Assembly (NCBI RefSeq): GCF_001040845.1
Contig: NZ_CP011941.1
Coordinates: forward strand, 2,300,890-2,364,889
Direction of reading: 5' to 3'
DNA length: 64,000 nt
DNA from: Synechococcus sp. WH 8020
GTDB lineage: Bacteria > Cyanobacteriota > Cyanobacteriia > PCC-6307 > Cyanobiaceae
Shown: positions 1 to 64,000 of the stretch, one piece after another
How the letters are laid out: every line of letters begins with the position of its first letter
Position numbering within the stretch: the first letter of the stretch is position 1
Position numbers and translations under genes: made by a program
Notes under the pieces: generated by a model
The model's input: only the letters and a program-made list of their open reading frames with translations
What the model was told of the DNA's origin: nothing
Databases searched by the model: none

Positions 1-1
1 A

Positions 2-166
2 AAGCCTGCTCTCGTTGCAAAGCTTGAATTAGCTCAACGAACAGCTTTTTTAGATGCAGGTTGGAATATTATAGAATTGTCCCCTTCACTCGCTAAGCAT
101 TATGGTATGGGAGGCAATGTGACAAGTAACCCTATATTTATTAGAAATCTTGATGCAAAAGTCTAA
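2..166 (+). CDS. C-terminal end of an unidentified protein (truncated by the window edge)
   Basis: An open frame runs from the left edge for 54 codons and ends at TAA 164-166. The visible tail includes LDAGWNIIELSPSL and HYGMGGNVTSNPIFIRN. The codons are AT-rich like those of the next genes, so it belongs to the same accessory block and is probably cotranscribed with the sulfotransferase that starts 4 bp later. I do not recognise the family. A GG-containing tail is seen in amidinotransferases, but the catalytic Cys expected there is absent, so no function is given. Confidence 0.55.
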   Translation, partial: KPALVAKLELAQRTAFLDAGWNIIELSPSLAKHYGMGGNVTSNPIFIRNLDAKV

Positions 167-170
167 GCAA

Positions 171-1100
171 ATGAAACGAGTTTTTGTTCGTGGTATCAGT
201 CGTTCTGGTGGCACCTTAATGGTCACAATTTTAGATGCACACCCAGATCTAGCGATGACTTACGAAACCTATGAGCATCTTTTGTCACCAATTTCACCAT
301 CGAAAGATCATTTAGAGGCTGCCATTAATTGCATAGATAATAGAGTATCGAAAAAGGGGATTTATCCTAAGTTAAAAGATAAATTTCTTCCAAAAGCTTT
401 TTCTACTTCAAGCTCTCTTGATTCTAAAAAGTTTCTTCTTTTTGCCGACCGTGCAGAGCGTGCCGGTGTCAATTCTTCTTGTCTTCACGAGGCTTTACTC
501 AAACATAAAAAAGCTAATCTGACATTTGATTCTTTTAAGCATCGAATGCAATTTGTCGAACAAGTCGCTCTTATAAAGGCTGTTCATGAAGAGAAGTCTG
601 GCTGGGGTGCAAAGTTATTAGGTAAATATCAAGAAACGATTGATCTCTGGCCTGATGCAAAGATTTTATTTATGTTACGTGATGGCCGTGATATTGCAGC
701 CTCTCGAACTAGCAAGGGAAGCTTTGATCAGACAATTGGAGAAATAGCCAGCGGTTATGTATCACAGATAAACAAATTTGAGAAATTTACTTCAAAATAT
801 CCTACGTCTGGTTATTTAGTCAATTATGAGTCATTAGTAAGGAATCCAGAAGTTGAGTTGAGATCAATTGTCTCTTTTCTTGGCTTGCAGTGGAGTGATC
901 ATCTTTTAAAGCATGATGAAATGAATTTATCGATATTCTCTAATCCTAAAGGACACTTATCTAGAGATCAAGTAAACAAGCCTATTAATAACGCAAGTAT
1001 AGGAAGATGGAAAACTAATCTATCACATTCTGAAGTTCTTGAGTTTGAGTCAATTGCAGGTGAAACTTTAATGCGGCATGGTTACTCCTTGTCTTCTTGA
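171..1100 (+). CDS. Sulfotransferase family protein
   Basis: Predicted PAPS-dependent sulfotransferase of about 309 residues, expected to move sulfate from PAPS to a glycan or other surface acceptor. The 5'-phosphosulfate loop SRSGGT lies at residues 10-15, and a 3'-phosphate binding motif LRDGRDIAASR lies near residue 170. Both are hallmark sites of the fold. I chose ATG 171, 4 bp after the preceding stop, because it puts the P-loop at the expected distance from the N-terminus; TTG 150 and ATG 153 in the same frame would overlap the previous gene. It is a clear paralogue of the gene at 8745: both have RSGGTL followed by LDAHP, and both end with GHLS.DQ and SIG.WK. The acceptor is unknown. 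Confidence 0.85.
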   Translation: MKRVFVRGISRSGGTLMVTILDAHPDLAMTYETYEHLLSPISPSKDHLEAAINCIDNRVSKKGIYPKLKDKFLPKAFSTSSSLDSKKFLLFADRAERAGVNSSCLHEALLKHKKANLTFDSFKHRMQFVEQVALIKAVHEEKSGWGAKLLGKYQETIDLWPDAKILFMLRDGRDIAASRTSKGSFDQTIGEIASGYVSQINKFEKFTSKYPTSGYLVNYESLVRNPEVELRSIVSFLGLQWSDHLLKHDEMNLSIFSNPKGHLSRDQVNKPINNASIGRWKTNLSHSEVLEFESIAGETLMRHGYSLSS

Positions 1101-1175
1101 ATATAGAACACACAATACATTTCGCAAAACAGAAGGCATTTTTCAGCCAATTCTTTTAGTCGATGATTTAAGATC

Positions 1176-3248
1176 ATGATCAATCCTGAATACCGAGAAT
1201 TGTTGCATCATTTGGGTCAAACTGTGACTCTATCCGATCTAATCCACTCAAGGAAAAAAGATGTCGTTGCATTGAGACATGATGTTGATCATGATTTAGG
1301 TATTGCTCTCGATATGGCCGCTGAAGAATATAAATTTGGGAATCGCAAAGCTACATATTGTATTCTACATACTCATCCTTATTGTAAAGAAAATTTCTTT
1401 ATTGATCGCCTTTATCAGTTGATTGATTATGGCCACGAGATTGGTCTACATTTAGACGCTTTAGGCTCTTGGTGGCGTGGTGAAACAGAAGATCCCTTTG
1501 GTGATCTTGAGCGTTGGCTAGAGTGGCTCCATAATGCAGGAATCAAAATTACCATTAGTGCCACACATGGAGCAAAAGAATGTTATTTAGGTAATTTTTC
1601 AAATCATTGGATGTGGTCAGACCTTAGAGGATCTAATCCTGCACAATCCTATCAAGGTATTTCTGCGGAAGGTATTCATGTTGAAGATGTGTCAAAACAG
1701 CTGCAATATCCTGAAAACCATCAGATTAGAAGATCTGATGGAAAAGTAATGGATTTATGGTCTGTTTCTATGTCATCTCTTTGTATTTCCTATGAAGCTT
1801 GTACTTTGAATCATGACCATTATTGGACGGATTCCGGCGGTCAATGGAAGCGTTCACCAGATCCAATGGACAATAATCTTTCTGTCGGATCACATCAAGT
1901 TCTAGTTCATCCTTGGTGGTGGAGAAACGTCAGACAATCGTTCCTCATTCTTTCAACTGCTCGATGTGGGACAAAATGGTTGTGTGATCGGATTGCTATT
2001 AGAACCTCAGCTACTGTATTACACGAACGAAGCCTCAATCAGAATGGTTCTTCTATAACTCCTGTATTAGGGTTAAAAAGAACAGCAGGTGATTTTGTTG
2101 GTTTGATCCAGAATGAAAGATTAATCAAAACATTGACACTTCGCTCAATGGCTGGACATCGCGCATCCAGAAAGGATATTGTTGAAGCAAATGTTTATCT
2201 TCCTCATGTCAATCAGTCATGGCTTAAACAGGATGATATTCAAATTGTCCATTTACATCGAGACCCGGCTCTAGTCGTTCGATCACTTCTACAAAGAGGT
2301 TGGTACAATACAAAAGATGATAGATCCCATCCAACATTTATCAATGGAGATTGGCTTCATTTTAATCCTTTAGAAAAGGCTTGTACATATTGGGCTCAAA
2401 CAAATCAGCTTCTGTTAGACCAGCATCCTAATGCAATTAAAATATCTGTAGAAGAGCTTCAGCAAAATCCATCTGCCGTTGATAATCTTATTGCGGAGCT
2501 CGGCTTCATCGTCCACCCCCTTCTAGTTGCTGCTGATAATCATTTTTATCAACAACGTGACCCTACGACTAAGTGGAGAATCCCGCCTTATTCTCATTGG
2601 TCAAGAAAAAATAAACGCATTTTCAAGAATATATGCCAACCTGTTGCTGATTTATTAAAGAGAGATACTAAGTATATGGTGCAATCCCATCAACCCATAT
2701 CTTTGTTGTCATGTTATACGTTAAGTATTCGTGATTTGTTGCGTAAATACAGCTCCATTGTTGTGAGTAATATTCAATTCTTTGCTAACAATTTTTCTAA
2801 TCTTAAATCCTATGCTTACACTATTGATACACTAAAAGGTTGCTCCTCAGGTTGTTCTTGGTTTTCTTTCGAACGTCTTTTTGGTTGGCATCGTGGTCAC
2901 TTCACTAAAAGGTTGATTCCAGATCTACGTCTCTCTTTATTTCCAGATGTAATTGTTACTGGTTCTTTTAAAGCATTTATACATGATGCTGGTTTTGTTG
3001 GCCGATTATTTTTAGTTTCTTATGATCTAAAAGGTACAGTTATTGAGCGTCGTCCTGTATTGCGCCTTGAAGTTGGCTCGAAGAATGTCGCTTCAGGTCA
3101 GTTTTCGGAACGATTTTCTAACCTCTCTTCTTCGTATGTCTTTCCAATTTTATTCGTAGATAACTCTTCTGATAGTTGGGAAGTTTCAAACATTGAAGTT
3201 ACATTTAAGGCCAAAAGGGCTTCGGGCTATTCTATTTCATCCTGTTAA
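1176..3248 (+). CDS. Polysaccharide deacetylase-like / sulfotransferase fusion protein
   Basis: This 690-residue protein appears to join two catalytic modules. Residues 1-250 resemble a divergent carbohydrate-esterase-4 or WbmS-like deacetylase: RHDVDHD at residues 34-40 would hold the catalytic Asp and a metal ligand, GHEIGLHLD follows near residue 86, and HPWWW closes the domain. Directly after it comes a sulfotransferase module with P-loop LSTARCGTKWL near residue 258 and a second PAPS motif LHRDPALVVRSL. The last 180 residues match nothing I know; hydrophobic alternation suggests a beta-rich, possibly carbohydrate-binding domain. If both modules are active, one polypeptide could N-deacetylate and then sulfate a sugar, as animal heparan N-deacetylase/N-sulfotransferases do. 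That analogy is inference. Confidence 0.7.
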   Translation: MINPEYRELLHHLGQTVTLSDLIHSRKKDVVALRHDVDHDLGIALDMAAEEYKFGNRKATYCILHTHPYCKENFFIDRLYQLIDYGHEIGLHLDALGSWWRGETEDPFGDLERWLEWLHNAGIKITISATHGAKECYLGNFSNHWMWSDLRGSNPAQSYQGISAEGIHVEDVSKQLQYPENHQIRRSDGKVMDLWSVSMSSLCISYEACTLNHDHYWTDSGGQWKRSPDPMDNNLSVGSHQVLVHPWWWRNVRQSFLILSTARCGTKWLCDRIAIRTSATVLHERSLNQNGSSITPVLGLKRTAGDFVGLIQNERLIKTLTLRSMAGHRASRKDIVEANVYLPHVNQSWLKQDDIQIVHLHRDPALVVRSLLQRGWYNTKDDRSHPTFINGDWLHFNPLEKACTYWAQTNQLLLDQHPNAIKISVEELQQNPSAVDNLIAELGFIVHPLLVAADNHFYQQRDPTTKWRIPPYSHWSRKNKRIFKNICQPVADLLKRDTKYMVQSHQPISLLSCYTLSIRDLLRKYSSIVVSNIQFFANNFSNLKSYAYTIDTLKGCSSGCSWFSFERLFGWHRGHFTKRLIPDLRLSLFPDVIVTGSFKAFIHDAGFVGRLFLVSYDLKGTVIERRPVLRLEVGSKNVASGQFSERFSNLSSSYVFPILFVDNSSDSWEVSNIEVTFKAKRASGYSISSC

Positions 3249-3311
3249 TATATGCATTTATCTGTCCCTATTATTTGCCTCAAGTATATCTGTACTCAAG
3301 AACTTTGAATT

Positions 3312-4904
3312 ATGCTTTTTTATAGATATCTTATATTGAAAAATTCTAGAGTTCATCATGTCATTCACGTTTGGACAACTTCTCTTTTTTGGTGGATTTC
3401 TGAGTTCACTCGCATTCTCAAGTGGAAAGGTATTCTAGGTTCGATACTATGTTTTTTGGGACCTGCACTTCAAGTAAACTCAATCCTTATAGTCTTATCA
3501 TATTCTTCTTGGCTTTCATCTAATGAGGTAAGGAATTATTTCGGCATGAGCCTTGTCCCTAGGGAGTCACCTGCATTAATGTTCTTCGTAGCCAGTGTTG
3601 TACTCATACTACTGTTAACTGCTGGATTTATGCAGTGGCTTGGATATACTTTGTTGCTTAAATCTCGCTTCTTTGTTGAGCGCAGTCTCGTTAGGCTTTT
3701 ATTGGCTTTTTTTGAAAATAACTACTATATCCCTTCTCTAAAATTCAAATCATTCAGCTCTCACTCTAGAAAACTTCTTCAGGTTCTTCGCAGTGAAGTG
3801 CGTATTGCAGGGCGTGTATCTTTATCTCTTCACTTAGCGCTATCAGATATGTTTTTAGTAATTATTTCTAGTGCTTCATTGATTTGGATATCACCTTTCT
3901 TAAGTTTTCTTATCTCACCCGTTTTAATTATTTCTGCCATTTACATTGCTAGGACTGGTCGTATGGCTGCTCAGACCTCAGTACGTTATACAGATATAGC
4001 GCCACTTGTATCATCTGAATTTAGGAATAATTTAGGCTATCGCAATTCTAGCTCCCTGGTTGACACTCATCCATTTTCCAGTTCGCTCGATTTATTTTTC
4101 AGAATGCTAAATGCAAAAACCGATAGTGGACTTATATCTGATACTTGCTTAGCTGTCTTAGTTTTTTTCATCTTATGTTTACTTGGCCCAGGAGGCCCTG
4201 CTGCTCAGACTGGTTGGCAAATGCTAGTCGGCTATTTAATAGCATTACGATTCTTCCAAACGTATACACGCAAACTTATCACAAAGTTGTCAGTATGGAA
4301 TAGATTCTATCCTAGGATGATTAAATTAAAGACCTACCTTGAGAACATAAGTCAATCTTCTGCCGTTCCCAACGCTACCTTTTACGAGATTAATCTTTTA
4401 AGTACAATCGGCAGCCATCATATGATTAGGCTTGAGAGAGGTGTTATTCTTCCTGTATTTCTATCATTCTCATTATCTCCAACAACACTTTTTGGTTTAG
4501 CGAAGAGCTTAATGTGGAATAAATCTTCCACCTACTCCTTTCTTTTAAATGCTGTTCTTGTAGAAGACACAATTGAAAATGCATTCCATAGGGCTCGTCT
4601 ACTTGATAAATGGATTATTGTAATTCCTCCGAAATTGCATGGTCAATACAATGATTATGTTGACCTTGAACCCTGTAATGATTTTATGCTTATCTTCGCC
4701 TATAGTGAAATTAAGGATTTTGATTTTTTAAATTCTAGATTTCTTGTTTTATTAACATCACCTGATAGTTTTGGGTCAGGAGTTGTTTGTCATGAATTTT
4801 CCAAAAGCTTGCTCTCTTTACCTAAGGCATCCAAACCAGTCAATCTAAACACTGTAAACTTAAGTGACGCAGTCGATGAGGATTGGGACGCAGAGGATGA
4901 ATGA
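3312..4904 (+). CDS. ABC-exporter-like membrane protein lacking recognisable ATPase motifs
   Basis: This 530-residue protein has a hydrophobic first two-thirds with probable transmembrane segments near residues 45-68, 88-115, 175-212 and 275-310. The layout, and the run LVGYLIALRFFQTYTRKL, recall the end of a type I ABC exporter membrane domain. The remaining 180 residues sit where a nucleotide-binding domain would be. No Walker A, ABC signature or Walker B motif is present; only weak echoes remain (VEDTIENAF and LLDKWIIVIPPKL, resembling the stretch ahead of an ABC signature). The acidic tail ends DEDWDAEDE. It may be a degenerate exporter subunit working with another ATPase, or an unrelated membrane protein. 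It lies among glycan-modifying genes. Confidence 0.5.
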   Translation: MLFYRYLILKNSRVHHVIHVWTTSLFWWISEFTRILKWKGILGSILCFLGPALQVNSILIVLSYSSWLSSNEVRNYFGMSLVPRESPALMFFVASVVLILLLTAGFMQWLGYTLLLKSRFFVERSLVRLLLAFFENNYYIPSLKFKSFSSHSRKLLQVLRSEVRIAGRVSLSLHLALSDMFLVIISSASLIWISPFLSFLISPVLIISAIYIARTGRMAAQTSVRYTDIAPLVSSEFRNNLGYRNSSSLVDTHPFSSSLDLFFRMLNAKTDSGLISDTCLAVLVFFILCLLGPGGPAAQTGWQMLVGYLIALRFFQTYTRKLITKLSVWNRFYPRMIKLKTYLENISQSSAVPNATFYEINLLSTIGSHHMIRLERGVILPVFLSFSLSPTTLFGLAKSLMWNKSSTYSFLLNAVLVEDTIENAFHRARLLDKWIIVIPPKLHGQYNDYVDLEPCNDFMLIFAYSEIKDFDFLNSRFLVLLTSPDSFGSGVVCHEFSKSLLSLPKASKPVNLNTVNLSDAVDEDWDAEDE

Positions 4905-4921
4905 TGCTATATTAAAATGTC

Positions 4922-4949
4922 AAGCTTACTCTTGGTAAGCTTTTTATTT
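4922..4949 (+). terminator. Hairpin with T-tail between the membrane protein and the next glycosyltransferase gene
   Basis: AAGCTTAC (4922-4929) pairs perfectly with GTAAGCTT (4935-4942) across a 5-nt loop and runs into TTTTTATTT. The form is that of an intrinsic terminator for the gene ending at 4904. It is only 15 bp upstream of the next ATG at 4957. Confidence 0.7.
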
Positions 4950-4956
4950 GACTTGA

Positions 4957-6639
4957 ATGTCCTCAGAAGATATTACTAAAAATATTGTACCAATTGTATT
5001 CTCAAGGCCATCACTTCATAATGATGGGAGAGTTCGACGTCAAATTCAATTTTTATCCCAAAAATATTTTTCTCAGGTTGTATTCATTGGAAAACTAGAA
5101 TCAAACGATGATTTTAATCCTTATTTGTTTGACCATAGAAAGGGATATCCATATGCAAAAATACTTCATCTTTCAACTCGTAAACGAATTAACCGCATTC
5201 TTGCTCGTTGTTACACTCGCTGCATTCTCTCTCCTTTTCTTATTTTATACAAAGATTTAGGTCTGTTTTACTACCGATTACGACGTGCTTTCTCGAAAAT
5301 TACTCTTTCACTCAAAATCCCTCATGAATTACATAAATTCTACCGCCCCGCTGTTAAATTATTTTCATGGCTTGTTCAGCTAACAAAAGCTATTAGCTCA
5401 ATACTGACAGCTCTAATTGTTTTATTAATTATATCTCTTAGGCAGTTTAAGATCGTTACCGTTAAATCACTTTCATGGCTTGTTCGGCTAACAAAAATTA
5501 GAATTATTTGGCCAAAATCGACAGATCTAATTATTTCATTAATTATATCTCTTAGACAGTTTAAGAACGTTACCAATAACTCACTTTCAAGGCCTTTTCA
5601 GCAATTCAAAGTTGTTTCCCTAACCCCTGTTGGTGCTTACATTGATTTAACTTCGACTATCCTTGGTGATTTATTTTGCAGTCCCAAGTTTTCAGGTAAA
5701 TCTTTTCATATCTATTTCAATGATATCGAATCTCTTTGTATTCTCTCAAGTCTTGAAAGCAATTTAGCATTATTTTCTCTTTCACCGTCAAATCTCTCAG
5801 AAAAAATTAAATTCATCCAGCTTGACCTCCATGAGTATTTTTTGGATCAAACAGCTGTTAAACGTAATTCACATCAAATTGATAATTATATTGATTTAAT
5901 ACGCTCTACTCATCAAATTTATCCGTTTTCAATTTCTACTGTCTCTTCAAGTCTTGCTTCCCTTTACCAGAAACACTTTAATATCGATGGACTAGATGTC
6001 CATGCAATATATAATGCCCCTTTGCATTCTTCTCCACAATTCTCCTCCATTAATGTTGATCCGTTGACTCTGATCGCTTCCAACAGAATTGAAAAGATCA
6101 AAATCATTCATCATGGTATTGCATCAAGCTTTAGACAACTTGATACCTTGCTGCATTCACTCAATAATTCAGAGAAGCTTGCCAAGTCATTCGAATTAAA
6201 CCTTATGTTGGTTGCAAACTCACCTCTACAAAAGGACTACTTGAGCTATTTGAAAGATCTAGCCGCTTGTTCTAGTGTCTCCATTAACTTTCTGGATCCT
6301 GTGCCCACCGACAATATTGTCAATACAATTTCCCAATTTGATATTGCCTTTGTCGGTATTCCTCCCATATCTACTAGCTACGCTAACTGCTTGCCGAATA
6401 AGTTTTTCGAATCTATTCATGCTGGTCTAGCACTCATTGCAGGTCCTAGCTTGGATATGGTAAACTTGATTGATAAATTCAATCTTGGGATTGGACTAAA
6501 TGATTACACTGAATATGAAATAACTCAAGCATTGCTTATGATTAGTGATTCTAACTTTCACTCTTACAAAAAAAATTCGCGCGATGCCGCCATCCACCTT
6601 TCTTTTGAGTCTGTTGCTGAACTCTATCTTCCAACTTGA
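4957..6639 (+). CDS. Divergent glycosyltransferase (GT4-like) with internal duplication
   Basis: The protein is 560 residues long. The start (VPIVFSRPSLHNDGRVRRQI) resembles the opening strand and NDGRV motif of GT-B family 4 glycosyltransferases. The C-terminal third has a donor-side layout: an IHHG turn, ANSPLQKDYL, a VP.DNIV helix, then LPNKFFESIHAGLALIAG, which matches the K.fE....G.p nucleotide-sugar site. Between these, residues about 133-216 form a hydrophobic and basic insert made of a tandem repeat (see the repeat entry), which may act as a membrane anchor. The gene is AT-rich and follows a terminator-like hairpin with no obvious Shine-Dalgarno sequence. Donor and acceptor sugars are unknown. 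Confidence 0.6.
   Translation: MSSEDITKNIVPIVFSRPSLHNDGRVRRQIQFLSQKYFSQVVFIGKLESNDDFNPYLFDHRKGYPYAKILHLSTRKRINRILARCYTRCILSPFLILYKDLGLFYYRLRRAFSKITLSLKIPHELHKFYRPAVKLFSWLVQLTKAISSILTALIVLLIISLRQFKIVTVKSLSWLVRLTKIRIIWPKSTDLIISLIISLRQFKNVTNNSLSRPFQQFKVVSLTPVGAYIDLTSTILGDLFCSPKFSGKSFHIYFNDIESLCILSSLESNLALFSLSPSNLSEKIKFIQLDLHEYFLDQTAVKRNSHQIDNYIDLIRSTHQIYPFSISTVSSSLASLYQKHFNIDGLDVHAIYNAPLHSSPQFSSINVDPLTLIASNRIEKIKIIHHGIASSFRQLDTLLHSLNNSEKLAKSFELNLMLVANSPLQKDYLSYLKDLAACSSVSINFLDPVPTDNIVNTISQFDIAFVGIPPISTSYANCLPNKFFESIHAGLALIAGPSLDMVNLIDKFNLGIGLNDYTEYEITQALLMISDSNFHSYKKNSRDAAIHLSFESVAELYLPT
5353..5605 (+). repeat. In-frame tandem repeat, about 108-114 bp, a little over two copies
   Basis: The segment beginning GTTAAATTATTTTCATGGCT at 5353 recurs at 5461 as GTTAAATCACTTTCATGGCT, an offset of 108 bp. 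The motif TTTAAG..CGTTACC at about 5446 recurs at about 5560, an offset of 114 bp. A third partial unit (CACTTTCAAGGCCTTTTCAG) follows at about 5581. Offsets are multiples of three, so the repeat is kept in frame. It encodes SWLV.LTK and LIISLRQFK..T twice. Confidence 0.85.
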
Positions 6640-6762
6640 TTTTCGTTAGTTTTGCCCTTATCTCCTACTTTCTCTGCTTTCAATCTTGTTTTCCATCACT
6701 CTCTATGTTTATTTATCATGGTTTTAATGTTCTTTCCATTTAATATGTATAGAGGATGAGTC

Positions 6763-8748
6763 TTGAAATCTTGTTTTTTGCAATTCGAGAGGCCCACTTC
6801 TCATTATATAGTAGGGGATACAATTAATGCCCTAATACTCCCGGCTTTAGATTGTGAGTATGAAGTGAAGCTTTATCCCTTACCATCTTCTCTTCATGCT
6901 TCTAATCTTATTCTTAATGGTAACAAGATAATTATAAAAGCTGAACTCCCTCCTGGAACCTTTTATCTTCGTGCAAGATCACGTCTTACAAATTTAGCTC
7001 ACGGCCTTAGTTCATGGACTGAATGGTCCTCTCCATTGTCTTTTCAGGTTCACTGTTCTGACGATAATCTTTGGCCTTTATGGATTCATGATCACAAGTT
7101 TTCACTTTCTTTGGAAAGGTCTATAGACAATTCCTATACACTTATCGACCCTGACTTTATACCCCCTAATGCTGAAAATATAAATTCTTCCGAGCTCAAG
7201 TGGTTTCCAACCTATGTCTTTGAGGGAGCCACACCTCTATTCAATGAAGACTCTGATTATTATAAAGATCCTTTCGTATATTACTTCACTTGCATCGACT
7301 ATCTACTTTCAATGGGCGCAAAGTTTATAACTTGGGATGATGTTATAGCCGGTTCAACTAATTCTGCTCCTCTCGAGATTCTTCTTCAATTCGATATTGA
7401 TGCTGGATTGATGTCTATGCGAAGGATTTATGAGGGGCTGCGTTCAAGAGGCATTAAAGCCACCGTAATGACCCACTTTACAGGGCATTACTGGTATTCA
7501 TATGATCTTAGTTGTGACGACATTGCTTGGATGAAGGATGCTGAAAGTAATAATTGGTGCATTGGCTATCACAATAACTCATTAAGTCAAGTTATTGGTA
7601 ATTCTTCTGATCCTATAGATGGTTCTGCTCTCAAGTTAGCCTCAAAGGTATTTTCCGATGATGTCAATTCTCTTCGTAAGCATTTTTCTGTAAATACTTA
7701 CACCAATCATGGGGGAAATGTGCGTAATAATCTTGTAGTTGCCCCTTCATCTCTTGACGTTAAGGGAGTAGATCGCTATGTCTCACCAGAGTTTTGGAAT
7801 GGTATTGATAGTATGTTTAGCGATGGTGGTTTCTTATCTCGTCCTGCAAGTTTGCGTCAGAAAGTCTCATCAATTACCAATGGCACTCATTTTTTTCGTA
7901 ATCATCCATTTAAGTATGCAAACTATTCCTTAACTGGTGATGTAGGGCCTAAGGCAAAACATTTGGCTCCTTCTATGTACGGTACACAATCTAAAATCTC
8001 AAATGATTATTTGCCTGGCTCTTCCAAGGAGTCTTTATGGTTGCAGCACCGAAAAGAAGTTAAGTCTAGCTTGCATCAAAGTCTCTCCTACTTGCGAATT
8101 AATAAACCAATTAGCTCTGGTTTTCTGAACTCACAACCCACGGAATTTCAGATAAACCGTTTAAGGTCTCTGCGTAGGGATAGCTTTCTTAAGCTTTATC
8201 CTTATCAGGAAGGTGATCCTAGAGTGTTTTGGTGGCGTATGATTAATGCCTGGGCACCTAAATCCGGCCTAATTCTTAATGTTGGTGCACTACCTCCAAG
8301 TCAGAAGGACGAAAATCTTTCTTTTCTTTCGCCCAATATTTCTCTTGTCGATATGGATATTGATGGCTCAAGGGAACCGGATTATGTAATGGATATATGT
8401 AATGTGCCTACCATGTTTTCAAATAAGTTCTCAGGAATTATGCTTTTTGGTTTGCCTTATTTTTCTTCTCCTAGTCAAGCTATATCGTCCTGCTTAGAAG
8501 TTACAAAACCGGGTGGTGTTGGTCTCTTTGGTTTTGCTTCTGATACCCACCCAGCTAGAGGATCTATCTTTCATCCCTCTACTCGTCATACATGGTGTAT
8601 AGAGGCTGAGCCACTTGTTGACATTGGTCTAAAGGCCAATCTATGGGCTTTTTCTGGTAATAATCTTGATCAGCTTTTTATTGGTTGGACTCATCTTAAA
8701 ATAGAATTTATGGGTCATTATTGGTTTGTTGTGGCTCAAAAGTTGTGA
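6763..8748 (+). CDS. Fn3-like / polysaccharide deacetylase-like / methyltransferase-like multidomain protein
   Basis: Three regions can be read in 661 residues. Residues about 10-97 look like a beta-sandwich ending in WTEWSSPLSFQV, which resembles a fibronectin type III or cytokine-receptor strand. Residues about 205-400 carry FDIDAG (210-215), THFTGHYW, GYHNNS and TNHGG, spaced like the metal and catalytic sites of a CE4-type deacetylase. Residues about 500-661 have a Rossmann layout: GLILNVGALPP, then SLVDMDIDGS, then DYVMDICNVP and TKPGGVGLFG, as in SAM-dependent methyltransferases. I chose TTG 6763 because AGAGGA lies 6 bp upstream, a good ribosome site, and no in-frame ATG lies near. It overlaps the next gene by 4 bp, so the two are translationally coupled. 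Confidence 0.65.
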   Translation: MKSCFLQFERPTSHYIVGDTINALILPALDCEYEVKLYPLPSSLHASNLILNGNKIIIKAELPPGTFYLRARSRLTNLAHGLSSWTEWSSPLSFQVHCSDDNLWPLWIHDHKFSLSLERSIDNSYTLIDPDFIPPNAENINSSELKWFPTYVFEGATPLFNEDSDYYKDPFVYYFTCIDYLLSMGAKFITWDDVIAGSTNSAPLEILLQFDIDAGLMSMRRIYEGLRSRGIKATVMTHFTGHYWYSYDLSCDDIAWMKDAESNNWCIGYHNNSLSQVIGNSSDPIDGSALKLASKVFSDDVNSLRKHFSVNTYTNHGGNVRNNLVVAPSSLDVKGVDRYVSPEFWNGIDSMFSDGGFLSRPASLRQKVSSITNGTHFFRNHPFKYANYSLTGDVGPKAKHLAPSMYGTQSKISNDYLPGSSKESLWLQHRKEVKSSLHQSLSYLRINKPISSGFLNSQPTEFQINRLRSLRRDSFLKLYPYQEGDPRVFWWRMINAWAPKSGLILNVGALPPSQKDENLSFLSPNISLVDMDIDGSREPDYVMDICNVPTMFSNKFSGIMLFGLPYFSSPSQAISSCLEVTKPGGVGLFGFASDTHPARGSIFHPSTRHTWCIEAEPLVDIGLKANLWAFSGNNLDQLFIGWTHLKIEFMGHYWFVVAQKL

Positions 8749-9629
8749 GTGTGTCTTTTTCTTCTCCAATACTTCTCAAGGCATTCCCTCGTAGTGGTGG
8801 AACACTTTTTATTACATTGCTTGATGCTCACCCTGAGATAGCAATGTCATATGAAATTTATGAATCTAATCTTTTTGATTCAGATGCTATTCCACTTAAT
8901 CCATCGTTTTGTCTTGATATGCTTTCTAGGGATATTCATAGTGATGATATTTATAGAGTTAAATCTGTATCTGAACCACTCTTCAGGACTTTCTTATTTA
9001 GAGCGATTCGCGCCGGCTTGTGCGTTGATGACATTTGTACTGTTCTTGATTCTTTTGTTTCCAGTGGTAAATCTTTCTCGTCTTCCCCTGAGAGACTTGT
9101 TTTTATTGATTTATTGATGCAGGCTAAGTCTCAACAGCTTAAAAAAGCTCTATGGGGTGGAAAAACACAGTCCGACTTGTTTGCCCTTCAGGATCTTCAC
9201 TCTGACCCTGTATTTTTTATTATGCGCAGAGATTTTCGTGACGTTTATGCCAGTATGATTGTTAAGGGTAATTTCAAATATTCTCCTTCTGAAGCCGCTA
9301 CTCTTTGGGCTAACAACTTTACTCAATTTAGAGAATTCGCTTCCATTTCTTCTGCAAAGACTATGGAAATTGTTTACGAGGATCTTGCTTTGAATCCTGA
9401 GATCGTATTAAAGAATGTTTGTGATTTGATTGGCGTACAATTTTCTGAGGCTATGCTCTCTTTTCATACTAAAAATATGGCTTTATTCCGAAATCCTTTC
9501 GGTCATTTGTCCTCCGACCAGCTCAAGGCTGGTATCAATTCTTCTAGCATTGGCAAATGGAAATCTATCCTAAATTCTGCACAGATTGCCGAAATTGAAG
9601 AGATCTGCGGTGATCTTATTGACTTCTGA
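8745..9629 (+). CDS. Sulfotransferase family protein (paralogue of the first sulfotransferase)
   Basis: Predicted PAPS-dependent sulfotransferase of about 294 residues. The PAPS loop FPRSGGT is near the N-terminus and the 3'-phosphate motif MRRDFRDVYASM is mid-protein. It shares with the gene at 171 the strings RSGGTL, LDAHPE.AMSYE and the C-terminal NP.GHLS.DQ and SIG.WK, but ends about 10 residues earlier. GTG 8745 overlaps the preceding TGA as GTGA, so coupled translation is likely; TTG 8721 is an alternative that would extend the protein by eight residues. The acceptor is unknown. Context suggests sulfation of the same glycan handled by the flanking deacetylase-like proteins. Confidence 0.85.
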   Translation: MSVSFSSPILLKAFPRSGGTLFITLLDAHPEIAMSYEIYESNLFDSDAIPLNPSFCLDMLSRDIHSDDIYRVKSVSEPLFRTFLFRAIRAGLCVDDICTVLDSFVSSGKSFSSSPERLVFIDLLMQAKSQQLKKALWGGKTQSDLFALQDLHSDPVFFIMRRDFRDVYASMIVKGNFKYSPSEAATLWANNFTQFREFASISSAKTMEIVYEDLALNPEIVLKNVCDLIGVQFSEAMLSFHTKNMALFRNPFGHLSSDQLKAGINSSSIGKWKSILNSAQIAEIEEICGDLIDF

Positions 9630-9743
9630 GTTCTTACCTCCACTTTCTTTGTCTTATTCTTTTAGATTATTTTGATGCGTCCCCCAAAATTTTCTTGTTA
9701 TTCGTTCTTATTCCTCTGCTTTCTTTGACCTCCTTTGTTCGCA

Positions 9744-10985
9744 ATGAAGCACCTTTGGATAGTTAACCATTATGCTCAGGAGCCATCAGGTCCAGGTGGC
9801 ACTAGGCATTTTTCTTTTGCTCGGCACCTTCTTGAGTATGATTGGAAAACTTTTATTATAGCTAGTAGTTGTGAACACAACACGGGGCGTCAGCGTTTAG
9901 GTGACTTTGAAACTCTTCGGGCTGATTGTGTTGACGGAGTTGATTTCCTTTGGTTAAAGGTTGCTTTTGAGCCTATTTCAGTTCTTTGGCTCCGTTTGTT
10001 TACGATGTTGTCGTTTGCATTCACTGTCCTTAAACCTGCAACTACGCGTGCCCTCCCCCTACCTGATCTTGTCATTGGCTCCACTGTTCATCCTTTTGCA
10101 GCACTAGCAGCTTTTTTCTTAGCTCGTCGCTACCGCGTTCCCTTTGTGTTTGAGGTTCGTGATCTCTGGCCTCGGACTTTGGTCGCTATGGGGGCAATCA
10201 GAGAACGTGGACCTTTTGATCTGTTTTTTGGCTGGTTAGAGCGCTGGTTAGCTTTCAGGTCATCTTCCGTCTTGGTTTTGATGCCTGGTGGCATTGACTA
10301 TTTTCACTCTCTTGGAATCCCTCGGCAGCGCTTAGTTTGGCTTCCAAACGGTGCAGAGCTTTCTGATTTCCCACCGCCACCAACTTGTATTAAAGCCCAA
10401 CCTTTTCAATTGTTGTATTGCGGTTCCCATGGTCCTGCTAATGCACTTGACACTGTTCTTGATGCCATGGCAATTCTTCAGACACGTGGTGTTTCTTCCA
10501 GCGCTCTAATATTGCGTATGATTGGAGATGGATCTTGTAAGGCTGATCTTCAGCAACGTGCACTTGATCTTGGTCTTTCTGGTGTGATTTTCGAGCCGTC
10601 AGTTCCCAAAAAGGTTTTGGCTGCGCTTATCAGTGATGCTGATGGATTTGTCGTTGCAATGCAACGACTGCCGGAGCTTTATCGCTATGGGATCAGTTTT
10701 AACAAGTTGTTTGATTACTTTCAGGCTGCTCGTCCGATTGTGTCGGCTTCATGCGCAGCCTATGATCCAGTTCTTGCCGCCGATGCAGGATTTGTAGTTC
10801 CAGCAGGTGACCCTTTGGCCCTTGCTGACGGTATTGACAAACTTCGTCAACTGCCATATTTAGAACGCCAGCGCCTTGGCTTAAATGGTCGTGTTTATCT
10901 CGAGCAGAATCACTCTTATCCACTGCTTGGTCAGCGACTAGCTTCTCACTTGGATTCTTTAGTTTCACATGATGACAATCGCTGA
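9744..10985 (+). CDS. Glycosyltransferase family 4 (WbuB-like)
   Basis: GT-B fold glycosyltransferase of 413 residues, expected to add a sugar from an NDP donor to a lipid-linked O-antigen or capsule precursor on the cytoplasmic face. The start LWIVNHYAQEPSGPGGTRHF and the mid-protein VFEVRDLWPRTL are typical of the WbuB group. The donor site near the C-terminus reads ISFNKLFDYFQAARPIV, with the K and E/D pattern of the family. ATG 9744 is preferred over TTG 9735. The last codons are notable: the TGA stop sits exactly where a dehydratase remnant begins in another reading frame, so the gene end may have been made by recombination. Confidence 0.85.
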   Translation: MKHLWIVNHYAQEPSGPGGTRHFSFARHLLEYDWKTFIIASSCEHNTGRQRLGDFETLRADCVDGVDFLWLKVAFEPISVLWLRLFTMLSFAFTVLKPATTRALPLPDLVIGSTVHPFAALAAFFLARRYRVPFVFEVRDLWPRTLVAMGAIRERGPFDLFFGWLERWLAFRSSSVLVLMPGGIDYFHSLGIPRQRLVWLPNGAELSDFPPPPTCIKAQPFQLLYCGSHGPANALDTVLDAMAILQTRGVSSSALILRMIGDGSCKADLQQRALDLGLSGVIFEPSVPKKVLAALISDADGFVVAMQRLPELYRYGISFNKLFDYFQAARPIVSASCAAYDPVLAADAGFVVPAGDPLALADGIDKLRQLPYLERQRLGLNGRVYLEQNHSYPLLGQRLASHLDSLVSHDDNR

Positions 10986-11143
10986 TCTTTCGCGCTAACG
11001 AGTGCGCTTTACCCCCGGATGTGCTCTGGCCCAGGTTGAATGATCTGGAGGCTGCAATTGCGGCACAGGATGTTGAGGGCTCCCTTGAGGTGTTGGCTGA
11101 ACTGGTACCTGAGTGGCGAAGAAGTGAGGTTCAGTCTGTTTAG
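10982..11143 (+). pseudogene. C-terminal remnant of a nucleotide-sugar 4,6-dehydratase (CapD/PglF-type) gene
   Basis: A frame from 10982 to TAG 11141-11143 reads LIFRANECALPPDVLWPRL and continues to LAELVPEWRR. It matches the end of the intact dehydratase encoded at 17526-19469 (LIFRAQERALPPEMLWPRL ... LAEFVPEWQR), with about 32 of 47 residues identical. It has no start codon and nothing of the other 600 residues. Its first bases (TGATCTTTCGCGC) are shared exactly with the intact copy near 19270 and coincide with the stop of the glycosyltransferase gene. This is a recombination scar, not a gene. Confidence 0.9.
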
Positions 11144-11485
11144 TGCATCTTTAAGGGTTCCAGCAGATCCTCAGGCTCTTTGGGGCGGTTGGCTCCGTTG
11201 AATCAGGCCGGCGCTGAAGAAACATTCTTTGCGATGCTTTGATGCGGTGAGATCTGACTTGTTCGCCCCAAAACCTTCAAGAGCTTTGCTGCTACCACCT
11301 TTGATGCGCTGTTCAAGGTTTGGCGACTCACTCACAATGGCCTTTGCATCAGGTGCGGGACAAGGACGCTTAATCTCAGACCAGATGGCATGTTATTGCG
11401 TACGGATTCATGAGATTCCCCATATATCTTGCTGATCGATTCGATCCATCTCCTTGCTCTCCTTTCTTCGGTTTCTAATTAGCTG
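11144..11485. other. Intergenic, 342 bp, no convincing gene
   Basis: No known RNA or protein recognised. On the minus strand a 54-codon frame from GTG 11335 to TGA 11171 reads VSESPNLEQRIKGGSSKALE, and the frame stays open upstream to about 11390. It could be the ruin of a small gene. A 68-codon frame on the + strand overlaps it and looks random. Confidence 0.4.
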
Positions 11486-12433
11486 ATGCCTGCTTCTCTC
11501 ATTCGTAATTTGGTGACCGGTGGTGCTGGTTTTCTGGGCTCCCATCTATGTGATCGCTTGATGGAAGCTGGAGAAGAGGTGATCTGCTTGGACAATTACT
11601 TCACGGGCCGTAAGGCGAATATTGCGCAGTGGATGGGCCATCCCCGCTTTGAATTGATCCGCCATGACGTGACCGAGCCGATCAAGCTTGAGGTGGACCG
11701 GATCTGGCATCTGGCTTGCCCGGCCTCACCGGTGCACTACCAGTTCAACCCGGTCAAAACGGCGAAAACGAGCTTCATCGGCACATACAACATGCTGGGC
11801 CTAGCCAGGCGGGTTGGGGCAAGGCTGCTGTTGGCCAGCACCAGTGAGGTCTATGGCGATCCTGAGGTGCATCCCCAGCCTGAGAGCTATCGAGGATGCG
11901 TGAACCCCATCGGCATTCGCAGCTGCTACGACGAAGGCAAACGGATCGCTGAAACCCTGTGTTTCGATTACCAACGGATGCATGACTTGGAAATCCGGGT
12001 GACGCGGATTTTCAACACCTATGGTCCGCGCATGCTTCCTGATGATGGCCGGGTGGTGAGCAACTTCATCGTGCAGGCGCTCAAAGGAGAGCCGCTCACT
12101 CTTTATGGCGATGGCAGTCAGAGTCGCAGTTTTTGCTTTGTGGATGATCTGATCGAGGGGATGATTCGCTTGATGAATGGTGCCCACACAGGGCCAATCA
12201 ACATTGGCAACCCAACCGAATTCACGATCCGGCAGCTGGCGGAGCTGGTGCGGGACAAGATTAATCCAGACTTGGAATTAATTTGTAAGCCACTGCCTCA
12301 GGATGATCCACTGCAACGGCAGCCCATTATCGATCTTGCCCAGAAGGAGTTGGCTTGGGAACCCTCTGTGGAACTTGAAAAGGGTCTGGAGCCCACGATT
12401 GCTTACTTCAAGGAGTTGCTTCTGTGTACATAG
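11486..12433 (+). CDS. UDP-glucuronate decarboxylase (UDP-xylose synthase family)
   Basis: Short-chain dehydrogenase/reductase of 315 residues that would decarboxylate UDP-glucuronate to UDP-xylose using bound NAD+. The NAD site is [11 protein letters not shown] at residues 11-21, the active-site region reads [12 protein letters not shown] and [12 protein letters not shown], and the catalytic Tyr and Lys sit in [11 protein letters not shown]. The [10 protein letters not shown] and NIGNP strings further on are also typical of this family. Length matches bacterial UXS proteins. It lies in a mid-GC region, unlike the AT-rich genes before it, and likely feeds pentose units into surface polysaccharide. 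Confidence 0.9.
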
Positions 12434-12947
12434 CACTCATCATGATTAATGACTCGAATTGATTGATTTCGCCTCTCTTTATATTTGTCCAGGCTCTTGG
12501 AGGATTTGTTTTTCTTGAATCCTTTATCCTTTGCTAGAAACTTTATTTCATTCCGGTTTTTTACGACTGGATGCCAGGATTGATTGATGATTGATGGCTA
12601 AGTCTAGGTCGAGCTGGATAGCTTTGATGCAACTTTCAAGTCGTGGTTTCTAATCGTCTTGACATATTCTTCCTTTGCTCTGTACTTGGCTTGCTGTTTG
12701 CCTGCTTTGCGCTTTTTCTGTTTCATTCGTGCAAATCCAATCGTGCAAATGCAGTCGTGCAAATGCAGTCGTGATCAGAATCATCTCAGTTAAGTGATTC
12801 TGATTGGCTTTTGGGCCAGATGCTCAATATGCCGTTGATGCATAAAACCTGATTTCATGATTTGAAGGCCTTGGGCAAGCTGAGTGGTCTTTAATTTCAG
12901 AATTTTTTAGTCTCAAGCTGAGCCTTCTTGAGGCATGGCATTCTGAG
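12434..12947. other. Intergenic, 514 bp, with a short tandem repeat
   Basis: T-rich spacer between the decarboxylase and the MurG-like gene. Apart from the 14-bp repeat at 12727-12774 I see no gene, RNA or clear promoter in it. Confidence 0.5.
12727..12774 (+). repeat. 14-bp tandem repeat, three full units plus a partial one
   Basis: TCGTGCAAATCCAA (12727-12740) is followed by two identical copies of TCGTGCAAATGCAG (12741-12754 and 12755-12768), then TCGTGATCAG. The units are exactly adjacent. Role unknown; slipped-strand expansion or a binding array are both possible. Confidence 0.85.
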
Positions 12948-14078
12948 TTGATAAGGGCTTTGATCTTCACCTCCAGCGGTGGTACGGCTCATGATGCAGC
13001 CGCGTATGCGATTGAGGCCTGGCTGAAACGCTGGGATCCAGATGGTGAGGTTCTGGTTGAGCACGTGCTCGAGAACGCGAGCGTCTTCACCGGCGCAGGA
13101 GTCGCTCTTTACAACTGGATCCAGCGCCATGGCCCTTGGATGCACCAGATCTATTGGCGTGTTGTGGAGTTTGAGGATGTGACCAAGCCCGGCACCCTGC
13201 TGGCTGGTCGTTTCTATGTGATCAGGCTGTTGCGCAAGCTTCAGCCAGATTTGCTGATCTCTACCCATCCCCATATCAATCGCGGCCATTTCGATTTGGC
13301 TCGGCGGGTGTGTCCCAATTTGCGCTGCATCACCTGCTGCACCGAGCTCGATGGGGGCTTTGGGTTCAGTCGCAATTGGCTCACAAGGAGCGCGGATGTT
13401 TTCTGGACGCTGACCCCAGAGGTGAGCGCAGATGTACGCCGTAGGGGCTATAACCGGGTCCCGGCTCCGGCCTTGGGACCTTTGTTTGACCCCGCTTTTG
13501 AGGAGGAGCTCGCCCTTCCGGAACGTTGCAATAGCGCTGATCAGTTGCCGTTATTGGTTCTAGGGGCAGGTGCCAATGGTGCCAACAATCACATTCGCTT
13601 GCTCGAGGTGTTGCTGCCCTTGGCAGGCAGGCTGCGTGTCGTGGCTTTATGTGGTCGCCGTCAGGCTGCTCTGGATCAGCTTCGGCAATGGGCTGAGGAG
13701 CATCCCCAACTCTCCCTGACGCCATTGGGCTTCCAGGGGCCTGCTGCGATGGCCAAGTTGTACAAACAAGCTTGGGCGATGGTGGCGAGGCCAGGGGCGC
13801 GCACAGCCACGGAAGCCTTGGCCGCAGGCACGGTGCTGATTTTCAATGGTTTCGGGATGACGATGCCCCAGGAGCTGTTGGCCCGTCGCTACTTCCATGC
13901 CAGAAAGATTGATTGCTGCATTCGCAAGCCTCAGGATTTACTGGAGCTCTGCCGCGGCTGGTTGGAACAACCGCAGCACTATCAGAAACTCAAAGCGGAG
14001 GTAGCGAGACACGCACTAGTGGCTGATCGAGAGGCGATTCGTTCGCTTCTTTTGGCTAGAGACTCCGCAAAGGGATGA
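12948..14078 (+). CDS. MurG/MGDG-synthase-like glycosyltransferase (GT28-type)
   Basis: A 376-residue GT-B protein. The N-terminus ALIFTSSGGTAHDAAAYAIE has the glycine loop and acidic residues of MGDG-synthase-like and MurG-like enzymes that glycosylate lipids. PDLLISTHPHINRGH lies near residue 100, and the donor-side motif RPGARTATEALAAGTVLIF near residue 278. I chose TTG 12948, since no in-frame ATG or GTG is close by. Its stop overlaps the start of the polyketide synthase fragment (ATGA at 14075), so the two were once cotranscribed. That pairing hints that the lost polyketide product was a lipid to be glycosylated, which is inference. Confidence 0.7.
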   Translation: MIRALIFTSSGGTAHDAAAYAIEAWLKRWDPDGEVLVEHVLENASVFTGAGVALYNWIQRHGPWMHQIYWRVVEFEDVTKPGTLLAGRFYVIRLLRKLQPDLLISTHPHINRGHFDLARRVCPNLRCITCCTELDGGFGFSRNWLTRSADVFWTLTPEVSADVRRRGYNRVPAPALGPLFDPAFEEELALPERCNSADQLPLLVLGAGANGANNHIRLLEVLLPLAGRLRVVALCGRRQAALDQLRQWAEEHPQLSLTPLGFQGPAAMAKLYKQAWAMVARPGARTATEALAAGTVLIFNGFGMTMPQELLARRYFHARKIDCCIRKPQDLLELCRGWLEQPQHYQKLKAEVARHALVADREAIRSLLLARDSAKG

Positions 14079-14536
14079 CGGGATTGGATCGTCCGGACAC
14101 GCTCAATCAGCAGGAGCCGATTGCGGTCATCGGCATGGGCTGTCGGCTGCCTGGTGGTGTCGAGAGCTCCGACGATTTTTGGGATCTTTTGGTTGAGGGG
14201 CGAGACGTGATCGGGGAGATCCCTCCTGAACGTTGGGATCCACAACGTCATCACGATCCGGACCCGCGTCGCCCGCTTCACCAGCACGTCCGCCGCGCCG
14301 GACTGGTGGAAGGGATCGATCGGTTTGATCCGGGCTTTTTTGGGATTAGTGGCCGGGAAGCGCAGTGCATGGATCCTCAGCAGCGCCTGCTTCTGGAGGT
14401 GTGCTGGCGTGCGATTGAGGGGGCCGGTCAGCCGATCGAACAGCTTCGCGGCCGCCCTGTGGGTGTGTTTATGGGCATCTCCAGTGCCGACTACAGCGCA
14501 TTGTTATGGGCCTCGGAAGCGCAGTACCTCTCTTGA
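14075..14536 (+). pseudogene. N-terminal fragment of a modular polyketide synthase (ketosynthase domain)
   Basis: The frame opens with EPIAVIGMGCRLPGGVESSD, the classic start of a type I PKS ketosynthase, and continues through DPGFFGISGREAQCMDPQQR and VGVFMGISSADYSALL. It stops at about residue 153, before the catalytic Cys and His residues, so it cannot be active. Sequence homology to PKS ends near 14530, where the DNA passes into a glycosyltransferase in another frame. The start overlaps the previous gene by 4 bp (ATGA), as in an intact operon. The rest of the synthase is absent from the window. Confidence 0.9.
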
Positions 14537-15066
14537 TGTTGTCTCGTGTTTTAGCTGATAAAGGCGTACGAGAGTTCGTCGAAGCGGCAAAAATAGTCAA
14601 GAAAGTCTATCCGAATGTTGCTTTTTCCTATGGTGGGTTCCTTGACTCTTTAAACCCTACATCGATATCTGAATCAGAGTTTCGCTCTTGGGTTGATTCG
14701 GATATTTTTGAATATCTCGGAGATCTTTCGTCGAACGACGTTATCATTGCCTTGAATAAATGTAAATTCTATGTTTTGCCCTCGTACAGGGAAGGTACAC
14801 CCCGCTCGGTTTTAGAGGCTATGGCTTTAGGTAGGCCCATACTTACTACGGATGTACCTGGTTGTAGAGAAACCGTTGTCGATGGCCTCAATGGATTTCT
14901 TGTGCCAGCACGCGATCCGGACGCACTCGCCAATGGAATGATTCGCTTAATTAAGCAATCTGAAGAGGATACTGTTCGCATGGCAAGTAACAGCTTGAAA
15001 CTAGTTAAAGCTCGCTTTGACGTTCGTAAGGTCAATACTCAAATAATTGGGTTGTTGTGTCTATGA
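14521..15066 (+). pseudogene. C-terminal half of a GT4 glycosyltransferase, truncated by recombination
   Basis: The frame VPLLMLSRVLADKGVREFVE is the start of the donor-binding half of an EpsD/CapM-like family 4 transferase. VLPSYREGTPRSVLEAMALG supplies the E...E donor motif, and TTDVPGCRETVVDGLNG follows. The whole N-terminal acceptor domain (about 190 residues) is missing; instead the DNA upstream is polyketide synthase. A small protein might still be translated from TTG or ATG codons near 14530, but it would lack half the active site. The stop overlaps the next ATG (ATGA at 15063), the natural transferase/initiating-transferase arrangement. Confidence 0.85.
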
Positions 15067-15692
15067 ATCTTTTTTATTTCGTTTTTAAGTCTTTTTGTGA
15101 TCGCTTAGTGGCTTTGATTGCTTTTATTCTGCTCTTCCCTTTCTTATTGCTGGTTTGCCTATTCGTTGCCTATTCCTTTGGTTATCCCGTTTTCTTTTGT
15201 CAACAGCGACCCGGCTACCGCGGACGACCCTTCTGGCTACTGAAATTTCGCACGATGACCAATCAGCGAGATGCCAGTGGTGCCTTGCTTCCCGATGCCC
15301 AGCGGCTTACGTCTTTTGGTCGTTGGTTGCGCGCTACTTCCATTGATGAGCTGCCCGAGCTGATTAACATCCTCCGCGGTGAGATGAGCTTCATTGGCCC
15401 GCGGCCCCTGCTGATGCAATACCTGCCGCTTTATTCTGCTCAGCAAGCTCGCCGCCATGACGTGAAGCCCGGCTTCAGTGGTTGGGCCCAGATCAATGGC
15501 CGCAACTCCCTCTCCTGGGAGGAAAAATTTCGTCTTGACGTCTGGTACGTGGATCACCAGAGCTTCTGGCTTGACCTCCGCATCTTTCTGCTCACCATCT
15601 GGAAGGTGATCCGCCGCGAAGGCATCAGTGCCGCGGGGGAAGCCACCATGGCGCCGTTCATGGGGCATGCCGGTGCTGCTGAGCCGCGCTGA
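15063..15692 (+). CDS. Phosphoglycosyl transferase, PglC-like (undecaprenyl-phosphate sugar phosphotransferase)
   Basis: Small monotopic initiating transferase of 209 residues that would load a sugar-1-phosphate onto undecaprenyl phosphate at the inner membrane. It has one N-terminal hydrophobic helix (about residues 12-40), KFRTMTNQRDASG, SIDELPELINILRGEMS with the catalytic Asp-Glu pair, then FIGPRPLLMQY and KPGFSGWAQINGRN. Its length suits the short PglC type, not the longer WcaJ type. I chose ATG 15063, overlapping the upstream stop. Codon use shifts within the gene: the first 120 bp are AT-rich, and the sequence after about 15200 is GC-rich. It heads a four-gene overlapping operon. Confidence 0.9.
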   Translation: MNLFYFVFKSFCDRLVALIAFILLFPFLLLVCLFVAYSFGYPVFFCQQRPGYRGRPFWLLKFRTMTNQRDASGALLPDAQRLTSFGRWLRATSIDELPELINILRGEMSFIGPRPLLMQYLPLYSAQQARRHDVKPGFSGWAQINGRNSLSWEEKFRLDVWYVDHQSFWLDLRIFLLTIWKVIRREGISAAGEATMAPFMGHAGAAEPR

Positions 15693-16336
15693 TGGCCGCT
15701 TTGCTTCTCCTCGGCGCGGGTGGCCATGCCCGGGTCGTCGCAGAAACGGCCTTGGCCACAGGTCGTTTCAGTCATATTTCCTTCCTCGATGATCGCTGCA
15801 CTGGCCCTAACCAGTTGCCCGATCAACTTGGCTGGCCCGTGATCGGACCTTTTGCTGCAGCTTTCGATCCCCAGATCTGTCAGCAATTCTCAGCAGCGCT
15901 GGTGGCCATCGGCAATCCCGCCGTGCGTTTGCAGTGGTTGCCGCGGCTTGTCACCGTTGGCTATGAGATCCCTGTTGTGATTCACCCGACTGCCTGGCTG
16001 TCGCCCTCCGCTCAGCTCGGTGTCGGCACAGTGGTGTTCGCCCAGGCCGCCGTCCAGTCCCAAGCGGTGATCGGTAGCGGTGCCATCCTCAATACAGGTT
16101 GTTCGGTGGACCACGACGTCCAGCTCGGCGATGGCGTGCACATCTGCCCCGGCGCTCGCCTTGCCGGCGAGGTGCAGGTTGGTGACCGAAGCTGGATCGG
16201 TATCGGCTCCTCTGTGATTCAGCAAATTTGCATCGGCGTCGATGTCACCGTCGGCGCCGGCGCCGCCGTGGTGCGAGATCTTCCCGATGGCGCCACCGCC
16301 GTGGGTGTGCCGGCCAGGGTGTTGCCCACCGTCTAA
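15692..16336 (+). CDS. Sugar O/N-acyltransferase, PglD/NeuD family
   Basis: Left-handed beta-helix acyltransferase of 214 residues. The N-terminal Rossmann-like part begins LLLLGAGGHARVVAE, as in PglD/NeuD/PerB proteins, and the C-terminal part has hexapeptide repeats (IGSGAILNTGCSVDHD, GVHICPGARLAGEVQVG). The His in SVDHD is the likely catalytic base. In the bacillosamine pathway PglD uses acetyl-CoA to acetylate the C4 amine of UDP-4-amino-4,6-dideoxy-GlcNAc. The start shares one base with the preceding stop (TGATG). Position between PglC-like and aminotransferase genes supports that role; O-acetylation of another sugar is the alternative. Confidence 0.85.
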   Translation: MAALLLLGAGGHARVVAETALATGRFSHISFLDDRCTGPNQLPDQLGWPVIGPFAAAFDPQICQQFSAALVAIGNPAVRLQWLPRLVTVGYEIPVVIHPTAWLSPSAQLGVGTVVFAQAAVQSQAVIGSGAILNTGCSVDHDVQLGDGVHICPGARLAGEVQVGDRSWIGIGSSVIQQICIGVDVTVGAGAAVVRDLPDGATAVGVPARVLPTV

Positions 16337-16362
16337 GTAGTCATCTTTTATTTCTTCATCGC

Positions 16363-17529
16363 GTGACCCTCGCTCCCTGGCCCCACTTCGAAGCCGATCA
16401 GATCGACGCTGCAAGCCGAGTGCTCTCCTCCGGCAAGGTGAACGCCTGGACAGGTCAGGTCACTCGCAACTTTGAGCAGGAGTTCGCCACTTGGTGCAGT
16501 AATTCACACGCGATTGCCATGGCCAATGGTTCCCTGGCCCTCTCGGCTGCGTATCTGGCCATCGGCCTGGGCCCAGGCGATGAGCTGATCACCACGCCGC
16601 GCACGTTCATCGCCACCGCCTCCAGTGCTGTGTTGCTGGGCGCCAAGCCGGTGTTCGCCGATGTGGATTCCGAGTCCGGCGCCATCACTGCCACCACGAT
16701 CGCGCCGCTGATCACCCCCCGCACCAAGGCCATCTCTGTGGTGCATCTTGGTGGCTGGCCTGCTGACATCCCCACGATCCTCGAGCTGGCCCGCGACCAC
16801 GGCATCGCCGTGATCGAAGACTGTGCACAGGCCCATGGTGCCCGTATCAACGGCCAGTCCGTCGGAAGCTTTGGTGATGTGGCCGCTTGGAGCTTCTGCC
16901 AGGAGAAAATTATTTCCACTGGAGGAGAAGGTGGGATGGTCACCACCAACCGCGCAGACCTCTGGGATCTGATGTGGGCCTTCAAAGACCACGGCAAAAC
17001 CCATGAAGCGGTTTACGGGCGCGAGCATCCGCCCGGCTTCCGCTGGCTTCATGAGCGCTTCGGCTCAAATTTCCGCCTTACCGAACTGCAGAGCGCCATC
17101 GGTCGCATCCAGCTCCAGCACCTGCCCGAGTGGACCGCCGCCCGCACCCGCAATGCTCTTTTTCTCGCAGAAGCGCTTGCCGACCTGCCCGCCGTGCGGG
17201 TGCCCCTGCCGCCAGAAGGGATAACTCACGCCTGGTACAAGTTCTATGCCTTCGTGAAGCCGGAAGCTCTGGCTGATGGCTGGAACCGCGATCGTATCCT
17301 CAGCGAGATTTCAGGACTCGGCTATCCCGCCCTCTCCGGTAGCTGCAGCGAGATCTATCTGGAGAAGTGCTTCCAGGAGGCTGGGCTTGCTCCTGCTGAG
17401 CGTTTGCCCTTGTCGCGTGAGCTGGGTGAAACCAGCCTGATGTTCTTGGTGCATCCCACCATCACCCCCGAGCAGATGGCCAGCTACGCCGAGGCTGTGC
17501 GGTCAGTGGTGAAACGGGCCTGCAGATGA
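16363..17529 (+). CDS. DegT/DnrJ/EryC1 aminotransferase, PglE-like
   Basis: PLP-dependent sugar aminotransferase of about 388 residues. Lys182 in SFCQEKIISTGGEGG is the predicted Schiff-base lysine; IEDCAQAHGA carries the Asp that contacts the PLP ring nitrogen. RFGSNFRLTELQSAIG is another family mark. I chose GTG 16363, 26 bp after the previous stop; the same frame runs open upstream to 16228 but gives an Arg-rich, non-conserved leader inside the acetyltransferase gene. It would aminate the 4-keto sugar made by the dehydratase encoded next. The stop overlaps the next ATG by 4 bp. Confidence 0.85.
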   Translation: MTLAPWPHFEADQIDAASRVLSSGKVNAWTGQVTRNFEQEFATWCSNSHAIAMANGSLALSAAYLAIGLGPGDELITTPRTFIATASSAVLLGAKPVFADVDSESGAITATTIAPLITPRTKAISVVHLGGWPADIPTILELARDHGIAVIEDCAQAHGARINGQSVGSFGDVAAWSFCQEKIISTGGEGGMVTTNRADLWDLMWAFKDHGKTHEAVYGREHPPGFRWLHERFGSNFRLTELQSAIGRIQLQHLPEWTAARTRNALFLAEALADLPAVRVPLPPEGITHAWYKFYAFVKPEALADGWNRDRILSEISGLGYPALSGSCSEIYLEKCFQEAGLAPAERLPLSRELGETSLMFLVHPTITPEQMASYAEAVRSVVKRACR

Positions 17530-19469
17530 AGCACATTTCATTTGAAAATTTGGTACGCCGGTCTCCGCTCTTTCGGCGTCTGTTGTTGATCGGCATCGAC
17601 GCCCTGTTGCTTCCCCTGGCGGTGTGGCTCAGCTTCTGGTTGCGATTGGCCCATCCGTTTCATCCAAACTTTCAAGCAGCAGGCAGCTGGTTGCTGCTTG
17701 CGGTGGTGCTGATCGGTCTGCCTTTGTATGGCGTCACCGGGCAATACAAAGGCCTCACCCGTTACGTGGGCAGCCATGCTTTCTACAGGCTCACTGGTCG
17801 TAATGCTCTTTTGGTGTTGCTCCTGACCGCGGTGGGAGTGATGCTGCGCTTACCGATGCCGCCTCGCAGCAGTTGGATCCTGCTTTGGTTGTTGCTCACC
17901 GGCTTCACCGGAGCGATGCGTTTTGCCCTGCGTGATCTGCTTTTGTCGCTGCGCACTGCGGAGCATAAGCAGATGTTGCGCGTTGCCATCTATGGAGCCG
18001 GTGAGGCCGGTGCCCAGCTCGCCGCGGCTCTTCGTCTGGCTGGCAATCACCAGATCATCACCTTTCTCGATGATGCACCAACGCTCTGGCGGCGCACGAT
18101 CAACGGTATCCCGATCCAGCCGCCCCAGGTGCTGAGCCAGATCCAGGACAAGCTCGATCAGGTCTTGCTTGCTATCCCCTCGCTTCCCCGTAGTGATCGC
18201 CGTCGCATCGTGGCTGAGTTGCAACGCAAGGCGATCCCGGTCTTGCAGGTCCCCTCGGTTGATGACCTCACCTCCGGTCGGGCCCAAATCGATGCACTCC
18301 GCCCCGTCTCCATCGAAGACCTGCTTGGTCGGGATACAGTGCCGCCCGTGCCGGAGCTGCTCGGCCCTGGTCTGCGTGATGCGGTGGTGTGCATCACCGG
18401 TGCCGGTGGTTCGATCGGTTCGGAACTCTGCCGGCAGATCATGCAGCTGGCCCCCAAGGCCTTGCTCCTGCTCGAGAGCAGTGAACCGTCGCTCTATGCC
18501 TTGGAGCAGGAGCTCCGGCAGCAGTTGCCTGCTTCTATGACGCTGCTGCCGGTGCTCGGTAGTGCCGCCGATCCAGCCCTTGTCCAGCGCTTGTTTGCAG
18601 ACCACGGCGTGGAGACCGTGTTCCATGCCGCCGCCTACAAACACGTACCCCTGGTGGAAGCGAACCCGCTGGCGGGCCTCGCCAACAATGTCGTTTCCAC
18701 CCGGGTGCTCTGTCAGGCCGCCATTGCCGCGGGCGTTAGCGAACTGGTGCTGATCTCCACCGATAAGGCGGTGCGTCCTACCAATGTGATGGGCGCCACC
18801 AAGCGTCTGGCCGAGCTGGTGGTGCAGGCCTCAGCTCTTGAGGCGTCGAAACGCGCCAAAGCTTTCGGCCAGCCCGGCACTCGTTTCGCCATGGTGCGCT
18901 TTGGCAATGTGTTGGGCTCGTCGGGGTCGGTGGTGCCCCTGTTTCGTCGCCAGATCGCCGCTGGTGGTCCGATCACCCTTACCCACCCCGAGATTATTCG
19001 CTACTTCATGACGATCCCGGAGGCGGCTCAGCTGGTGCTACAGGCCGCCACCCTCGCCAAGGGCGGTGATGTTTTCTTGCTCGATATGGGTGAACCGGTG
19101 CGAATTAAAGATCTTGCCGAGCAGATGGTGCGTCTGAGTGGCCTCTCGCTGCGGGATGTCCAGAATCCCAGCGGTGAAATCGAAATCGTCTGCACGGGCC
19201 TGCGCCCCGGCGAGAAGCTCTACGAGGAACTGCTGATCGAAGCTGAATCAGAACCTACCAAGCACCCGTTGATCTTTCGCGCCCAGGAACGGGCCCTGCC
19301 GCCAGAAATGCTCTGGCCTCGATTGGATGCGCTCGTCGCCGCGATTTCGAATCAGGAAGTTGAGGGCGCCTTGGCGTTGCTGGCGGAGTTTGTGCCCGAG
19401 TGGCAGAGGGGTGATGGCGTGAAGGGAGCTGGTGCTGAGGTCACTACTCCTGTTGAGAACAATTCATAG
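17526..19469 (+). CDS. Membrane-anchored UDP-GlcNAc-type 4,6-dehydratase (PglF/CapD family)
   Basis: A 647-residue protein. About four N-terminal transmembrane helices (residues 15-135) precede a first nucleotide-binding fold (IYGAGEAGAQLAAALRLAG) and the catalytic SDR domain with VCITGAGGSIGSELCRQI near residue 290. The active-site segment STDKAVRPTNVMGATKRLAE has Met in place of the usual SDR Tyr, the mark of membrane-bound 4,6-dehydratases. It should convert UDP-GlcNAc to the 4-keto-6-deoxy sugar, the first step of bacillosamine-type synthesis. Start ATG overlaps the aminotransferase stop. A remnant of a second copy of this gene's 3' end lies at 10982-11143. Confidence 0.9.
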   Translation: MKHISFENLVRRSPLFRRLLLIGIDALLLPLAVWLSFWLRLAHPFHPNFQAAGSWLLLAVVLIGLPLYGVTGQYKGLTRYVGSHAFYRLTGRNALLVLLLTAVGVMLRLPMPPRSSWILLWLLLTGFTGAMRFALRDLLLSLRTAEHKQMLRVAIYGAGEAGAQLAAALRLAGNHQIITFLDDAPTLWRRTINGIPIQPPQVLSQIQDKLDQVLLAIPSLPRSDRRRIVAELQRKAIPVLQVPSVDDLTSGRAQIDALRPVSIEDLLGRDTVPPVPELLGPGLRDAVVCITGAGGSIGSELCRQIMQLAPKALLLLESSEPSLYALEQELRQQLPASMTLLPVLGSAADPALVQRLFADHGVETVFHAAAYKHVPLVEANPLAGLANNVVSTRVLCQAAIAAGVSELVLISTDKAVRPTNVMGATKRLAELVVQASALEASKRAKAFGQPGTRFAMVRFGNVLGSSGSVVPLFRRQIAAGGPITLTHPEIIRYFMTIPEAAQLVLQAATLAKGGDVFLLDMGEPVRIKDLAEQMVRLSGLSLRDVQNPSGEIEIVCTGLRPGEKLYEELLIEAESEPTKHPLIFRAQERALPPEMLWPRLDALVAAISNQEVEGALALLAEFVPEWQRGDGVKGAGAEVTTPVENNS

Positions 19470-19585
19470 GTTTCTCTGAGGGCTTGCCGGGTCTTAAAAA
19501 AGCTCACTGCTCTCATTAATGCTGATTGCAGCGCAATGTCCGATGCTGAGAACTTCTTCCCATTGCTGATTTTCATGAGGCCGTC

Positions 19586-21340
19586 TTGAGCGCCCTGGTC
19601 ACGTTGCTGCTGTTGGCGTTGGCGATCGCCTGTTTCATCGGCGGTTGGCTGGCGCCTGAGCTGGTGGCCTTATTGGCTGCTGGCCTGCTGATGGCCACAG
19701 GGGTGCTCACACCCAATGAGGCCTTGGCTGGCTTTGGCAGCCCTGCCCTGATCACCCTGGTGGGCTTGTTTGTGCTCTCCAATGGCTTGCTGCACAGCGG
19801 TGCCTTGGATCGCTTGCGTGAATTGCTGGCCTCGCCGCGGATCCGCAACCCCAGCCAGTTGATGGTGGTATTTGGCTTTGTGGTGGCGCCGATTTCCGGC
19901 TTCATCCCCAACACCCCGATCGTGGCGATCTTGCTGCCGGTGGTGCAGGGCTGGTGTCAGCGCCGCGGGATCAGCCCGTCGCGGGTGTTGATGCCGCTGT
20001 CGTTTGCAACCCTGATCGGCGGCACGATCACCCTGATTGGCACCTCCACCAGCTTGCTCGCCAGTGATGTGGTGTCCCGGTTGGGCTATGGCTCCTTTGA
20101 GCTGTTTTCCTTTACGGCCATCGGCATTCCCGTATGGCTCATTGGTGCCTGCTATCTGGTTCTTGCTGGCCGTTGTTTGCCCGATCGCGGTGATCAAAGC
20201 GACGACAACCTTCAGGCCTTGAGCCGTGATGGCTATCTCACGGAGGTGGTGATTCCGCAGCGCTCTCCGCTCTGTGAGGTCACCCTGCATGAGAGCCGCT
20301 TGCAACGCCGTTTTGATGTGGATGTGCTCGATGTGCACCGCGACGGTCAACGCTTGCAGCCCCCCCTCGCCCAGTTGCGCTTGCAGGCGTCTGATCGCTT
20401 GCTGTTGCGCTGCAGCCGCCAGGAGCTGTTGCGCTTGCAGCAAGACCGGATGGTGGATCTAGCGGGCACCCTGCTCGCCGAGGAGTTGCCCCAAATCCGC
20501 CATGCCGAAGTGTTGGTGCCGGCCGGCTCTTTGCTGGCCGGTGCCACGCTGCGCGAGCTGCGCTTTCGCCAGCGTTTTAATGCCACGGTGCTCGCGGTGA
20601 ACCGTGCCAACAGCACCCTGCGCGATCGCCTGGGACGGGTGGTGCTGAGAGAGGGAGACATGCTGCTGCTGCAGGCTCCGCTTGATGCTCTGCGCGGTCT
20701 TCAGCAAGCCAGCGATCTGGTGGTGCTCGACCAGCTCGACGACGATCTGCCCTCCACCCATCGCAAGGGTTTGGCGATCAGCGTGATGCTGGCCGTGCTG
20801 CTGCTTGCCGGCTTCAAGGTGATGCCCCTCGTCGCCGCTGTGCTCGTGGGTGTGGTTGTGTTGGTGCTCGGCAACTGCCTCGATGCCGGTACGGCCTTGC
20901 GTTCGATTCGCTGGGATTTGTATCTGCTGCTAGGTGGCCTGTACAGCTTCAGTGTGGCCCTGCAGAAAACGGGGCTGGCCGATCAGGTGGCCTCCAGCCT
21001 GCTCACGTTGCTGCAACACAGCTCCGCCTATGGGGCCTTGCTGGTGATGTATGCAATCACCCTGGTGGCCACCGAACTGCTCAGCAATGCGGCTGCCGTG
21101 GCCCTGGTCTTACCGATTGCCGCTGCCGTGGCTACAGGCTTGGGGCAGCCGCCGATGTTGTTTGCCACCGCCGTGGTGTTTGCGGCTAGCCAGAGTTTTC
21201 TCTCGCCGATTGGCTACCAAACCAACCTGATGGTGTATGCCCCTGGCCGCTATCGCTTCCTGGATTTTTTCCGCTTTGGTTGGCCGCTGTCTCTGGCCTA
21301 CACCCTGATGGTGCCGCTGCTGCTGCTTTGGCTGGCTTAA
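19586..21340 (+). CDS. SLC13/DASS-type anion transporter with two TrkA-C (RCK_C) domains
   Basis: Inner-membrane transporter of 584 residues, probably taking up sulfate or a related anion with Na+. Residues 1-200 and 395-584 are strongly hydrophobic, with the family hairpin motifs [16 protein letters not shown] and [14 protein letters not shown] in the first half and [17 protein letters not shown] in the second. Between them are two cytosolic TrkA-C modules (about 215-285 and 305-385), each with a V.E...P.. . L.G.tL.elrfR.rF pattern. TTG 19586 follows GAGG at a suitable distance. The 3' end overlaps the convergent rimM stop. A sulfate supply role would suit the sulfotransferases nearby but is not shown. 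Confidence 0.85.
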
Positions 21341-21909
21341 AGCTCCAACAACCCCGGCGGTGGGGTGAGTAGCAACCAGCCCTCCTCCAGCTGCACCTCC
21401 GGCACGATCGCCTCAACAAATGGTACTAACACCGCTTTGCCGCTGTGGAGCTGGATCTCCAGCAGATCATTGCCGCCGCTGATCAGGTTGTTAACCGTGC
21501 CAATCGCTTCATCACTGCCGGCCAAACGCGCTTCTAATCCCACCAGATCAAGCAGGTGAAACTCACCCTCGGCGAGTTCAGGGCGGTCTGCGGCAGGAAC
21601 CAGCACCGTGTTGCCGACGAGCGCTTCGGCGTTGGCGCGGTTGGTTACGCCTTTGAAACGCACCACATAGAGGCTTTTGCCTGGTAGTTGCCGGCCCTCG
21701 AGCAGCTCCACCTCTGTCAGAGGTGATCCCTTGGCCTTGGCTTGCAGCCAGCGAGGTCCAGGGTCGGTAAAGCGTTCGGGAAAATCACTGGCCGGGTTGA
21801 GGCGTAGTTCGCCCCGTAACCCCTGCGCGCCAACGAGCGTTCCCACCGGCAGCCAATCGTCGGTGTTGGTCGGATCTGCTGGACTGGGTGACGGAGTGGA
21901 AGTCATCAT
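21337..21909 (-). CDS. rimM: Ribosome maturation factor RimM
   Basis: 16S rRNA processing protein of 190 residues that binds ribosomal protein S19 and helps mature the 30S head. The N-terminal beta-barrel begins [19 protein letters not shown], the characteristic RimM opening, and the C-terminal PRC-barrel contains [11 protein letters not shown] and GNDLLEIQL, ending [18 protein letters not shown]. The gene converges on the transporter with overlapping stop codons. Its start at 21909 lies 32 bp from the divergent ndhS start, so the two share a promoter region. Confidence 0.93.
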
Positions 21910-21941
21910 TCGATAATGGCCTTACGACTGCCCGTTCTTTG

Positions 21942-22124
21942 ATGGCTTCCGCTGCCCCGATCCTGCCCGGTGCCACGGTCACCGTGGTGGATACCCGTTC
22001 GATCTATGCCGGCTACACGGGATTTGTGCAGCGCATCAGCGGCGATCGCGCTGCGGTGCTGTTTGAGGGCGGTAATTGGGACAAGCTCGTGACGATGCGC
22101 CTCAGCGATCTCAGCGCCGCTTAA
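21942..22124 (+). CDS. ndhS: NAD(P)H-quinone oxidoreductase subunit S (NdhS), SH3-like
   Basis: A 60-residue protein matching the small SH3-like ferredoxin-docking subunit of the cyanobacterial NDH-1 complex. The diagnostic string [19 protein letters not shown] fills its second half, preceded by [20 protein letters not shown]. NdhS lets thylakoid NDH-1 accept electrons from ferredoxin for cyclic flow and respiration. I chose ATG 21942; a longer in-frame start at 21888 would run into rimM. It lies 4 bp ahead of the channel gene, so they may be cotranscribed. Confidence 0.85.
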
Positions 22125-22128
22125 GGCG

Positions 22129-22938
22129 ATGACGCTGCGTCTGCGCTTACGGCGGATTGTTCTTGAGGCAGACACCCGGGCTGGCCGCATCTACAACCTG
22201 ATCGTTTTTGGCACGATTCTCGCCAGTGTTGCTGGGCTGTTAGTTGAGCCCACGCCCACCTGGATTTCTGCTTCTGACCAGGCTCCCGATTGGACGAATG
22301 CTCTTGAGCAGATTTGTCTAGGGATTTTCATCGCTGATTTTCTCTTGCATCTGTGGGTGACCCCCAAACCGTCCAATTATTTATTCAGTTTTTACGGCTT
22401 AATTGATTTCTCAGCCGTTCTGTTTTTCTTTATTCCACAAATCAGCAGCGGCCTCATCCTCTGGATTTTCAAATTTGGACGCGTTCTGCGTGTGTTCAAA
22501 CTGCTGCGCTTTCTCGATGAAGCCCAGTTGCTCGGCAATGCCTTAAAAGCCAGTGCCCGCCGCATCGGCGTGTTTTTGTTTTTTGTGGTGATGGCCCAAG
22601 TGGTGCTCGGTTACTTGATGGTGTTGGTGGAAAGCGGCCATCCCGAAACCCAGTTCCGAACCGTTGGTCAAGGGGTGTACTGGGCGATCGTCACGATGAC
22701 CACGGTGGGCTATGGCGACATCGTTCCCCAAACGGTGCTCGGGCAATTGCTGGCTGCAGTGGTGATGCTTCTGGGCTTTGGGATCATCGCCATTCCCACG
22801 GGGATTATCACCGTGGAAACGATGGAGCAGGTGCGTCGTGGAGGCAGGGTGTGTGCGAGTTGTGGGGCGCAGACCCACCGTGCGAAAGCCCGGCACTGCG
22901 ATCAGTGCGGCGCAACGCTTCCGCCAGTTGCCGTTTGA
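22129..22938 (+). CDS. Voltage-gated-type potassium channel with C-terminal zinc ribbon
   Basis: Six-transmembrane ion channel of 269 residues. Helices S1-S3 lie at about 20-115; the S4-like helix FKFGRVLRVFKLLRFLDE carries regularly spaced basic residues; S5, the pore loop and S6 follow. The selectivity filter TMTTVGYGDIVP is that of a K+ channel. The cytosolic tail holds two CxxC pairs (CASCGAQ and CDQCGATL), a zinc ribbon rare in Kv-like channels. The last 37 bp overlap the 3' end of rnc on the other strand. It probably sets plasma-membrane potential; the ribbon could mediate oligomerisation or sense metal or redox state. Confidence 0.88.
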   Translation: MTLRLRLRRIVLEADTRAGRIYNLIVFGTILASVAGLLVEPTPTWISASDQAPDWTNALEQICLGIFIADFLLHLWVTPKPSNYLFSFYGLIDFSAVLFFFIPQISSGLILWIFKFGRVLRVFKLLRFLDEAQLLGNALKASARRIGVFLFFVVMAQVVLGYLMVLVESGHPETQFRTVGQGVYWAIVTMTTVGYGDIVPQTVLGQLLAAVVMLLGFGIIAIPTGIITVETMEQVRRGGRVCASCGAQTHRAKARHCDQCGATLPPVAV

Positions 22939-23651
22939 GGCTCACGCAGGGCAGCTTTGGCCGCTTCCTGTTCCGCTTGCCGGCGCGAACCACCCCAGGC
23001 CTCTGCCGCTTGCTTGTCATGGATGAACACCTTGCAATGGAAGCGGCGGGGGTCGCCATGGCGCTTGTTCACTTCAGCGCATTCGTAGGTTGGTAGCCCT
23101 AGCCCCTGCGCTTGGGTCCATTCCTGCAAGGCCGATTTGCTATTGCCGCGATGGGGATCCGCGAGCACCTCAAGCGTGGTTCGCTGCCAATAGGGCGTGA
23201 GCCAAGCTTGGACGGGCCTGATCTTGCCGGTGATGCGATAGATCGCACCGATCAGGGCTTCGCAATGCTCGGCTCGCAGGGTTCTGCGTGCCGCCTGATC
23301 ACCGCTGGCTTTGGAGCCAACTTGGAGCAGCATTTCAATGCCGATGGTCGTGCCGAGCTCCGCTAACCAGCGGTCGCTGACGAGCTGAGCGCGTAGGGCA
23401 GAGCGTTCCCCAACAGGCATCTGGGGGTGTTCGGATTCGATGAAATCCGATGCCGCTAGCCGCAACACAGCATCACCGAGAAACTCCAATTGTTCGTGAT
23501 GGCGGGCGAGCCCTGTGGAGGTGTGGGTGAGGGCTTCGTTCAGGTGCTCCAGCTGCTCCCGGTTCAAGTCTTTGTGGTTGCCAGTGTTCGAATTGGGAAC
23601 CAGCTGGCGCCAGAGCTCTTGCAGTTGCTGTTCACGGTGGGGAGTGATCAC
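22902..23651 (-). CDS. rnc: Ribonuclease III
   Basis: Double-strand-specific endoribonuclease of 249 residues, acting in rRNA and mRNA processing. The nuclease signature HEQLEFLGDAVLRL (E53, E56, D60) and the helix EHCEALIGAIYRI supply the metal-binding acids; the position equivalent to E. coli Asp114 is Glu here (EHCEAL instead of DTVEAL). The C-terminal dsRNA-binding domain starts at SKSALQEWTQAQGLGLPTYE and ends GGSRRQAEQEAAKAAL. Length is normal. The gene overlaps the channel gene tail-to-tail. Confidence 0.93.
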   Translation of the reverse strand: MITPHREQQLQELWRQLVPNSNTGNHKDLNREQLEHLNEALTHTSTGLARHHEQLEFLGDAVLRLAASDFIESEHPQMPVGERSALRAQLVSDRWLAELGTTIGIEMLLQVGSKASGDQAARRTLRAEHCEALIGAIYRITGKIRPVQAWLTPYWQRTTLEVLADPHRGNSKSALQEWTQAQGLGLPTYECAEVNKRHGDPRRFHCKVFIHDKQAAEAWGGSRRQAEQEAAKAALREPQTATGGSVAPH

Positions 23652-24601
23652 ACCAACTCCGGCGGATGTGAATGACTTGTTTTTAGCTTGACGCTCTTGT
23701 TACGGCAGCCTGACGCAACATCAACAAAGGGGATTGAAAGCAGCGAATAAGTCAGGATTGGTAAACACTACCAGAATCGCCTTCAGCAACTGCCTTCTCT
23801 CCTGACAATTGGTTAACGCCTTCGATTGCTGCTGATTTATTTCTAAGACTGTAGACGTCGGTGGTTTTCTTTGGAAAATGTCTAATAATATTTCTGAGTT
23901 AGCGGATAATCGTAATTTAGGGCTAGACGAGAATATGGCTTGCCATATTGAGTAGGCATACTTGATGCTTTATTTGAAAGAATACCTCTTACTGATATGA
24001 TCGCCAATGTTGTATGGAATCAAGATGCATTTCTGTATTCTGGAGCCCTTCGGAAATAATGCACGAAACTTTTTGTCTCCTCAATCCTAGTGGATTAATA
24101 GTTGCGACCTATCCAATGTGTTTAAATAATGCCGATTCTAGTGATGGATAGCATATACTGGGCCAGTGGACCGAATGAATTTTCCCAACCCTGGATCACC
24201 AATTAAATATTTATTCCGAGTAAGTCATGTAGGGTTAGGGCGTAAATTTTGATACGATAAGAAATTAATCTCAACACGTCCTTTCCTCATTCCAGAAAAA
24301 ACTGCTCTTAAGTCTGAATGTTTTCAGGAAATCGTTCAGCTTGGAATATCCTCTTGAAAGGGATAAGAGATTATTTGATTGAGTAAACGATGGTGAGAAA
24401 TTTGCCCTGGAAAATCATGACTTTTGCAAGGCCTTTTGATTGAAAAAAATATCTAAATGGCCAAAATATTATTCATCAGTTTTTCTTTGCCTCATTGTCT
24501 TTACTGTGCTAAGGTTAGCTATTGATGATAGGTTAGCTATCCTTTTGATATAATGTTTTATTTCTAGCCTTGTTCACATTGTTGATTACCTTGCCACTAC
24601 T
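23652..24601. other. AT-rich intergenic region, 950 bp, at the edge of an accessory island
   Basis: Base composition drops sharply after the rnc start. No convincing gene is present; a 25-codon frame at 23878-23955 is the longest with a plausible ATG. The region contains a perfect 8-bp inverted repeat (AATATGGC-TT-GCCATATT, 23932-23949) and, near its right end, a promoter-like site for the next gene. The left island boundary probably falls near 23700. Confidence 0.5.
24513..24554 (+). promoter_or_regulatory. Extended -10 promoter with a duplicated 10-bp element upstream
   Basis: TGATATAAT (24546-24554) is a perfect extended -10 (TGnTATAAT) placed 48 bp before ATG 24602. Directly upstream, GGTTAGCTAT occurs twice, at 24513-24522 and 24531-24540, 18 bp apart and covering the usual -35 region. 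No good -35 hexamer is seen, which fits an extended -10 promoter. The repeats could be an activator or repressor site. Confidence 0.55.
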
Positions 24602-26617
24602 ATGAATTGCTCTGCATACCAAGGCTTTTTAGACAACAATTTGGCCACCCACGTAGATGATAATTATGGTGAAGAATATGTGGATTTTCTTCGATACGAA
24701 GTTCTTGCTGCAGGGATGGATGAAATGCCCGATGATGCTGAGCTTTGTTTGAGATTTTACGATATTTGCTTTAGAAACCGATTTTATAACAAAGCACAAG
24801 ATGCAGCTAATAGACTCTATGAAATCACATCAGATAAAATTTGGATCTTTAATCAACTTCGATGTCTTGTCCTTTTAAATGATTTCATATCAGCAAATGA
24901 ATTGTATCAGAAACATCTTGAGGAACGAGGTAATCCAGTAATAAATGATTGGGGGGCGATTCAACTTATGAGAGATACAATTAATAGTAATTTCTTTCTT
25001 AGAATGCAAGAAAATGAATACGAAAAACTTTTCTTTATCAAGCCTCTGCTAAGAAAGTTTGGGCGACATCTTAAATTCTTATCATATTCTTTGATGGATA
25101 AATTTTTCTACGATTTGCTTGCTAAAGCTCAGGATTATGTCGAATCAAAAGGTGCTCGATTGTACTATATCAGCTGTTCAAATCTATTGACGGTAAAAAA
25201 CAAATCAGATCTCGAGCTATCATTTTTAAAACAGTCAATAAATTCATTAAATAGTAAGGCAGAAAAAAATAGGGTTAATTGGCTTAAAAGCAATCCAGAC
25301 CATATGCACCAAATTCATAAGGATCTTCCCAATTATTCTTCAGAATATATATCACAAATATGTTCCGGTCCTAAAAATCTTATTCAGACGGTAAAGCTGG
25401 TCATGTCTGACTGGCAAAGCGACTTTTTAAATGTCAAAGATGGGCAACGAATTACAACAGACCAACCTAACGATTTTGATCAAAATATATTAATCTTTGG
25501 CGCTTCTGATGTATTTGGCTATGGCACAGAAGATAAGAATACATTTTGCAGTTTTTTACAAAGAAGAATCAATTCAAATACTTCAAATAATAGATTATGT
25601 GTCCAAAATTATGGTATCCGTGGCTGTACACTTCCTTTCACCGTAAATAATTTACTTCAGACAAATGTTAAGGATGATGATATCGTTATTCTCTATGGTT
25701 TTCCTCAATTGTCAAGTGAAAATGCTGCTTCTATCGGTATTGAGTCACATCATTTAGATTTTTCAAGGCCTCATAGCTATGGCGAAATTTTTATTGATCA
25801 ATCTCATTTTGCATGGTCTGGTCATAAAGTAATTGCGGATTATATCTTTGATTTGTTATTCACATCTGCCATGAGTAGTTCCAAAAATAAATACTTCCCA
25901 AGTCACAATCATATTCATAATGCTGATAAATGTATTCAATTCTGCAAATACCTTTTATACCGTCGCACTTATCTTTCTATTGAAGAGAGTTCAATGTGTA
26001 GCTATCTTTCATACCTTGATCAAGAAAAAGTACCTGTTGAAGGTTTAATAGGTTCTGTTGCTGTTAATTGCAACCCAATGACTCTTGGGCACCTTCATTT
26101 ACTTGAATATGCAGCTTCAAGATGCGATTTTTTATATGTATTCGTAATTGAGGAAGATAAGTCTTATTTTTCTTTTCGTGAACGATTCAAAATCGTATCA
26201 GAGGGCTTGGCTCATTTAGATAATGTAAAGGTGATTAAAGGTGGTCGATATATTTGTACAGATATCACCTTTCCAGAGTATTCTACTAAAGGTGACAATA
26301 ATAATGTTATTGCAGATGCATCAATGGAAGGTTGGTTTTTTGCGGAATTTATTGCTTCCAAGCTAAATATTCAACGTATTTTCCTAGGCGAAGAACCAAC
26401 TTGTCGAATTACTCAACAGTATAATGAACAAATTAAAGTAATACTACCAAAATTCGATATTCATGTTGATATTATCAAGCGTATTTCACTTAATGGAGAT
26501 GTTATAAGTGCTTCTCGTGTAAGAGCTTTATTAAAAGAGCAAAAATTTGACTTGATCCGTCAAATAGTTCCTCAAGCAACTTATGATTTGCTTTCTTCAG
26601 AGTATAGAATTAATTGA
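24602..26617 (+). CDS. Fusion of helical N-terminus, SGNH-hydrolase-like and CitC-type nucleotidyltransferase domains
   Basis: The protein has 671 residues. Residues 1-280 are mostly helical and may form TPR-like pairs. Residues about 295-420 look like an SGNH esterase/acyltransferase: LIFGASDVFGYG (a GxSD version of the GDS block) and, at the end, DQSHFAWSGHKVIAD, the D..H..GH block. Residues about 480-671 match the adenylyl/cytidylyl domain of citrate lyase ligase: NCNPMTLGHLHLLEYAA (HxGH-type site as TLGH), a C-terminal GEEPTCRITQQYNE and ISASRVRALL. No citrate lyase genes are nearby, so the CitC-like part has probably been recruited for another job, perhaps activating a small acid or alcohol-phosphate for glycan decoration. 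Function unknown. Confidence 0.75.
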   Translation: MNCSAYQGFLDNNLATHVDDNYGEEYVDFLRYEVLAAGMDEMPDDAELCLRFYDICFRNRFYNKAQDAANRLYEITSDKIWIFNQLRCLVLLNDFISANELYQKHLEERGNPVINDWGAIQLMRDTINSNFFLRMQENEYEKLFFIKPLLRKFGRHLKFLSYSLMDKFFYDLLAKAQDYVESKGARLYYISCSNLLTVKNKSDLELSFLKQSINSLNSKAEKNRVNWLKSNPDHMHQIHKDLPNYSSEYISQICSGPKNLIQTVKLVMSDWQSDFLNVKDGQRITTDQPNDFDQNILIFGASDVFGYGTEDKNTFCSFLQRRINSNTSNNRLCVQNYGIRGCTLPFTVNNLLQTNVKDDDIVILYGFPQLSSENAASIGIESHHLDFSRPHSYGEIFIDQSHFAWSGHKVIADYIFDLLFTSAMSSSKNKYFPSHNHIHNADKCIQFCKYLLYRRTYLSIEESSMCSYLSYLDQEKVPVEGLIGSVAVNCNPMTLGHLHLLEYAASRCDFLYVFVIEEDKSYFSFRERFKIVSEGLAHLDNVKVIKGGRYICTDITFPEYSTKGDNNNVIADASMEGWFFAEFIASKLNIQRIFLGEEPTCRITQQYNEQIKVILPKFDIHVDIIKRISLNGDVISASRVRALLKEQKFDLIRQIVPQATYDLLSSEYRIN

Positions 26618-27809
26618 TTACTCTTTTCAGGGAACAGGTAAGGTCGTAGTATTTAGATATGGCGAGAATTATGTGCGCTCTTGTTCTGATAAATGAAGAT
26701 ATCGAATCGCCATTCTCTCTAAGCAAGATTTTGCCGTTACATATTATTTTTTTCTTGATTTCAGCAAAAAGTTTATGCGCTAAATCAAGTGACATTTGGC
26801 ATTTACTTTCTCGATGAATTTCACAGATTATGTATAAAGCATGTGCAAGGCCGATACCTCTTGCAGGATTTTGTTTTCTCTTTGCATTCGCTTCGCTTAT
26901 CGGAAAATCATAAATTTTATCATTGCGGCAAAACTTTAATAGCATCAATATTAGATCATTGTAATTGATTGATGAACCTAGATTTCCTCCAAATTTTTTA
27001 TAATTAAAAAGACCATCACAAACAAATGCTTCATGGAGCAAGTCATTGTTTCGATTATTTTTATTTGATGGATATTCCCTGCCAAAATAATCCCATGTAG
27101 GAAGTTCTATATCTGACCTTTTGCAATTTAATAAATATAATATTGCTTGGTCTGTGCTGATTTCTGCATTTAAGTTTACTTGTTTTGAGTAGTGTGATGC
27201 ACGTTGAATTGCTCCTGCCATCAATGATATAGCATTCGTTACATGGAAACTATGATTTCTAAGTGTTGAATACCAGTAAATTTTTTCACCATTAATAACT
27301 GTGCTGCAATTTTTATCCCAGCTCGTTGCTGCAATCAAGGCTGATTTGATGCACATCTCTCTTGTCTCATCTTTGATATCAGATATATCACACATTGCGT
27401 GTATACCGTGAACAGTTGGAACATTGAAGCCTGTATTTTGCTTGCATGGTAATACATCAAGCCAAATTTTTCTTTGATATGGTAGTGTCCACACTGGTAG
27501 TTCGGTGCTCTCGCATCTTTGATGTTTAAGTAGCCATTTAACGATGTGATTTGTTAGAATATTGGTGTCAATGAAAGCATTTTGTTGCTTGAAATGCTTA
27601 ATACTTGCTTTGGTTGTTAATGTTGTTAGAAATAGGGAATAGGCTGTAGGCCAATGCATTTCTATTGTTTTACTATGTGGATCATTTCCATACCCTACTT
27701 CTGGAATTTTGACCTCACTCCATAGCATTTGCATTGCCTTTAATGTATCTCGTTGATAACGTCTTGTTCTTCGGTTTGCTGAAAATGCATTAAAGTATTT
27801 TTTAATCAT
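26610..27809 (-). CDS. Protein of unknown function, 399 residues
   Basis: I do not recognise a family. The protein is largely helical with regularly spaced aromatic and charged segments (for example WPTAYSLFLTTLTTK, TVHGIHAMCDISDI, GIGLAHALYIICEIH), which could be an alpha/alpha toroid like those of lyases and glycosidases; that is only an impression. There is no signal peptide or transmembrane helix. The stop overlaps the convergent fusion gene by 8 bp, and the ATG overlaps the methyltransferase stop by 4 bp, so it is translated with the FkbM-like gene. Codon use is AT-rich like its neighbours. Confidence 0.6.
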   Translation of the reverse strand: MIKKYFNAFSANRRTRRYQRDTLKAMQMLWSEVKIPEVGYGNDPHSKTIEMHWPTAYSLFLTTLTTKASIKHFKQQNAFIDTNILTNHIVKWLLKHQRCESTELPVWTLPYQRKIWLDVLPCKQNTGFNVPTVHGIHAMCDISDIKDETREMCIKSALIAATSWDKNCSTVINGEKIYWYSTLRNHSFHVTNAISLMAGAIQRASHYSKQVNLNAEISTDQAILYLLNCKRSDIELPTWDYFGREYPSNKNNRNNDLLHEAFVCDGLFNYKKFGGNLGSSINYNDLILMLLKFCRNDKIYDFPISEANAKRKQNPARGIGLAHALYIICEIHRESKCQMSLDLAHKLFAEIKKKIICNGKILLRENGDSISSFIRTRAHIILAISKYYDLTCSLKRVIN

Positions 27810-28885
27810 GATTGATTTAGTTTTGCGGTCAAGTTGTAAAAATTGCCATGCCTTTCATCTACTACTATTTTTCCTCCATTGGCTAGGATGATTTTTTTGG
27901 CTTTATCTGTTAATGCTATTCGATCTTGTTTGAATCGTGTAATTATATTTACATAGTCAATTTTTTCCCAGTATAAGCCTAATCCCATTAACGCTTCGAT
28001 TTCGGCACCATTGAGTTGAAGGTTCAAGAAATTAATCTTTTCAATACCATGTTTTGTAAATATTTTCTCTAGCGTCATCGTGCCTACTGTGGTCTTCTCT
28101 GGTGAAGACTTTTCATCAACTTTAGCAATTGTATTACTCATGCGATTTGTGCCATACTGAATCATCTTTGTGTTTTCGTTCCAAATTGCAGTGTTTTCGC
28201 ATTTGACCCATTCACTCATATTGTTTTGAATTATGTTTTTTTCAAGTAGTTTGTAATTTTGCCTGTCAATTTCTATTGCTAAAACTTTACCTTTTGGTCC
28301 AACACGTTTCCCAAATGCAATGGTTTTATAGCCAACATATGCTCCAGCCTCAATAATAGTCCCACCTTCTAATGGCAAATACTGGTCACCAGGCACGCGA
28401 CAGTCTCCATGTCTAAAGCTGCGGTAAACAGATGATGCAGCAAAGAATGTTGGACATTTCAAATGATTTGGTGATAAATCTTTTAGCAACCAATACGCAG
28501 CATATTGTTTTTTAGATCCCTCCCAGTCATTAAAAGTAAAACCATCATTGGTCTTGATTATGTATTCAATTGGTTGTGTTGCTTCCACGGATATGACACC
28601 ACTTAATTTTCCTGCAAAATCTAGTCTATCTGCATTTGTGGGGAGTAGCCGAAAACCAGATTGAATTATTCTTATAGTAGCTAGCTCAAAATTTTCATTG
28701 GTTTGTACTGATAGGCGATGAATTTTCTGTGTGTATTCTTTTGTTGACAGATGCTTCCAAAGCAATGTTGAGGCCTTTAGTATTATTTTAAGTTTTGCCA
28801 CTGTTCCGAGCTTTTTTCTGTCTTTGATTATTTCAGGTAAATCATATTTCGCTCTAGCATCATTCTTTGGTTTGCTGTTAATCAT
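27806..28885 (-). CDS. FkbM-family SAM-dependent methyltransferase
   Basis: A 359-residue protein whose middle carries the FkbM pattern: GGTIIEAGAYVGYKTIAFG (SAM site near residue 172), GKVLAIEIDRQNYKLLEKNI, then TVGTMTLEKIFTKHGIEKIN and FLNLQLNGAEIEALMG. In the last motif the usual KxDxxG(A)E acid is Asn (LQLNGAE), which could lower activity. The N-terminal 110 residues are not conserved. FkbM proteins O-methylate sugars or polyketides. It is first in a two-gene minus-strand operon, coupled by a 4-bp overlap to the unknown gene at 26610. Confidence 0.75.
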   Translation of the reverse strand: MINSKPKNDARAKYDLPEIIKDRKKLGTVAKLKIILKASTLLWKHLSTKEYTQKIHRLSVQTNENFELATIRIIQSGFRLLPTNADRLDFAGKLSGVISVEATQPIEYIIKTNDGFTFNDWEGSKKQYAAYWLLKDLSPNHLKCPTFFAASSVYRSFRHGDCRVPGDQYLPLEGGTIIEAGAYVGYKTIAFGKRVGPKGKVLAIEIDRQNYKLLEKNIIQNNMSEWVKCENTAIWNENTKMIQYGTNRMSNTIAKVDEKSSPEKTTVGTMTLEKIFTKHGIEKINFLNLQLNGAEIEALMGLGLYWEKIDYVNIITRFKQDRIALTDKAKKIILANGGKIVVDERHGNFYNLTAKLNQS

Positions 28886-29618
28886 GAAAATCGTGCTCTT
28901 CGAAGAAATTCATTTGTACATATTAACCCATGCCTTGGCATTTTATCATGCAGTGCCAATGTGTTGCGTTATTGCCATTTAAACCGTATTCGCATATGAC
29001 TGTCATTGATTCCTTATCTCGATGCTCTTTGTCAGCATAAATGTCTTTATCTGTTTGTGGGTTCAAGATCAATGTGTAATTCAATTTAAGTCTGATTTTT
29101 TCATGCAATCCTTTTGTATTTGAAGCAGGTTCTGTGTCTATAGAGTTGAGCTATTCTGGGGTGATTTTGATTTAAAGCCATTCCTTTTGCTTGGTTGCTA
29201 TTCTTTGGCATTTTTGTCGTGGTTTTAGTTTTTTATTTGCGGATTCTTTTTGAATTGATTTTGTTTGTTCGTTTGGCTTCTTCTGCCTGGCCGTTTAAAT
29301 AATGTAGTTGTTTTTGTTTTCCTTTGAGTGCTTGAAGCCTTATCTTTTTTGTTTTTGTGGAGTTAGGTTGCTTGCGAAATTTAAATGCTTGGTTCTGGAT
29401 AGCAGAAGATATTAATGTACGGAGTATCCCTGTTAGGTTTTTTCGTGAAATTCTTAAAACCCGCTGGGTTCTTTTTGGCGTTGGCCAATTAGGTTGTTGA
29501 CATAATGAGTCCTGTTTTGACAGGTGCTCCAGAGCCAGCTTGAAGTATTGCTAATCACTCTTAATGCAGAGCTTCATCATGTTCGGTTCTCTATGTTTTG
29601 CTATAATTTTAATGCTCC
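28886..29618. other. Intergenic, 733 bp, AT-rich, no gene seen
   Basis: T- and G-rich on the + strand with frequent stops in all frames. A weak hairpin (AACCC-GCT-GGGTT) followed by CTTTTT sits at 29458-29475 and could terminate + strand transcripts. I see no RNA gene or promoter that I trust. Confidence 0.45.
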
Positions 29619-30885
29619 TCATGGGTTGGAAAGTAGGTTTTCTCGCTTGGGATTGGTGTTTTTTGACATAAACATTTTCTCGTGCTTCGTTTCCCACTGG
29701 ATGACACGACCAAGGCGGTCGATGGCACCACGAACAGCGGCTTCGCCTTTTGAGTTGGGCTCAGACCAATCGAACATGGCGATCACCCTGTCGACCTTGT
29801 ATCGAGTCAGCTCGCGTAGACCCGGCTTGAGGTGTGATCTCCCTTTTTTGTCCTTTTGGCAGCCGTTCCAAACACCAGACAGCCCGATCGCCAGATAACC
29901 AGCAGTAAGCAGCGCCGCTGTTTTCTTCGCGCCTTCAGTGACGAACAAAGGGACGCCTTGGCGGAGGAACCAACGCCAACGATCTTCAGGGGTGCGGGGC
30001 TTCTGATCCCATTCGGCGTCGTCTTCCCACTTCTTATATGCAGCCAATAAACCGTGGTTCTTGGCGATGCGTTCACCGATGTGTCGCTGTCGTCCAGCTT
30101 CGGGAAGTAGCGACCGGTTTCGGGGTCTTTCTTGAAACCAGGGCGCGGGTGGTCTGGCTTGAAGCAACCCCAAGGTTTCGTGGATTCTTTCCGCCCCAAA
30201 GACAAGGTGCGGCAGAACCAGCCACTGCGAAGGACTTCAGCCATGCGTGGGCGGTCTTTGGCTTCATCGCGACCACCAAGCGGACGCAACAGCTTGAAGA
30301 CGGTGTCCCCTGAAAGGGACTGCAGGTTCATTCGTGCCAGCTCTTCATCGATGCCAGACCCCTCAACCCATTCAGAAAGGTGTTTGGGGTTGATTGCTTC
30401 CTGGCATGTTTCCGCCTTGGCGGATTTTCTTGTGGAGACAGAAGTTGGCTTATGTGACGTTCTGGGAAGAGTCGCGACCGCCAAAAAATCCATCGTTCGC
30501 TGATGGGTCTGCTGTCGCGTTCGTGCCGTTTCTGGCTGATCTCCTTCAGTGCCGCTGAAAGGTGATCTTCAGGTCCAGGTTGTCGTGTTCGTTCAAAGCG
30601 ACGTTGTATCTGCTGGCGTTGATAACCACGTGTCGCCTTGGGTAAATGCTGGAAGTCGGTGAAGTAAGAACAGGACCGTTCCAATGCAGTCCGTTCACTT
30701 TCCGTTAAATCCCGAAGCTTCAGGGACGGAATCGACGGTTTTGTGTTTTGCGTAGCGAGTTGACAGTTCGAACCTTTCGAATCGCTGTCAGGGACTGCAA
30801 CCGCTGCATGTGGAGTTAAAAGCCCCCCAGCCACGCTTCGCGTAGTAGGGGGGTGAAAGCAGGGCGTAAGCCGGGTTCTGTTCAC
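29619..30885 (-). pseudogene. Frameshifted DUF3854 (primase/TOPRIM-like plasmid replication) protein
   Basis: Three overlapping minus-strand frames join into one protein. The first ends near SRPISERWI; the second begins DFLAVATLPRTSHKPTSV and contains LSEWVEGSGIDEELARMN; the third contains WRWFLRQGVPLFVTEGAKKT, LAIGLSGVWNG and RVIAMFDWSEPNSKGEAA. The order matches DUF3854 proteins of cyanobacterial plasmids and islands, where a GAKKT-type segment and an acidic DxS stretch form a TOPRIM-like core. One frameshift falls at an A6 run (30483-30488, T6 on the coding strand) and a second between about 30060 and 30110. The start of the open frame overlaps the 3' end of rnpB by some 38 bp, so the true start is probably further in. 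Confidence 0.75.
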
Positions 30886-31250
30886 CCTTCCAAGGAAGGG
30901 GGGTGATCATCTATCTGGGATCGCCGTTACCGACGACCTCGAGCGGCGCACAAAGGCGGAACGGGGGAGATGGCCACCCGTCGTTCCTAGGCCTTGCTCC
31001 CAGCCGGGGTTTACCGAGCCAGCACCTCTCGATGCTGCTGGTGCGCTCTTACCGCACCTTTGCACCCTTGCCTGTGCCAGCGGAACCGGCCATCGGCGGT
31101 GTGTTTCTGTGGCACTCTCCTCACGGTCACCCGCACTGGGCGTTACCCAGCAAGCCTGGCCATCGGGGAGCCCGGACTTTCCTCAACCGATGGCTGCAGC
31201 CCGAAGGCAACAACCATCCATTGCGATCACCTCGCCTACTTTCAACCCCC
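30848..31250 (-). ncRNA. rnpB: RNase P RNA (class A)
   Basis: The minus strand carries the universal rnpB core near its 5' end (GAGGAAAGTCCGGGCTCCCC), the conserved mid-part GGTAAACCCCGGCTGGGAGC, and the 3' core CAGAACCCGGCTTACGCCC. The ends pair as helix P1: GGGGGTTGAAAGTAGGC at 31250-31234 with GCCCTGCTTTCACCCCC at the 3' end. The length of about 403 nt suits a cyanobacterial type A RNA, the catalytic part of tRNA 5' processing. End positions are estimated from P1 pairing. Confidence 0.93.
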
Positions 31251-31264
31251 ATAATGGCCTCTGA

Positions 31265-31338
<74 letters not shown>

Positions 31339-31371
31339 TGTACTACTGCCATCGCCTTCAGCCTGGCTTCC

Positions 31372-31755
31372 TCAGAAACCCTTGCGCTCGAGTGCGTCTG
31401 TGAGGCGAGTTATGGCAGAAGCCAGTTGAGCTTGGGGATCGGGTTTGGTTTCGGCAATGACCTCTTGCTTGCGTTTGGAGGCCTCGATGGACTTCACAAT
31501 CAAGAAGCACACAAAGGCGATCACGAGGAAGTTGATGATCGCCACAATCACGGTTCCTGCTGGCCAGGAATTGATGGAATCAACATTGGCTGCCTTCAAT
31601 GCCGGCTCAAGGGCATTGGTCATCACCAAGGTCACAACTGAGGCAACGACCTTGCCGAAGGCACCTGCAATCACAACGGCAATGGCGAGATCAACAACGT
31701 TGCCTTTGTTGATGAAAGCTTGGAAGTCTGCAAATAAACCAGGCTTACGAGTCAT
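31372..31755 (-). CDS. mscL: Large-conductance mechanosensitive channel MscL
   Basis: A 127-residue inner-membrane channel that opens under membrane tension to release osmolytes after hypo-osmotic shock. The N-terminus has the signature FADFQAFINKGNVVDLAIAV followed by VIAGAFGKVVASVVTLV (TM1 and pore glycines). TM2 is VIVAIINFLVIAFVCFLIV, and the cytosolic C-terminal helix ends ASAITRLTDALERKGF. Length is typical. It appears to be a single-gene unit. Confidence 0.95.
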   Translation of the reverse strand: MTRKPGLFADFQAFINKGNVVDLAIAVVIAGAFGKVVASVVTLVMTNALEPALKAANVDSINSWPAGTVIVAIINFLVIAFVCFLIVKSIEASKRKQEVIAETKPDPQAQLASAITRLTDALERKGF

Positions 31756-31897
31756 TGAGTGAGTGAACTGTCTCCTATTAGATAGTCATTCAGGGTGAGC
31801 TGTTCCAGCTCATGGATACAAACTGATGGATTGTCTTGGATTGATGGGGTAGCCAGATGCTTCACCCCCGCTATTTTTGTGAGTGTGAACCGGTTCC

Positions 31898-32251
31898 ATG
31901 ACCCAGCTTCATGAGCTTCGGCTACGGCTTTTGGTTCAGCAAGAAAGCGAGCGCATCGCTGCGAGCCATCCAACCGACCTTGATTTGTCTGTGGTGCAAG
32001 CGCGATGCCTGTGCTGGCTCGCCCTTTTGGCGGAAGCCCATGAAGATCAAGCCAGTGACGCTGAGAGTCGTGGAGATACCGAACAAGCCATGGGTTGGTT
32101 TGCCGATTCCATGCGTTTGCGCGATGCCCTCAATGTGGTGAGCTCGATCGAGATTCCCCTGCCAGGTGCTGTGGAGAGGAATGGAGATCAGTTCGGCGAA
32201 CAGTTTGGTGATGGCTCTGGGGTCGATCAGGAACCGCCCTTGGCCGCCTGA
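31898..32251 (+). CDS. Hypothetical protein, 117 residues
   Basis: A soluble, probably helical protein (LRLRLLVQQESERIAASHP, CLCWLALLAEAHEDQA, ending in an acidic tail). No motif known to me. Codon use and GC match the flanking core genes, and it sits 39 bp before another small gene on the same strand, so it is likely real and part of a two-gene unit ended by the terminator at 32757. Confidence 0.6.
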   Translation: MTQLHELRLRLLVQQESERIAASHPTDLDLSVVQARCLCWLALLAEAHEDQASDAESRGDTEQAMGWFADSMRLRDALNVVSSIEIPLPGAVERNGDQFGEQFGDGSGVDQEPPLAA

Positions 32252-32290
32252 TCAGGTGCCATGATGGTCAGCAACTGAGGGTCTGCTGCT

Positions 32291-32746
32291 TTGCCTGAAG
32301 AGCCCTGTCAATGTCCAGACTGTCAACGCTTCTACCGTGAGCATGACCGTCTGATCAGAGAGTCACCAACATTGCGTCAGCAGCAAGAGCTGAGTTGGGC
32401 GGCCCTTCAAGCGTTTAGAACCCTGTCTGGCAGGGTCTTGGAGGATCTGCAAAAAGAACACGGCACTCCCGCTGCTGATGTCCAAACCCATGCCACCCCA
32501 ATCGGTGGTGGGGAGGAGCCTGCTGATGCCATCCATCAAGCGATGGCTGATCTGGAAAACATCAACGCCCATCTCTTTTCTATTGAAGCGTTGATGGAGC
32601 GCATCTTTGATGTGCGTGTGCCCGACGATATTGAACAGAAATTTAGGGAGTTGGCCGGGGAGCTTGCCCCAGACCCCCTCAACGCTGATCGCTTGCGTTT
32701 AAATCGCTTGTTGCATCAAACCCCTGATCTTCCCGATCGCGGCTGA
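32291..32746 (+). CDS. Hypothetical protein with an N-terminal Cys cluster, 151 residues
   Basis: The N-terminus CQCPDCQRFYREHD has a C-x-C-x2-C...H arrangement that could bind one metal ion. The rest is helical and charged, with ADLENINAHLFSIEALMERI and IEQKFRELAGEL suggestive of coiled coil. TTG 32291 is the only reasonable start that keeps the Cys cluster. It is followed by a strong bidirectional terminator. Function unknown. Confidence 0.55.
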   Translation: MPEEPCQCPDCQRFYREHDRLIRESPTLRQQQELSWAALQAFRTLSGRVLEDLQKEHGTPAADVQTHATPIGGGEEPADAIHQAMADLENINAHLFSIEALMERIFDVRVPDDIEQKFRELAGELAPDPLNADRLRLNRLLHQTPDLPDRG

Positions 32747-32756
32747 ACCCTAAAAA

Positions 32757-32783
32757 AGCCCTCGAATTCATCTCGAGGGCTTT
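32757..32783. terminator. Bidirectional intrinsic terminator between the Cys-cluster gene and glgP
   Basis: AGCCCTCGA (32757-32765) pairs with TCGAGGGCT (32773-32781) around a 7-nt loop. It is preceded by A6 and followed by TTTGTT, so it can end transcription from both converging genes. Confidence 0.85.
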
Positions 32784-32789
32784 GTTGTG

Positions 32790-35324
32790 TCAACGCACAA
32801 TGTCAGGCACATCGCAGGTGATCTCAACGGGCATGGCCTCCACCTTCCAGATGTCGCGGCAGTAGTCACGGATCGAACGATCGGATGAGAAGAAGCCGCT
32901 TCTGGCGCTGTTCAACACCGACATTCGGTTCCAGTGATGGCGATCGGTCCAAGCCAGACTCACGGCATCTTGAGCGCGCAAGTAGTCGGCGAAATCAGCC
33001 ATCACGAAGAAGGGATCATTCCCCGTGAGGTTGTCGATCAGAGGACGGAAGAGCTCCCCATCGCCATTGCTGAAGTGACCCATTTCCACCAGGCGGATGG
33101 CTTCAGCGAGTTCAGGAACCGATTCAACAACCTCCCAAGGCCTGTAACCGCGTTGCTTGAGGTCGGCAATTTCTTCCACGGTCTTGCCGAATAAGAAGAA
33201 GTTGTCCGCACCCACGTGCTCACGAATTTCAACGTTGGCGCCATCGAGGGTGCCAATCGTGAGCGCACCATTCATGGCGAACTTCATGTTGCCGGTGCCG
33301 GAAGCCTCCTTGCCGGCCGTCGAGATCTGTTCGGAAAGATCCGAGGCTGGATACACCTGTTCGCCCAGCTTCACGTTGTAGTCAGCGAGGAACACCACCC
33401 GCAGCCGTCCATCCATGTCGGGATCCGCGTTGATCGTTTCGGCGATGCCGTTGATGAAGCGGATGATCAACTTGGCCATGTAATAGCCAGGTGCTGCCTT
33501 GCCACCAAAGATCACCGTGCGAGGTGCCATGCCGTCGGCTTGGCCGTTTTTGATCCTGAGGTACTGGGTGATCACCTGCAAAGCGTTGAGGTGCTGGCGT
33601 TTGTACTCGTGGATTCGCTTCACCTGCACATCAAACAGGCTGGATGGATCCACCAATACGCCCGTATTGCGGTGGATGTAGGTCGACAACTTGCGCTTCA
33701 CGGAGAGCTTGGTGTCTTCCCAGTGAGTCAGGAAGCCCGTGTCGTTCTGTCGATCCTCAAGCTTGCGCAGGATCTCCATATTGGTGACCCAGTCGGGTCC
33801 CACATGCTCATCGAGGAGGGTGGAGAGTTCGGGATTGGAGAGAGCAACCCAACGTCTTGGGGTGACGCCATTGGTCACATTGGTGAATTTTTCGGGCCAG
33901 AGCTCGGCGAATTCAGGCATGAGCTGCTCACGCACCAAGTCGGAGTGGAGCGCTGCCACACCATTCACGTGATGGGCGCCAATGGTGGCGAGGTGGGCCA
34001 TGCGGATGGACTTACCGCCATCCTCATCAATGATCGAGAGTTTGCGTTGAATCGCCTCGTTGCCCGGGTAGCGCAAGCGCACCTGCTGCAAGAAGCGGCG
34101 GTTGATTTCGTAAATCAGCTCGAGGTGTCTCGGCAACAGGCTTCCGAAGAGGTTGAGATCCCATTTCTCGAGTGCCTCGGGAAGCAAGGTGTGGTTCGTG
34201 TAGGCCACGGAACGACGGGTGATGCCCCAAGCCTTGTCCCATTCCATGTGGCGATCATCGATGAGCAGACGCATCAGTTCTGCGACTGCGATGGCGGGAT
34301 GTGTGTCGTTGAGCTGAACGGTCCAGTACTCAGGGAAGTCGTCAATGGACAGCCCACGGTTGTCGAGGCTGCGCAACATGTCCTGGAGTGAGCAGCTCAC
34401 AAAGAAATGCTGCTGTTTCAGGCGAAGGCGGCGTCCCTCATCGGTGCCGTCGTTCGGATACAGCACTTTGGAGAGGGTTTCACTGCCCACTTTCTCTTCC
34501 ACAGCGCCGTAGTAGTCGCCGATGTTGAAGGCATAGAAATCGAAGCTTTCCGTGGCATCGGCGCGCCAGAGGCGTAGGCGATCGCAGGTGTTCACGCGGT
34601 AGCCGAGCACGGGCACATCGTGGGGGACGCCAATGGCGTGATCCGATGGGATCCAGCGAGAGCGGTAGTTGCCCTTGTCATCGAGATAGCTCTCTGTTCG
34701 GCCACCAAAGCCCACAAAGCAGGCCTGATCGGGTTGCGGCAGTTCCCATGGCCAGCCGCCCTTGAGCCACTTGTCGGTGACCTCAACCTGCCAACCGTCG
34801 CGGATCAGCTGGTTGAAAATTCCGAATTCGTAGCGAATGCCGTAGCCGGTGGCAGGAATTTGCAAACTGGCGAGCGATTCCATGTAGCAAGCGGCTAAAC
34901 GCCCCAGGCCGCCATTGCCAAGGCCGGGCTCTTCTTCCACTTCGATGATCTGCTGGAGGGATTCAATCCCGAAGCGTTTCACGGCTTCCTCCGCTTCGTT
35001 CTGGATTCCCAAATTCAGCAGGTTGTTGGCCAGCTGCGGGCCAATCAGGAACTCCGCAGATAGATAAGCCACCGTTTTTTGCGGTCGGGCCCGAATCGCC
35101 TCCAAGCTGGCCAAGTAGCGGGTCATCAGCCGATCGCGCACGGCATAGCTCAGGGCCATGTAAAGGTCGTGGCGACTGGCGGATGGCGCAAGCTTGCCCA
35201 GCGTGAAGAACAGATGTTCTGTCATGCCGTCGAACACGGCATCACCATCCAATCCGGCCCGTTCTGGGTCGGCGTAACAACCAGGAGTTGGAAGGCGAAG
35301 ATCGAGGGGTTCGGAGCTGCTCAT
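32790..35324 (-). CDS. glgP: Alpha-glucan (glycogen) phosphorylase
   Basis: PLP enzyme of 844 residues that releases glucose-1-phosphate from glycogen ends. N-terminal landmarks are AYLSAEFLIGPQLANNLLNL and EPGLGNGGLGRLAACYMESL. The C-terminal site EASGTGNMKFAMNGAL contains the PLP lysine and is followed by IGTLDGANVEI. The full length and all landmarks suggest an active enzyme. It mobilises carbon in the dark, and is convergent with two small genes across a shared terminator. Confidence 0.96.
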   Translation of the reverse strand: MSSSEPLDLRLPTPGCYADPERAGLDGDAVFDGMTEHLFFTLGKLAPSASRHDLYMALSYAVRDRLMTRYLASLEAIRARPQKTVAYLSAEFLIGPQLANNLLNLGIQNEAEEAVKRFGIESLQQIIEVEEEPGLGNGGLGRLAACYMESLASLQIPATGYGIRYEFGIFNQLIRDGWQVEVTDKWLKGGWPWELPQPDQACFVGFGGRTESYLDDKGNYRSRWIPSDHAIGVPHDVPVLGYRVNTCDRLRLWRADATESFDFYAFNIGDYYGAVEEKVGSETLSKVLYPNDGTDEGRRLRLKQQHFFVSCSLQDMLRSLDNRGLSIDDFPEYWTVQLNDTHPAIAVAELMRLLIDDRHMEWDKAWGITRRSVAYTNHTLLPEALEKWDLNLFGSLLPRHLELIYEINRRFLQQVRLRYPGNEAIQRKLSIIDEDGGKSIRMAHLATIGAHHVNGVAALHSDLVREQLMPEFAELWPEKFTNVTNGVTPRRWVALSNPELSTLLDEHVGPDWVTNMEILRKLEDRQNDTGFLTHWEDTKLSVKRKLSTYIHRNTGVLVDPSSLFDVQVKRIHEYKRQHLNALQVITQYLRIKNGQADGMAPRTVIFGGKAAPGYYMAKLIIRFINGIAETINADPDMDGRLRVVFLADYNVKLGEQVYPASDLSEQISTAGKEASGTGNMKFAMNGALTIGTLDGANVEIREHVGADNFFLFGKTVEEIADLKQRGYRPWEVVESVPELAEAIRLVEMGHFSNGDGELFRPLIDNLTGNDPFFVMADFADYLRAQDAVSLAWTDRHHWNRMSVLNSARSGFFSSDRSIRDYCRDIWKVEAMPVEITCDVPDIVR

Positions 35325-35544
35325 GGAGGGGGGAATATGCCGATTGCTTTTTGTATTGCGTTAAGTGTGCTGGTATTGGACCGATAAAGCTTGAAACGGT
35401 GGCCGAACTGTGACCGAGGCTTCTGGTTCAACCGTCGGCCAAAAGCTTGCTTGTGCGGCCTCTTCTTTTGTGGCCATCAGCTAGCAGGTCGTCGCAATGC
35501 ACGGTCAGGGATCCCGTTTGCCTTTATGGTCCCGCTGAGAAAAC

Positions 35545-36951
35545 ATGCCGATTCCGATGCTCGCCGCTGCGATGCCGCCCCTTCTCACGCCGCTTTTGGC
35601 TGAACTGTCTGCGCACGATTTTGAGATGGCGGAAACCCTCATTGGGGTTGGCCGATTCATGCTGATCTTTGTGGCGGCGAGGGCGCTGGCCGAAGTTCTG
35701 GTTCGCCTTCAGCTCCCCACGATTTTGGGAGAGCTGCTGGCCGGTGTGTTGATTGGAGCGTCTGGTCTCCACCTCTTGGTGCCGCCCGAAACCCAGGTGG
35801 AGTTGAGCAATGGCTTGATCACCCTGCTCAGTTCCTTAGGCAATGTGCCCCCTGAATCGGTGACGGATCTCTACAACGAGAGTTTCCCGGCCCTGGAGGC
35901 AGTAGCCCAACTGGGATTGTTTGCTCTCCTGTTCCTCACCGGTTTGGAGAGTGAGCTCGATGAGTTGATCGCCGTGGGCACCCAGGCCTTCACTGTGGCT
36001 GTGGCGGGTGTGGTGTTGCCGTTTGCCCTGGGGACCTGGGGCCTGATGGCCATTTTCCACGTGGACGCCATTCCAGCGATTTTTGCCGGTGCGTCGATGA
36101 CCGCCACCAGCATTGGCATTACCGCCAGTGTGTTCGGAGAACTCGGATATTTGAAAACGCGCGAGGGACAGATCGTGATTGGTGCGGCCGTTCTTGATGA
36201 CATTCTCGGCATTGTGATCTTGGCTGTTGTGGTGGCCTTGGCGTCCGGCGGCAGCCTGGAAATTGGTCCGATCGTCAAGCTGGTGGCTGCCGCCGCTGTG
36301 TTTGTTGTGGCGGCGATTGGTTTGAGCCGCACGGCAGCGCCTGCCTTCGATTGGTTGATCGACAAGCTCAAGGCACCGGGTGAGGTGCTGGTGGCGTCCT
36401 TCGTCATCCTTGCGCTGAGCTGCTTTACCGCCACCGCGATTGGCTTGGAGGCTGCCCTTGGCGCCTTCGCGGCTGGTCTGATCCTCAGCGGCTCAAAGCA
36501 CAATCACGCCATGCAACAGGCGGTTCTGCCGATCGTGACCTTGTTCGCCACGATCTTCTTTGTGCTCGTGGGCGCCGGCATGGATCTGTCCGTGATCAAT
36601 CCTTCGGATCCTGGGAGCCGCACCGCTCTGATCATCGCCGCCTTCCTGTTTGTGGTTGCCGTGATCGGCAAGATTGCCGCTGGTTGGGCCTTTGTGAGCA
36701 AGCAACCCACCCGTCGCCTTGTGGTTGGGCTTGGAATGATGCCCCGCGGAGAAGTGGGTTTGATTTTCTTGGGCCTTGGCACCAGCGCGAAGCTTCTGTC
36801 GCCATCGCTCGAGGCGGCCATTCTCTTAATGGTCATCGGCACCACCTTCCTGGCACCGGTTCTGCTCAGATTGGTGATTGGTGGCGACAAGCCTGATGAC
36901 GATGACAAGGTCGATAGCGAGGTTGCGGCTGATCCGGTTGGTTTGATCTAG
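35545..36951 (+). CDS. CPA2-family cation/proton antiporter (NhaS3/KefB-like)
   Basis: Membrane protein of 468 residues with about 12-13 helices. LQLPTILGELLAGVLIG near residue 53 and LFLTGLESELDEL near 131 are typical of CPA2 antiporters; GASMTATSIGITASVFGELG and AAVLDDILGIVILAVV hold the DD-type transport site. LEAALGAFAAGLILSG and GMMPRGEVGLIFLGLG follow. There is no C-terminal TrkA domain. Na+/H+ or K+/H+ exchange is expected. The TAG stop overlaps the stop of the convergent gene within a CTAG palindrome. Confidence 0.9.
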   Translation: MPIPMLAAAMPPLLTPLLAELSAHDFEMAETLIGVGRFMLIFVAARALAEVLVRLQLPTILGELLAGVLIGASGLHLLVPPETQVELSNGLITLLSSLGNVPPESVTDLYNESFPALEAVAQLGLFALLFLTGLESELDELIAVGTQAFTVAVAGVVLPFALGTWGLMAIFHVDAIPAIFAGASMTATSIGITASVFGELGYLKTREGQIVIGAAVLDDILGIVILAVVVALASGGSLEIGPIVKLVAAAAVFVVAAIGLSRTAAPAFDWLIDKLKAPGEVLVASFVILALSCFTATAIGLEAALGAFAAGLILSGSKHNHAMQQAVLPIVTLFATIFFVLVGAGMDLSVINPSDPGSRTALIIAAFLFVVAVIGKIAAGWAFVSKQPTRRLVVGLGMMPRGEVGLIFLGLGTSAKLLSPSLEAAILLMVIGTTFLAPVLLRLVIGGDKPDDDDKVDSEVAADPVGLI

Positions 36952-37271
36952 TCCCCTTGCCCGCGGGCAACCACCAGAAACAAACTCCAGCCAATGGTGA
37001 TGAAGGCCAGGCTGGAGGCCCAGCCTGGTCCGAGGGCCCAGGCCAGGATGAGTTGGGTGATCACACCCACCACAAGGGCGAGCAACAGACTGCTGATCAC
37101 CAAAGCGGCCTGACGCCAGGCCCCACTCAGGGGCCCGTCTTCCAAACTGGCCTCCAGCCGTTGTAGGGGACCACTGAGCGGCAGGTAGAGGGCGAGCGCC
37201 CAGAACAGGCCTCCGCTCAGGGTGCTTCTTTGCAGCAGGGGCCCCATCTCGTATGTGTCCATCTTTGGCAA
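36948..37271 (-). CDS. Small membrane protein of unknown function
   Basis: 107 residues with three likely transmembrane helices (about 19-35, 55-78 and 83-103), ending in a charged VARGQGD tail. No family recognised. Composition and codon use look like a real core gene, and the position is convergent with the antiporter gene by a 4-bp overlap. Divergent from the hydrolase gene 61 bp away. Confidence 0.6.
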   Translation of the reverse strand: MPKMDTYEMGPLLQRSTLSGGLFWALALYLPLSGPLQRLEASLEDGPLSGAWRQAALVISSLLLALVVGVITQLILAWALGPGWASSLAFITIGWSLFLVVARGQGD

Positions 37272-37331
37272 GTGCCCGGCGCTGCGGAGGAATGAACTGG
37301 ATGCCTAGCATCGCTGCCCGATGGAACAAGC

Positions 37332-38246
37332 GTGGTGAGTGAGCCCTGGTGGCAGTTTGAGAACCATGCGGTGCATGGTCTTTGTCAGAGGCCTGAACAG
37401 CCTGAGGCCGCGGCCCAGGCCCAAGCGCGGCCCGCTGTGTTGCTGGTCCATGGCTTTGGGGCTTCTACCGACCACTGGCGCTACAACATCCCAGTGCTGG
37501 CAAGCCAGTACGAAGTGCACGCCCTGGATCTTCTTGGCTTCGGTCGTAGTGCCAAACCAGCGGGGCTCACCTACGGCGGTGCCCTGTGGCGCGACCAATT
37601 GGTGGCCTATGTCCAGCAGCGGATCGGTCGCCCCACCGTGATCGCTGGAAATTCGCTCGGGGGGTTTGCTGCCCTAGCGGCTGGTGCCGCTTTAAAGGAC
37701 CAGTCAGCGGGTGTGGTGCTCCTGAATGCGGCAGGGCCTTTCAGTGATGAACAGCGCTCAACGCCGAGTGGCTGGGGCGCCATCGCCCGTCGCACGATTG
37801 CTTCGGCTTTGCTCAAAAGCCCAGTGCTGCAAAGGGTGTTGTTTGAGAATTTGCGCCGGCCGGCCACGATTCGACGCACTCTCAATCAGGTGTATGTCGA
37901 TCGCACCAACGTGGACGACGCCCTGGTGGAATCGATTCGCCTTCCGTCGCTGGATCCGGGTGCCTTTGGCGTGTTTCGCACCGTGTTCGACATTCCCAGC
38001 GGCCAACCCCTGGATGAATTGTTTGATCAGTTGCAATCCCCCCTGTTCCTGCTCTGGGGGATTCGCGATCCCTGGATCAATGCCGCTGGACGTCGCGCCA
38101 GTTTTCAACGCCATGCCCCGGAGAACACCCACGAAGTGGTGTTAGAAGCCGGGCATTGCCCCCATGACGAGGTTCCCGATCAGGTGAACAAGGCCCTGCT
38201 CGATTGGCTTGGTTCCCTTGCGATCGATGGCTGCGCGGATGGCTGA
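37332..38246 (+). CDS. Alpha/beta hydrolase
   Basis: A 304-residue alpha/beta-fold hydrolase. The oxyanion region [18 protein letters not shown] is near residue 38, the nucleophile elbow GNSLGG near 105, the acid Asp in WGIRDPW, and the His in [11 protein letters not shown] near 283. Cyanobacterial and plant relatives are mostly uncharacterised esterases, some acting in chlorophyll breakdown; no substrate can be named. Start at GTG 37332; GTG 37335 is equally possible. Confidence 0.85.
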
Positions 38247-38278
38247 GCTGTGGTCACACTGAAGAAGCTCCGGGTTTG

Positions 38279-39139
38279 ATGGCCATGACCCTTCGTCAAC
38301 TGTCGACGCCGTATGCCCACTGGGAATACGTGCATCCCCAAAGTGGTGATCGCCTACGGGTGGTGCCTGAACGCGGCGGCATCGTCACGGAATGGCGTTG
38401 CAATGGGCGGGAGATTCTCTATTTCGATCAGTCGCGTTACGCCGACCCAACGCAAAGCATCCGCGGTGGGATTCCTGTGCTGTTCCCCATCTGCGGCAAC
38501 CTTCCCGGTGACCGGCTTCCCTTGAAAAGCGGTGAGGCCACCCTGAAGCAGCATGGCTTTGCGCGCGGCTTGCCCTGGCAGCTGGAGCTCCTCGACGACC
38601 AGAGCGGCGTGCGCTTGTGGTTGACGGACACGGATGAGACCCTTGCGCACTATCCGTTCCGCTTTCGCCTGGAGATGGCGGTGCGTCCTTTGAGTGATGC
38701 GTTGGAGATCACCACCACGATTGCAAATGCCAATGAGGGCGGCGAGTTGATGCCGTTCAGTTTTGGTCTCCATCCCTATTTCAATGTGACGGACCTCAGT
38801 CGCACGAGCCTTGAAGGCTTGGCACCCCAATGCCTCAACCACCTCGTGATGGCAGAGGCTGAAACCGGGGATCAGTTGAGCCGATTGCCAGAGGGCGTGG
38901 ACTTTCTCACCCGCCCTGCTGGACCGGTCACCCTGGTGGATGAGGCTGCGGGCACGCGCTTACAGCTTCAGCATCAAGCGCCCATGGATCTCACAGTGGT
39001 GTGGACCGAACCTCCTCGCCCGATGGTGTGTCTCGAGCCCTGGACAGGACCGCGCCAGTCCCTGATTACTGGAGACGGCAAGCTGGAGCTCGCCGCTGGA
39101 GAGAGCCTTCAGCTCAGTTGCCGCTATGCGCTGAGTTGA
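38279..39139 (+). CDS. Aldose-1-epimerase / hexose-phosphate mutarotase family
   Basis: A galactose-mutarotase-fold protein of about 286 residues. GGIPVLFPICGNLPGD and LKQHGFARGLPW carry the Arg/His substrate-site pattern of YeaD-like hexose-6-phosphate mutarotases, and MPFSFGLHPYFNVTDLS has the catalytic His; the Glu in MVCLEPWTGP is the likely base. ATG 38279 is chosen; the frame runs open upstream but that part lies inside the hydrolase gene. The 3' end overlaps glcE by 26 bp on the opposite strand. Confidence 0.85.
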   Translation: MAMTLRQLSTPYAHWEYVHPQSGDRLRVVPERGGIVTEWRCNGREILYFDQSRYADPTQSIRGGIPVLFPICGNLPGDRLPLKSGEATLKQHGFARGLPWQLELLDDQSGVRLWLTDTDETLAHYPFRFRLEMAVRPLSDALEITTTIANANEGGELMPFSFGLHPYFNVTDLSRTSLEGLAPQCLNHLVMAEAETGDQLSRLPEGVDFLTRPAGPVTLVDEAAGTRLQLQHQAPMDLTVVWTEPPRPMVCLEPWTGPRQSLITGDGKLELAAGESLQLSCRYALS

Positions 39140-40346
39140 GAGGTGCTGCCACTCCAGGCAGGCGTCCTCTGCAGAGCTGTTGTTTCGGATCAAACTGATG
39201 CTTCACGGCTTCAATCAGGGGGCGGGATGGGGCATCCAGCCAGGCCGGTAGTGCTCCTGGCTGGGCACCTGGTTGGATCAGCACGCTGAGCTGACCCCCT
39301 AATGCGATCACCCGTCGCCTCAGTGCTTCGACTCGATATTCCGGTGTGGGAGAACCGCTGACTTGCCAGGCCTCTCCGCTGCCGGCTCCAGCGGCGAGCC
39401 GCCAATGCCACCCAGAAAGCCCAGTGCATTCGCGCGAGCTGAACAAGTGCTGGAGCTCTGCGGGGGGGAGACAAAGGCGCAGCAGCCAGGGTGGATCTTC
39501 GCTAGTGGCAGAGCCTTCAGGGATCGGGCTCTCCCACGGCATGCGTTCGCTGCTGACCCCCTGCTCGGCCGCGAGCGTCTCGAGCCGGTTGAGCTGGTCA
39601 ACGACCGCACCATCACTGATGCTGGCCACGCCCATCAGGATCCTTGGCCCCTGGTCCGGGCGGAGCTCCCAATCGATCCACTCGGGTGTGAAGCTGCTGC
39701 CCACCACCTCTGCTCGGAAGGCTTCGAGCTGGTTGAGCGCACCCTCCAGAACAAGCTGTCCGCGCGGTTCACGAATCGGTTGCACGCGCAAGGTGAGCCC
39801 GGTAATCAGAGCGAGGCTGCCCCAGCTGCCGCAGAGCAGGCGCATCAGGTCATAGCCCGCCACGTTTTTCACCACCCGGCCACCGGCACGGGCGCTCACT
39901 CCATCGCTGCGCATCAATCTGATGCCAATGATCTGGTCGCGCACGCCTAAATGACGTTGGCGGAGCCCACCCGATAGACCCCGTGCCACGAGCCCGCCGA
40001 TTGAACCCGCTGATTGAGGCGAGGCCAGGTTGCTACCCCACGGCCAGTTGAGCGGTAGCCATTGCTGATGCTCTGCAAGGGCCGTCTGCAGGTCGGCCAG
40101 GGGCATGCCCGCATCCACGGTGATCGTGAGGTCATCCACCGCATGGTCCTCGATCCGAGACAGGTGGCGCATGCTCACCACCGGCCCCGAATCAGCTGCC
40201 AGAGGAGGGCCCCAGTGCAAACGGCTGCCCATGCCGGCAGGCACGCAGGGCTTCCCGTCCGCATGCAGATCGGCAATGAGTTGGCCAAGCTCCTCAACAG
40301 AATTGGGTGCTAGTACCGCTGTGGAGGACAACCCTTGTTCAGGCAC
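39114..40346 (-). CDS. glcE: Glycolate dehydrogenase FAD-binding subunit GlcE
   Basis: Vanillyl-alcohol-oxidase-type FAD protein of 410 residues, part of the glycolate dehydrogenase that oxidises photorespiratory glycolate to glyoxylate. The FAD-binding PCMH region includes PAGMGSRLHWGPPL, GMPLADLQTALAEH and SAGSIGGLVARGLSGGLR, followed by GGRVVKNVAGYDLMRLLCGS. The C-terminal part is the FAD-linked oxidase cap. It is separated from glcF on the same strand by a sugar-kinase gene on the other strand and a VOC gene. The start is 41 bp from the divergent kinase start. Confidence 0.88.
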   Translation of the reverse strand: MPEQGLSSTAVLAPNSVEELGQLIADLHADGKPCVPAGMGSRLHWGPPLAADSGPVVSMRHLSRIEDHAVDDLTITVDAGMPLADLQTALAEHQQWLPLNWPWGSNLASPQSAGSIGGLVARGLSGGLRQRHLGVRDQIIGIRLMRSDGVSARAGGRVVKNVAGYDLMRLLCGSWGSLALITGLTLRVQPIREPRGQLVLEGALNQLEAFRAEVVGSSFTPEWIDWELRPDQGPRILMGVASISDGAVVDQLNRLETLAAEQGVSSERMPWESPIPEGSATSEDPPWLLRLCLPPAELQHLFSSRECTGLSGWHWRLAAGAGSGEAWQVSGSPTPEYRVEALRRRVIALGGQLSVLIQPGAQPGALPAWLDAPSRPLIEAVKHQFDPKQQLCRGRLPGVAAPLNSAHSGN

Positions 40347-40387
40347 GTGAGTGAACAGGCCAGATCAATACATCAACCGATCGTGCC

Positions 40388-41785
40388 ATGAAGATTGTCG
40401 TAATCGACGATGACCCCACCGGTTCTCAGACGGTGCACAGCTGCCCACTGCTGCTGCGTTGGGATGAAGCGGCATTACGTCGGGGGTTGAGGCACCCTTC
40501 CCCCTTGGTGTTTGTGTTGGCCAACACGCGGGCGCTCACGCCTGAGGCCGCGGCATCCCGCAATCGCGAGATTGTGGAGGCCCTGGTGCTGGCCATGGCG
40601 GCTGAAGGCCTTCAGGAGCATGAACTGTTGCTCGTCAGCCGCGGTGATTCCACCCTGCGCGGGCACGGCGTGCTCGAACCCCAGGTGCTGGCGCACGCCT
40701 GGGAGGGGCACTTCGGTGCGGTGGATGCCACCTTGCATGTGCCTGCATTCTTTGAGGGGGGGCGCACCACCGTGAATGGTGTGCATCGTCTTCACGGAGA
40801 GCCGGTGCACACCACGGCGTTTGCCCGTGATCGCCTCTTTGGTTACGGCACCAGTGATTTGGCGGAGTGGCTTGAGGAGAAGAGCGCTGGCCAGATCGCT
40901 GCCAACTCAGTGCTGCGGATCCCGCTGGAGTTGCTGGAGTCAGAGCGATCTGCAGACCTCTTGACTTGCCTTGAGACCTTAGAAGCCAATCGATCGGTTG
41001 TCGTCGATGCGACCCGTCCCGAGCAGCTGCGGGCCTTGGGAGTCGCGATCCGGAGGCTTCAGGGGCGAAAGCGTTTCCTATTCCGTTCAGCCGCAAGCCT
41101 TCTGAATGGCCTGGTGGATTCAGGATCATCTCCCTTGGGACCTCAGCCCCTTGATGCCCATGGCCTGGTGAGTTTGCGCCGCCGTGATCTTCACGGACAG
41201 CCGCTGCCTGGTTTGGTGGTGGTGGGATCCCATGTTTCTTTGGCGGATCAACAGTTGAAATCTCTGCTGGCCAACGAGCGATGCCGCGGGATTGAGCTGC
41301 CGGTGGCTCGCATCGCCCGGGTGCTGGAGGGGGGATCTCCGGATCTGCTTCTGCCGGACCTGGAGGCTGAATGGCGATCGCAGCTGGAGCAGGCGCTGGA
41401 GGAAGGGCTCACGCCTGTGCTGTTTTCCAGTCGTGGTGAGTTGCTGTTCGGAGTTGGTGCGGCGGCATTGGTGCGGCGGTTGCGCTTTGGGATGGAGTTG
41501 GCATCCCTGATGGCCCGTTTGCTGGCCGGCTTGGCTCCGCGGCTTGGCTATTTGATCAGCAAAGGAGGCATCACCACGGGAACCCTATTGGCGGAGGGGC
41601 TTGGCCTCGAGGCTGTTCAACTGGAGGGGCAACTCTCGCCAGGGTTGTCGCTGGTGCGTGCGATCGAAACAGCAACTGATATGACGGAGCCAATGCGTGC
41701 GTTGCCTGTGATTACATTTCCTGGAAATCTAGGAACGGAACACAGCTTGAAAGAGACGTGGCAGATGTTTGCTGGAGAGGCTTAA
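40388..41785 (+). CDS. Four-carbon acid sugar kinase family (DUF1537)
   Basis: A 465-residue two-domain kinase. The N-terminal substrate domain opens IVVIDDDPTGSQTVH, the family signature, with VSRGDSTLRGHG near residue 83. The C-terminal nucleotide-binding domain contains VVVGSHVSLADQQ and LISKGGITTGTLLAEGLGL. Characterised relatives phosphorylate threonate, erythronate or related C4 acids. Placement between glcE and glcF suggests a role in carbon-acid salvage, by inference only. The stop overlaps the convergent VOC gene by 4 bp. Confidence 0.88.
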   Translation: MKIVVIDDDPTGSQTVHSCPLLLRWDEAALRRGLRHPSPLVFVLANTRALTPEAAASRNREIVEALVLAMAAEGLQEHELLLVSRGDSTLRGHGVLEPQVLAHAWEGHFGAVDATLHVPAFFEGGRTTVNGVHRLHGEPVHTTAFARDRLFGYGTSDLAEWLEEKSAGQIAANSVLRIPLELLESERSADLLTCLETLEANRSVVVDATRPEQLRALGVAIRRLQGRKRFLFRSAASLLNGLVDSGSSPLGPQPLDAHGLVSLRRRDLHGQPLPGLVVVGSHVSLADQQLKSLLANERCRGIELPVARIARVLEGGSPDLLLPDLEAEWRSQLEQALEEGLTPVLFSSRGELLFGVGAAALVRRLRFGMELASLMARLLAGLAPRLGYLISKGGITTGTLLAEGLGLEAVQLEGQLSPGLSLVRAIETATDMTEPMRALPVITFPGNLGTEHSLKETWQMFAGEA

Positions 41786-42321
41786 TCGGCCATGGTTTTG
41801 CTAAATCGCTCTCGCCATTCCTGCCAGCTTTCAGATTCGGGGAACTGGTGCACGAGAGCATCTGTTTCCGCCATTAATGTTTGGAATGGTTGTTCCATGT
41901 CCATCGGAATCGTGGCAATTGGTGGTGCATACGTTTGGGTATAGGCGAAAAATTCAATGGGATTGTTTTCTGGATCGGAGAAATAAACTGACCAGCTTCC
42001 ACCATGGTTCATGGCTACAACTTCGCCTGGAGCGATGTCCTGAATGGCTGAGAAGTTCTCATGCAAATCTTGCAGGCTGGAGACTTCGAACGAGATTTGA
42101 TTGAACTGACTCGGCGTTTCCATTTGCCGCCCTGTGGCCAAAACAATTTGATGATGTTCCTTGGGATCTTTGCTTAAAAAAAGCATTCTTGATCCTTGGA
42201 ACTCCCAGGAGTCTGTGATGCAAAATCCCAGCTTTTTGACGTAGAAATCTTCCATGAGCTCTAGGTCATGCACGTAGAGCCCGAAATGGGAAGGGCGCGA
42301 CGAGGCAAGAAAGGAATTCAT
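41782..42321 (-). CDS. VOC (glyoxalase/dioxygenase fold) family protein
   Basis: A 179-residue vicinal-oxygen-chelate protein. SHFGLYVHDLELMEDFYVKK gives the first beta-alpha unit and metal His, ITDSWEFQGSRMLFLS the second strand, and SVYFSDPENNPIEFFAYT the C-terminal unit with the metal-binding Glu. I chose ATG 42321, which overlaps the glcF stop (ATGA); an upstream in-frame start would add 51 unconserved residues inside glcF. It resembles catechol-type dioxygenase folds but the substrate is unknown. Confidence 0.85.
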   Translation of the reverse strand: MNSFLASSRPSHFGLYVHDLELMEDFYVKKLGFCITDSWEFQGSRMLFLSKDPKEHHQIVLATGRQMETPSQFNQISFEVSSLQDLHENFSAIQDIAPGEVVAMNHGGSWSVYFSDPENNPIEFFAYTQTYAPPIATIPMDMEQPFQTLMAETDALVHQFPESESWQEWRERFSKTMAD

Positions 42322-43652
42322 GGATGGTGCTGCGAGGGGGGGACGGAGCTGTCTTGGCCGCCAGTCGTTGGAGCGGGCGCCGGGCTGAGCCTGGCAGAGC
42401 GGGCGAGTAGCTCCATGGGATGGCAGACGTCCGGACCTTCTGAGTGGAGATGGCTCCTCAGTTGAAGGCTGCAACCGATGTTCGCGCTAGCGATGACCTC
42501 TGCCCCAGTGCTTGTGAGGTCGTTCGCTTTCAGTTGGCCGAGTGCGGCGGCTTCGTCCGGTTGCACCAGGTTGTAGATGCCGGCACTCCCGCAACACACG
42601 CCGGCTTCTGTGGCTTCTTTCAGCTGAAGTTTGGGAATGGCACGCAGCAAGTCCCTGGGCTGGGCCGCAATCCCCTGGCCATGGATCATGTGGCAGGCAT
42701 CGTGATAGGCCACCGTGCAGGGCAGCGGTGTGAGAGCTTGCCGAAACGATTCGGACAGCCCCCGGTTCGCCAGGAATTCGTGCACGTCCAGCACCGGCGC
42801 ACTGAAGTTGTCCTCGCCATCGAGAAGCTCCCCATAGGCCTTCATGGTGTGCCCGCAACCGGAGGCGGCCACCAGCACGGCATCCAGGGTTTCATCGCGG
42901 AAACTCCGCACCAACGCGCTTGCAAGCTCCTGGGTTTGTTGGAGTTGGCCTTGGTGATGGCTCACCGCTCCGCAGCAGCCTTGATCAGCTGGAATCACCA
43001 CTTCAAAGCCATTGGCTTGCAGGACGGCCACGGTGGCGTCGTTGACCCCTGGATCAAAGCAACGTTGCACGCAACCCAGCACCAAGCCCACTCGGCCGCG
43101 TTGTTCGCCTTGTGCCGGATTCACCCGCGGTAAGCGATCAGAAAACCCCTCGGGCGGGAGGGGAGGCAAGAGCGCTTCCATCGCTTCCAGCTGTGGGCCC
43201 AGCAGCTGTAACAGTCCCGTTCTCCGTATGAATCGCTGTAATCCAGTGCCGGCATAGGTGCGTAAGGGCTGCAGCAGTGCGCGCAGGCGTTTGGGGTAGG
43301 GCAGCACCAGAAGCAACAGCTGCCGGAAACTGGTTTGCCAGCTGCTGCGGAACTCAGGTTGGTTGAGTTTTGGGCGGGTCGATTCAATCAGCTGGTCGTA
43401 GCGCACGCCCGATGGACAGGCGGTCACGCAAGCGAAGCAGCCCAGGCAGCTATCGAAATGGCTGGCCACCGTGGCATCCAGCTCCAGCTCTCCAGCTTCG
43501 ATCGCTTTGAGGGTGTGGATGCGCCCGCGGGGGGAATCCATCTCCGTGCCCAGCACCCGATAACTGGCGCAGGTGGGTAAACAAAATCCGCAGTGAACGC
43601 AGGGATCTGTGATTTCTGTCGATAGGCGGGCAAGCTCGTTTTGAGAAGTCAT
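42318..43652 (-). CDS. glcF: Glycolate dehydrogenase iron-sulfur subunit GlcF
   Basis: A 444-residue protein with two N-terminal [4Fe-4S] motifs, CVHCGFCLPTC and CLGCFACVTACP, and two C-terminal CCG-type domains (DQGCCGAVSHHQG and EAGVCCGSAGIYNL). This is the electron-transfer subunit that passes electrons from GlcE-type flavin subunits to the quinone pool. It is the first gene of a unit with the VOC gene. GlcE lies about 2 kb downstream on the same strand; I see no GlcD in the window. Confidence 0.9.
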   Translation of the reverse strand: MTSQNELARLSTEITDPCVHCGFCLPTCASYRVLGTEMDSPRGRIHTLKAIEAGELELDATVASHFDSCLGCFACVTACPSGVRYDQLIESTRPKLNQPEFRSSWQTSFRQLLLLVLPYPKRLRALLQPLRTYAGTGLQRFIRRTGLLQLLGPQLEAMEALLPPLPPEGFSDRLPRVNPAQGEQRGRVGLVLGCVQRCFDPGVNDATVAVLQANGFEVVIPADQGCCGAVSHHQGQLQQTQELASALVRSFRDETLDAVLVAASGCGHTMKAYGELLDGEDNFSAPVLDVHEFLANRGLSESFRQALTPLPCTVAYHDACHMIHGQGIAAQPRDLLRAIPKLQLKEATEAGVCCGSAGIYNLVQPDEAAALGQLKANDLTSTGAEVIASANIGCSLQLRSHLHSEGPDVCHPMELLARSARLSPAPAPTTGGQDSSVPPSQHHP

Positions 43653-43679
43653 TGCCTGATTTTGATCGACATTGTTCTA

Positions 43680-44408
43680 TCAATAGCTATAGCCGAATTT
43701 ATCGATTTCGAAGCGGTAAACCTGCGCAATCCTTTCGGCTTGCAAGTCGGTTAAGACATCTCGATAGTGCCGACGGTCAATGCGGGTACCGGTTTTGCTT
43801 TTGGGCAGGGAAGGGTTGCCAGGGAGGTTCAGATCTTGGAAGAGCCGATGAACTTCATCCTGAAGGTGTTCGTAGCGACAGAAGCGACTGACAGCAATAT
43901 GGCCATCAAGCATGTATAAATTTCTTTCCATCCGAGCCGCTTTTTCCAGTTTGGGGTGAAACAAGTAATCGTTGAGATTGTGTTCCGAACTGCTCCGTTT
44001 TCGGTTGATCCAGTAAAAGCGTGAGAGGCACAGGTCCCAAGGATTACGAACAAAGCAAAAGCTAAAATAACTGCTAATTTTGTTTGCGTCTAAATAATGT
44101 TTGTCTCGTGCTTCCTGCAGGCTGATGTGAGTGTGGAGTCCGATTTTCTTCAGTTCAGAGCTATAGCTCTGTTGAAGAAGATTGAGCTTTCTTTTCGTAC
44201 GTACAATGCCATATTTTCCTAGGTTCCACCATGGGATGAAAAAACGTGGGCCAGGATAATTAAGGCCTTTTCGAATTGTTTCGTCGCTGCCAAGAGGTGT
44301 GATCACGTCTGTGAGAGAGCATGCGCTTGATAGAGCAATGCCTACAGACGTTGAAGCTGTCTTTCTGCTGGCAATAAAGATAAATCTGTTGCTATGACTG
44401 ATAATCAA
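43680..44408 (-). CDS. Sulfotransferase-like protein (Sulfotransfer_2 type)
   Basis: A 242-residue protein whose N-terminus FIFIASRKTASTSVGIALSS matches the PAPS 5'-phosphosulfate loop with KTAST, and whose middle CFVRNPWDLCLSRFYW matches the 3'-phosphate site (RNP...S). These are marks of carbohydrate sulfotransferases of the HS2ST/chondroitin type. Codons are more AT-rich than in the genes on either side (icd and glcF), pointing to acquisition. It lies 9 bp after the icd stop and may use icd readthrough. The acceptor is unknown. Confidence 0.8.
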   Translation of the reverse strand: MIISHSNRFIFIASRKTASTSVGIALSSACSLTDVITPLGSDETIRKGLNYPGPRFFIPWWNLGKYGIVRTKRKLNLLQQSYSSELKKIGLHTHISLQEARDKHYLDANKISSYFSFCFVRNPWDLCLSRFYWINRKRSSSEHNLNDYLFHPKLEKAARMERNLYMLDGHIAVSRFCRYEHLQDEVHRLFQDLNLPGNPSLPKSKTGTRIDRRHYRDVLTDLQAERIAQVYRFEIDKFGYSY

Positions 44409-44417
44409 GGGACGTGA

Positions 44418-45842
44418 TTAGAAGCGCTCAATGATGGCGTCTGCAAAGCCACTGCAGCTCACTGGATCCACTTTGGGTTCCATCAATCGGGCGAGGTCAT
44501 AGGTGACCTGCTTGTCTTTGATGGCGGCGCTGAGCCCCTTGGTGATGAGGTCGGCTGCCTCCTGCCATCCAAGGAATTCCAGCATCATGACGCCACTCAA
44601 GATGACGGAGCCAGGATTGATTCGATCCAATCCAGCGTGCTTGGGGGCGGTGCCGTGGGTGGCCTCGAAGATGGCGGCCGTTTCACCGATGTTGGCTCCA
44701 GGAGCCATACCAAGACCGCCCACCATCGCCGCAGCAGCATCGGAGATGTAGTCGCCGTTGAGGTTGAGGGTGGCCAGGATCGAATATTCCTGAGGCCGGG
44801 TCTGGATCTGCTGGAAGATGCTGTCGGCGATGCGGTCATCAACCAGCACCATGCTTTTCCATTTGCCGTAGCCGTGGCTTTCGCCAATCGCTGCGAGAAC
44901 CTCCCTTACTTCTGAATCGATCGCCTCTTTTTTCTCTGGTGTCAGGCTGTCGTAGCCAGGCTCAATCATGCGCGCATTGTCCTGGGCGCTGAGGGAGTGA
45001 TCTCGATCGAGATTTTCAAGAATCCAACTTTCTCGTTCCGTGATGCAAACATCGCGGAATTCAGTTGTGGCTAGCTCATAGCCCCAGTCGCGGAAAGCGC
45101 CTTCCGTGAATTTCATGATGTTGCCTTTGTGCACCAGCGTGACGTGACGCTTGTTCCCTTCGAGGCGTAAGGCGTGTTGGATGGCTTTGCGAATGTGGCG
45201 TTGGCTGCCGTGTTTGCTCACCGGCTTGATGCCAATGCCGGATCCTTCTGGAATCTGCCGCTTGCCGAGTTTGCCATTGGCCGGAATGACCACCTCATTG
45301 AGATGCTTTCGCAGCTCTTGGCCGATTGGATCGTCAGCCTCCCACTCAATACCCATGTAAATGTCTTCCGTGTTTTCCCGGTAGACGATCACGTCAAGGT
45401 CTTGGGGGCGTTTGTGAGGGCTGGGGGTGCCTTCGTAATAGCGGCAGGGCCGAACACAGCAGTAGAGATCAAAAATTTGTCGCAGGGCGACGTTGAGGGA
45501 ACGGATGCCGCCACCGATCGGTGTGGTGAGGGGACCTTTAATCGCTACACCGAAGCTGCGGATGGCTTGGAGGGTGTCTTCAGGAAGGTATTGGTAAGTG
45601 CCATAGAGGTCGCAAGCTTCATCACCGGCATAAATCTTGAACCACTTGATGGTTTTCTCGCCTTTGTAGGCCTGAGCCACAGCAGCATCGAGCACCTTCT
45701 GGGTGGCGGGCCAAATATCAACTCCGGTGCCGTCGCCGCGAATGAAAGGGATGATTGGATCGTTGGCCACCACGGGTTGGCCGTTTTCGAAGCGGATTGG
45801 CGTGCCCTCGGTGGGGGCGGTGAGCTTCTCAAACTGAGCCAT
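44418..45842 (-). CDS. icd: Isocitrate dehydrogenase (NADP+)
   Basis: Enzyme of 474 residues converting isocitrate to 2-oxoglutarate, the main carbon skeleton for ammonium assimilation in cyanobacteria. IPFIRGDGTGVDIWPATQKV opens the fold; TTPIGGGIRSLNVALRQIFD holds the substrate Ser-Arg site; DVIVYRENTEDIYMGIEW and GLGMAPGANIGETAAIFE complete the catalytic and cofactor regions. ATG 45842 matches family N-termini; an ATG eight codons upstream (45866) is open but less conserved. Nine bp separate the stop from the sulfotransferase start. Confidence 0.95.
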   Translation of the reverse strand: MAQFEKLTAPTEGTPIRFENGQPVVANDPIIPFIRGDGTGVDIWPATQKVLDAAVAQAYKGEKTIKWFKIYAGDEACDLYGTYQYLPEDTLQAIRSFGVAIKGPLTTPIGGGIRSLNVALRQIFDLYCCVRPCRYYEGTPSPHKRPQDLDVIVYRENTEDIYMGIEWEADDPIGQELRKHLNEVVIPANGKLGKRQIPEGSGIGIKPVSKHGSQRHIRKAIQHALRLEGNKRHVTLVHKGNIMKFTEGAFRDWGYELATTEFRDVCITERESWILENLDRDHSLSAQDNARMIEPGYDSLTPEKKEAIDSEVREVLAAIGESHGYGKWKSMVLVDDRIADSIFQQIQTRPQEYSILATLNLNGDYISDAAAAMVGGLGMAPGANIGETAAIFEATHGTAPKHAGLDRINPGSVILSGVMMLEFLGWQEAADLITKGLSAAIKDKQVTYDLARLMEPKVDPVSCSGFADAIIERF

Positions 45843-46180
45843 GGAGGGGGCGCCGTTAGGCGGCATTTTGATTTGGCGAGCTTATGACTTGGTGGTGTTT
45901 CTTTGAGTTCGTTTCGATGATCCATGGCGCATTCCCTAGCGAAGCGAAAGGATCGCTAGCTGCTGATGGGTTGAAGAGGTTCTGAATGATGAGTCAGCGT
46001 CTTAACGGCGCTCTTTCTCCACAGAGACCACGAAAGCCAGAGGCAGGAGCCTGTCAGCGAGCTTGAAAGTGATCGTATGGATGGGTGTTTCGCTGGGGTT
46101 TTTCTTCTTGAATAAACCGTAACGGCTGCTGGCGCATGCCCTTATGAAGCTTCACCCTTAGTTCAGCAGCGATAAACCCT
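45843..46180. other. Intergenic, 338 bp, between divergent icd and a hypothetical gene
   Basis: It should contain the icd promoter on the minus strand and that of the next gene on the plus strand. I find no strong -10/-35 pair and no clear NtcA palindrome (GTAN8TAC) in it. A 62-codon minus frame that overlaps the next gene looks like a shadow. Confidence 0.4.
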
Positions 46181-46633
46181 GTGAATGCGGCGGCAGCTGT
46201 CCACAGCGTGGCCTTAGCCCAGGCCTTGGCCTCAAGCATCACGCTGGTGCGCAGGCAATTCCCTGCTGCTCAGCCGAATTTGAGCCCATGGCGCGATGAC
46301 CCTCACACGCGCCATTGGGACGAGGCCGCCACGTTGGATTTGGCCTTTCATTTTCCAGGCTGGAGCCCTCGGCTGCAATGTCGCAGTTTGTTGCTGCAAT
46401 TGAGGTTCATGTCGGAGGTGTGCGACATGGACTTGTCTTGCCCAACCCTCCTTGGAATTGTCATGCGTGGCATGACGTTTGATGGTGAACGCTGGCGATT
46501 GGCAACATTGGGCGACTGGTTGCCGGCTGGTCCCCACTTACCCCAACGCGATCAGGTGGAGCAGTTGCAATTGATCTGTCGCGAGATGTTTGAAGTGTTC
46601 GAACATGGTGTGCCCAATCACACCCGTTCTTAA
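46181..46633 (+). CDS. Conserved-looking hypothetical protein, 150 residues
   Basis: No family known to me. The sequence is rich in Trp, Leu and Arg, with two well-formed hydrophobic stretches (LQCRSLLLQLRFMSEVCDMD and LSCPTLLGIVMRGMTFDGE). Start GTG 46181 gives the longest form; the codon composition fits core genes. It lies 73 bp ahead of the heme oxygenase gene on the same strand and may be cotranscribed with it. Confidence 0.55.
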   Translation: MNAAAAVHSVALAQALASSITLVRRQFPAAQPNLSPWRDDPHTRHWDEAATLDLAFHFPGWSPRLQCRSLLLQLRFMSEVCDMDLSCPTLLGIVMRGMTFDGERWRLATLGDWLPAGPHLPQRDQVEQLQLICREMFEVFEHGVPNHTRS

Positions 46634-46706
46634 CCCTTCGCAACCGATCTGCGATATCTGCGGAAACTGAATTTAAGGTCTTTCAATCGCTTCGTATTGC
46701 ATTCTT

Positions 46707-47420
46707 ATGTCAGTCGCTCTGGCTACCCAGCTCCGGGAAGGAACGAAAAAGTCACACACCATGGCCGAGAACACCGGCTTCGTGAGCTGCTTCCTGAAGG
46801 GTGTGGTGGACAAGCTGAGCTATCGCAAGTTGGTGGCAGACCTCTTCTTTGTTTATGAAGCCATGGAAGAGGAGATGCATCGACTCAAGGAGCACCCCGT
46901 GTTGGCCCCGATTGCCTTTGAGCAGCTCGATCGCGTCACCGCCCTCGAGGAAGACCTGGCTTTCTATTTCGGCCCTGAATGGCGGCAACAGATCGAAGCC
47001 TCTCCCGCAGCGACGGAGTACGTCGCTCGGATTCGCGAAGTGGCTCAGACAGCTCCTGAGTTGTTGGTGGGTCATCACTACACTCGCTACTTAGGTGATC
47101 TCTCAGGTGGGCAGATCCTGAAGAACATTGCTCAGAAGGCGATGAACAACCCCACCGATGATGGCTTGCACTTTTATGTGTTCCCAGAAATCGCGGACGA
47201 AAAAGCTTTCAAGACCACCTATCGCTCTGCGATGGATACCTTGCCGATCGACCAGCCCACAGCCGATCGCATCGTCGAAGAGGCCAATCAGGCGTTTCAC
47301 CTGAACATGAAAATGTTCCAGGAGCTTGAGGGCAATCTTGTTGCTGCCATCGGCAAGGTTCTGTTTGGTTTCCTCACGCGCCGTCAGCGCACGGGTAGCA
47401 CTGAGACCGCTGCGGCCTAG
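46707..47420 (+). CDS. ho1: Heme oxygenase (biliverdin-forming)
   Basis: A 237-residue enzyme that opens heme to biliverdin IX-alpha using ferredoxin, supplying the phycobilin pathway of light-harvesting phycobilisomes. LREGTKKSHTMAEN holds the proximal heme His17; the distal helix contains YTRYLGDLSGGQIL with its conserved glycines. The length and both signatures match the cyanobacterial HO1 type. The TAG stop is immediately followed by the GTG start of a glycosyltransferase gene. Confidence 0.95.
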   Translation: MSVALATQLREGTKKSHTMAENTGFVSCFLKGVVDKLSYRKLVADLFFVYEAMEEEMHRLKEHPVLAPIAFEQLDRVTALEEDLAFYFGPEWRQQIEASPAATEYVARIREVAQTAPELLVGHHYTRYLGDLSGGQILKNIAQKAMNNPTDDGLHFYVFPEIADEKAFKTTYRSAMDTLPIDQPTADRIVEEANQAFHLNMKMFQELEGNLVAAIGKVLFGFLTRRQRTGSTETAAA

Positions 47421-48554
47421 GTGTTCAGCGAGGAAGGCATTCAACACTCCTCAAGATCGTTCACATCGATACGGGTTCTGGTGCCAGGCACCGGGCCCCG
47501 TTTTCGTTGTGGCGGATTAAGCGTTGCGCTGCAGACGGCCCGTTTGCTGTCGCAGTTGCGTCCCACGGAGGTCGTGACCTATCGGGCTCGGGAGCAATCG
47601 CATCCCTTTCTTGACGACCTTCTTGATCAAGAGGATGCACCCGGCGAGGTCATGTGGCTCGTGAGCTGGGGGTTTGATGTTCCCGGCCTCTTGAAGCGTT
47701 TGCGTGGTCGACTTGCGGTGTATCAGGCCCATAGCAGTGGGTATGGATTTGATTTGCCGCTTGGTGTCCCGGTGATCGCCGTCAGCCGTAACACCCTTGG
47801 TTATTGGGGTGATCGAGCTCCGCGGAATCCGCTGGCATGGGTGCCGAATGCCCTCGAACCTCAGTGGATTGATCGCGGCGCCAGACAGAAGACCCAGATC
47901 AGGGGATCGGACCCACGACCGATTCAAGTGCTGGTGCAGAAGAGGAAGAGCAGTCCTTATGTCCTCAAGCAGCTCGTTCCAGAGCTCAGAGCTCGAGGGT
48001 TGCGCGTTGAAGTGCAAGACGGCTGGGTGGACGATCTTGTGGCGCTGTTTAACAGCGCCACCGTTTACCTCTACGACTCCGCTGAGTATTGGCGTGGCCG
48101 GGGAGTGAGTGAGGGCTTCGGGCTTCCGCCTTTGGAAGCACTGGCCTGTGGCTGCATTGTGTTCAGTAGCTTCAACCACGCCTTGGCTGACTTACTCACT
48201 CCCGGTGACACCGCCTATCAGATTGGTCAGGGGACGTTGAACAACGATCTCAATCGCATCCAGGCGGCTGTTCAGGATCCGTTGGCCTGGCTTCCTCCTC
48301 CAGATCAATTAGAGGCTCTTCTTGAGCAGGTATCGGAAGTCCATTGGCTAAAGCGATGGGAGCAAACATTGTTCTGGATCGACTCGATTGGTCTGGCTGC
48401 TGGCCTAACTCCTGGCTTCGCTAAGACCTCTGGCCTAGTTCTTCGCTCTCCCTCAACGCGCCGTTTGAGATGGCACCAGAGGATCCAGACATTGCAATCG
48501 AAGGTGGTCAATCGGTTGCCCGGCTGGCTGCAGCAAAGCCGATCGAAGCAGTGA
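47421..48554 (+). CDS. Glycosyltransferase (GT-B fold)
   Basis: A 377-residue transferase. RVLVPGTGPRFRCGGLSVAL near residue 18 resembles the glycine-rich acceptor loop of GT4-type enzymes, YQAHSSGYGF and VPVIAVSRNTLGYWG the hinge region, and RGVSEGFGLPPLEALACGCI carries the E...E donor motif. The GTG start abuts the heme oxygenase stop; a true start slightly further in is possible. It opens the polysaccharide locus that continues to 63 kb. Confidence 0.7.
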   Translation: MFSEEGIQHSSRSFTSIRVLVPGTGPRFRCGGLSVALQTARLLSQLRPTEVVTYRAREQSHPFLDDLLDQEDAPGEVMWLVSWGFDVPGLLKRLRGRLAVYQAHSSGYGFDLPLGVPVIAVSRNTLGYWGDRAPRNPLAWVPNALEPQWIDRGARQKTQIRGSDPRPIQVLVQKRKSSPYVLKQLVPELRARGLRVEVQDGWVDDLVALFNSATVYLYDSAEYWRGRGVSEGFGLPPLEALACGCIVFSSFNHALADLLTPGDTAYQIGQGTLNNDLNRIQAAVQDPLAWLPPPDQLEALLEQVSEVHWLKRWEQTLFWIDSIGLAAGLTPGFAKTSGLVLRSPSTRRLRWHQRIQTLQSKVVNRLPGWLQQSRSKQ

Positions 48555-48621
48555 ACAGTCTTTAATCAATTAAATTCATGTTGGGCATTCGCCTAAACGG
48601 CAGCCGTTTGCAGCGTTGTTC

Positions 48622-50439
48622 ATGCACCTGAAAAGTCAGACTTGGAATGAACTGAAGCTGCTGCTCCAAGAACTTCCTTCGAAGCGTCTTCGTTATCTCA
48701 TTCTTGTTCTGCTGGCATCTCTGGTTCAGGGGCTAATTGATATTTTGCTGATTGGATTGCTTGCACGCTTAGTAGGTTTGCTTGCAGGTGCAAAGCTCGG
48801 TGATCAAATACCTGGTATTCGTTTTTTCGGTGGAGGCCTGCTCGATCAGTCGGGCTGGATTGTTGCTCTTCTCATCGCTGCATATTGGTTGGCTTCAGGT
48901 ATGCGCTTTGGAGTGGCCTTATTGGAATCATTGCTGACTGCAGAGATTTGGTCGGATCTTGTTAATAAGGTCTACAAAAATCTGATGTTGCAGCAATATG
49001 AGTTTTTCATGAATAAGCGCACAGCGGTTTTGTCTGAACGCTTTAATCGTATTCTTTCGCGGGTCACAGGTACTGTTATTACTCCAATCATTACGATTTC
49101 AGGCAATCTTGTTTCAGTATTGGCCTTATTGATTGGAGTATTCTTTGTTTTAGGGGCCTCCTCTCTTCTTGTCTTTGCTCTGTTGTTAGCCTCCTATGCG
49201 CTGTCTTCACGCATAATCACTCCTTACTTAAGGCTTGCATTGCGACAAAAAAATCGATACACAAGAAGGTTGAAAATTATTTTTTCAGAGTCGATTCGGT
49301 CAATTAGAGATGTTCAGCTTTATTCTTCCCACAATTACTTTGTTGATCGTTTCGCTCAAGAAGGAGCTCTGGCTAAGCGTAATGAGCGAATTTCAAGTCT
49401 GCTCCCAAACGTCCCGCGATTCGTCATTGAACCTGCTGGGATCACGATTATTTTTGTTGTAGGCCTTGCTCCTGCCATAGCGTCGGGCGATGGCAGTAGT
49501 TTGCGTGATGCGTTGCCAGATTTGGCCACGGTGTTGGTTGTTCTGCTCCGAATTACAGGACCTTTGCAGACTGTTTTTCGTAGCGTTAACAAGTTGAGGG
49601 GTGGACTTCCTGACGTCAAAGATGCTCTGGAGTTGCTAAAGATGCGACCGGGAAGGCTGTCGCTCGGTGATGCGGGCGTTCCATCGCCGTATGGGGTGAT
49701 GCCTAGTCGTTTAATTGAGTTAAACAACGTTAGCTTTTCCTATCGAGGGAGTGATCATTTGGTCCTCGAAAAAATTAATTTATCAATACCTGTTGGTTCG
49801 CGTATTGCGCTTGTTGGCAGTACGGGAAGTGGGAAAACAACAATAGCTCATCTTCTTTTGGGATTGTATAATCCTAGCGATGGATGCCTTCTCCTGGATG
49901 GTATAAGCGTATCCAAGAGAGATATGCCTGCATGGCAAGCAAACTGTGCTTTTGTTCCGCAAAATATTCGTTTGCTTGATGCAAGTGTCAGGGAGAATGT
50001 GGCTTTCTGCGAAGATCCTGAAAGTATCAATGACGATAAAGTTTGGTCGGCGTTGGATGCAGCTCAATTCACTGAGTTTGTTGCGCAAATGCCCTATGGC
50101 CTTTACACCATGTGTGGAGAAGACGGCATAAAGCTATCTGGCGGTCAGCGTCAGCGTTTGTCTTTGGCAAGGGCTTTTTATCGCCAAGCTGAATTATTGG
50201 TTTTAGATGAAGCGACGAGTGCATTGGATAACAAAACCGAACATGACGTGATGCAGGCTTTGGATTTAGTTGGACGTAGATGTACGATTGTCGTTATTGC
50301 ACATCGCCTTTCTACGGTTAAAAAATGCGATCGAATTTATGAAATCGACAAAGGACGCATAATTGCTTCTGGTGATTTCGAAACGCTCCGTAATTTGTCT
50401 CCTAGTTTTAGGGAGATGACAATGCTTGACGTTGTTTGA
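48622..50439 (+). CDS. ABC exporter, membrane and ATPase domains fused (MsbA/PglK-like flippase)
   Basis: A 605-residue half-transporter that should act as a homodimer to flip a lipid-linked glycan or export a lipid across the inner membrane. Six hydrophobic segments occupy residues about 25-310. The ATPase domain has Walker A ALVGSTGSGKTTIAHL, the Q-loop FVPQNIRLLD, signature LSGGQRQRLSLARAF, Walker B LLVLDEATSALD and the H-loop IAHRLST. ATG 48622 is preferred to TTG 48616. It lies 6 bp before a glycosyltransferase gene, so its cargo is probably the glycan made by that operon. The substrate (O-antigen unit or Kdo-linked polymer) cannot be read from sequence. Confidence 0.9.
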   Translation: MHLKSQTWNELKLLLQELPSKRLRYLILVLLASLVQGLIDILLIGLLARLVGLLAGAKLGDQIPGIRFFGGGLLDQSGWIVALLIAAYWLASGMRFGVALLESLLTAEIWSDLVNKVYKNLMLQQYEFFMNKRTAVLSERFNRILSRVTGTVITPIITISGNLVSVLALLIGVFFVLGASSLLVFALLLASYALSSRIITPYLRLALRQKNRYTRRLKIIFSESIRSIRDVQLYSSHNYFVDRFAQEGALAKRNERISSLLPNVPRFVIEPAGITIIFVVGLAPAIASGDGSSLRDALPDLATVLVVLLRITGPLQTVFRSVNKLRGGLPDVKDALELLKMRPGRLSLGDAGVPSPYGVMPSRLIELNNVSFSYRGSDHLVLEKINLSIPVGSRIALVGSTGSGKTTIAHLLLGLYNPSDGCLLLDGISVSKRDMPAWQANCAFVPQNIRLLDASVRENVAFCEDPESINDDKVWSALDAAQFTEFVAQMPYGLYTMCGEDGIKLSGGQRQRLSLARAFYRQAELLVLDEATSALDNKTEHDVMQALDLVGRRCTIVVIAHRLSTVKKCDRIYEIDKGRIIASGDFETLRNLSPSFREMTMLDVV

Positions 50440-50445
50440 CAATTA

Positions 50446-52656
50446 ATGGCAGATTTTATCTTACTTTCTACGGCCGATTGGGATCATCCTCTTTGGACAA
50501 ATAAGCAGCATGTGGCTTGTTGCTTGTCGGATTTAGGCCATCGTGTTCTTTACGTTGATTCTCTTGGGGTTCGTGCTCCTCGGGGAGATCGTTCAGATTT
50601 TGGTCGCATTCTCCGTCGCTTAAGGCGCGGATTCCGTCTTCCAAGGCAGGTGCGTCCTGGTCTTTGGGTGGTGTCTCCACTGGTGATGCCTGGTCAAACT
50701 CGTGGGATTACGGGTCGCCTCAATCGGATGAGCCTGGATTTCAGCCTGTTTGTGGCTGATCTGGTGCTGGATCTACGCCGTCCACTGCTGTGGACCTTTA
50801 ATCCCCAGGCCCGTGCTCATCTCCGGCTGAGCAGGTTTCACGCTGTTGTTTATTTGTGCGTGGATCGCATCCAAGCGCAGCCGGGCATGCCTGTGCAGGT
50901 TTTGCAAGCTGCTGAAAAGGATCTGTGCACGGTCGCGAATGCATTGTTCACCACCTCGCCCCGGCTTCATGCGGAGCTAGGGCCACTGAATGCAGGTAGC
51001 CATGTTTTCGGAAATGTGGCTGATGCTGACCATTTCGGTCGCGCCCTCAACAAAGACGAGGACCGCCCTTCCGACTGGCCTCACTGTGATGGTCCTGTGC
51101 TGATCTTCATCGGTGCAATCGATGCCTACAAGCTCGATCTCAACATGTTGGAGTCGTTGATGGAGCGAACACCGCAGTGGACGTATCTCTTCATCGGCCC
51201 AGTGGGTGAAGCCGATCCGAGCACGGATGTCAGCGATTGGGGTCGCTTCCCCAACGTTCATCTCCTTGGCCCAAGGCCCTACAGCGCCCTCCCGGCCTAT
51301 TTGGCCCATGCCGATGTCGCGTTGTTGCCCTTGCAACTCAACGATTACACGCGCCGCATGTATCCGATGAAATTCTTTGAGTATCTAGCCGCTGGTTGTC
51401 CTGTCGTCGCGACAGCCATTCCAGCCCTGGAGGATCAAAGTGATGTCGCGATTCTCTGTTCTCCTGAGCAGTCGACCTTTGAAGCGGCAATTGGCCAAGC
51501 CCTGGCTGGAGAGGGACCCACTCTTCAGCAGCGCCTTGATCGCGCGCGACAGCACACGTACTTCACCCGTACGACGGCGATGCTGAATCGCTTGGCTCAT
51601 CACGGTTTGATGCCGGATGAACCTCTGGCTCCGCAGTCCCCTCCGTACCATCAAGTTCGCAAACAGTGGAGTCGTCCTCAGCTGTCAGCACGGCTGAGGA
51701 CGACAGGTCTGCGCCTTCTGGATTCTTTGGGGCATCCATCGATGGCAGAGGGGATTTTGCGGCATTGGTTGGAGCGGGACCCCACCAACATCACCCTCCT
51801 CAGTGAACTGGCTCGTCGACGCCTGTCAGTTGGAGACAACAGTGGTGCCTGCAGATTGATCGAGCGGATCTGGCAAGAAGATGGAGTCGCAGACATCTTG
51901 CATCAGCTGCTCTTCCGTCGTAGTTCCCGTCCTGGCAGCCGTCTCGATCAACTGGAACTGTTCGATGTGTTGGCGTCGAGTACCTCTTTGCCCTTGCATT
52001 ACGCGGGATATTGCAGGGTTGTGAGGACGTATCGCGCGATCGACTCTAAGGATGTGGCTGCACTCCGCCGGGGCGTGATTGGCTTGGAAGAGATCATCGC
52101 TGCATTGGAAGGCGATCCCGACACCTATCGCTGCTTGAAGCCCAACCGTGAGAACCGAGCCAAGTTACTGATTTCTGCACAACTCACCCTGTTGCGGGCT
52201 TTGATGGCTCTCAAGGACAGTTCAGGGCTAGATAGAGCCTCGATTGAGCTGTTGGCGAGTGCATGCCGTTATGACCCGTTCGCCATCGATCGCACCACTG
52301 CAACGCGAATGACGCGCAACATCATGCGCAGTCTCACGATCGCTGCAGTGATGGCTTGGCATGCTGAGGATGCCTCGCGTTTTGATGCTGTCGTCACTGA
52401 GATGGAGCGGCTCCGCCAGGCATGTCACGCCAAGCGATTCGACTTGATTGCCAGCAAAACCCATGAAGATCACCGAGCTTTCTCGGATGCAGTTGTGGCC
52501 ATGCTCCAGGAGTGTCGCTGGTCGTCTGCAGACCCTGGAACTCGCCCGGCCCAGGAGCGTTTAGTCGATCCGGTTCTTCTGGTCTATTTCCCGAATCTTC
52601 GCCGTGACCGCGCTGAAAAAGCCCTGAAGTTTCTTCAATCTCTAAACACCCCGTAA
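50446..52656 (+). CDS. Glycosyltransferase with a helical repeat C-terminus
   Basis: A 736-residue protein. Residues 1-390 form a GT-B transferase similar to TuaH/GumK-type proteins: STADWDHPLWTNKQHVACCL at the N-terminus, PRLHAELGPLN in the hinge, and MYPMKFFEYLAAGCPVVATA as the donor site. Residues about 400-736 are helical with TPR-like pairs (for example EGILRHWLERDPTNITLLSE, and ARRRLSVGDNSGACRLIERI) and may bind a partner enzyme. It is part of a run of overlapping genes: its TAA shares one base with the next ATG. Donor sugar unknown. Confidence 0.8.
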   Translation: MADFILLSTADWDHPLWTNKQHVACCLSDLGHRVLYVDSLGVRAPRGDRSDFGRILRRLRRGFRLPRQVRPGLWVVSPLVMPGQTRGITGRLNRMSLDFSLFVADLVLDLRRPLLWTFNPQARAHLRLSRFHAVVYLCVDRIQAQPGMPVQVLQAAEKDLCTVANALFTTSPRLHAELGPLNAGSHVFGNVADADHFGRALNKDEDRPSDWPHCDGPVLIFIGAIDAYKLDLNMLESLMERTPQWTYLFIGPVGEADPSTDVSDWGRFPNVHLLGPRPYSALPAYLAHADVALLPLQLNDYTRRMYPMKFFEYLAAGCPVVATAIPALEDQSDVAILCSPEQSTFEAAIGQALAGEGPTLQQRLDRARQHTYFTRTTAMLNRLAHHGLMPDEPLAPQSPPYHQVRKQWSRPQLSARLRTTGLRLLDSLGHPSMAEGILRHWLERDPTNITLLSELARRRLSVGDNSGACRLIERIWQEDGVADILHQLLFRRSSRPGSRLDQLELFDVLASSTSLPLHYAGYCRVVRTYRAIDSKDVAALRRGVIGLEEIIAALEGDPDTYRCLKPNRENRAKLLISAQLTLLRALMALKDSSGLDRASIELLASACRYDPFAIDRTTATRMTRNIMRSLTIAAVMAWHAEDASRFDAVVTEMERLRQACHAKRFDLIASKTHEDHRAFSDAVVAMLQECRWSSADPGTRPAQERLVDPVLLVYFPNLRRDRAEKALKFLQSLNTP

Positions 52657-53804
52657 TGGCAGTGATACGGGTTGCTTTCACGATCGACTCTCTCAAGCTT
52701 GGTGGAGCCGAACGCGTGCTTTTGCAGTGGGCCCGCTGGTGCAGAGACGAGGGCTGGCAGGTGCTTGTGATCACCCGCCAGGGATCTGAGAAGGATGCTT
52801 ATCAAGTCCCGGAGGGCGTGAAGCGCCTGGTTGAGCCAACGTTGGTACCTCCTTTGGAGCGGTTGGGCTGGTTTGCTTTTCCCTTTCGCGTGATGGCGTT
52901 GCGTCATCTGTTGCGATGCCACCGCAGTGATCTGTGTGTGGGTGTGACCACCTTGCCAGCGGTGAAGTTGTTGTTGGCCACTGCCGGCATGTCACTTCGA
53001 ACCGTGGTGTCTGAGCGGAACTATCCACCGGCTAAGCCACCATCTCTGCTGTGGCGCTGGTTACGTCGGTTCACTTATCCATGGGCTGATCTGCATTTGG
53101 TGCAGACCCGGCAAATAGGGACTTGGCTGCGTCTGCACTGTGGTGTGAGCAGGCAGCAGCTGTTGCCCAATTCCGTCACCTGGCCACTGCCGGACAGGGA
53201 ACCCTTGCTTGACCCCGATGACTGGCTTCCTCTTCAATCCCCTCTTCTCCTCTCAGCGGGTACCAAGGCGAATCAGAAAGGTTTCGACCTGTTGATGCCG
53301 GTGTTCGCCGAGCTGGGCCGACGTGATTCCAGTCTCCATCTGGCGCTGTTAGGTCTTGCGCCGGGGCGCTATCGGGGCCTCGATCAGCAGGCCTGGTTGC
53401 GGCAGCTCCTTGACAATGAACCCGACCTGCAGGAGCGATTGTTGCTCCCAGGCGTCTCGGGCAGCATGGCAAGTTGGTACAAGCGTGCCAATATTTTTCT
53501 CCTTCCGTCGCGGTACGAAGGCTTTCCCAATGTGCTTCTTGAAGCAATGGCTGCAGGGTGTGCCTGCATTGCCAGCGACTGTTTGACGGGTCCGGCGGAT
53601 CTGATCCGTCACGGTGAAAACGGCCTGTTGTTGTCGCCGCAGGCGACAACAACAGATTGGGTTGAGGCGATTGCTGGCCTGCTGGAGGATCCGAAGCGAT
53701 GCCTTCAGTTGGGAGAGAAGGCCATGGAAGTGCGGGAGCGTTATGACGCAGTGCGTCTGCGGCGTGATTTCCTAGAGGCCTTGCGCACGTTGCACCATGG
53801 ATGA
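52656..53804 (+). CDS. Glycosyltransferase family 4
   Basis: A 382-residue GT4 enzyme. SLKLGGAERVLLQWARWC (the GGAER acceptor loop) sits at the N-terminus, TKANQKGFDLLM is the hinge turn, and RYEGFPNVLLEAMAAGCACI carries the E-x7-E donor motif. It resembles PglH/PglJ-like and other GT4 enzymes that extend lipid-linked oligosaccharides. It overlaps the next gene by 8 bp. A perfect 14-bp inverted repeat lies in its 3' part. Confidence 0.88.
   Translation: MAVIRVAFTIDSLKLGGAERVLLQWARWCRDEGWQVLVITRQGSEKDAYQVPEGVKRLVEPTLVPPLERLGWFAFPFRVMALRHLLRCHRSDLCVGVTTLPAVKLLLATAGMSLRTVVSERNYPPAKPPSLLWRWLRRFTYPWADLHLVQTRQIGTWLRLHCGVSRQQLLPNSVTWPLPDREPLLDPDDWLPLQSPLLLSAGTKANQKGFDLLMPVFAELGRRDSSLHLALLGLAPGRYRGLDQQAWLRQLLDNEPDLQERLLLPGVSGSMASWYKRANIFLLPSRYEGFPNVLLEAMAAGCACIASDCLTGPADLIRHGENGLLLSPQATTTDWVEAIAGLLEDPKRCLQLGEKAMEVRERYDAVRLRRDFLEALRTLHHG
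53625..53655 (+). repeat. Perfect 14-bp inverted repeat within a glycosyltransferase gene
   Basis: CTGTTGTTGTCGCC (53625-53638) and GGCGACAACAACAG (53642-53655) are exact reverse complements around a 3-nt loop (GCA). The hairpin is inside coding sequence and encodes LLLSPQATTTD. No T-run follows, so it does not look like a standard terminator. Confidence 0.9.
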
Positions 53805-55080
53805 TCTCTGGGTTGTGCTTCCCCATCTCGGTGCGGGTGGCGCGCAGAAGGTCGGTCTCTTGGCAGCGGAGCACTTTTCTGCGCAGGGCTATCGCGTGAA
53901 GGTGCTAACCCTCATTCATGGTCATCCCGTCTTGCACAACATTCCAGAGGGGGTGAGGCATCAGGAGCTTGGACCTGATGCCAACGTGTTGCATCACTGG
54001 TTGAGTGATGGATGGAATCGATCGTGGTTGGCCAGAGGTCGTCGTTTTTGCATCGCTCAGATGATCAAGGCTTATCGAGCCTTGATTCGCTTCCAGCTGT
54101 TGCTTTTGAGTCCCTGGTTGGAGTCAACAATCCAACCAGGGTGCGATGGTTTGGCCTACTCATTGTTCAAGCGTGGAGCGACCAGCCTTGGCGGTGAGCG
54201 TCTAAGGCATTTGCGCGATCTGATCGACCAGGAGCGCCCCCAGCGGGTGCTGGCCTTACTCACTCGGACCAATATCCTTTGCTGTCTGGCCACCTGGGAT
54301 CTTCCCATTCACCTCGTGGTGTCAGAGCGCAACGACCCTGCTTTGCAACGGTTGCAGGCAGTTTGGTCATTATTACGTCGTCTTTGTTATCGCCGGGCTG
54401 ACGTCGTGACGGCTAACACCCAAGGTGTGCTCCAAGCCCTCCAAGCGATGGGGAGCTGGCAGCGACTGGAGCTGCTGCCCAATCCCTTGCCGTCCAGTTT
54501 TGAAGCATCAGTTCAGCTTGGTGGATTGGGTCTACGCCAACATGAGATTCTCGCTTTGGCTCGTTTGCAGCCTCAGAAAGGTCTTGATCTTTTGCTTCGT
54601 GCTTTTGCTTCTTTGGCTCCTTCCCTTCGCCAGGGCTGGAGGCTCACCTTGGTGGGTGAGGGTCCCGAGAGCGCTGCCTTGAAAGATCTTTCCAGTGCAC
54701 TGGAACTTGATGATGTGGTGGGTTTTGAGGGGTTTCGTTCTGACCCTCAAACGTTTTTCCGTCGGGCCAGCATCTTTGCTCTGCCATCAAGGTTCGAGGG
54801 GATGCCAAATGCCCTGCTGGAAGCGATGGCTTCGGGCCTGCCATCCGTGGTCAGCGATGCTTCCCCTGGGCCTCTTGAGATGGTGCGTGATGGCGTAGAA
54901 GGTTTGGTGGTGCCGTCTGAGAATGTGGAAGCGCTGGCCCTAGCTTTGGAGCGATTCATCGTCGATCCTGCCTTGCGTGAGCGCTGTGGCAGCGCAGCTC
55001 GCACCACACTGGAGGCTCTCGATTGGAGTGTGCTCGAACCTCGTTGGCGTTCTGTTTTGGCTTTGCCGACAGATGAATGA
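53797..55080 (+). CDS. Glycosyltransferase family 4
   Basis: A 427-residue GT4 enzyme, slightly longer than its neighbour through an insert at residues about 85-145. The N-terminal LPHLGAGGAQKVGLLAAEHF is the acceptor loop, SLRQGWRLTLVGEGPES the hinge, and RFEGMPNALLEAMASGLPSV the donor motif. The insert region (residues 88-120) contains two perfect DNA hairpins and has a different feel (IRFQLLLLSPWLESTIQ), as though short palindromic DNA had entered the gene in frame. It overlaps both neighbours (8 bp and 4 bp). Confidence 0.88.
   Translation: MDDLWVVLPHLGAGGAQKVGLLAAEHFSAQGYRVKVLTLIHGHPVLHNIPEGVRHQELGPDANVLHHWLSDGWNRSWLARGRRFCIAQMIKAYRALIRFQLLLLSPWLESTIQPGCDGLAYSLFKRGATSLGGERLRHLRDLIDQERPQRVLALLTRTNILCCLATWDLPIHLVVSERNDPALQRLQAVWSLLRRLCYRRADVVTANTQGVLQALQAMGSWQRLELLPNPLPSSFEASVQLGGLGLRQHEILALARLQPQKGLDLLLRAFASLAPSLRQGWRLTLVGEGPESAALKDLSSALELDDVVGFEGFRSDPQTFFRRASIFALPSRFEGMPNALLEAMASGLPSVVSDASPGPLEMVRDGVEGLVVPSENVEALALALERFIVDPALRERCGSAARTTLEALDWSVLEPRWRSVLALPTDE
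54064..54141 (+). repeat. Two perfect inverted repeats, 26 bp apart, inside a glycosyltransferase gene
   Basis: ATCAAGGCT (54064-54072) pairs with AGCCTTGAT (54078-54086) around a 5-nt loop, and CCCTGGTTGGA (54112-54122) pairs with TCCAACCAGGG (54131-54141) around an 8-nt loop. Both are exact. They lie in a family-variable insert of the protein. Confidence 0.88.
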
Positions 55081-56249
55081 GCGAATCACAACGGCTCAAC
55101 CTGATTGTGTTCGCTCCAACTCGAAGGGCGACGAGTGAAACGTTTATTCGGGCCAATCTCGCGGGATTGCCCATGCGTTGCATTCCCTATTTCGGCGATG
55201 AGTGGCCTCTTCGACGACCTCTTCAGGCGCTGTATGCGACTGCGATCGTCCTGAGCAAGGTGCTCACACGGATGAGGTTGCTACGCGCTGCGTCCTGGCC
55301 TGCATCGTTCGTTGCCTGGTTCATCATTCGTCGTTACCGCCCGGACGCAGTGCTGGCGGAATTTGGGTTCGAGGCGGTCAGAGTGATGGAGGCTTGCGTC
55401 TGGAGTGACGTCCCGATGGTGGCGCATTTCCGTGGCTCGGACGCTTCAGCTCGTAGTCGGCTTGGGCTTTTGGAGGGGAGGTATCGGCGCTTAATGGCAA
55501 TCGCGGCTGGGGTGATCGTGAAATCGCGGCCGATGGCCGATACGTTGCTGTCTCTGGGAGCTCCACCGACGCGGGTGTTGGTCAGTCCCTCCGGAGCCAA
55601 CACCGCGATGTTCCATGGCAGTGATCCGGCAGCGGCTCCACCGGTGTTGCTGGCTGTCGGGCGTTTTGTGGCCAAGAAAGGTCCGCTTCAGACGCTCAGG
55701 GCGTTTGCTCTGGTCTGTCGTGATCCTGTTGCGGCCGCTCTGAAGCCCAAGCTCTGGATGGTGGGAGATGGCCCGCTCTTGCCATCAGCACGGTCGCTGG
55801 TGTTGGAGCTTGGTCTTGAGGGGCAAGTTTGTTTCTTGGGCGTGTGTTCCCAGGATCGGGTGGCGCAGCTCATGCGCGAGGTGCGGTGTTTTGTACAGCA
55901 TTCCTTGGTGGCTCCAGATGGCGACAGTGAGGGCAATCCCGTGGCAGTGATGGAGGCCCAGCTCAGTGGTTTGCCCGTGGTGGCCACGCGCCATGCCGGG
56001 ATACCTGAAGTTGTTCTGGAGGGACAAAGCGGCCTTCTTGTTGATGAAGGCGATGAGGAATCAATGGCACAGGCGATGGCCCAGTTCGTGCTGGATCCTG
56101 ACCTGGCAGCGCGTTTTGGAGAGTGTGGGCGGCAGCGTATTCAGGAGGGTTTCACGATCGAGCATCATCTCCATCAGGTGACGCAGCTGTTGCTTCAGGT
56201 CATCGAGGATCGTCTGGAGCGTTGCGCATCACCGACTTGTCAGTCCTAG
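55077..56249 (+). CDS. Glycosyltransferase family 4 (WcaL/AmsK-like)
   Basis: A 390-residue GT4 enzyme of the group acting in exopolysaccharide assembly. FAPTRRATSETFIRANLAGL at the start, VAHFRGSDASARSR near residue 118, VGRFVAKKGPLQTLRAFALV at the hinge, and HSLVAPDGDSEGNPVAVMEA with the donor-site Glu are all typical of colanic-acid-type WcaL/AmsK proteins. The ATG overlaps the previous stop (ATGA). It is the last gene of the five-gene operon and is followed by an intrinsic terminator. Confidence 0.88.
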   Translation: MSESQRLNLIVFAPTRRATSETFIRANLAGLPMRCIPYFGDEWPLRRPLQALYATAIVLSKVLTRMRLLRAASWPASFVAWFIIRRYRPDAVLAEFGFEAVRVMEACVWSDVPMVAHFRGSDASARSRLGLLEGRYRRLMAIAAGVIVKSRPMADTLLSLGAPPTRVLVSPSGANTAMFHGSDPAAAPPVLLAVGRFVAKKGPLQTLRAFALVCRDPVAAALKPKLWMVGDGPLLPSARSLVLELGLEGQVCFLGVCSQDRVAQLMREVRCFVQHSLVAPDGDSEGNPVAVMEAQLSGLPVVATRHAGIPEVVLEGQSGLLVDEGDEESMAQAMAQFVLDPDLAARFGECGRQRIQEGFTIEHHLHQVTQLLLQVIEDRLERCASPTCQS

Positions 56250-56272
56250 GCGAAAACTGATGATGATCTCAG

Positions 56273-56303
56273 GTCTCGTTGATAACGAGATCGTTTTTTT
56301 TTT
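56273..56303 (+). terminator. Intrinsic terminator of the ABC-exporter/glycosyltransferase operon
   Basis: TCTCGTT (56274-56280) pairs with AACGAGA (56284-56290) around a 3-nt loop and is followed by TCG and T10. It lies 24 bp after the last glycosyltransferase stop. Confidence 0.85.
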
Positions 56304-56458
56304 AGTTCGCAAGGTTTGACTTCGTTGCAAACAAGCCTGTTTGAGTTTGAAGCATGATCTTCTTCACTCAAGCGCGATGGAGATCTCCTAAGGAATATCT
56401 ATGTGTCAACCTGAGATGGTTGAGCTGTAAATGTTGTCTGCGATTTGTCTCGCTTTGA

Positions 56459-58111
<1,653 letters not shown>

Positions 58112-58115
58112 TCTG

Positions 58116-58946
58116 ATGAAACACGGTTCTTTGATTCAGCGGTCTGTGGTGGCGGTGCCGGCGCGCCTGGAGTCCTCCCGCCTTCCCGACAAGGTATTGG
58201 CTGACATCGGCGGCAAGCCCATGATCCAGAGGGTGCTTGAACGGTGTGCTCAAGCGGAGGGGCCAGCCGCTGTGGTGCTTTGCACGGATAGTGAGCGGTT
58301 GCAGCGTTTGGCGGCGGGTTGGGGGTATTCCGTGGTGATGACTGCGGAGACCTGCAGTTCCGGCAGTGACCGGATTGCCTCTGTGGCGGATCAGCTGGTG
58401 GCGTTGGCTTGGGGAGAGCAGACGGAGTCCTGGGATGCTGCACAGCGGCAGCAGCGGTTGGTGAGCACCGCCGTGATCAATGTGCAGGGAGATCAGCCTT
58501 TTCTGGATTCCGCTGTGGTGTCGCAGATGGTGGCGGAGTTTGGCAAGCGTGATCCGGTGCCGGCGGTGGTGACTCCCGTGTATCGCCTCTCCGCCGCCAC
58601 CATCCACAATCCAGCGGTGGTGAAGACATTGCTGGCCCATGATGGCCGGGCCCTGTATTTCTCGCGCTCAGCGGTGCCCCATGTGCGAGATGTGGATCCT
58701 GCTGATTGGCATCAGCACGCCCCTTACTGGGGGCATGTGGGGATGTATGGCTTCCGTGGAGATGTGCTTGCGGGGTGGGATCAGTTGCCCTCCTCGCCGC
58801 TTGAAGATTTGGAACGGTTGGAGCAGCTGCGCTTGATTGAGGCGGGCCATACGATCACCACCTTCACAGTGGAAGGCACATCGTTGTCTGTAGATACGCC
58901 GGAGCAGCTGGATGAGGCACGTCGCCTTGCGGATTCATCCGATTGA
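58116..58946 (+). CDS. kdsB: CMP-Kdo synthetase (3-deoxy-manno-octulosonate cytidylyltransferase)
   Basis: A 276-residue nucleotidyltransferase activating Kdo with CTP. VAVPARLESSRLPDKVLADI is the CTP-binding start, PMIQRVLERCAQAEG follows, VINVQGDQPFLD holds the metal-binding Asp, and YFSRSAVPHVRD and WGHVGMYGFRGDVL match substrate-binding loops. With kdsA, kdsC and kdsD nearby the full route from ribulose-5-phosphate to CMP-Kdo is encoded here. Confidence 0.95.
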   Translation: MKHGSLIQRSVVAVPARLESSRLPDKVLADIGGKPMIQRVLERCAQAEGPAAVVLCTDSERLQRLAAGWGYSVVMTAETCSSGSDRIASVADQLVALAWGEQTESWDAAQRQQRLVSTAVINVQGDQPFLDSAVVSQMVAEFGKRDPVPAVVTPVYRLSAATIHNPAVVKTLLAHDGRALYFSRSAVPHVRDVDPADWHQHAPYWGHVGMYGFRGDVLAGWDQLPSSPLEDLERLEQLRLIEAGHTITTFTVEGTSLSVDTPEQLDEARRLADSSD

Positions 58947-58952
58947 CCCGTG

Positions 58953-60413
58953 ATGTCAAGAACACTCATCCGTCGTCTGACGTATCTCTCAGCCTCAGCT
59001 GTTGTTTTGCTGATCGTCTGGATGTTGATCCAGGATCTTCAGGGCATCAATTCCAAGCCTTTTGGTTCCGATGCACTTCAAAATGTTCGCTCCAGTGTCA
59101 ATCTTTTCAAGCATGGGGTTTACAGCAGTCAGCCCATCTCTGCAGATGTCACTCCAGGCTATCGACGAGAGCCATTTCCTAACTTCTTTCTGGGCCTTTG
59201 TCTGAGAATTAAAGATATTTTGTCTCCAGGCTTTTTGGATCAAGTTGGTCGTCCCTTCGCTGAATCTTTTATCGCTTTTGCTAAGCAGGTGAATTTAATT
59301 TGGGCGGCTGTCCTCTTTGTGGGCATGTGGTTTACAACAGCATTGGTCGTTTCTCCATTGTTGGCTGCACACTGGCTAGCTTCTGTTGAGATTTTTTTAG
59401 TCAATAAATATTTTGTCGTCAACGAAGTCAATCGTGTAAAAACAGAATTGGTTGTTGCAACTATTCTTGTTTGGCTTGGTTTTTTCTTGTTGAAGGCGGT
59501 GCGTTCGAAATCTTGGCGCTGGTTCTTCGTTGCTGGTTCAGTCTTTGGACTCGTGGCCTTGACGAAAGCGTCAGCCGCATACGTGGGCTTGGTCGTGATC
59601 CCATTGGCAGCGTTTGCTTTGTCCGGAGTCCGCAAGCATTTCTGGCCGTTGCTGCTTGCGATTTCGTTCGGATTCATTCTGACAGTAGCGCCATGGTTGG
59701 TTCGGAATCAAGTGCATTTCTCGAAGCCTGTGATCGCTGGGGGTGGTGACGATGTGTTGCTGATTCGATCAGTTTTTAATCAGATGAATGCTCGGCAGTT
59801 TGGTGACGCTTTTTATGCTTATGCTCCAGAAAAAGTGCGTCTTGATTTGCTGGAATCTTGGATTGGGCTTTCGGAGGCAGACTTCTCGTGTGATGGAAGG
59901 CTTGCGGTTTTTACCCGGGATCTTGAGTGCGATCGTCAAGCCTTAAAGGAGCAGCGTTACGGGGATGTTCTTTCATTTTATCAGCGTGGAAAAAGGGCTA
60001 TACCGCTTGAACTATCTCTTGATAAGTCGCAAAAGATGTCATTGGCATTGAGTCAATTTCGAGAGAAGCCTCTCAATGCATTGTTGACAGTTTTCCCGAT
60101 TGGCTGGAGGGGTTTTTGGGGGTTCCGTGGCGAAACATGGCCAGGCATTGTGTTGAATTTCACAGCTTATTTATCTCTTCTTCTGGCTCCAGTTCTGGCA
60201 TTGGTTGAACGGCGACGTTCTTGGCTGATGGTTTCGATTGTGCCAGTTTCTTTGTTTGCTTTCTACAGCTTATTTAGTCATTTCTTGCCACGCTATTCAT
60301 CTCCTTTCGTTCCTGTTGCATTGATCTGCCTTTCGATGTTGGCTGTGGATCTTGTGGAAAGGCTTTCAAAGCGTCTGAGTCCAGGGTCAAAACCCATCGT
60401 GCGATTGTCTTGA
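58953..60413 (+). CDS. Polytopic membrane protein, GT-C-like glycosyltransferase
   Basis: A 486-residue protein with about ten transmembrane helices, an N-terminal SDALQNVRSSVNLFKHGVYS periplasmic segment (an acidic residue here is usual for GT-C catalysis), and no cytosolic domain. Such proteins use polyprenyl-phosphate sugars to glycosylate periplasmic acceptors (ArnT/PMT type). A polyprenyl-phosphate sugar synthase-like GT2 gene lies next door on the other strand, which would be a natural donor supplier. The family match is loose, so a polymerase-like role cannot be excluded. ATG 58953 preferred to GTG 58950. Confidence 0.6.
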   Translation: MSRTLIRRLTYLSASAVVLLIVWMLIQDLQGINSKPFGSDALQNVRSSVNLFKHGVYSSQPISADVTPGYRREPFPNFFLGLCLRIKDILSPGFLDQVGRPFAESFIAFAKQVNLIWAAVLFVGMWFTTALVVSPLLAAHWLASVEIFLVNKYFVVNEVNRVKTELVVATILVWLGFFLLKAVRSKSWRWFFVAGSVFGLVALTKASAAYVGLVVIPLAAFALSGVRKHFWPLLLAISFGFILTVAPWLVRNQVHFSKPVIAGGGDDVLLIRSVFNQMNARQFGDAFYAYAPEKVRLDLLESWIGLSEADFSCDGRLAVFTRDLECDRQALKEQRYGDVLSFYQRGKRAIPLELSLDKSQKMSLALSQFREKPLNALLTVFPIGWRGFWGFRGETWPGIVLNFTAYLSLLLAPVLALVERRRSWLMVSIVPVSLFAFYSLFSHFLPRYSSPFVPVALICLSMLAVDLVERLSKRLSPGSKPIVRLS

Positions 60414-60432
60414 TGTTGTGATCAAGGTGAAT

Positions 60433-61314
60433 TCAATCAGATCGCTTGTCGATCATGTCGGCGAGGAGAGCAAATAAGAAGACATTTAGGCTTGCAAATC
60501 CCAGCAGTACTGTCTTGTCAGTAAGGTTGTTGAGAGCGGTTAAATCGTAAATCCCACTGATTGTAAAAAGAACTGCTAATACTGCAATCAATGGCGCGAG
60601 AAGGCGCATTGGTGCAAAGTACATTCCTGTTCGCAAGATTAATTGAGTGAAGCGCAATGTGTCTCTAATTGGTTTGATATGGCTCTTGCCAATTCGTTTG
60701 GTGTAGCTGATCGGTATGAACTCGACGGCGTAACGATTGCGCAGCAGGCAAATGGTAATGGTGGTGGTGAAGCTGAAACCGTCAGGCAGGAGCTTGAGGA
60801 AATGAAGTGATCGATCTCGTCTGAAAATTCTCAGGCCTGAATTCATATCAGGGACTTCTGTGCCGCAGAGGAATGACACCCATGGAACCAGGATCATTTT
60901 CGGAATTGAGCGGATCTTGGAGTAATCAACGTTCTCTCCAATTCTCGCGCCAACCACCATGTCGAGATCATTGCTGGTGATCTTTCGAATCAGTTCCGGT
61001 ATGCGCTCATTGGGATAGGTGCCGTCAGCATCAGTGATGCAAATGTAATCGCTCTGGCTTCGCCGGATTCCGGTTTTCAGGGCGGCTCCATATCCCTGAT
61101 TTCGGTTGTGATGTATGACGAGTAATTCGCCAGCTTGGCTTTCGGCTGCTAAGGAATTCAGGACATGTTTGGATCCATCCGTGGATCCATCATTGACAGC
61201 AATGATCTCTACATTCTTGATGTTGGACTTTCGAACGACTGTCCAAATGCACTCGATCGTCTCGCGAATCGCGTGTTTTTCGTTGTAACAAGGAATGATT
61301 ATTGAGGTCTTCAT
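60433..61314 (-). CDS. Family 2 glycosyltransferase, polyprenyl-phosphate sugar synthase-like
   Basis: A 293-residue GT2 protein of the DPM1/ArnC type. SIIIPCYNEKHAIRETIECI, IIAVNDGSTDGSKHVLNSL and CITDADGTYPNERIPELI hold the donor and DxD sites, and MNSGLRIFRRDRSLHFL follows. Two C-terminal transmembrane helices (about residues 225-290) tether it to the membrane. It should make a polyprenyl-phosphate-linked hexose. It converges with the GT-C-like gene (19 bp between stops). Confidence 0.88.
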   Translation of the reverse strand: MKTSIIIPCYNEKHAIRETIECIWTVVRKSNIKNVEIIAVNDGSTDGSKHVLNSLAAESQAGELLVIHHNRNQGYGAALKTGIRRSQSDYICITDADGTYPNERIPELIRKITSNDLDMVVGARIGENVDYSKIRSIPKMILVPWVSFLCGTEVPDMNSGLRIFRRDRSLHFLKLLPDGFSFTTTITICLLRNRYAVEFIPISYTKRIGKSHIKPIRDTLRFTQLILRTGMYFAPMRLLAPLIAVLAVLFTISGIYDLTALNNLTDKTVLLGFASLNVFLFALLADMIDKRSD

Positions 61315-61488
61315 AGTTTGAATTTTCTTAGTTGAGTTTAATTCATGACCTTTGCATCACTGGCTGCTTCACTTGGCATGCCTTTCCCTTCATCATTCGC
61401 ATTTGCCATACCTGGCTTCACTGTTTGATTGGCTCTTGGGCGGTTGTGTGGTGTGGTGTCTTTGTGGCCTCCCTCAACCCAGTCCCCA

Positions 61489-62052
61489 TCAGTCGTTGCG
61501 ATCCCTCCACCCCTGTTCCTTCAGTTGCTTCCAGGCCCCACGAGCCTGAAGAATTCGCTCCGCCAGTTCGCGCACGGCACCATGGCCTCCCTGGCCATTC
61601 AGCACTGCATCGGCTTGCTGGCGGAGTGGCCGGCAGGCGTCACTGGGGGCGAGGAGCAGTCCCACGCTGCGGCGCACGGCCAGATCATTGAGGTCATCGC
61701 CGAGGTATCCGGTGCGTTCGGGTGTCACCCCCAAGCGTTGTTGCAGATCTGCCAGCGCCACCGGTTTGTCCTTGATACCCACCAAGCAATCACGGATGCC
61801 GAGCTGTTTGGCTCTGGCTTCCGTCGCGCCACCTTGGCCACCACTCAGCAAGGCCAGGTTCACGCCAACGCCTTGAAGCAGGCGTAATCCGAGTCCATCG
61901 CGGACGTCAAAACGTTTCAGAAGTTGCCCCTGGGCATCGATCCAAAGGCCTCCATCGGTCAGCACTCCATCCACGTCCAGCACTAGCAATTCAAGGTCTT
62001 GGAGGGCTTGGCGTTGCCGTTGCCATTGCCATTCACGCAGGAGCTTTTTCAT
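61489..62052 (-). CDS. kdsC: Kdo-8-phosphate phosphatase, HAD family
   Basis: A 187-residue C0-type HAD phosphatase that removes phosphate from Kdo8P. LLVLDVDGVLTDGGLWI contains the nucleophile Asp in DVDGVLTDG; LALLSGGQGGATEARAKQLG is motif II; GYLGDDLNDLAVRRSVGLLL is motif III with the metal acids. There is no cap domain, as expected for KdsC. Its ATG overlaps the kdsD stop by 4 bp, forming a kdsD-kdsC operon. Confidence 0.94.
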   Translation of the reverse strand: MKKLLREWQWQRQRQALQDLELLVLDVDGVLTDGGLWIDAQGQLLKRFDVRDGLGLRLLQGVGVNLALLSGGQGGATEARAKQLGIRDCLVGIKDKPVALADLQQRLGVTPERTGYLGDDLNDLAVRRSVGLLLAPSDACRPLRQQADAVLNGQGGHGAVRELAERILQARGAWKQLKEQGWRDRND

Positions 62053-63044
62053 GCAAGCCCCGCTTGTACCAAGTCGTGCAGGCGCAGCAACCCTTGAAAT
62101 TCGCCGTTGGCATTCACCACCGGCATCACAGAAATGGGTTTGCGCCGGTTGTGTTCCATGGTCTGAATGGCTTCAACGGCCAGCATCTCTGCCGTCACGG
62201 TGATCGGGTCTGTCGTCATCAAATCCTGTGCTGTGAGCAAGGCCCATTGGTCGGCGCCGTGAGCACGCAGACCTCGTCGCAGATCTCCATCGGTGATCAA
62301 ACCCAGGAGATGCTTTGGGGCGGTCGGGTCTTCGACCCAACCGCTGCCGATTGCACCTTGCGTGAGTTTGCCGATCACGTCAGACAGTTTTGTCTTGGCT
62401 TGCAGAGGGGGCAGGTTTGCGGCTGGCACCATCAGATCGGCCACCGTCATGGTGAGTTGCTTGCCCAGGGAGCCAGCCGGGTGGTTGAGAGCGAAATCGG
62501 CTGGTGAAATTCCACGTCGTTCCATCCAGACGGCGGCGAGGGCATCGCCGATCGCCATGGCGACGGCTGTGCTTGCGGTCGGCGCAAGATTGAGCGGACA
62601 GATTTCTCGATTCACAAAGGCTGCAAGCGTCACATCACTGCCTCGGGCTAAGGATGAGTCCGCTTGACCAACGAGCGCAATTCGTGCGGTGCCTCGACGT
62701 TTTAAATGGGGAAGAAGGTCCAGTAACTCGCTGGTTTCGCCACTGTTAGACAGTAAAAAGCAAACATCATCCGAGGCCACTACCCCGAGATCGCCATGGA
62801 GGGCGTCAAGGGGGTTGAGGTAGAGGGCCATCAAGCCGATCGAGGAAAACGTAGCTGCGATTTTGCGAGCCACAATTCCGCTTTTGCCGACTCCAGTAAT
62901 CACCAGCTTGGCTTTGCGGTCAGCACAACGCTCTAACAATCCCAGCGCTCCCTCCACGTCCTCACTGCTGAGGTGCGCAGCAGCATCGGCGATCGCTGCC
63001 GACTCTTCCTGCAAGCAGCGTGTGAGTGCGGACAAGCCTTTCAT
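62049..63044 (-). CDS. kdsD: Arabinose-5-phosphate isomerase
   Basis: A 331-residue enzyme converting ribulose-5-phosphate to arabinose-5-phosphate, the first committed step to Kdo. The SIS domain holds VITGVGKSGIVARKIAATFS, LDALHGDLGVVASDD and LLSNSGETSELLDLLPHLKR. A linker with DLMVPAANLPPLQ leads to two CBS domains (about 205-331; LLGLITDGDLRRGLRAHGAD marks the first). First gene of the kdsD-kdsC pair, divergent from the helicase gene across 219 bp. Confidence 0.95.
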   Translation of the reverse strand: MKGLSALTRCLQEESAAIADAAAHLSSEDVEGALGLLERCADRKAKLVITGVGKSGIVARKIAATFSSIGLMALYLNPLDALHGDLGVVASDDVCFLLSNSGETSELLDLLPHLKRRGTARIALVGQADSSLARGSDVTLAAFVNREICPLNLAPTASTAVAMAIGDALAAVWMERRGISPADFALNHPAGSLGKQLTMTVADLMVPAANLPPLQAKTKLSDVIGKLTQGAIGSGWVEDPTAPKHLLGLITDGDLRRGLRAHGADQWALLTAQDLMTTDPITVTAEMLAVEAIQTMEHNRRKPISVMPVVNANGEFQGLLRLHDLVQAGLA

Positions 63045-63263
63045 ACTCAGAAGTCGCCATTCTCCTGCATGCAGGGCTCTGTCAATTTCGGTTGGACTGG
63101 ATCATGTTGGTTTTGATCTGGTTGTTGATGCAGGCGGCGGACTTGGATAGATCACATCGCTGAAGACGGTTTTGCAGCATGTGATGTCCGGATATCTCTT
63201 GACGATTCCTAGGTGGTTGGTCTCTTCTCCCAGTCCGTCAGTTAGCTCGCATACGATCAGTGG

Positions 63264-64000
63264 ATGAGCTTTCTCGCCGGTCTCAATGACGCCCAGAAGC
63301 GGGCGGTCGATCACCATGAAGGCCCTCTTCTGGTGGTTGCTGGAGCGGGGAGCGGTAAGACTCGGGCCCTAACCCATCGGATTGCCCACTTAATCGGTGA
63401 GCATGGAGCCGATCCGGCCCAGATCTTGGCGGTGACCTTCACCAATAAGGCCGCCCGTGAGATGAAAGAGCGGTTGGAACTGCTTCTGGCGCAACGCTTA
63501 GCCCAAAGTCAATACGGTCAACCCTGGAGCACCCTCCCTCCGGTGGAACAGCGTCAGTTACGCACGCGGATTTATCGCGAGATAACGAAAGAACTATGGA
63601 TCGGCACGTTTCACGCCTTGTTTGCACGAATGTTGCGCTTCGATATCGATAAATTTAAGGATTCTGAAGGCCTTACTTGGACGAAGCAATTCTCTATTTA
63701 TGACGAGGCAGATGCCCAGAGTTTGGTGAAAGAGATTGTGACCCAAGAGTTGCAGCTTGATCCAAAACGATTTGAGCCCAAAAAAGTGCGCTGGGCGATT
63801 AGTAACGCGAAAAACCAAGGCTGGTCTCCTGACGATTTGGAGGCCAATGCCGAGGGGCAACGAGGCAAGCTCAGCGCTGATGTGTACAGGCGTTATCGCA
63901 AGGCTCTGGCGGCTAACAATGCCTTGGATTTCGATGATTTACTGCTCCTGCCTGTGCAGTTGCTGCAGCAGAATGAACAAGTGCGTGGGTATTGGTTCCG
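63264..64000 (+). CDS. UvrD/PcrA-type DNA helicase, N-terminal part (cut by the window edge)
   Basis: The frame from ATG 63264 is open to the end of the window (245 codons). MSFLAGLNDAQKRAVDHHEG starts the Q-motif, LLVVAGAGSGKTRALTHRI is Walker A, and AVTFTNKAAREMKERLE is motif Ia. WIGTFHALFARMLR is motif Ib, and NNALDFDDLLLLPVQLLQ approaches Walker B. This is a superfamily 1A repair helicase; whether it is UvrD or PcrA cannot be said from this half. Confidence 0.93.
   Translation, partial: MSFLAGLNDAQKRAVDHHEGPLLVVAGAGSGKTRALTHRIAHLIGEHGADPAQILAVTFTNKAAREMKERLELLLAQRLAQSQYGQPWSTLPPVEQRQLRTRIYREITKELWIGTFHALFARMLRFDIDKFKDSEGLTWTKQFSIYDEADAQSLVKEIVTQELQLDPKRFEPKKVRWAISNAKNQGWSPDDLEANAEGQRGKLSADVYRRYRKALAANNALDFDDLLLLPVQLLQQNEQVRGYWF

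Follow-up and report, generated by a model that had tools for sequence, protein, structure and literature searches.

Organisation of the locus

The window analysed here is a stretch of 64,000 nucleotides from Synechococcus sp. WH 8020, whose 2.66-Mb genome is available as one contig and is 99.99% complete. At 24602..26617 on the forward strand it contains one intact open reading frame of 671 residues with an ATG start. An earlier note, made from the DNA sequence alone, had described this gene as a fusion of an SGNH hydrolase with a CitC-type nucleotidyltransferase. The frame is confirmed exactly, with a match to PF08218 for the nucleotidyltransferase and a predicted SGNH fold for the other part. 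Along the protein, a series of TPR-like helices is followed by an SGNH domain and then by a complete nucleotidyltransferase of the CitC type. The features of the locus are listed below.

23752..30849 (approximate ends), no strand: AT-rich inserted island carrying the fusion gene (GC content, comparison with relatives)
24602..26617, forward: TPR-SGNH-CitC-type fusion protein (reading frame call, relatives, AF2 model)
24671..25051, forward: N-terminal helical TPR-like region, about residues 24-150 (family profile, all-helical model)
25367..25876, forward: SGNH hydrolase/acyltransferase core, about residues 256-425 (structure match, hhalign)
25505..25507, forward: candidate nucleophile S302 in block I, GASD (Ser in 13 of 14 aligned members)
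25796..25807, forward: block V, D399-x-x-H402 (His in 14 of 14, Asp in 13 of 14)
26039..26611, forward: CitC-type HIGH nucleotidyltransferase domain, residues 480-670 (PF08218; PPAT fold)
26072..26092, forward: NPMTLGH nucleotide-binding motif, residues 491-497 (motif conservation in fusions and CitC-length domains)
26504..26524, forward: ISASRVR motif, residues 635-641 (motif conservation in fusions and CitC-length domains)
30852..31242, reverse: rnpB, the RNase P RNA (RF00010, 246.5 bits)

The GC content is 33-37% at about 24.0-29.5 kb, compared with about 50-60% outside. Five of the 21 other matched genomes (L092-L096) were compared at this site. In four of them (L092, L093, L095 and L096), homology to 23.54-23.75 kb of the window is followed, after no more than about 120 bases or with a slight overlap, by homology to 30.85 kb, and in L094 the homologues of the two flanks are about 970 bases apart. 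The island proteins have no match at the site in any of the five. Since the flanks are nearly contiguous in relatives that lack the island proteins, about 7.1 kb has been inserted, and the fusion gene is horizontally acquired. Alignments to the relatives break at 30847-30850, so the right junction coincides with the rnpB 3' end, and the left junction carries a diverged partial copy of that end. A 21-nt repeat (23767/31342) was considered as the attachment site and rejected, because the relatives place the right junction at the rnpB 3' end instead. The right side of the island holds a broken DUF3854 gene (2e-19). DUF3854 is described in a passage of PMC10079941 as occurring in cyanobacterial plasmid Rep proteins.

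The neighbours of the fusion gene are, as the earlier note had them, an FkbM methyltransferase and a 399-residue protein without matches in Pfam, NCBIfam or PDB. Their genes are on the opposite strand, the nearer one converging on the fusion gene (26610 versus 26617), so neither belongs to an operon with it. An operon with the methyltransferase is further discounted by the lack of a similar reading frame in the flanks of relatives. The same is true of a functional link to either neighbour, since both are on the other strand and no similar protein occurs among the clustered flank reading frames of relatives. The FkbM protein matches PADLOC mad2 over 52 residues only. A defence function was considered and set aside, there being no PADLOC family for either the fusion protein or the 399-residue neighbour. 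Elsewhere the window contains an apparent polysaccharide region, with for example a sulfotransferase at 8721-9626.

Relatives and distribution

No full-length relative came up when the window protein was searched against 299 other genomes of its family and 385 other genomes of its phylum (samples that overlap in part); weak partial matches were seen in one of the family genomes and three of the phylum genomes. A search of genome contigs with this protein alone gave no relatives, nor did one scan of viral contigs, and the three matches in phage records were all to the CitC part. A tblastn search of plasmids matched 81 records. Among the 40 listed, only that of Vibrio sp. THAF190c was reached through the SGNH part, its protein being 39.7% identical over residues 222-668. 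An alignment of the window and THAF190c proteins then found 13 fused loci in genome contigs, in Roseovarius, Leisingera, Ruegeria, Thalassospira, Sulfitobacter, five Vibrio/Vibrionales, two Photobacterium and one Selenomonadaceae MAG. This search ran through two nucleotidyltransferase peptide patterns, and would miss relatives that do not have those peptides. The fusion therefore recurs in distant bacteria, with identities of 27-39% to the window protein. A further protein, from Smac51, has PF08218 and TPR matches over cut-off and an N-terminal SGNH core recognised by eye, so that its order is different: SGNH-TPR-CitC.

The fusion gene is rare, even within groups that carry it. Of 197 genomes from the family that includes the Vibrio rotiferianus genome, 3 have it, two of which were already known, and 19 other genomes of this sample are matched by CitC-length reading frames of 336-387 residues. 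The family to which the Roseovarius genome belongs (248 genomes) and the class to which the Thalassospira genome belongs (289 genomes) each have it in one genome, the query itself; all of these counts refer to samples of larger groups.

The flanks of the relatives were compared by clustering the reading frames found up to 10 kb on each side (L024 is a 4-kb contig, and L017 has 2.4 kb on one side). Flank genes were judged from the clustering and by reading, with Pfam applied to two, and L014 is left out of the neighbour classes because an opposite-strand frame took the place of its fusion gene in the clustering. Immediate neighbours are common only to L019 and L023, and to THAF190c and L020, all of them Vibrio-type. 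Four broad families (c1-c4; by reading signalling, ABC transporter and protease-like) are common to distant loci at scattered positions, and only one of them adjoins a fusion, in L022. By clustering and reading, no carrier or partner gene was recognised in the flanks. A link to sulfotransferases was also considered: one lies beside the Thalassospira relative (by Pfam) and one near Smac51 (by eye), and as none was recognised next to the other relatives the link was dropped. The survey of homologue neighbourhoods suggested in the earlier note yields no common immediate neighbour beyond close Vibrio relatives.

Domain organisation of the fusion protein

AF2 was run on an alignment of 14 members, and gave a mean pLDDT of 85.7 and a pTM of 0.80 for the whole fusion protein. 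The AF2 alignments left out the Vibrio THAF190c and Smac51 proteins, and in the 14-member alignment L014 is represented by a shortened frame (10001-11890, compared with its own ATG at 9794). The highest 19-residue Kyte-Doolittle mean is 1.86 among the 14 members and 1.19 in the 671-residue window protein, and there is thus no strong transmembrane stretch in the fusions.

The long helical N-terminus remarked on in the earlier note is all-helical in the model, and is TPR-like by the 14-member profile, which matches engineered TPR proteins at 2.3e-18. Pfam TPR families are matched by up to 4 of the 14 members, among the families listed; the window protein alone has no Pfam TPR match up to E 1.

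The nucleotidyltransferase domain is assigned by Pfam. PF08218 (Citrate_ly_lig) spans residues 483-664 with E 7.1e-56 and 189.2 bits against a cut-off of 20.9, and the model is covered at full length (1-182). All three CitC motif blocks quoted in the earlier note lie inside this match. The HxGH-type nucleotidyltransferase fold, on whose presence that note had made its reading depend, is found in the predicted model: residues 480-670 superimpose on phosphopantetheine adenylyltransferases with Z 18.3 and rmsd 2.2 over 154 aligned residues. This PPAT-like fold, a TxGH motif and an ISxSxxR-like motif place the domain in the HIGH-type superfamily. Compared with CoaD/PPAT itself it has the same nucleotidyltransferase fold, but the identity is about 20%, its best family is PF08218, and the protein is multidomain.

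The signature residues are strongly conserved. N491, P492, T494, G496 and H497 are present in 14 of 14 aligned fusions, and also throughout a set of 17 fusions and 24 CitC-length domains, in all of which S636, A637, S638, V640 and R641 are identical (17/17 and 24/24). There are 44 columns conserved at 90% or more in both groups, and in 40 of them the conserved residue is the same. The 24 CitC-length rows consist of 21 Vibrionaceae reading frames, selected for their length and motif, with two from Enterobacteriaceae and one from Fusobacterium. The rows of this domain set, which was also used for the tree, were chosen by two motif patterns, and L027 and L028, which duplicate L025 and L018, were left out. 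The motif filter removed no locus, every one supplied being represented by a row, and the motif residues are invariant too in the 14-member alignment, which was built without this filter. In a FastTree domain tree with limited CitC sampling, the fusions including Smac51 cluster together (local support 0.98), with Smac51 branching outside the remaining fusions (local support 0.70).

Two other families match less well. The general cytidylyltransferase family PF01467 reaches 16.7 bits in the window protein, below its cut-off, and PF05636 reaches 12.4 bits against a cut-off of 27. The difference between 189 bits for PF08218 and 16.7 for PF01467, together with the 40 of 44 columns shared with CitC, indicates adenylation of a carboxylic acid.

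The SGNH domain has no Pfam match in the window protein, and the NCBIfam model GDSL_LA_2490 is matched at 1.3e-4, far under the cut-off of the model. Against solved GDSL/SGNH enzymes the family profile gives a best value of 4.4e-4 over the whole chain, no single stretch being significant alone, while hhalign matches it to stand-alone SGNH proteins at 1.1e-17 and 1.8e-5. Residues 143-432 modelled alone have a pLDDT of 85.1, and the model superimposes on CgnD (8a2n) with a VIA-align Z of 13.3 and rmsd of 2.9 over 172 aligned residues, which identifies the predicted fold as SGNH. The next structural matches are to esterases, acetylesterases and TesA with Z of about 7-9, and are thus mainly esterases and thioesterases, not transferases. 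Foldseek on the same model is weak (best E 4e-3). Taken together, the NCBIfam, profile, hhalign and structural results support the SGNH-like domain of the earlier note.

Thirteen of the 14 members have Ser at the position of S302, the exception being L026 with Cys. All 14 have H402, and L026 is again the one member that lacks D399. The spacing of block V varies, being DxxH in the window protein and five others, D-x6-H in seven Vibrio/Photobacterium members and TxxH in L026. The 14 members have no conserved oxyanion Asn in block III. The idea of a circular permutation, in which strand 4 has moved, was prompted by a strand that precedes block I (residues 186-192) and by the short distance between blocks III and V. 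However, when residues 150-255 were compared with stand-alone SGNH proteins by hhalign, the E value was only 0.083; the permutation was not adopted and is a structural hint.

The stand-alone SGNH proteins of cyanobacteria and relatives (L004-L006 and L052 onwards) have the GxR motif and the block I and block V regions in common with the fusions. They differ in having hydrophobic N-terminal stretches (Kyte-Doolittle means of 2.47, 2.90 and 1.89 in the three measured) and no nucleotidyltransferase, and in having roughly 100-150 extra residues, counted by eye, between blocks III and V.

Relation to citrate lyase

Canonical CitC makes acetyl-AMP, and its GNAT domain does the transfer, acylating the thiol of an acyl carrier. 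The fusion protein has a complete C-terminal nucleotidyltransferase with the same signature residues as CitC (TIGR00124, PF08218), but it has SGNH and TPR-like parts and is below the equivalog cut-off. TIGR00124 scores 166.7 bits on the window protein against a cut-off of 262.1, and covers model positions 123-328 only, the C-terminal part. Three fusion relatives are also below it, at 168-185, compared with 390 for the Klebsiella CitC and 309 for the Fusobacterium CitC, which served as controls. In both controls GNAT (PF00583) is over cut-off and precedes the nucleotidyltransferase. No GNAT was found up to E 1 in single scans of the window protein, L018, L024, L026 and the Smac51 protein, nor among the 25 families listed for the 14 members.

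As the earlier note had observed, no citrate lyase gene is recognised in the window; searches of the complete host genome for CitF and CitD gave no match either. That note would have withdrawn its reading if homologues always sat beside citrate lyase genes, but they are not regularly found with them. In a survey of the host and the genomes of 12 relatives (the Photobacterium genome of L022 lying outside it), CitF and CitD are over cut-off in one of the 13, Vibrio sp. 99-8-1 (L021), which has two copies of CitF and two CitD genes. They are over cut-off nowhere in the host or the other 11 relatives; the Selenomonadaceae MAG has a CitF match below cut-off. Several of these genomes are drafts or MAGs, where absence is weaker evidence.

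Given that the GNAT half is not found, that TIGR00124 is below cut-off and that CitF and CitD are mostly missing, the fusion protein is, as judged from these comparisons, not a citrate lyase ligase. The best reading of its domain organisation is that the GNAT module of CitC has in effect been exchanged for an SGNH module.

A proposed function

We propose that the protein may be a soluble, self-contained acyl-activating acyltransferase, a proposal to which we would give an even chance of being right. The CitC-type domain would use ATP and a small free carboxylic acid to make acyl-AMP and pyrophosphate. The acid would most likely be acetate, giving acetyl-AMP. The SGNH domain, occupying the place of the GNAT partner in canonical CitC, would take the acyl group onto S302 with the help of H402 and D399, and would pass it to an acceptor hydroxyl, the N-terminal TPR-like helices holding or selecting that acceptor. 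The protein has no strong transmembrane stretch and would probably act in the cytosol. The absence of CitF and CitD from 12 of 13 genomes and the lack of a widely common neighbour are as expected of a stand-alone enzyme. The more specific version, a CoA-independent one-protein O-acyltransferase that carries the acyl group from CitC-type acyl-AMP through the SGNH serine to an ester on a TPR-bound glycan or protein, is put forward more tentatively, at somewhat under even chances. The earlier note had suggested that the protein activates a small acid or an alditol phosphate and transfers it. Such a role is plausible, and the small acid is the favoured option; the alditol phosphate is less supported, in view of the PF08218 and PF01467 scores.

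There is precedent for each half. TmcAL (tRNA acetate ligase, COG1323) belongs to the family PF05636, whose cut-off the fusion protein does not reach, and is not known to have an SGNH domain. Its chemistry is nevertheless a precedent for that proposed here, since according to a passage of PMC7408541 it converts acetate and ATP to acetyl-AMP, which is used as the acetyl donor. For the second half, SGNH O-acyltransferases of the PatB and OatA types have the same SGNH core, Ser nucleophile and His/Asp. A section of PMC9487903 describes acetyl transfer by PatB through a Ser-acetyl intermediate, and adds that the membrane protein PatA is believed to supply PatB and that OatA has a fused AT3 domain. 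The fusion protein differs in that its SGNH domain is joined to a predicted acid-activating domain, with no strong transmembrane stretches and no conserved block III Asn.

This last feature, the D-x6-H spacing in seven members, and the Cys and missing Asp of L026 argue against an acyltransferase. The same section of PMC9487903 notes that replacement of the block III Asn abolished the activity of OatA, and that AlgX/AlgJ, PatB1 and XOAT1 function without it. Among known structures the SGNH part is closest to CgnD of crocagin biosynthesis, a slow leader-peptide hydrolase according to passages of PMC10070186, in which no nucleotidyltransferase is reported, so the SGNH domain may instead be hydrolytic. 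An ATP-wasting hydrolase could also be built from these parts, or they could activate another acid.

Other readings have been considered. It is unlikely, in our view, that the nucleotidyltransferase makes a CDP- or ADP-alditol or sugar, with the SGNH domain acting separately as an esterase on the product or on a glycan. The HIGH superfamily does include cytidylyltransferases, PF01467 matches all 14 members at E 0.1 or better, and the polysaccharide region in the window would suit such a role. However, PF08218 outscores PF01467 by about 170 bits and the CitC signature residues are kept; the fusion gene has no operon with its neighbours in the window, and among the relatives a glycan cluster is suggested, by reading, for the Ruegeria locus alone.

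Recycling of acyl groups, in which the SGNH domain would deacylate a substrate and the CitC-type domain would re-activate the acid in place for a carrier thiol or other acceptor, is no more probable. Many of the nearest SGNH folds are acetylesterases and thioesterases, and acylation of a carrier thiol is what canonical CitC does, which would both fit. Against this, 12 of the 13 genomes have no CitD-type carrier, and no carrier gene was recognised beside the fusion by clustering and reading.

We think it improbable, and rather more so than the two preceding readings, that the fusion gene is an accessory of a mobile island, in decay or without catalytic function, and retained by chance or for binding only. 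The AT-rich island with its broken DUF3854 gene, the rare and patchy distribution, and the loss in L026 of two of the three SGNH triad residues could be read in this way, but the reading frame is unbroken, and 13 of the 14 members retain both sets of catalytic residues at 27-39% identity to the window protein. A role in citrate or malonate metabolism, as an unusual ligase or a deacylase for the lyase carrier protein, seems very improbable: membership of PF08218, the two CitF and two CitD genes of Vibrio sp. 99-8-1 and the sub-cut-off CitF match of the Selenomonadaceae MAG are outweighed by the CitF/CitD result in the host and 11 others, the low TIGR00124 score and the failure to find GNAT.

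We return to the proposed acyl-activating acyltransferase, which we infer would be an undescribed activity for a protein of this kind. No paper on a TPR-SGNH-CitC-type architecture was found in the openly licensed PMC literature, which is weak evidence of novelty. The protein is apparently soluble and encoded by a single gene, making the idea directly testable. If it is true, the acid-activating half of citrate lyase ligase would be a portable module with an exchangeable acyl-transfer partner. There would also be a route to O-acylation powered by a free acid and ATP, lying outside the acyl-CoA and membrane MBOAT/AT3 routes, and spread as a single gene among marine bacteria.

Site of insertion and gene content of the island

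The fusion gene is carried on an AT-rich island of approximately 7.1 kb, whose insertion point is the 3' end of rnpB, the gene for RNase P RNA (window 23728-23790 and 30840-31242). At the left island junction, part of this end of rnpB is repeated in diverged form. As an integration site, rnpB seems unusual.

Two further features lie within the island:

26610-27809, minus strand: gene for a 399-residue protein, overlapping the upstream FkbM methyltransferase gene by 4 nt
29619-30885, minus strand: broken frames including a DUF3854 domain, adjoining rnpB

The 399-residue protein was compared with Pfam, NCBIfam and the PDB and matched nothing in any of them; its gene and the FkbM methyltransferase gene are likely to form a two-gene operon. 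The DUF3854 domain is reported from cyanobacterial plasmid replication proteins (PMC10079941).

In another genome of the genus (L093), about 3.2 kb separates tRNA-Arg (10179-10252) from the mscL-like gene (at about 13421), as against 33 bases in the window. Integration in this region may therefore reach beyond the rnpB site and form a wider hotspot.

Relatives of the fusion protein

The Ruegeria relative has two kinds of genes beside it (L016:11720-18854): a set that we read as a pathway for nonulosonic acid of the sialic-acid type, and one for a PhyH-like oxygenase (PF05721). Clustering of ORFs groups the window genes at 16228-19469 with two of the nonulosonic acid pathway genes of this locus.

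A related domain set is found on a plasmid:

L009:1-2736: Smac51 protein of 911 residues, with TPR repeats, a CitC-type domain and an SGNH-like N-terminus (the last recognised by eye)

Its surroundings include cysD, cysC and what looks by eye like a sulfotransferase gene. In the Selenomonadaceae member (L026:9356-11203), the SGNH serine is replaced by cysteine and the aspartate is absent, whereas the nucleotidyltransferase motifs are intact.
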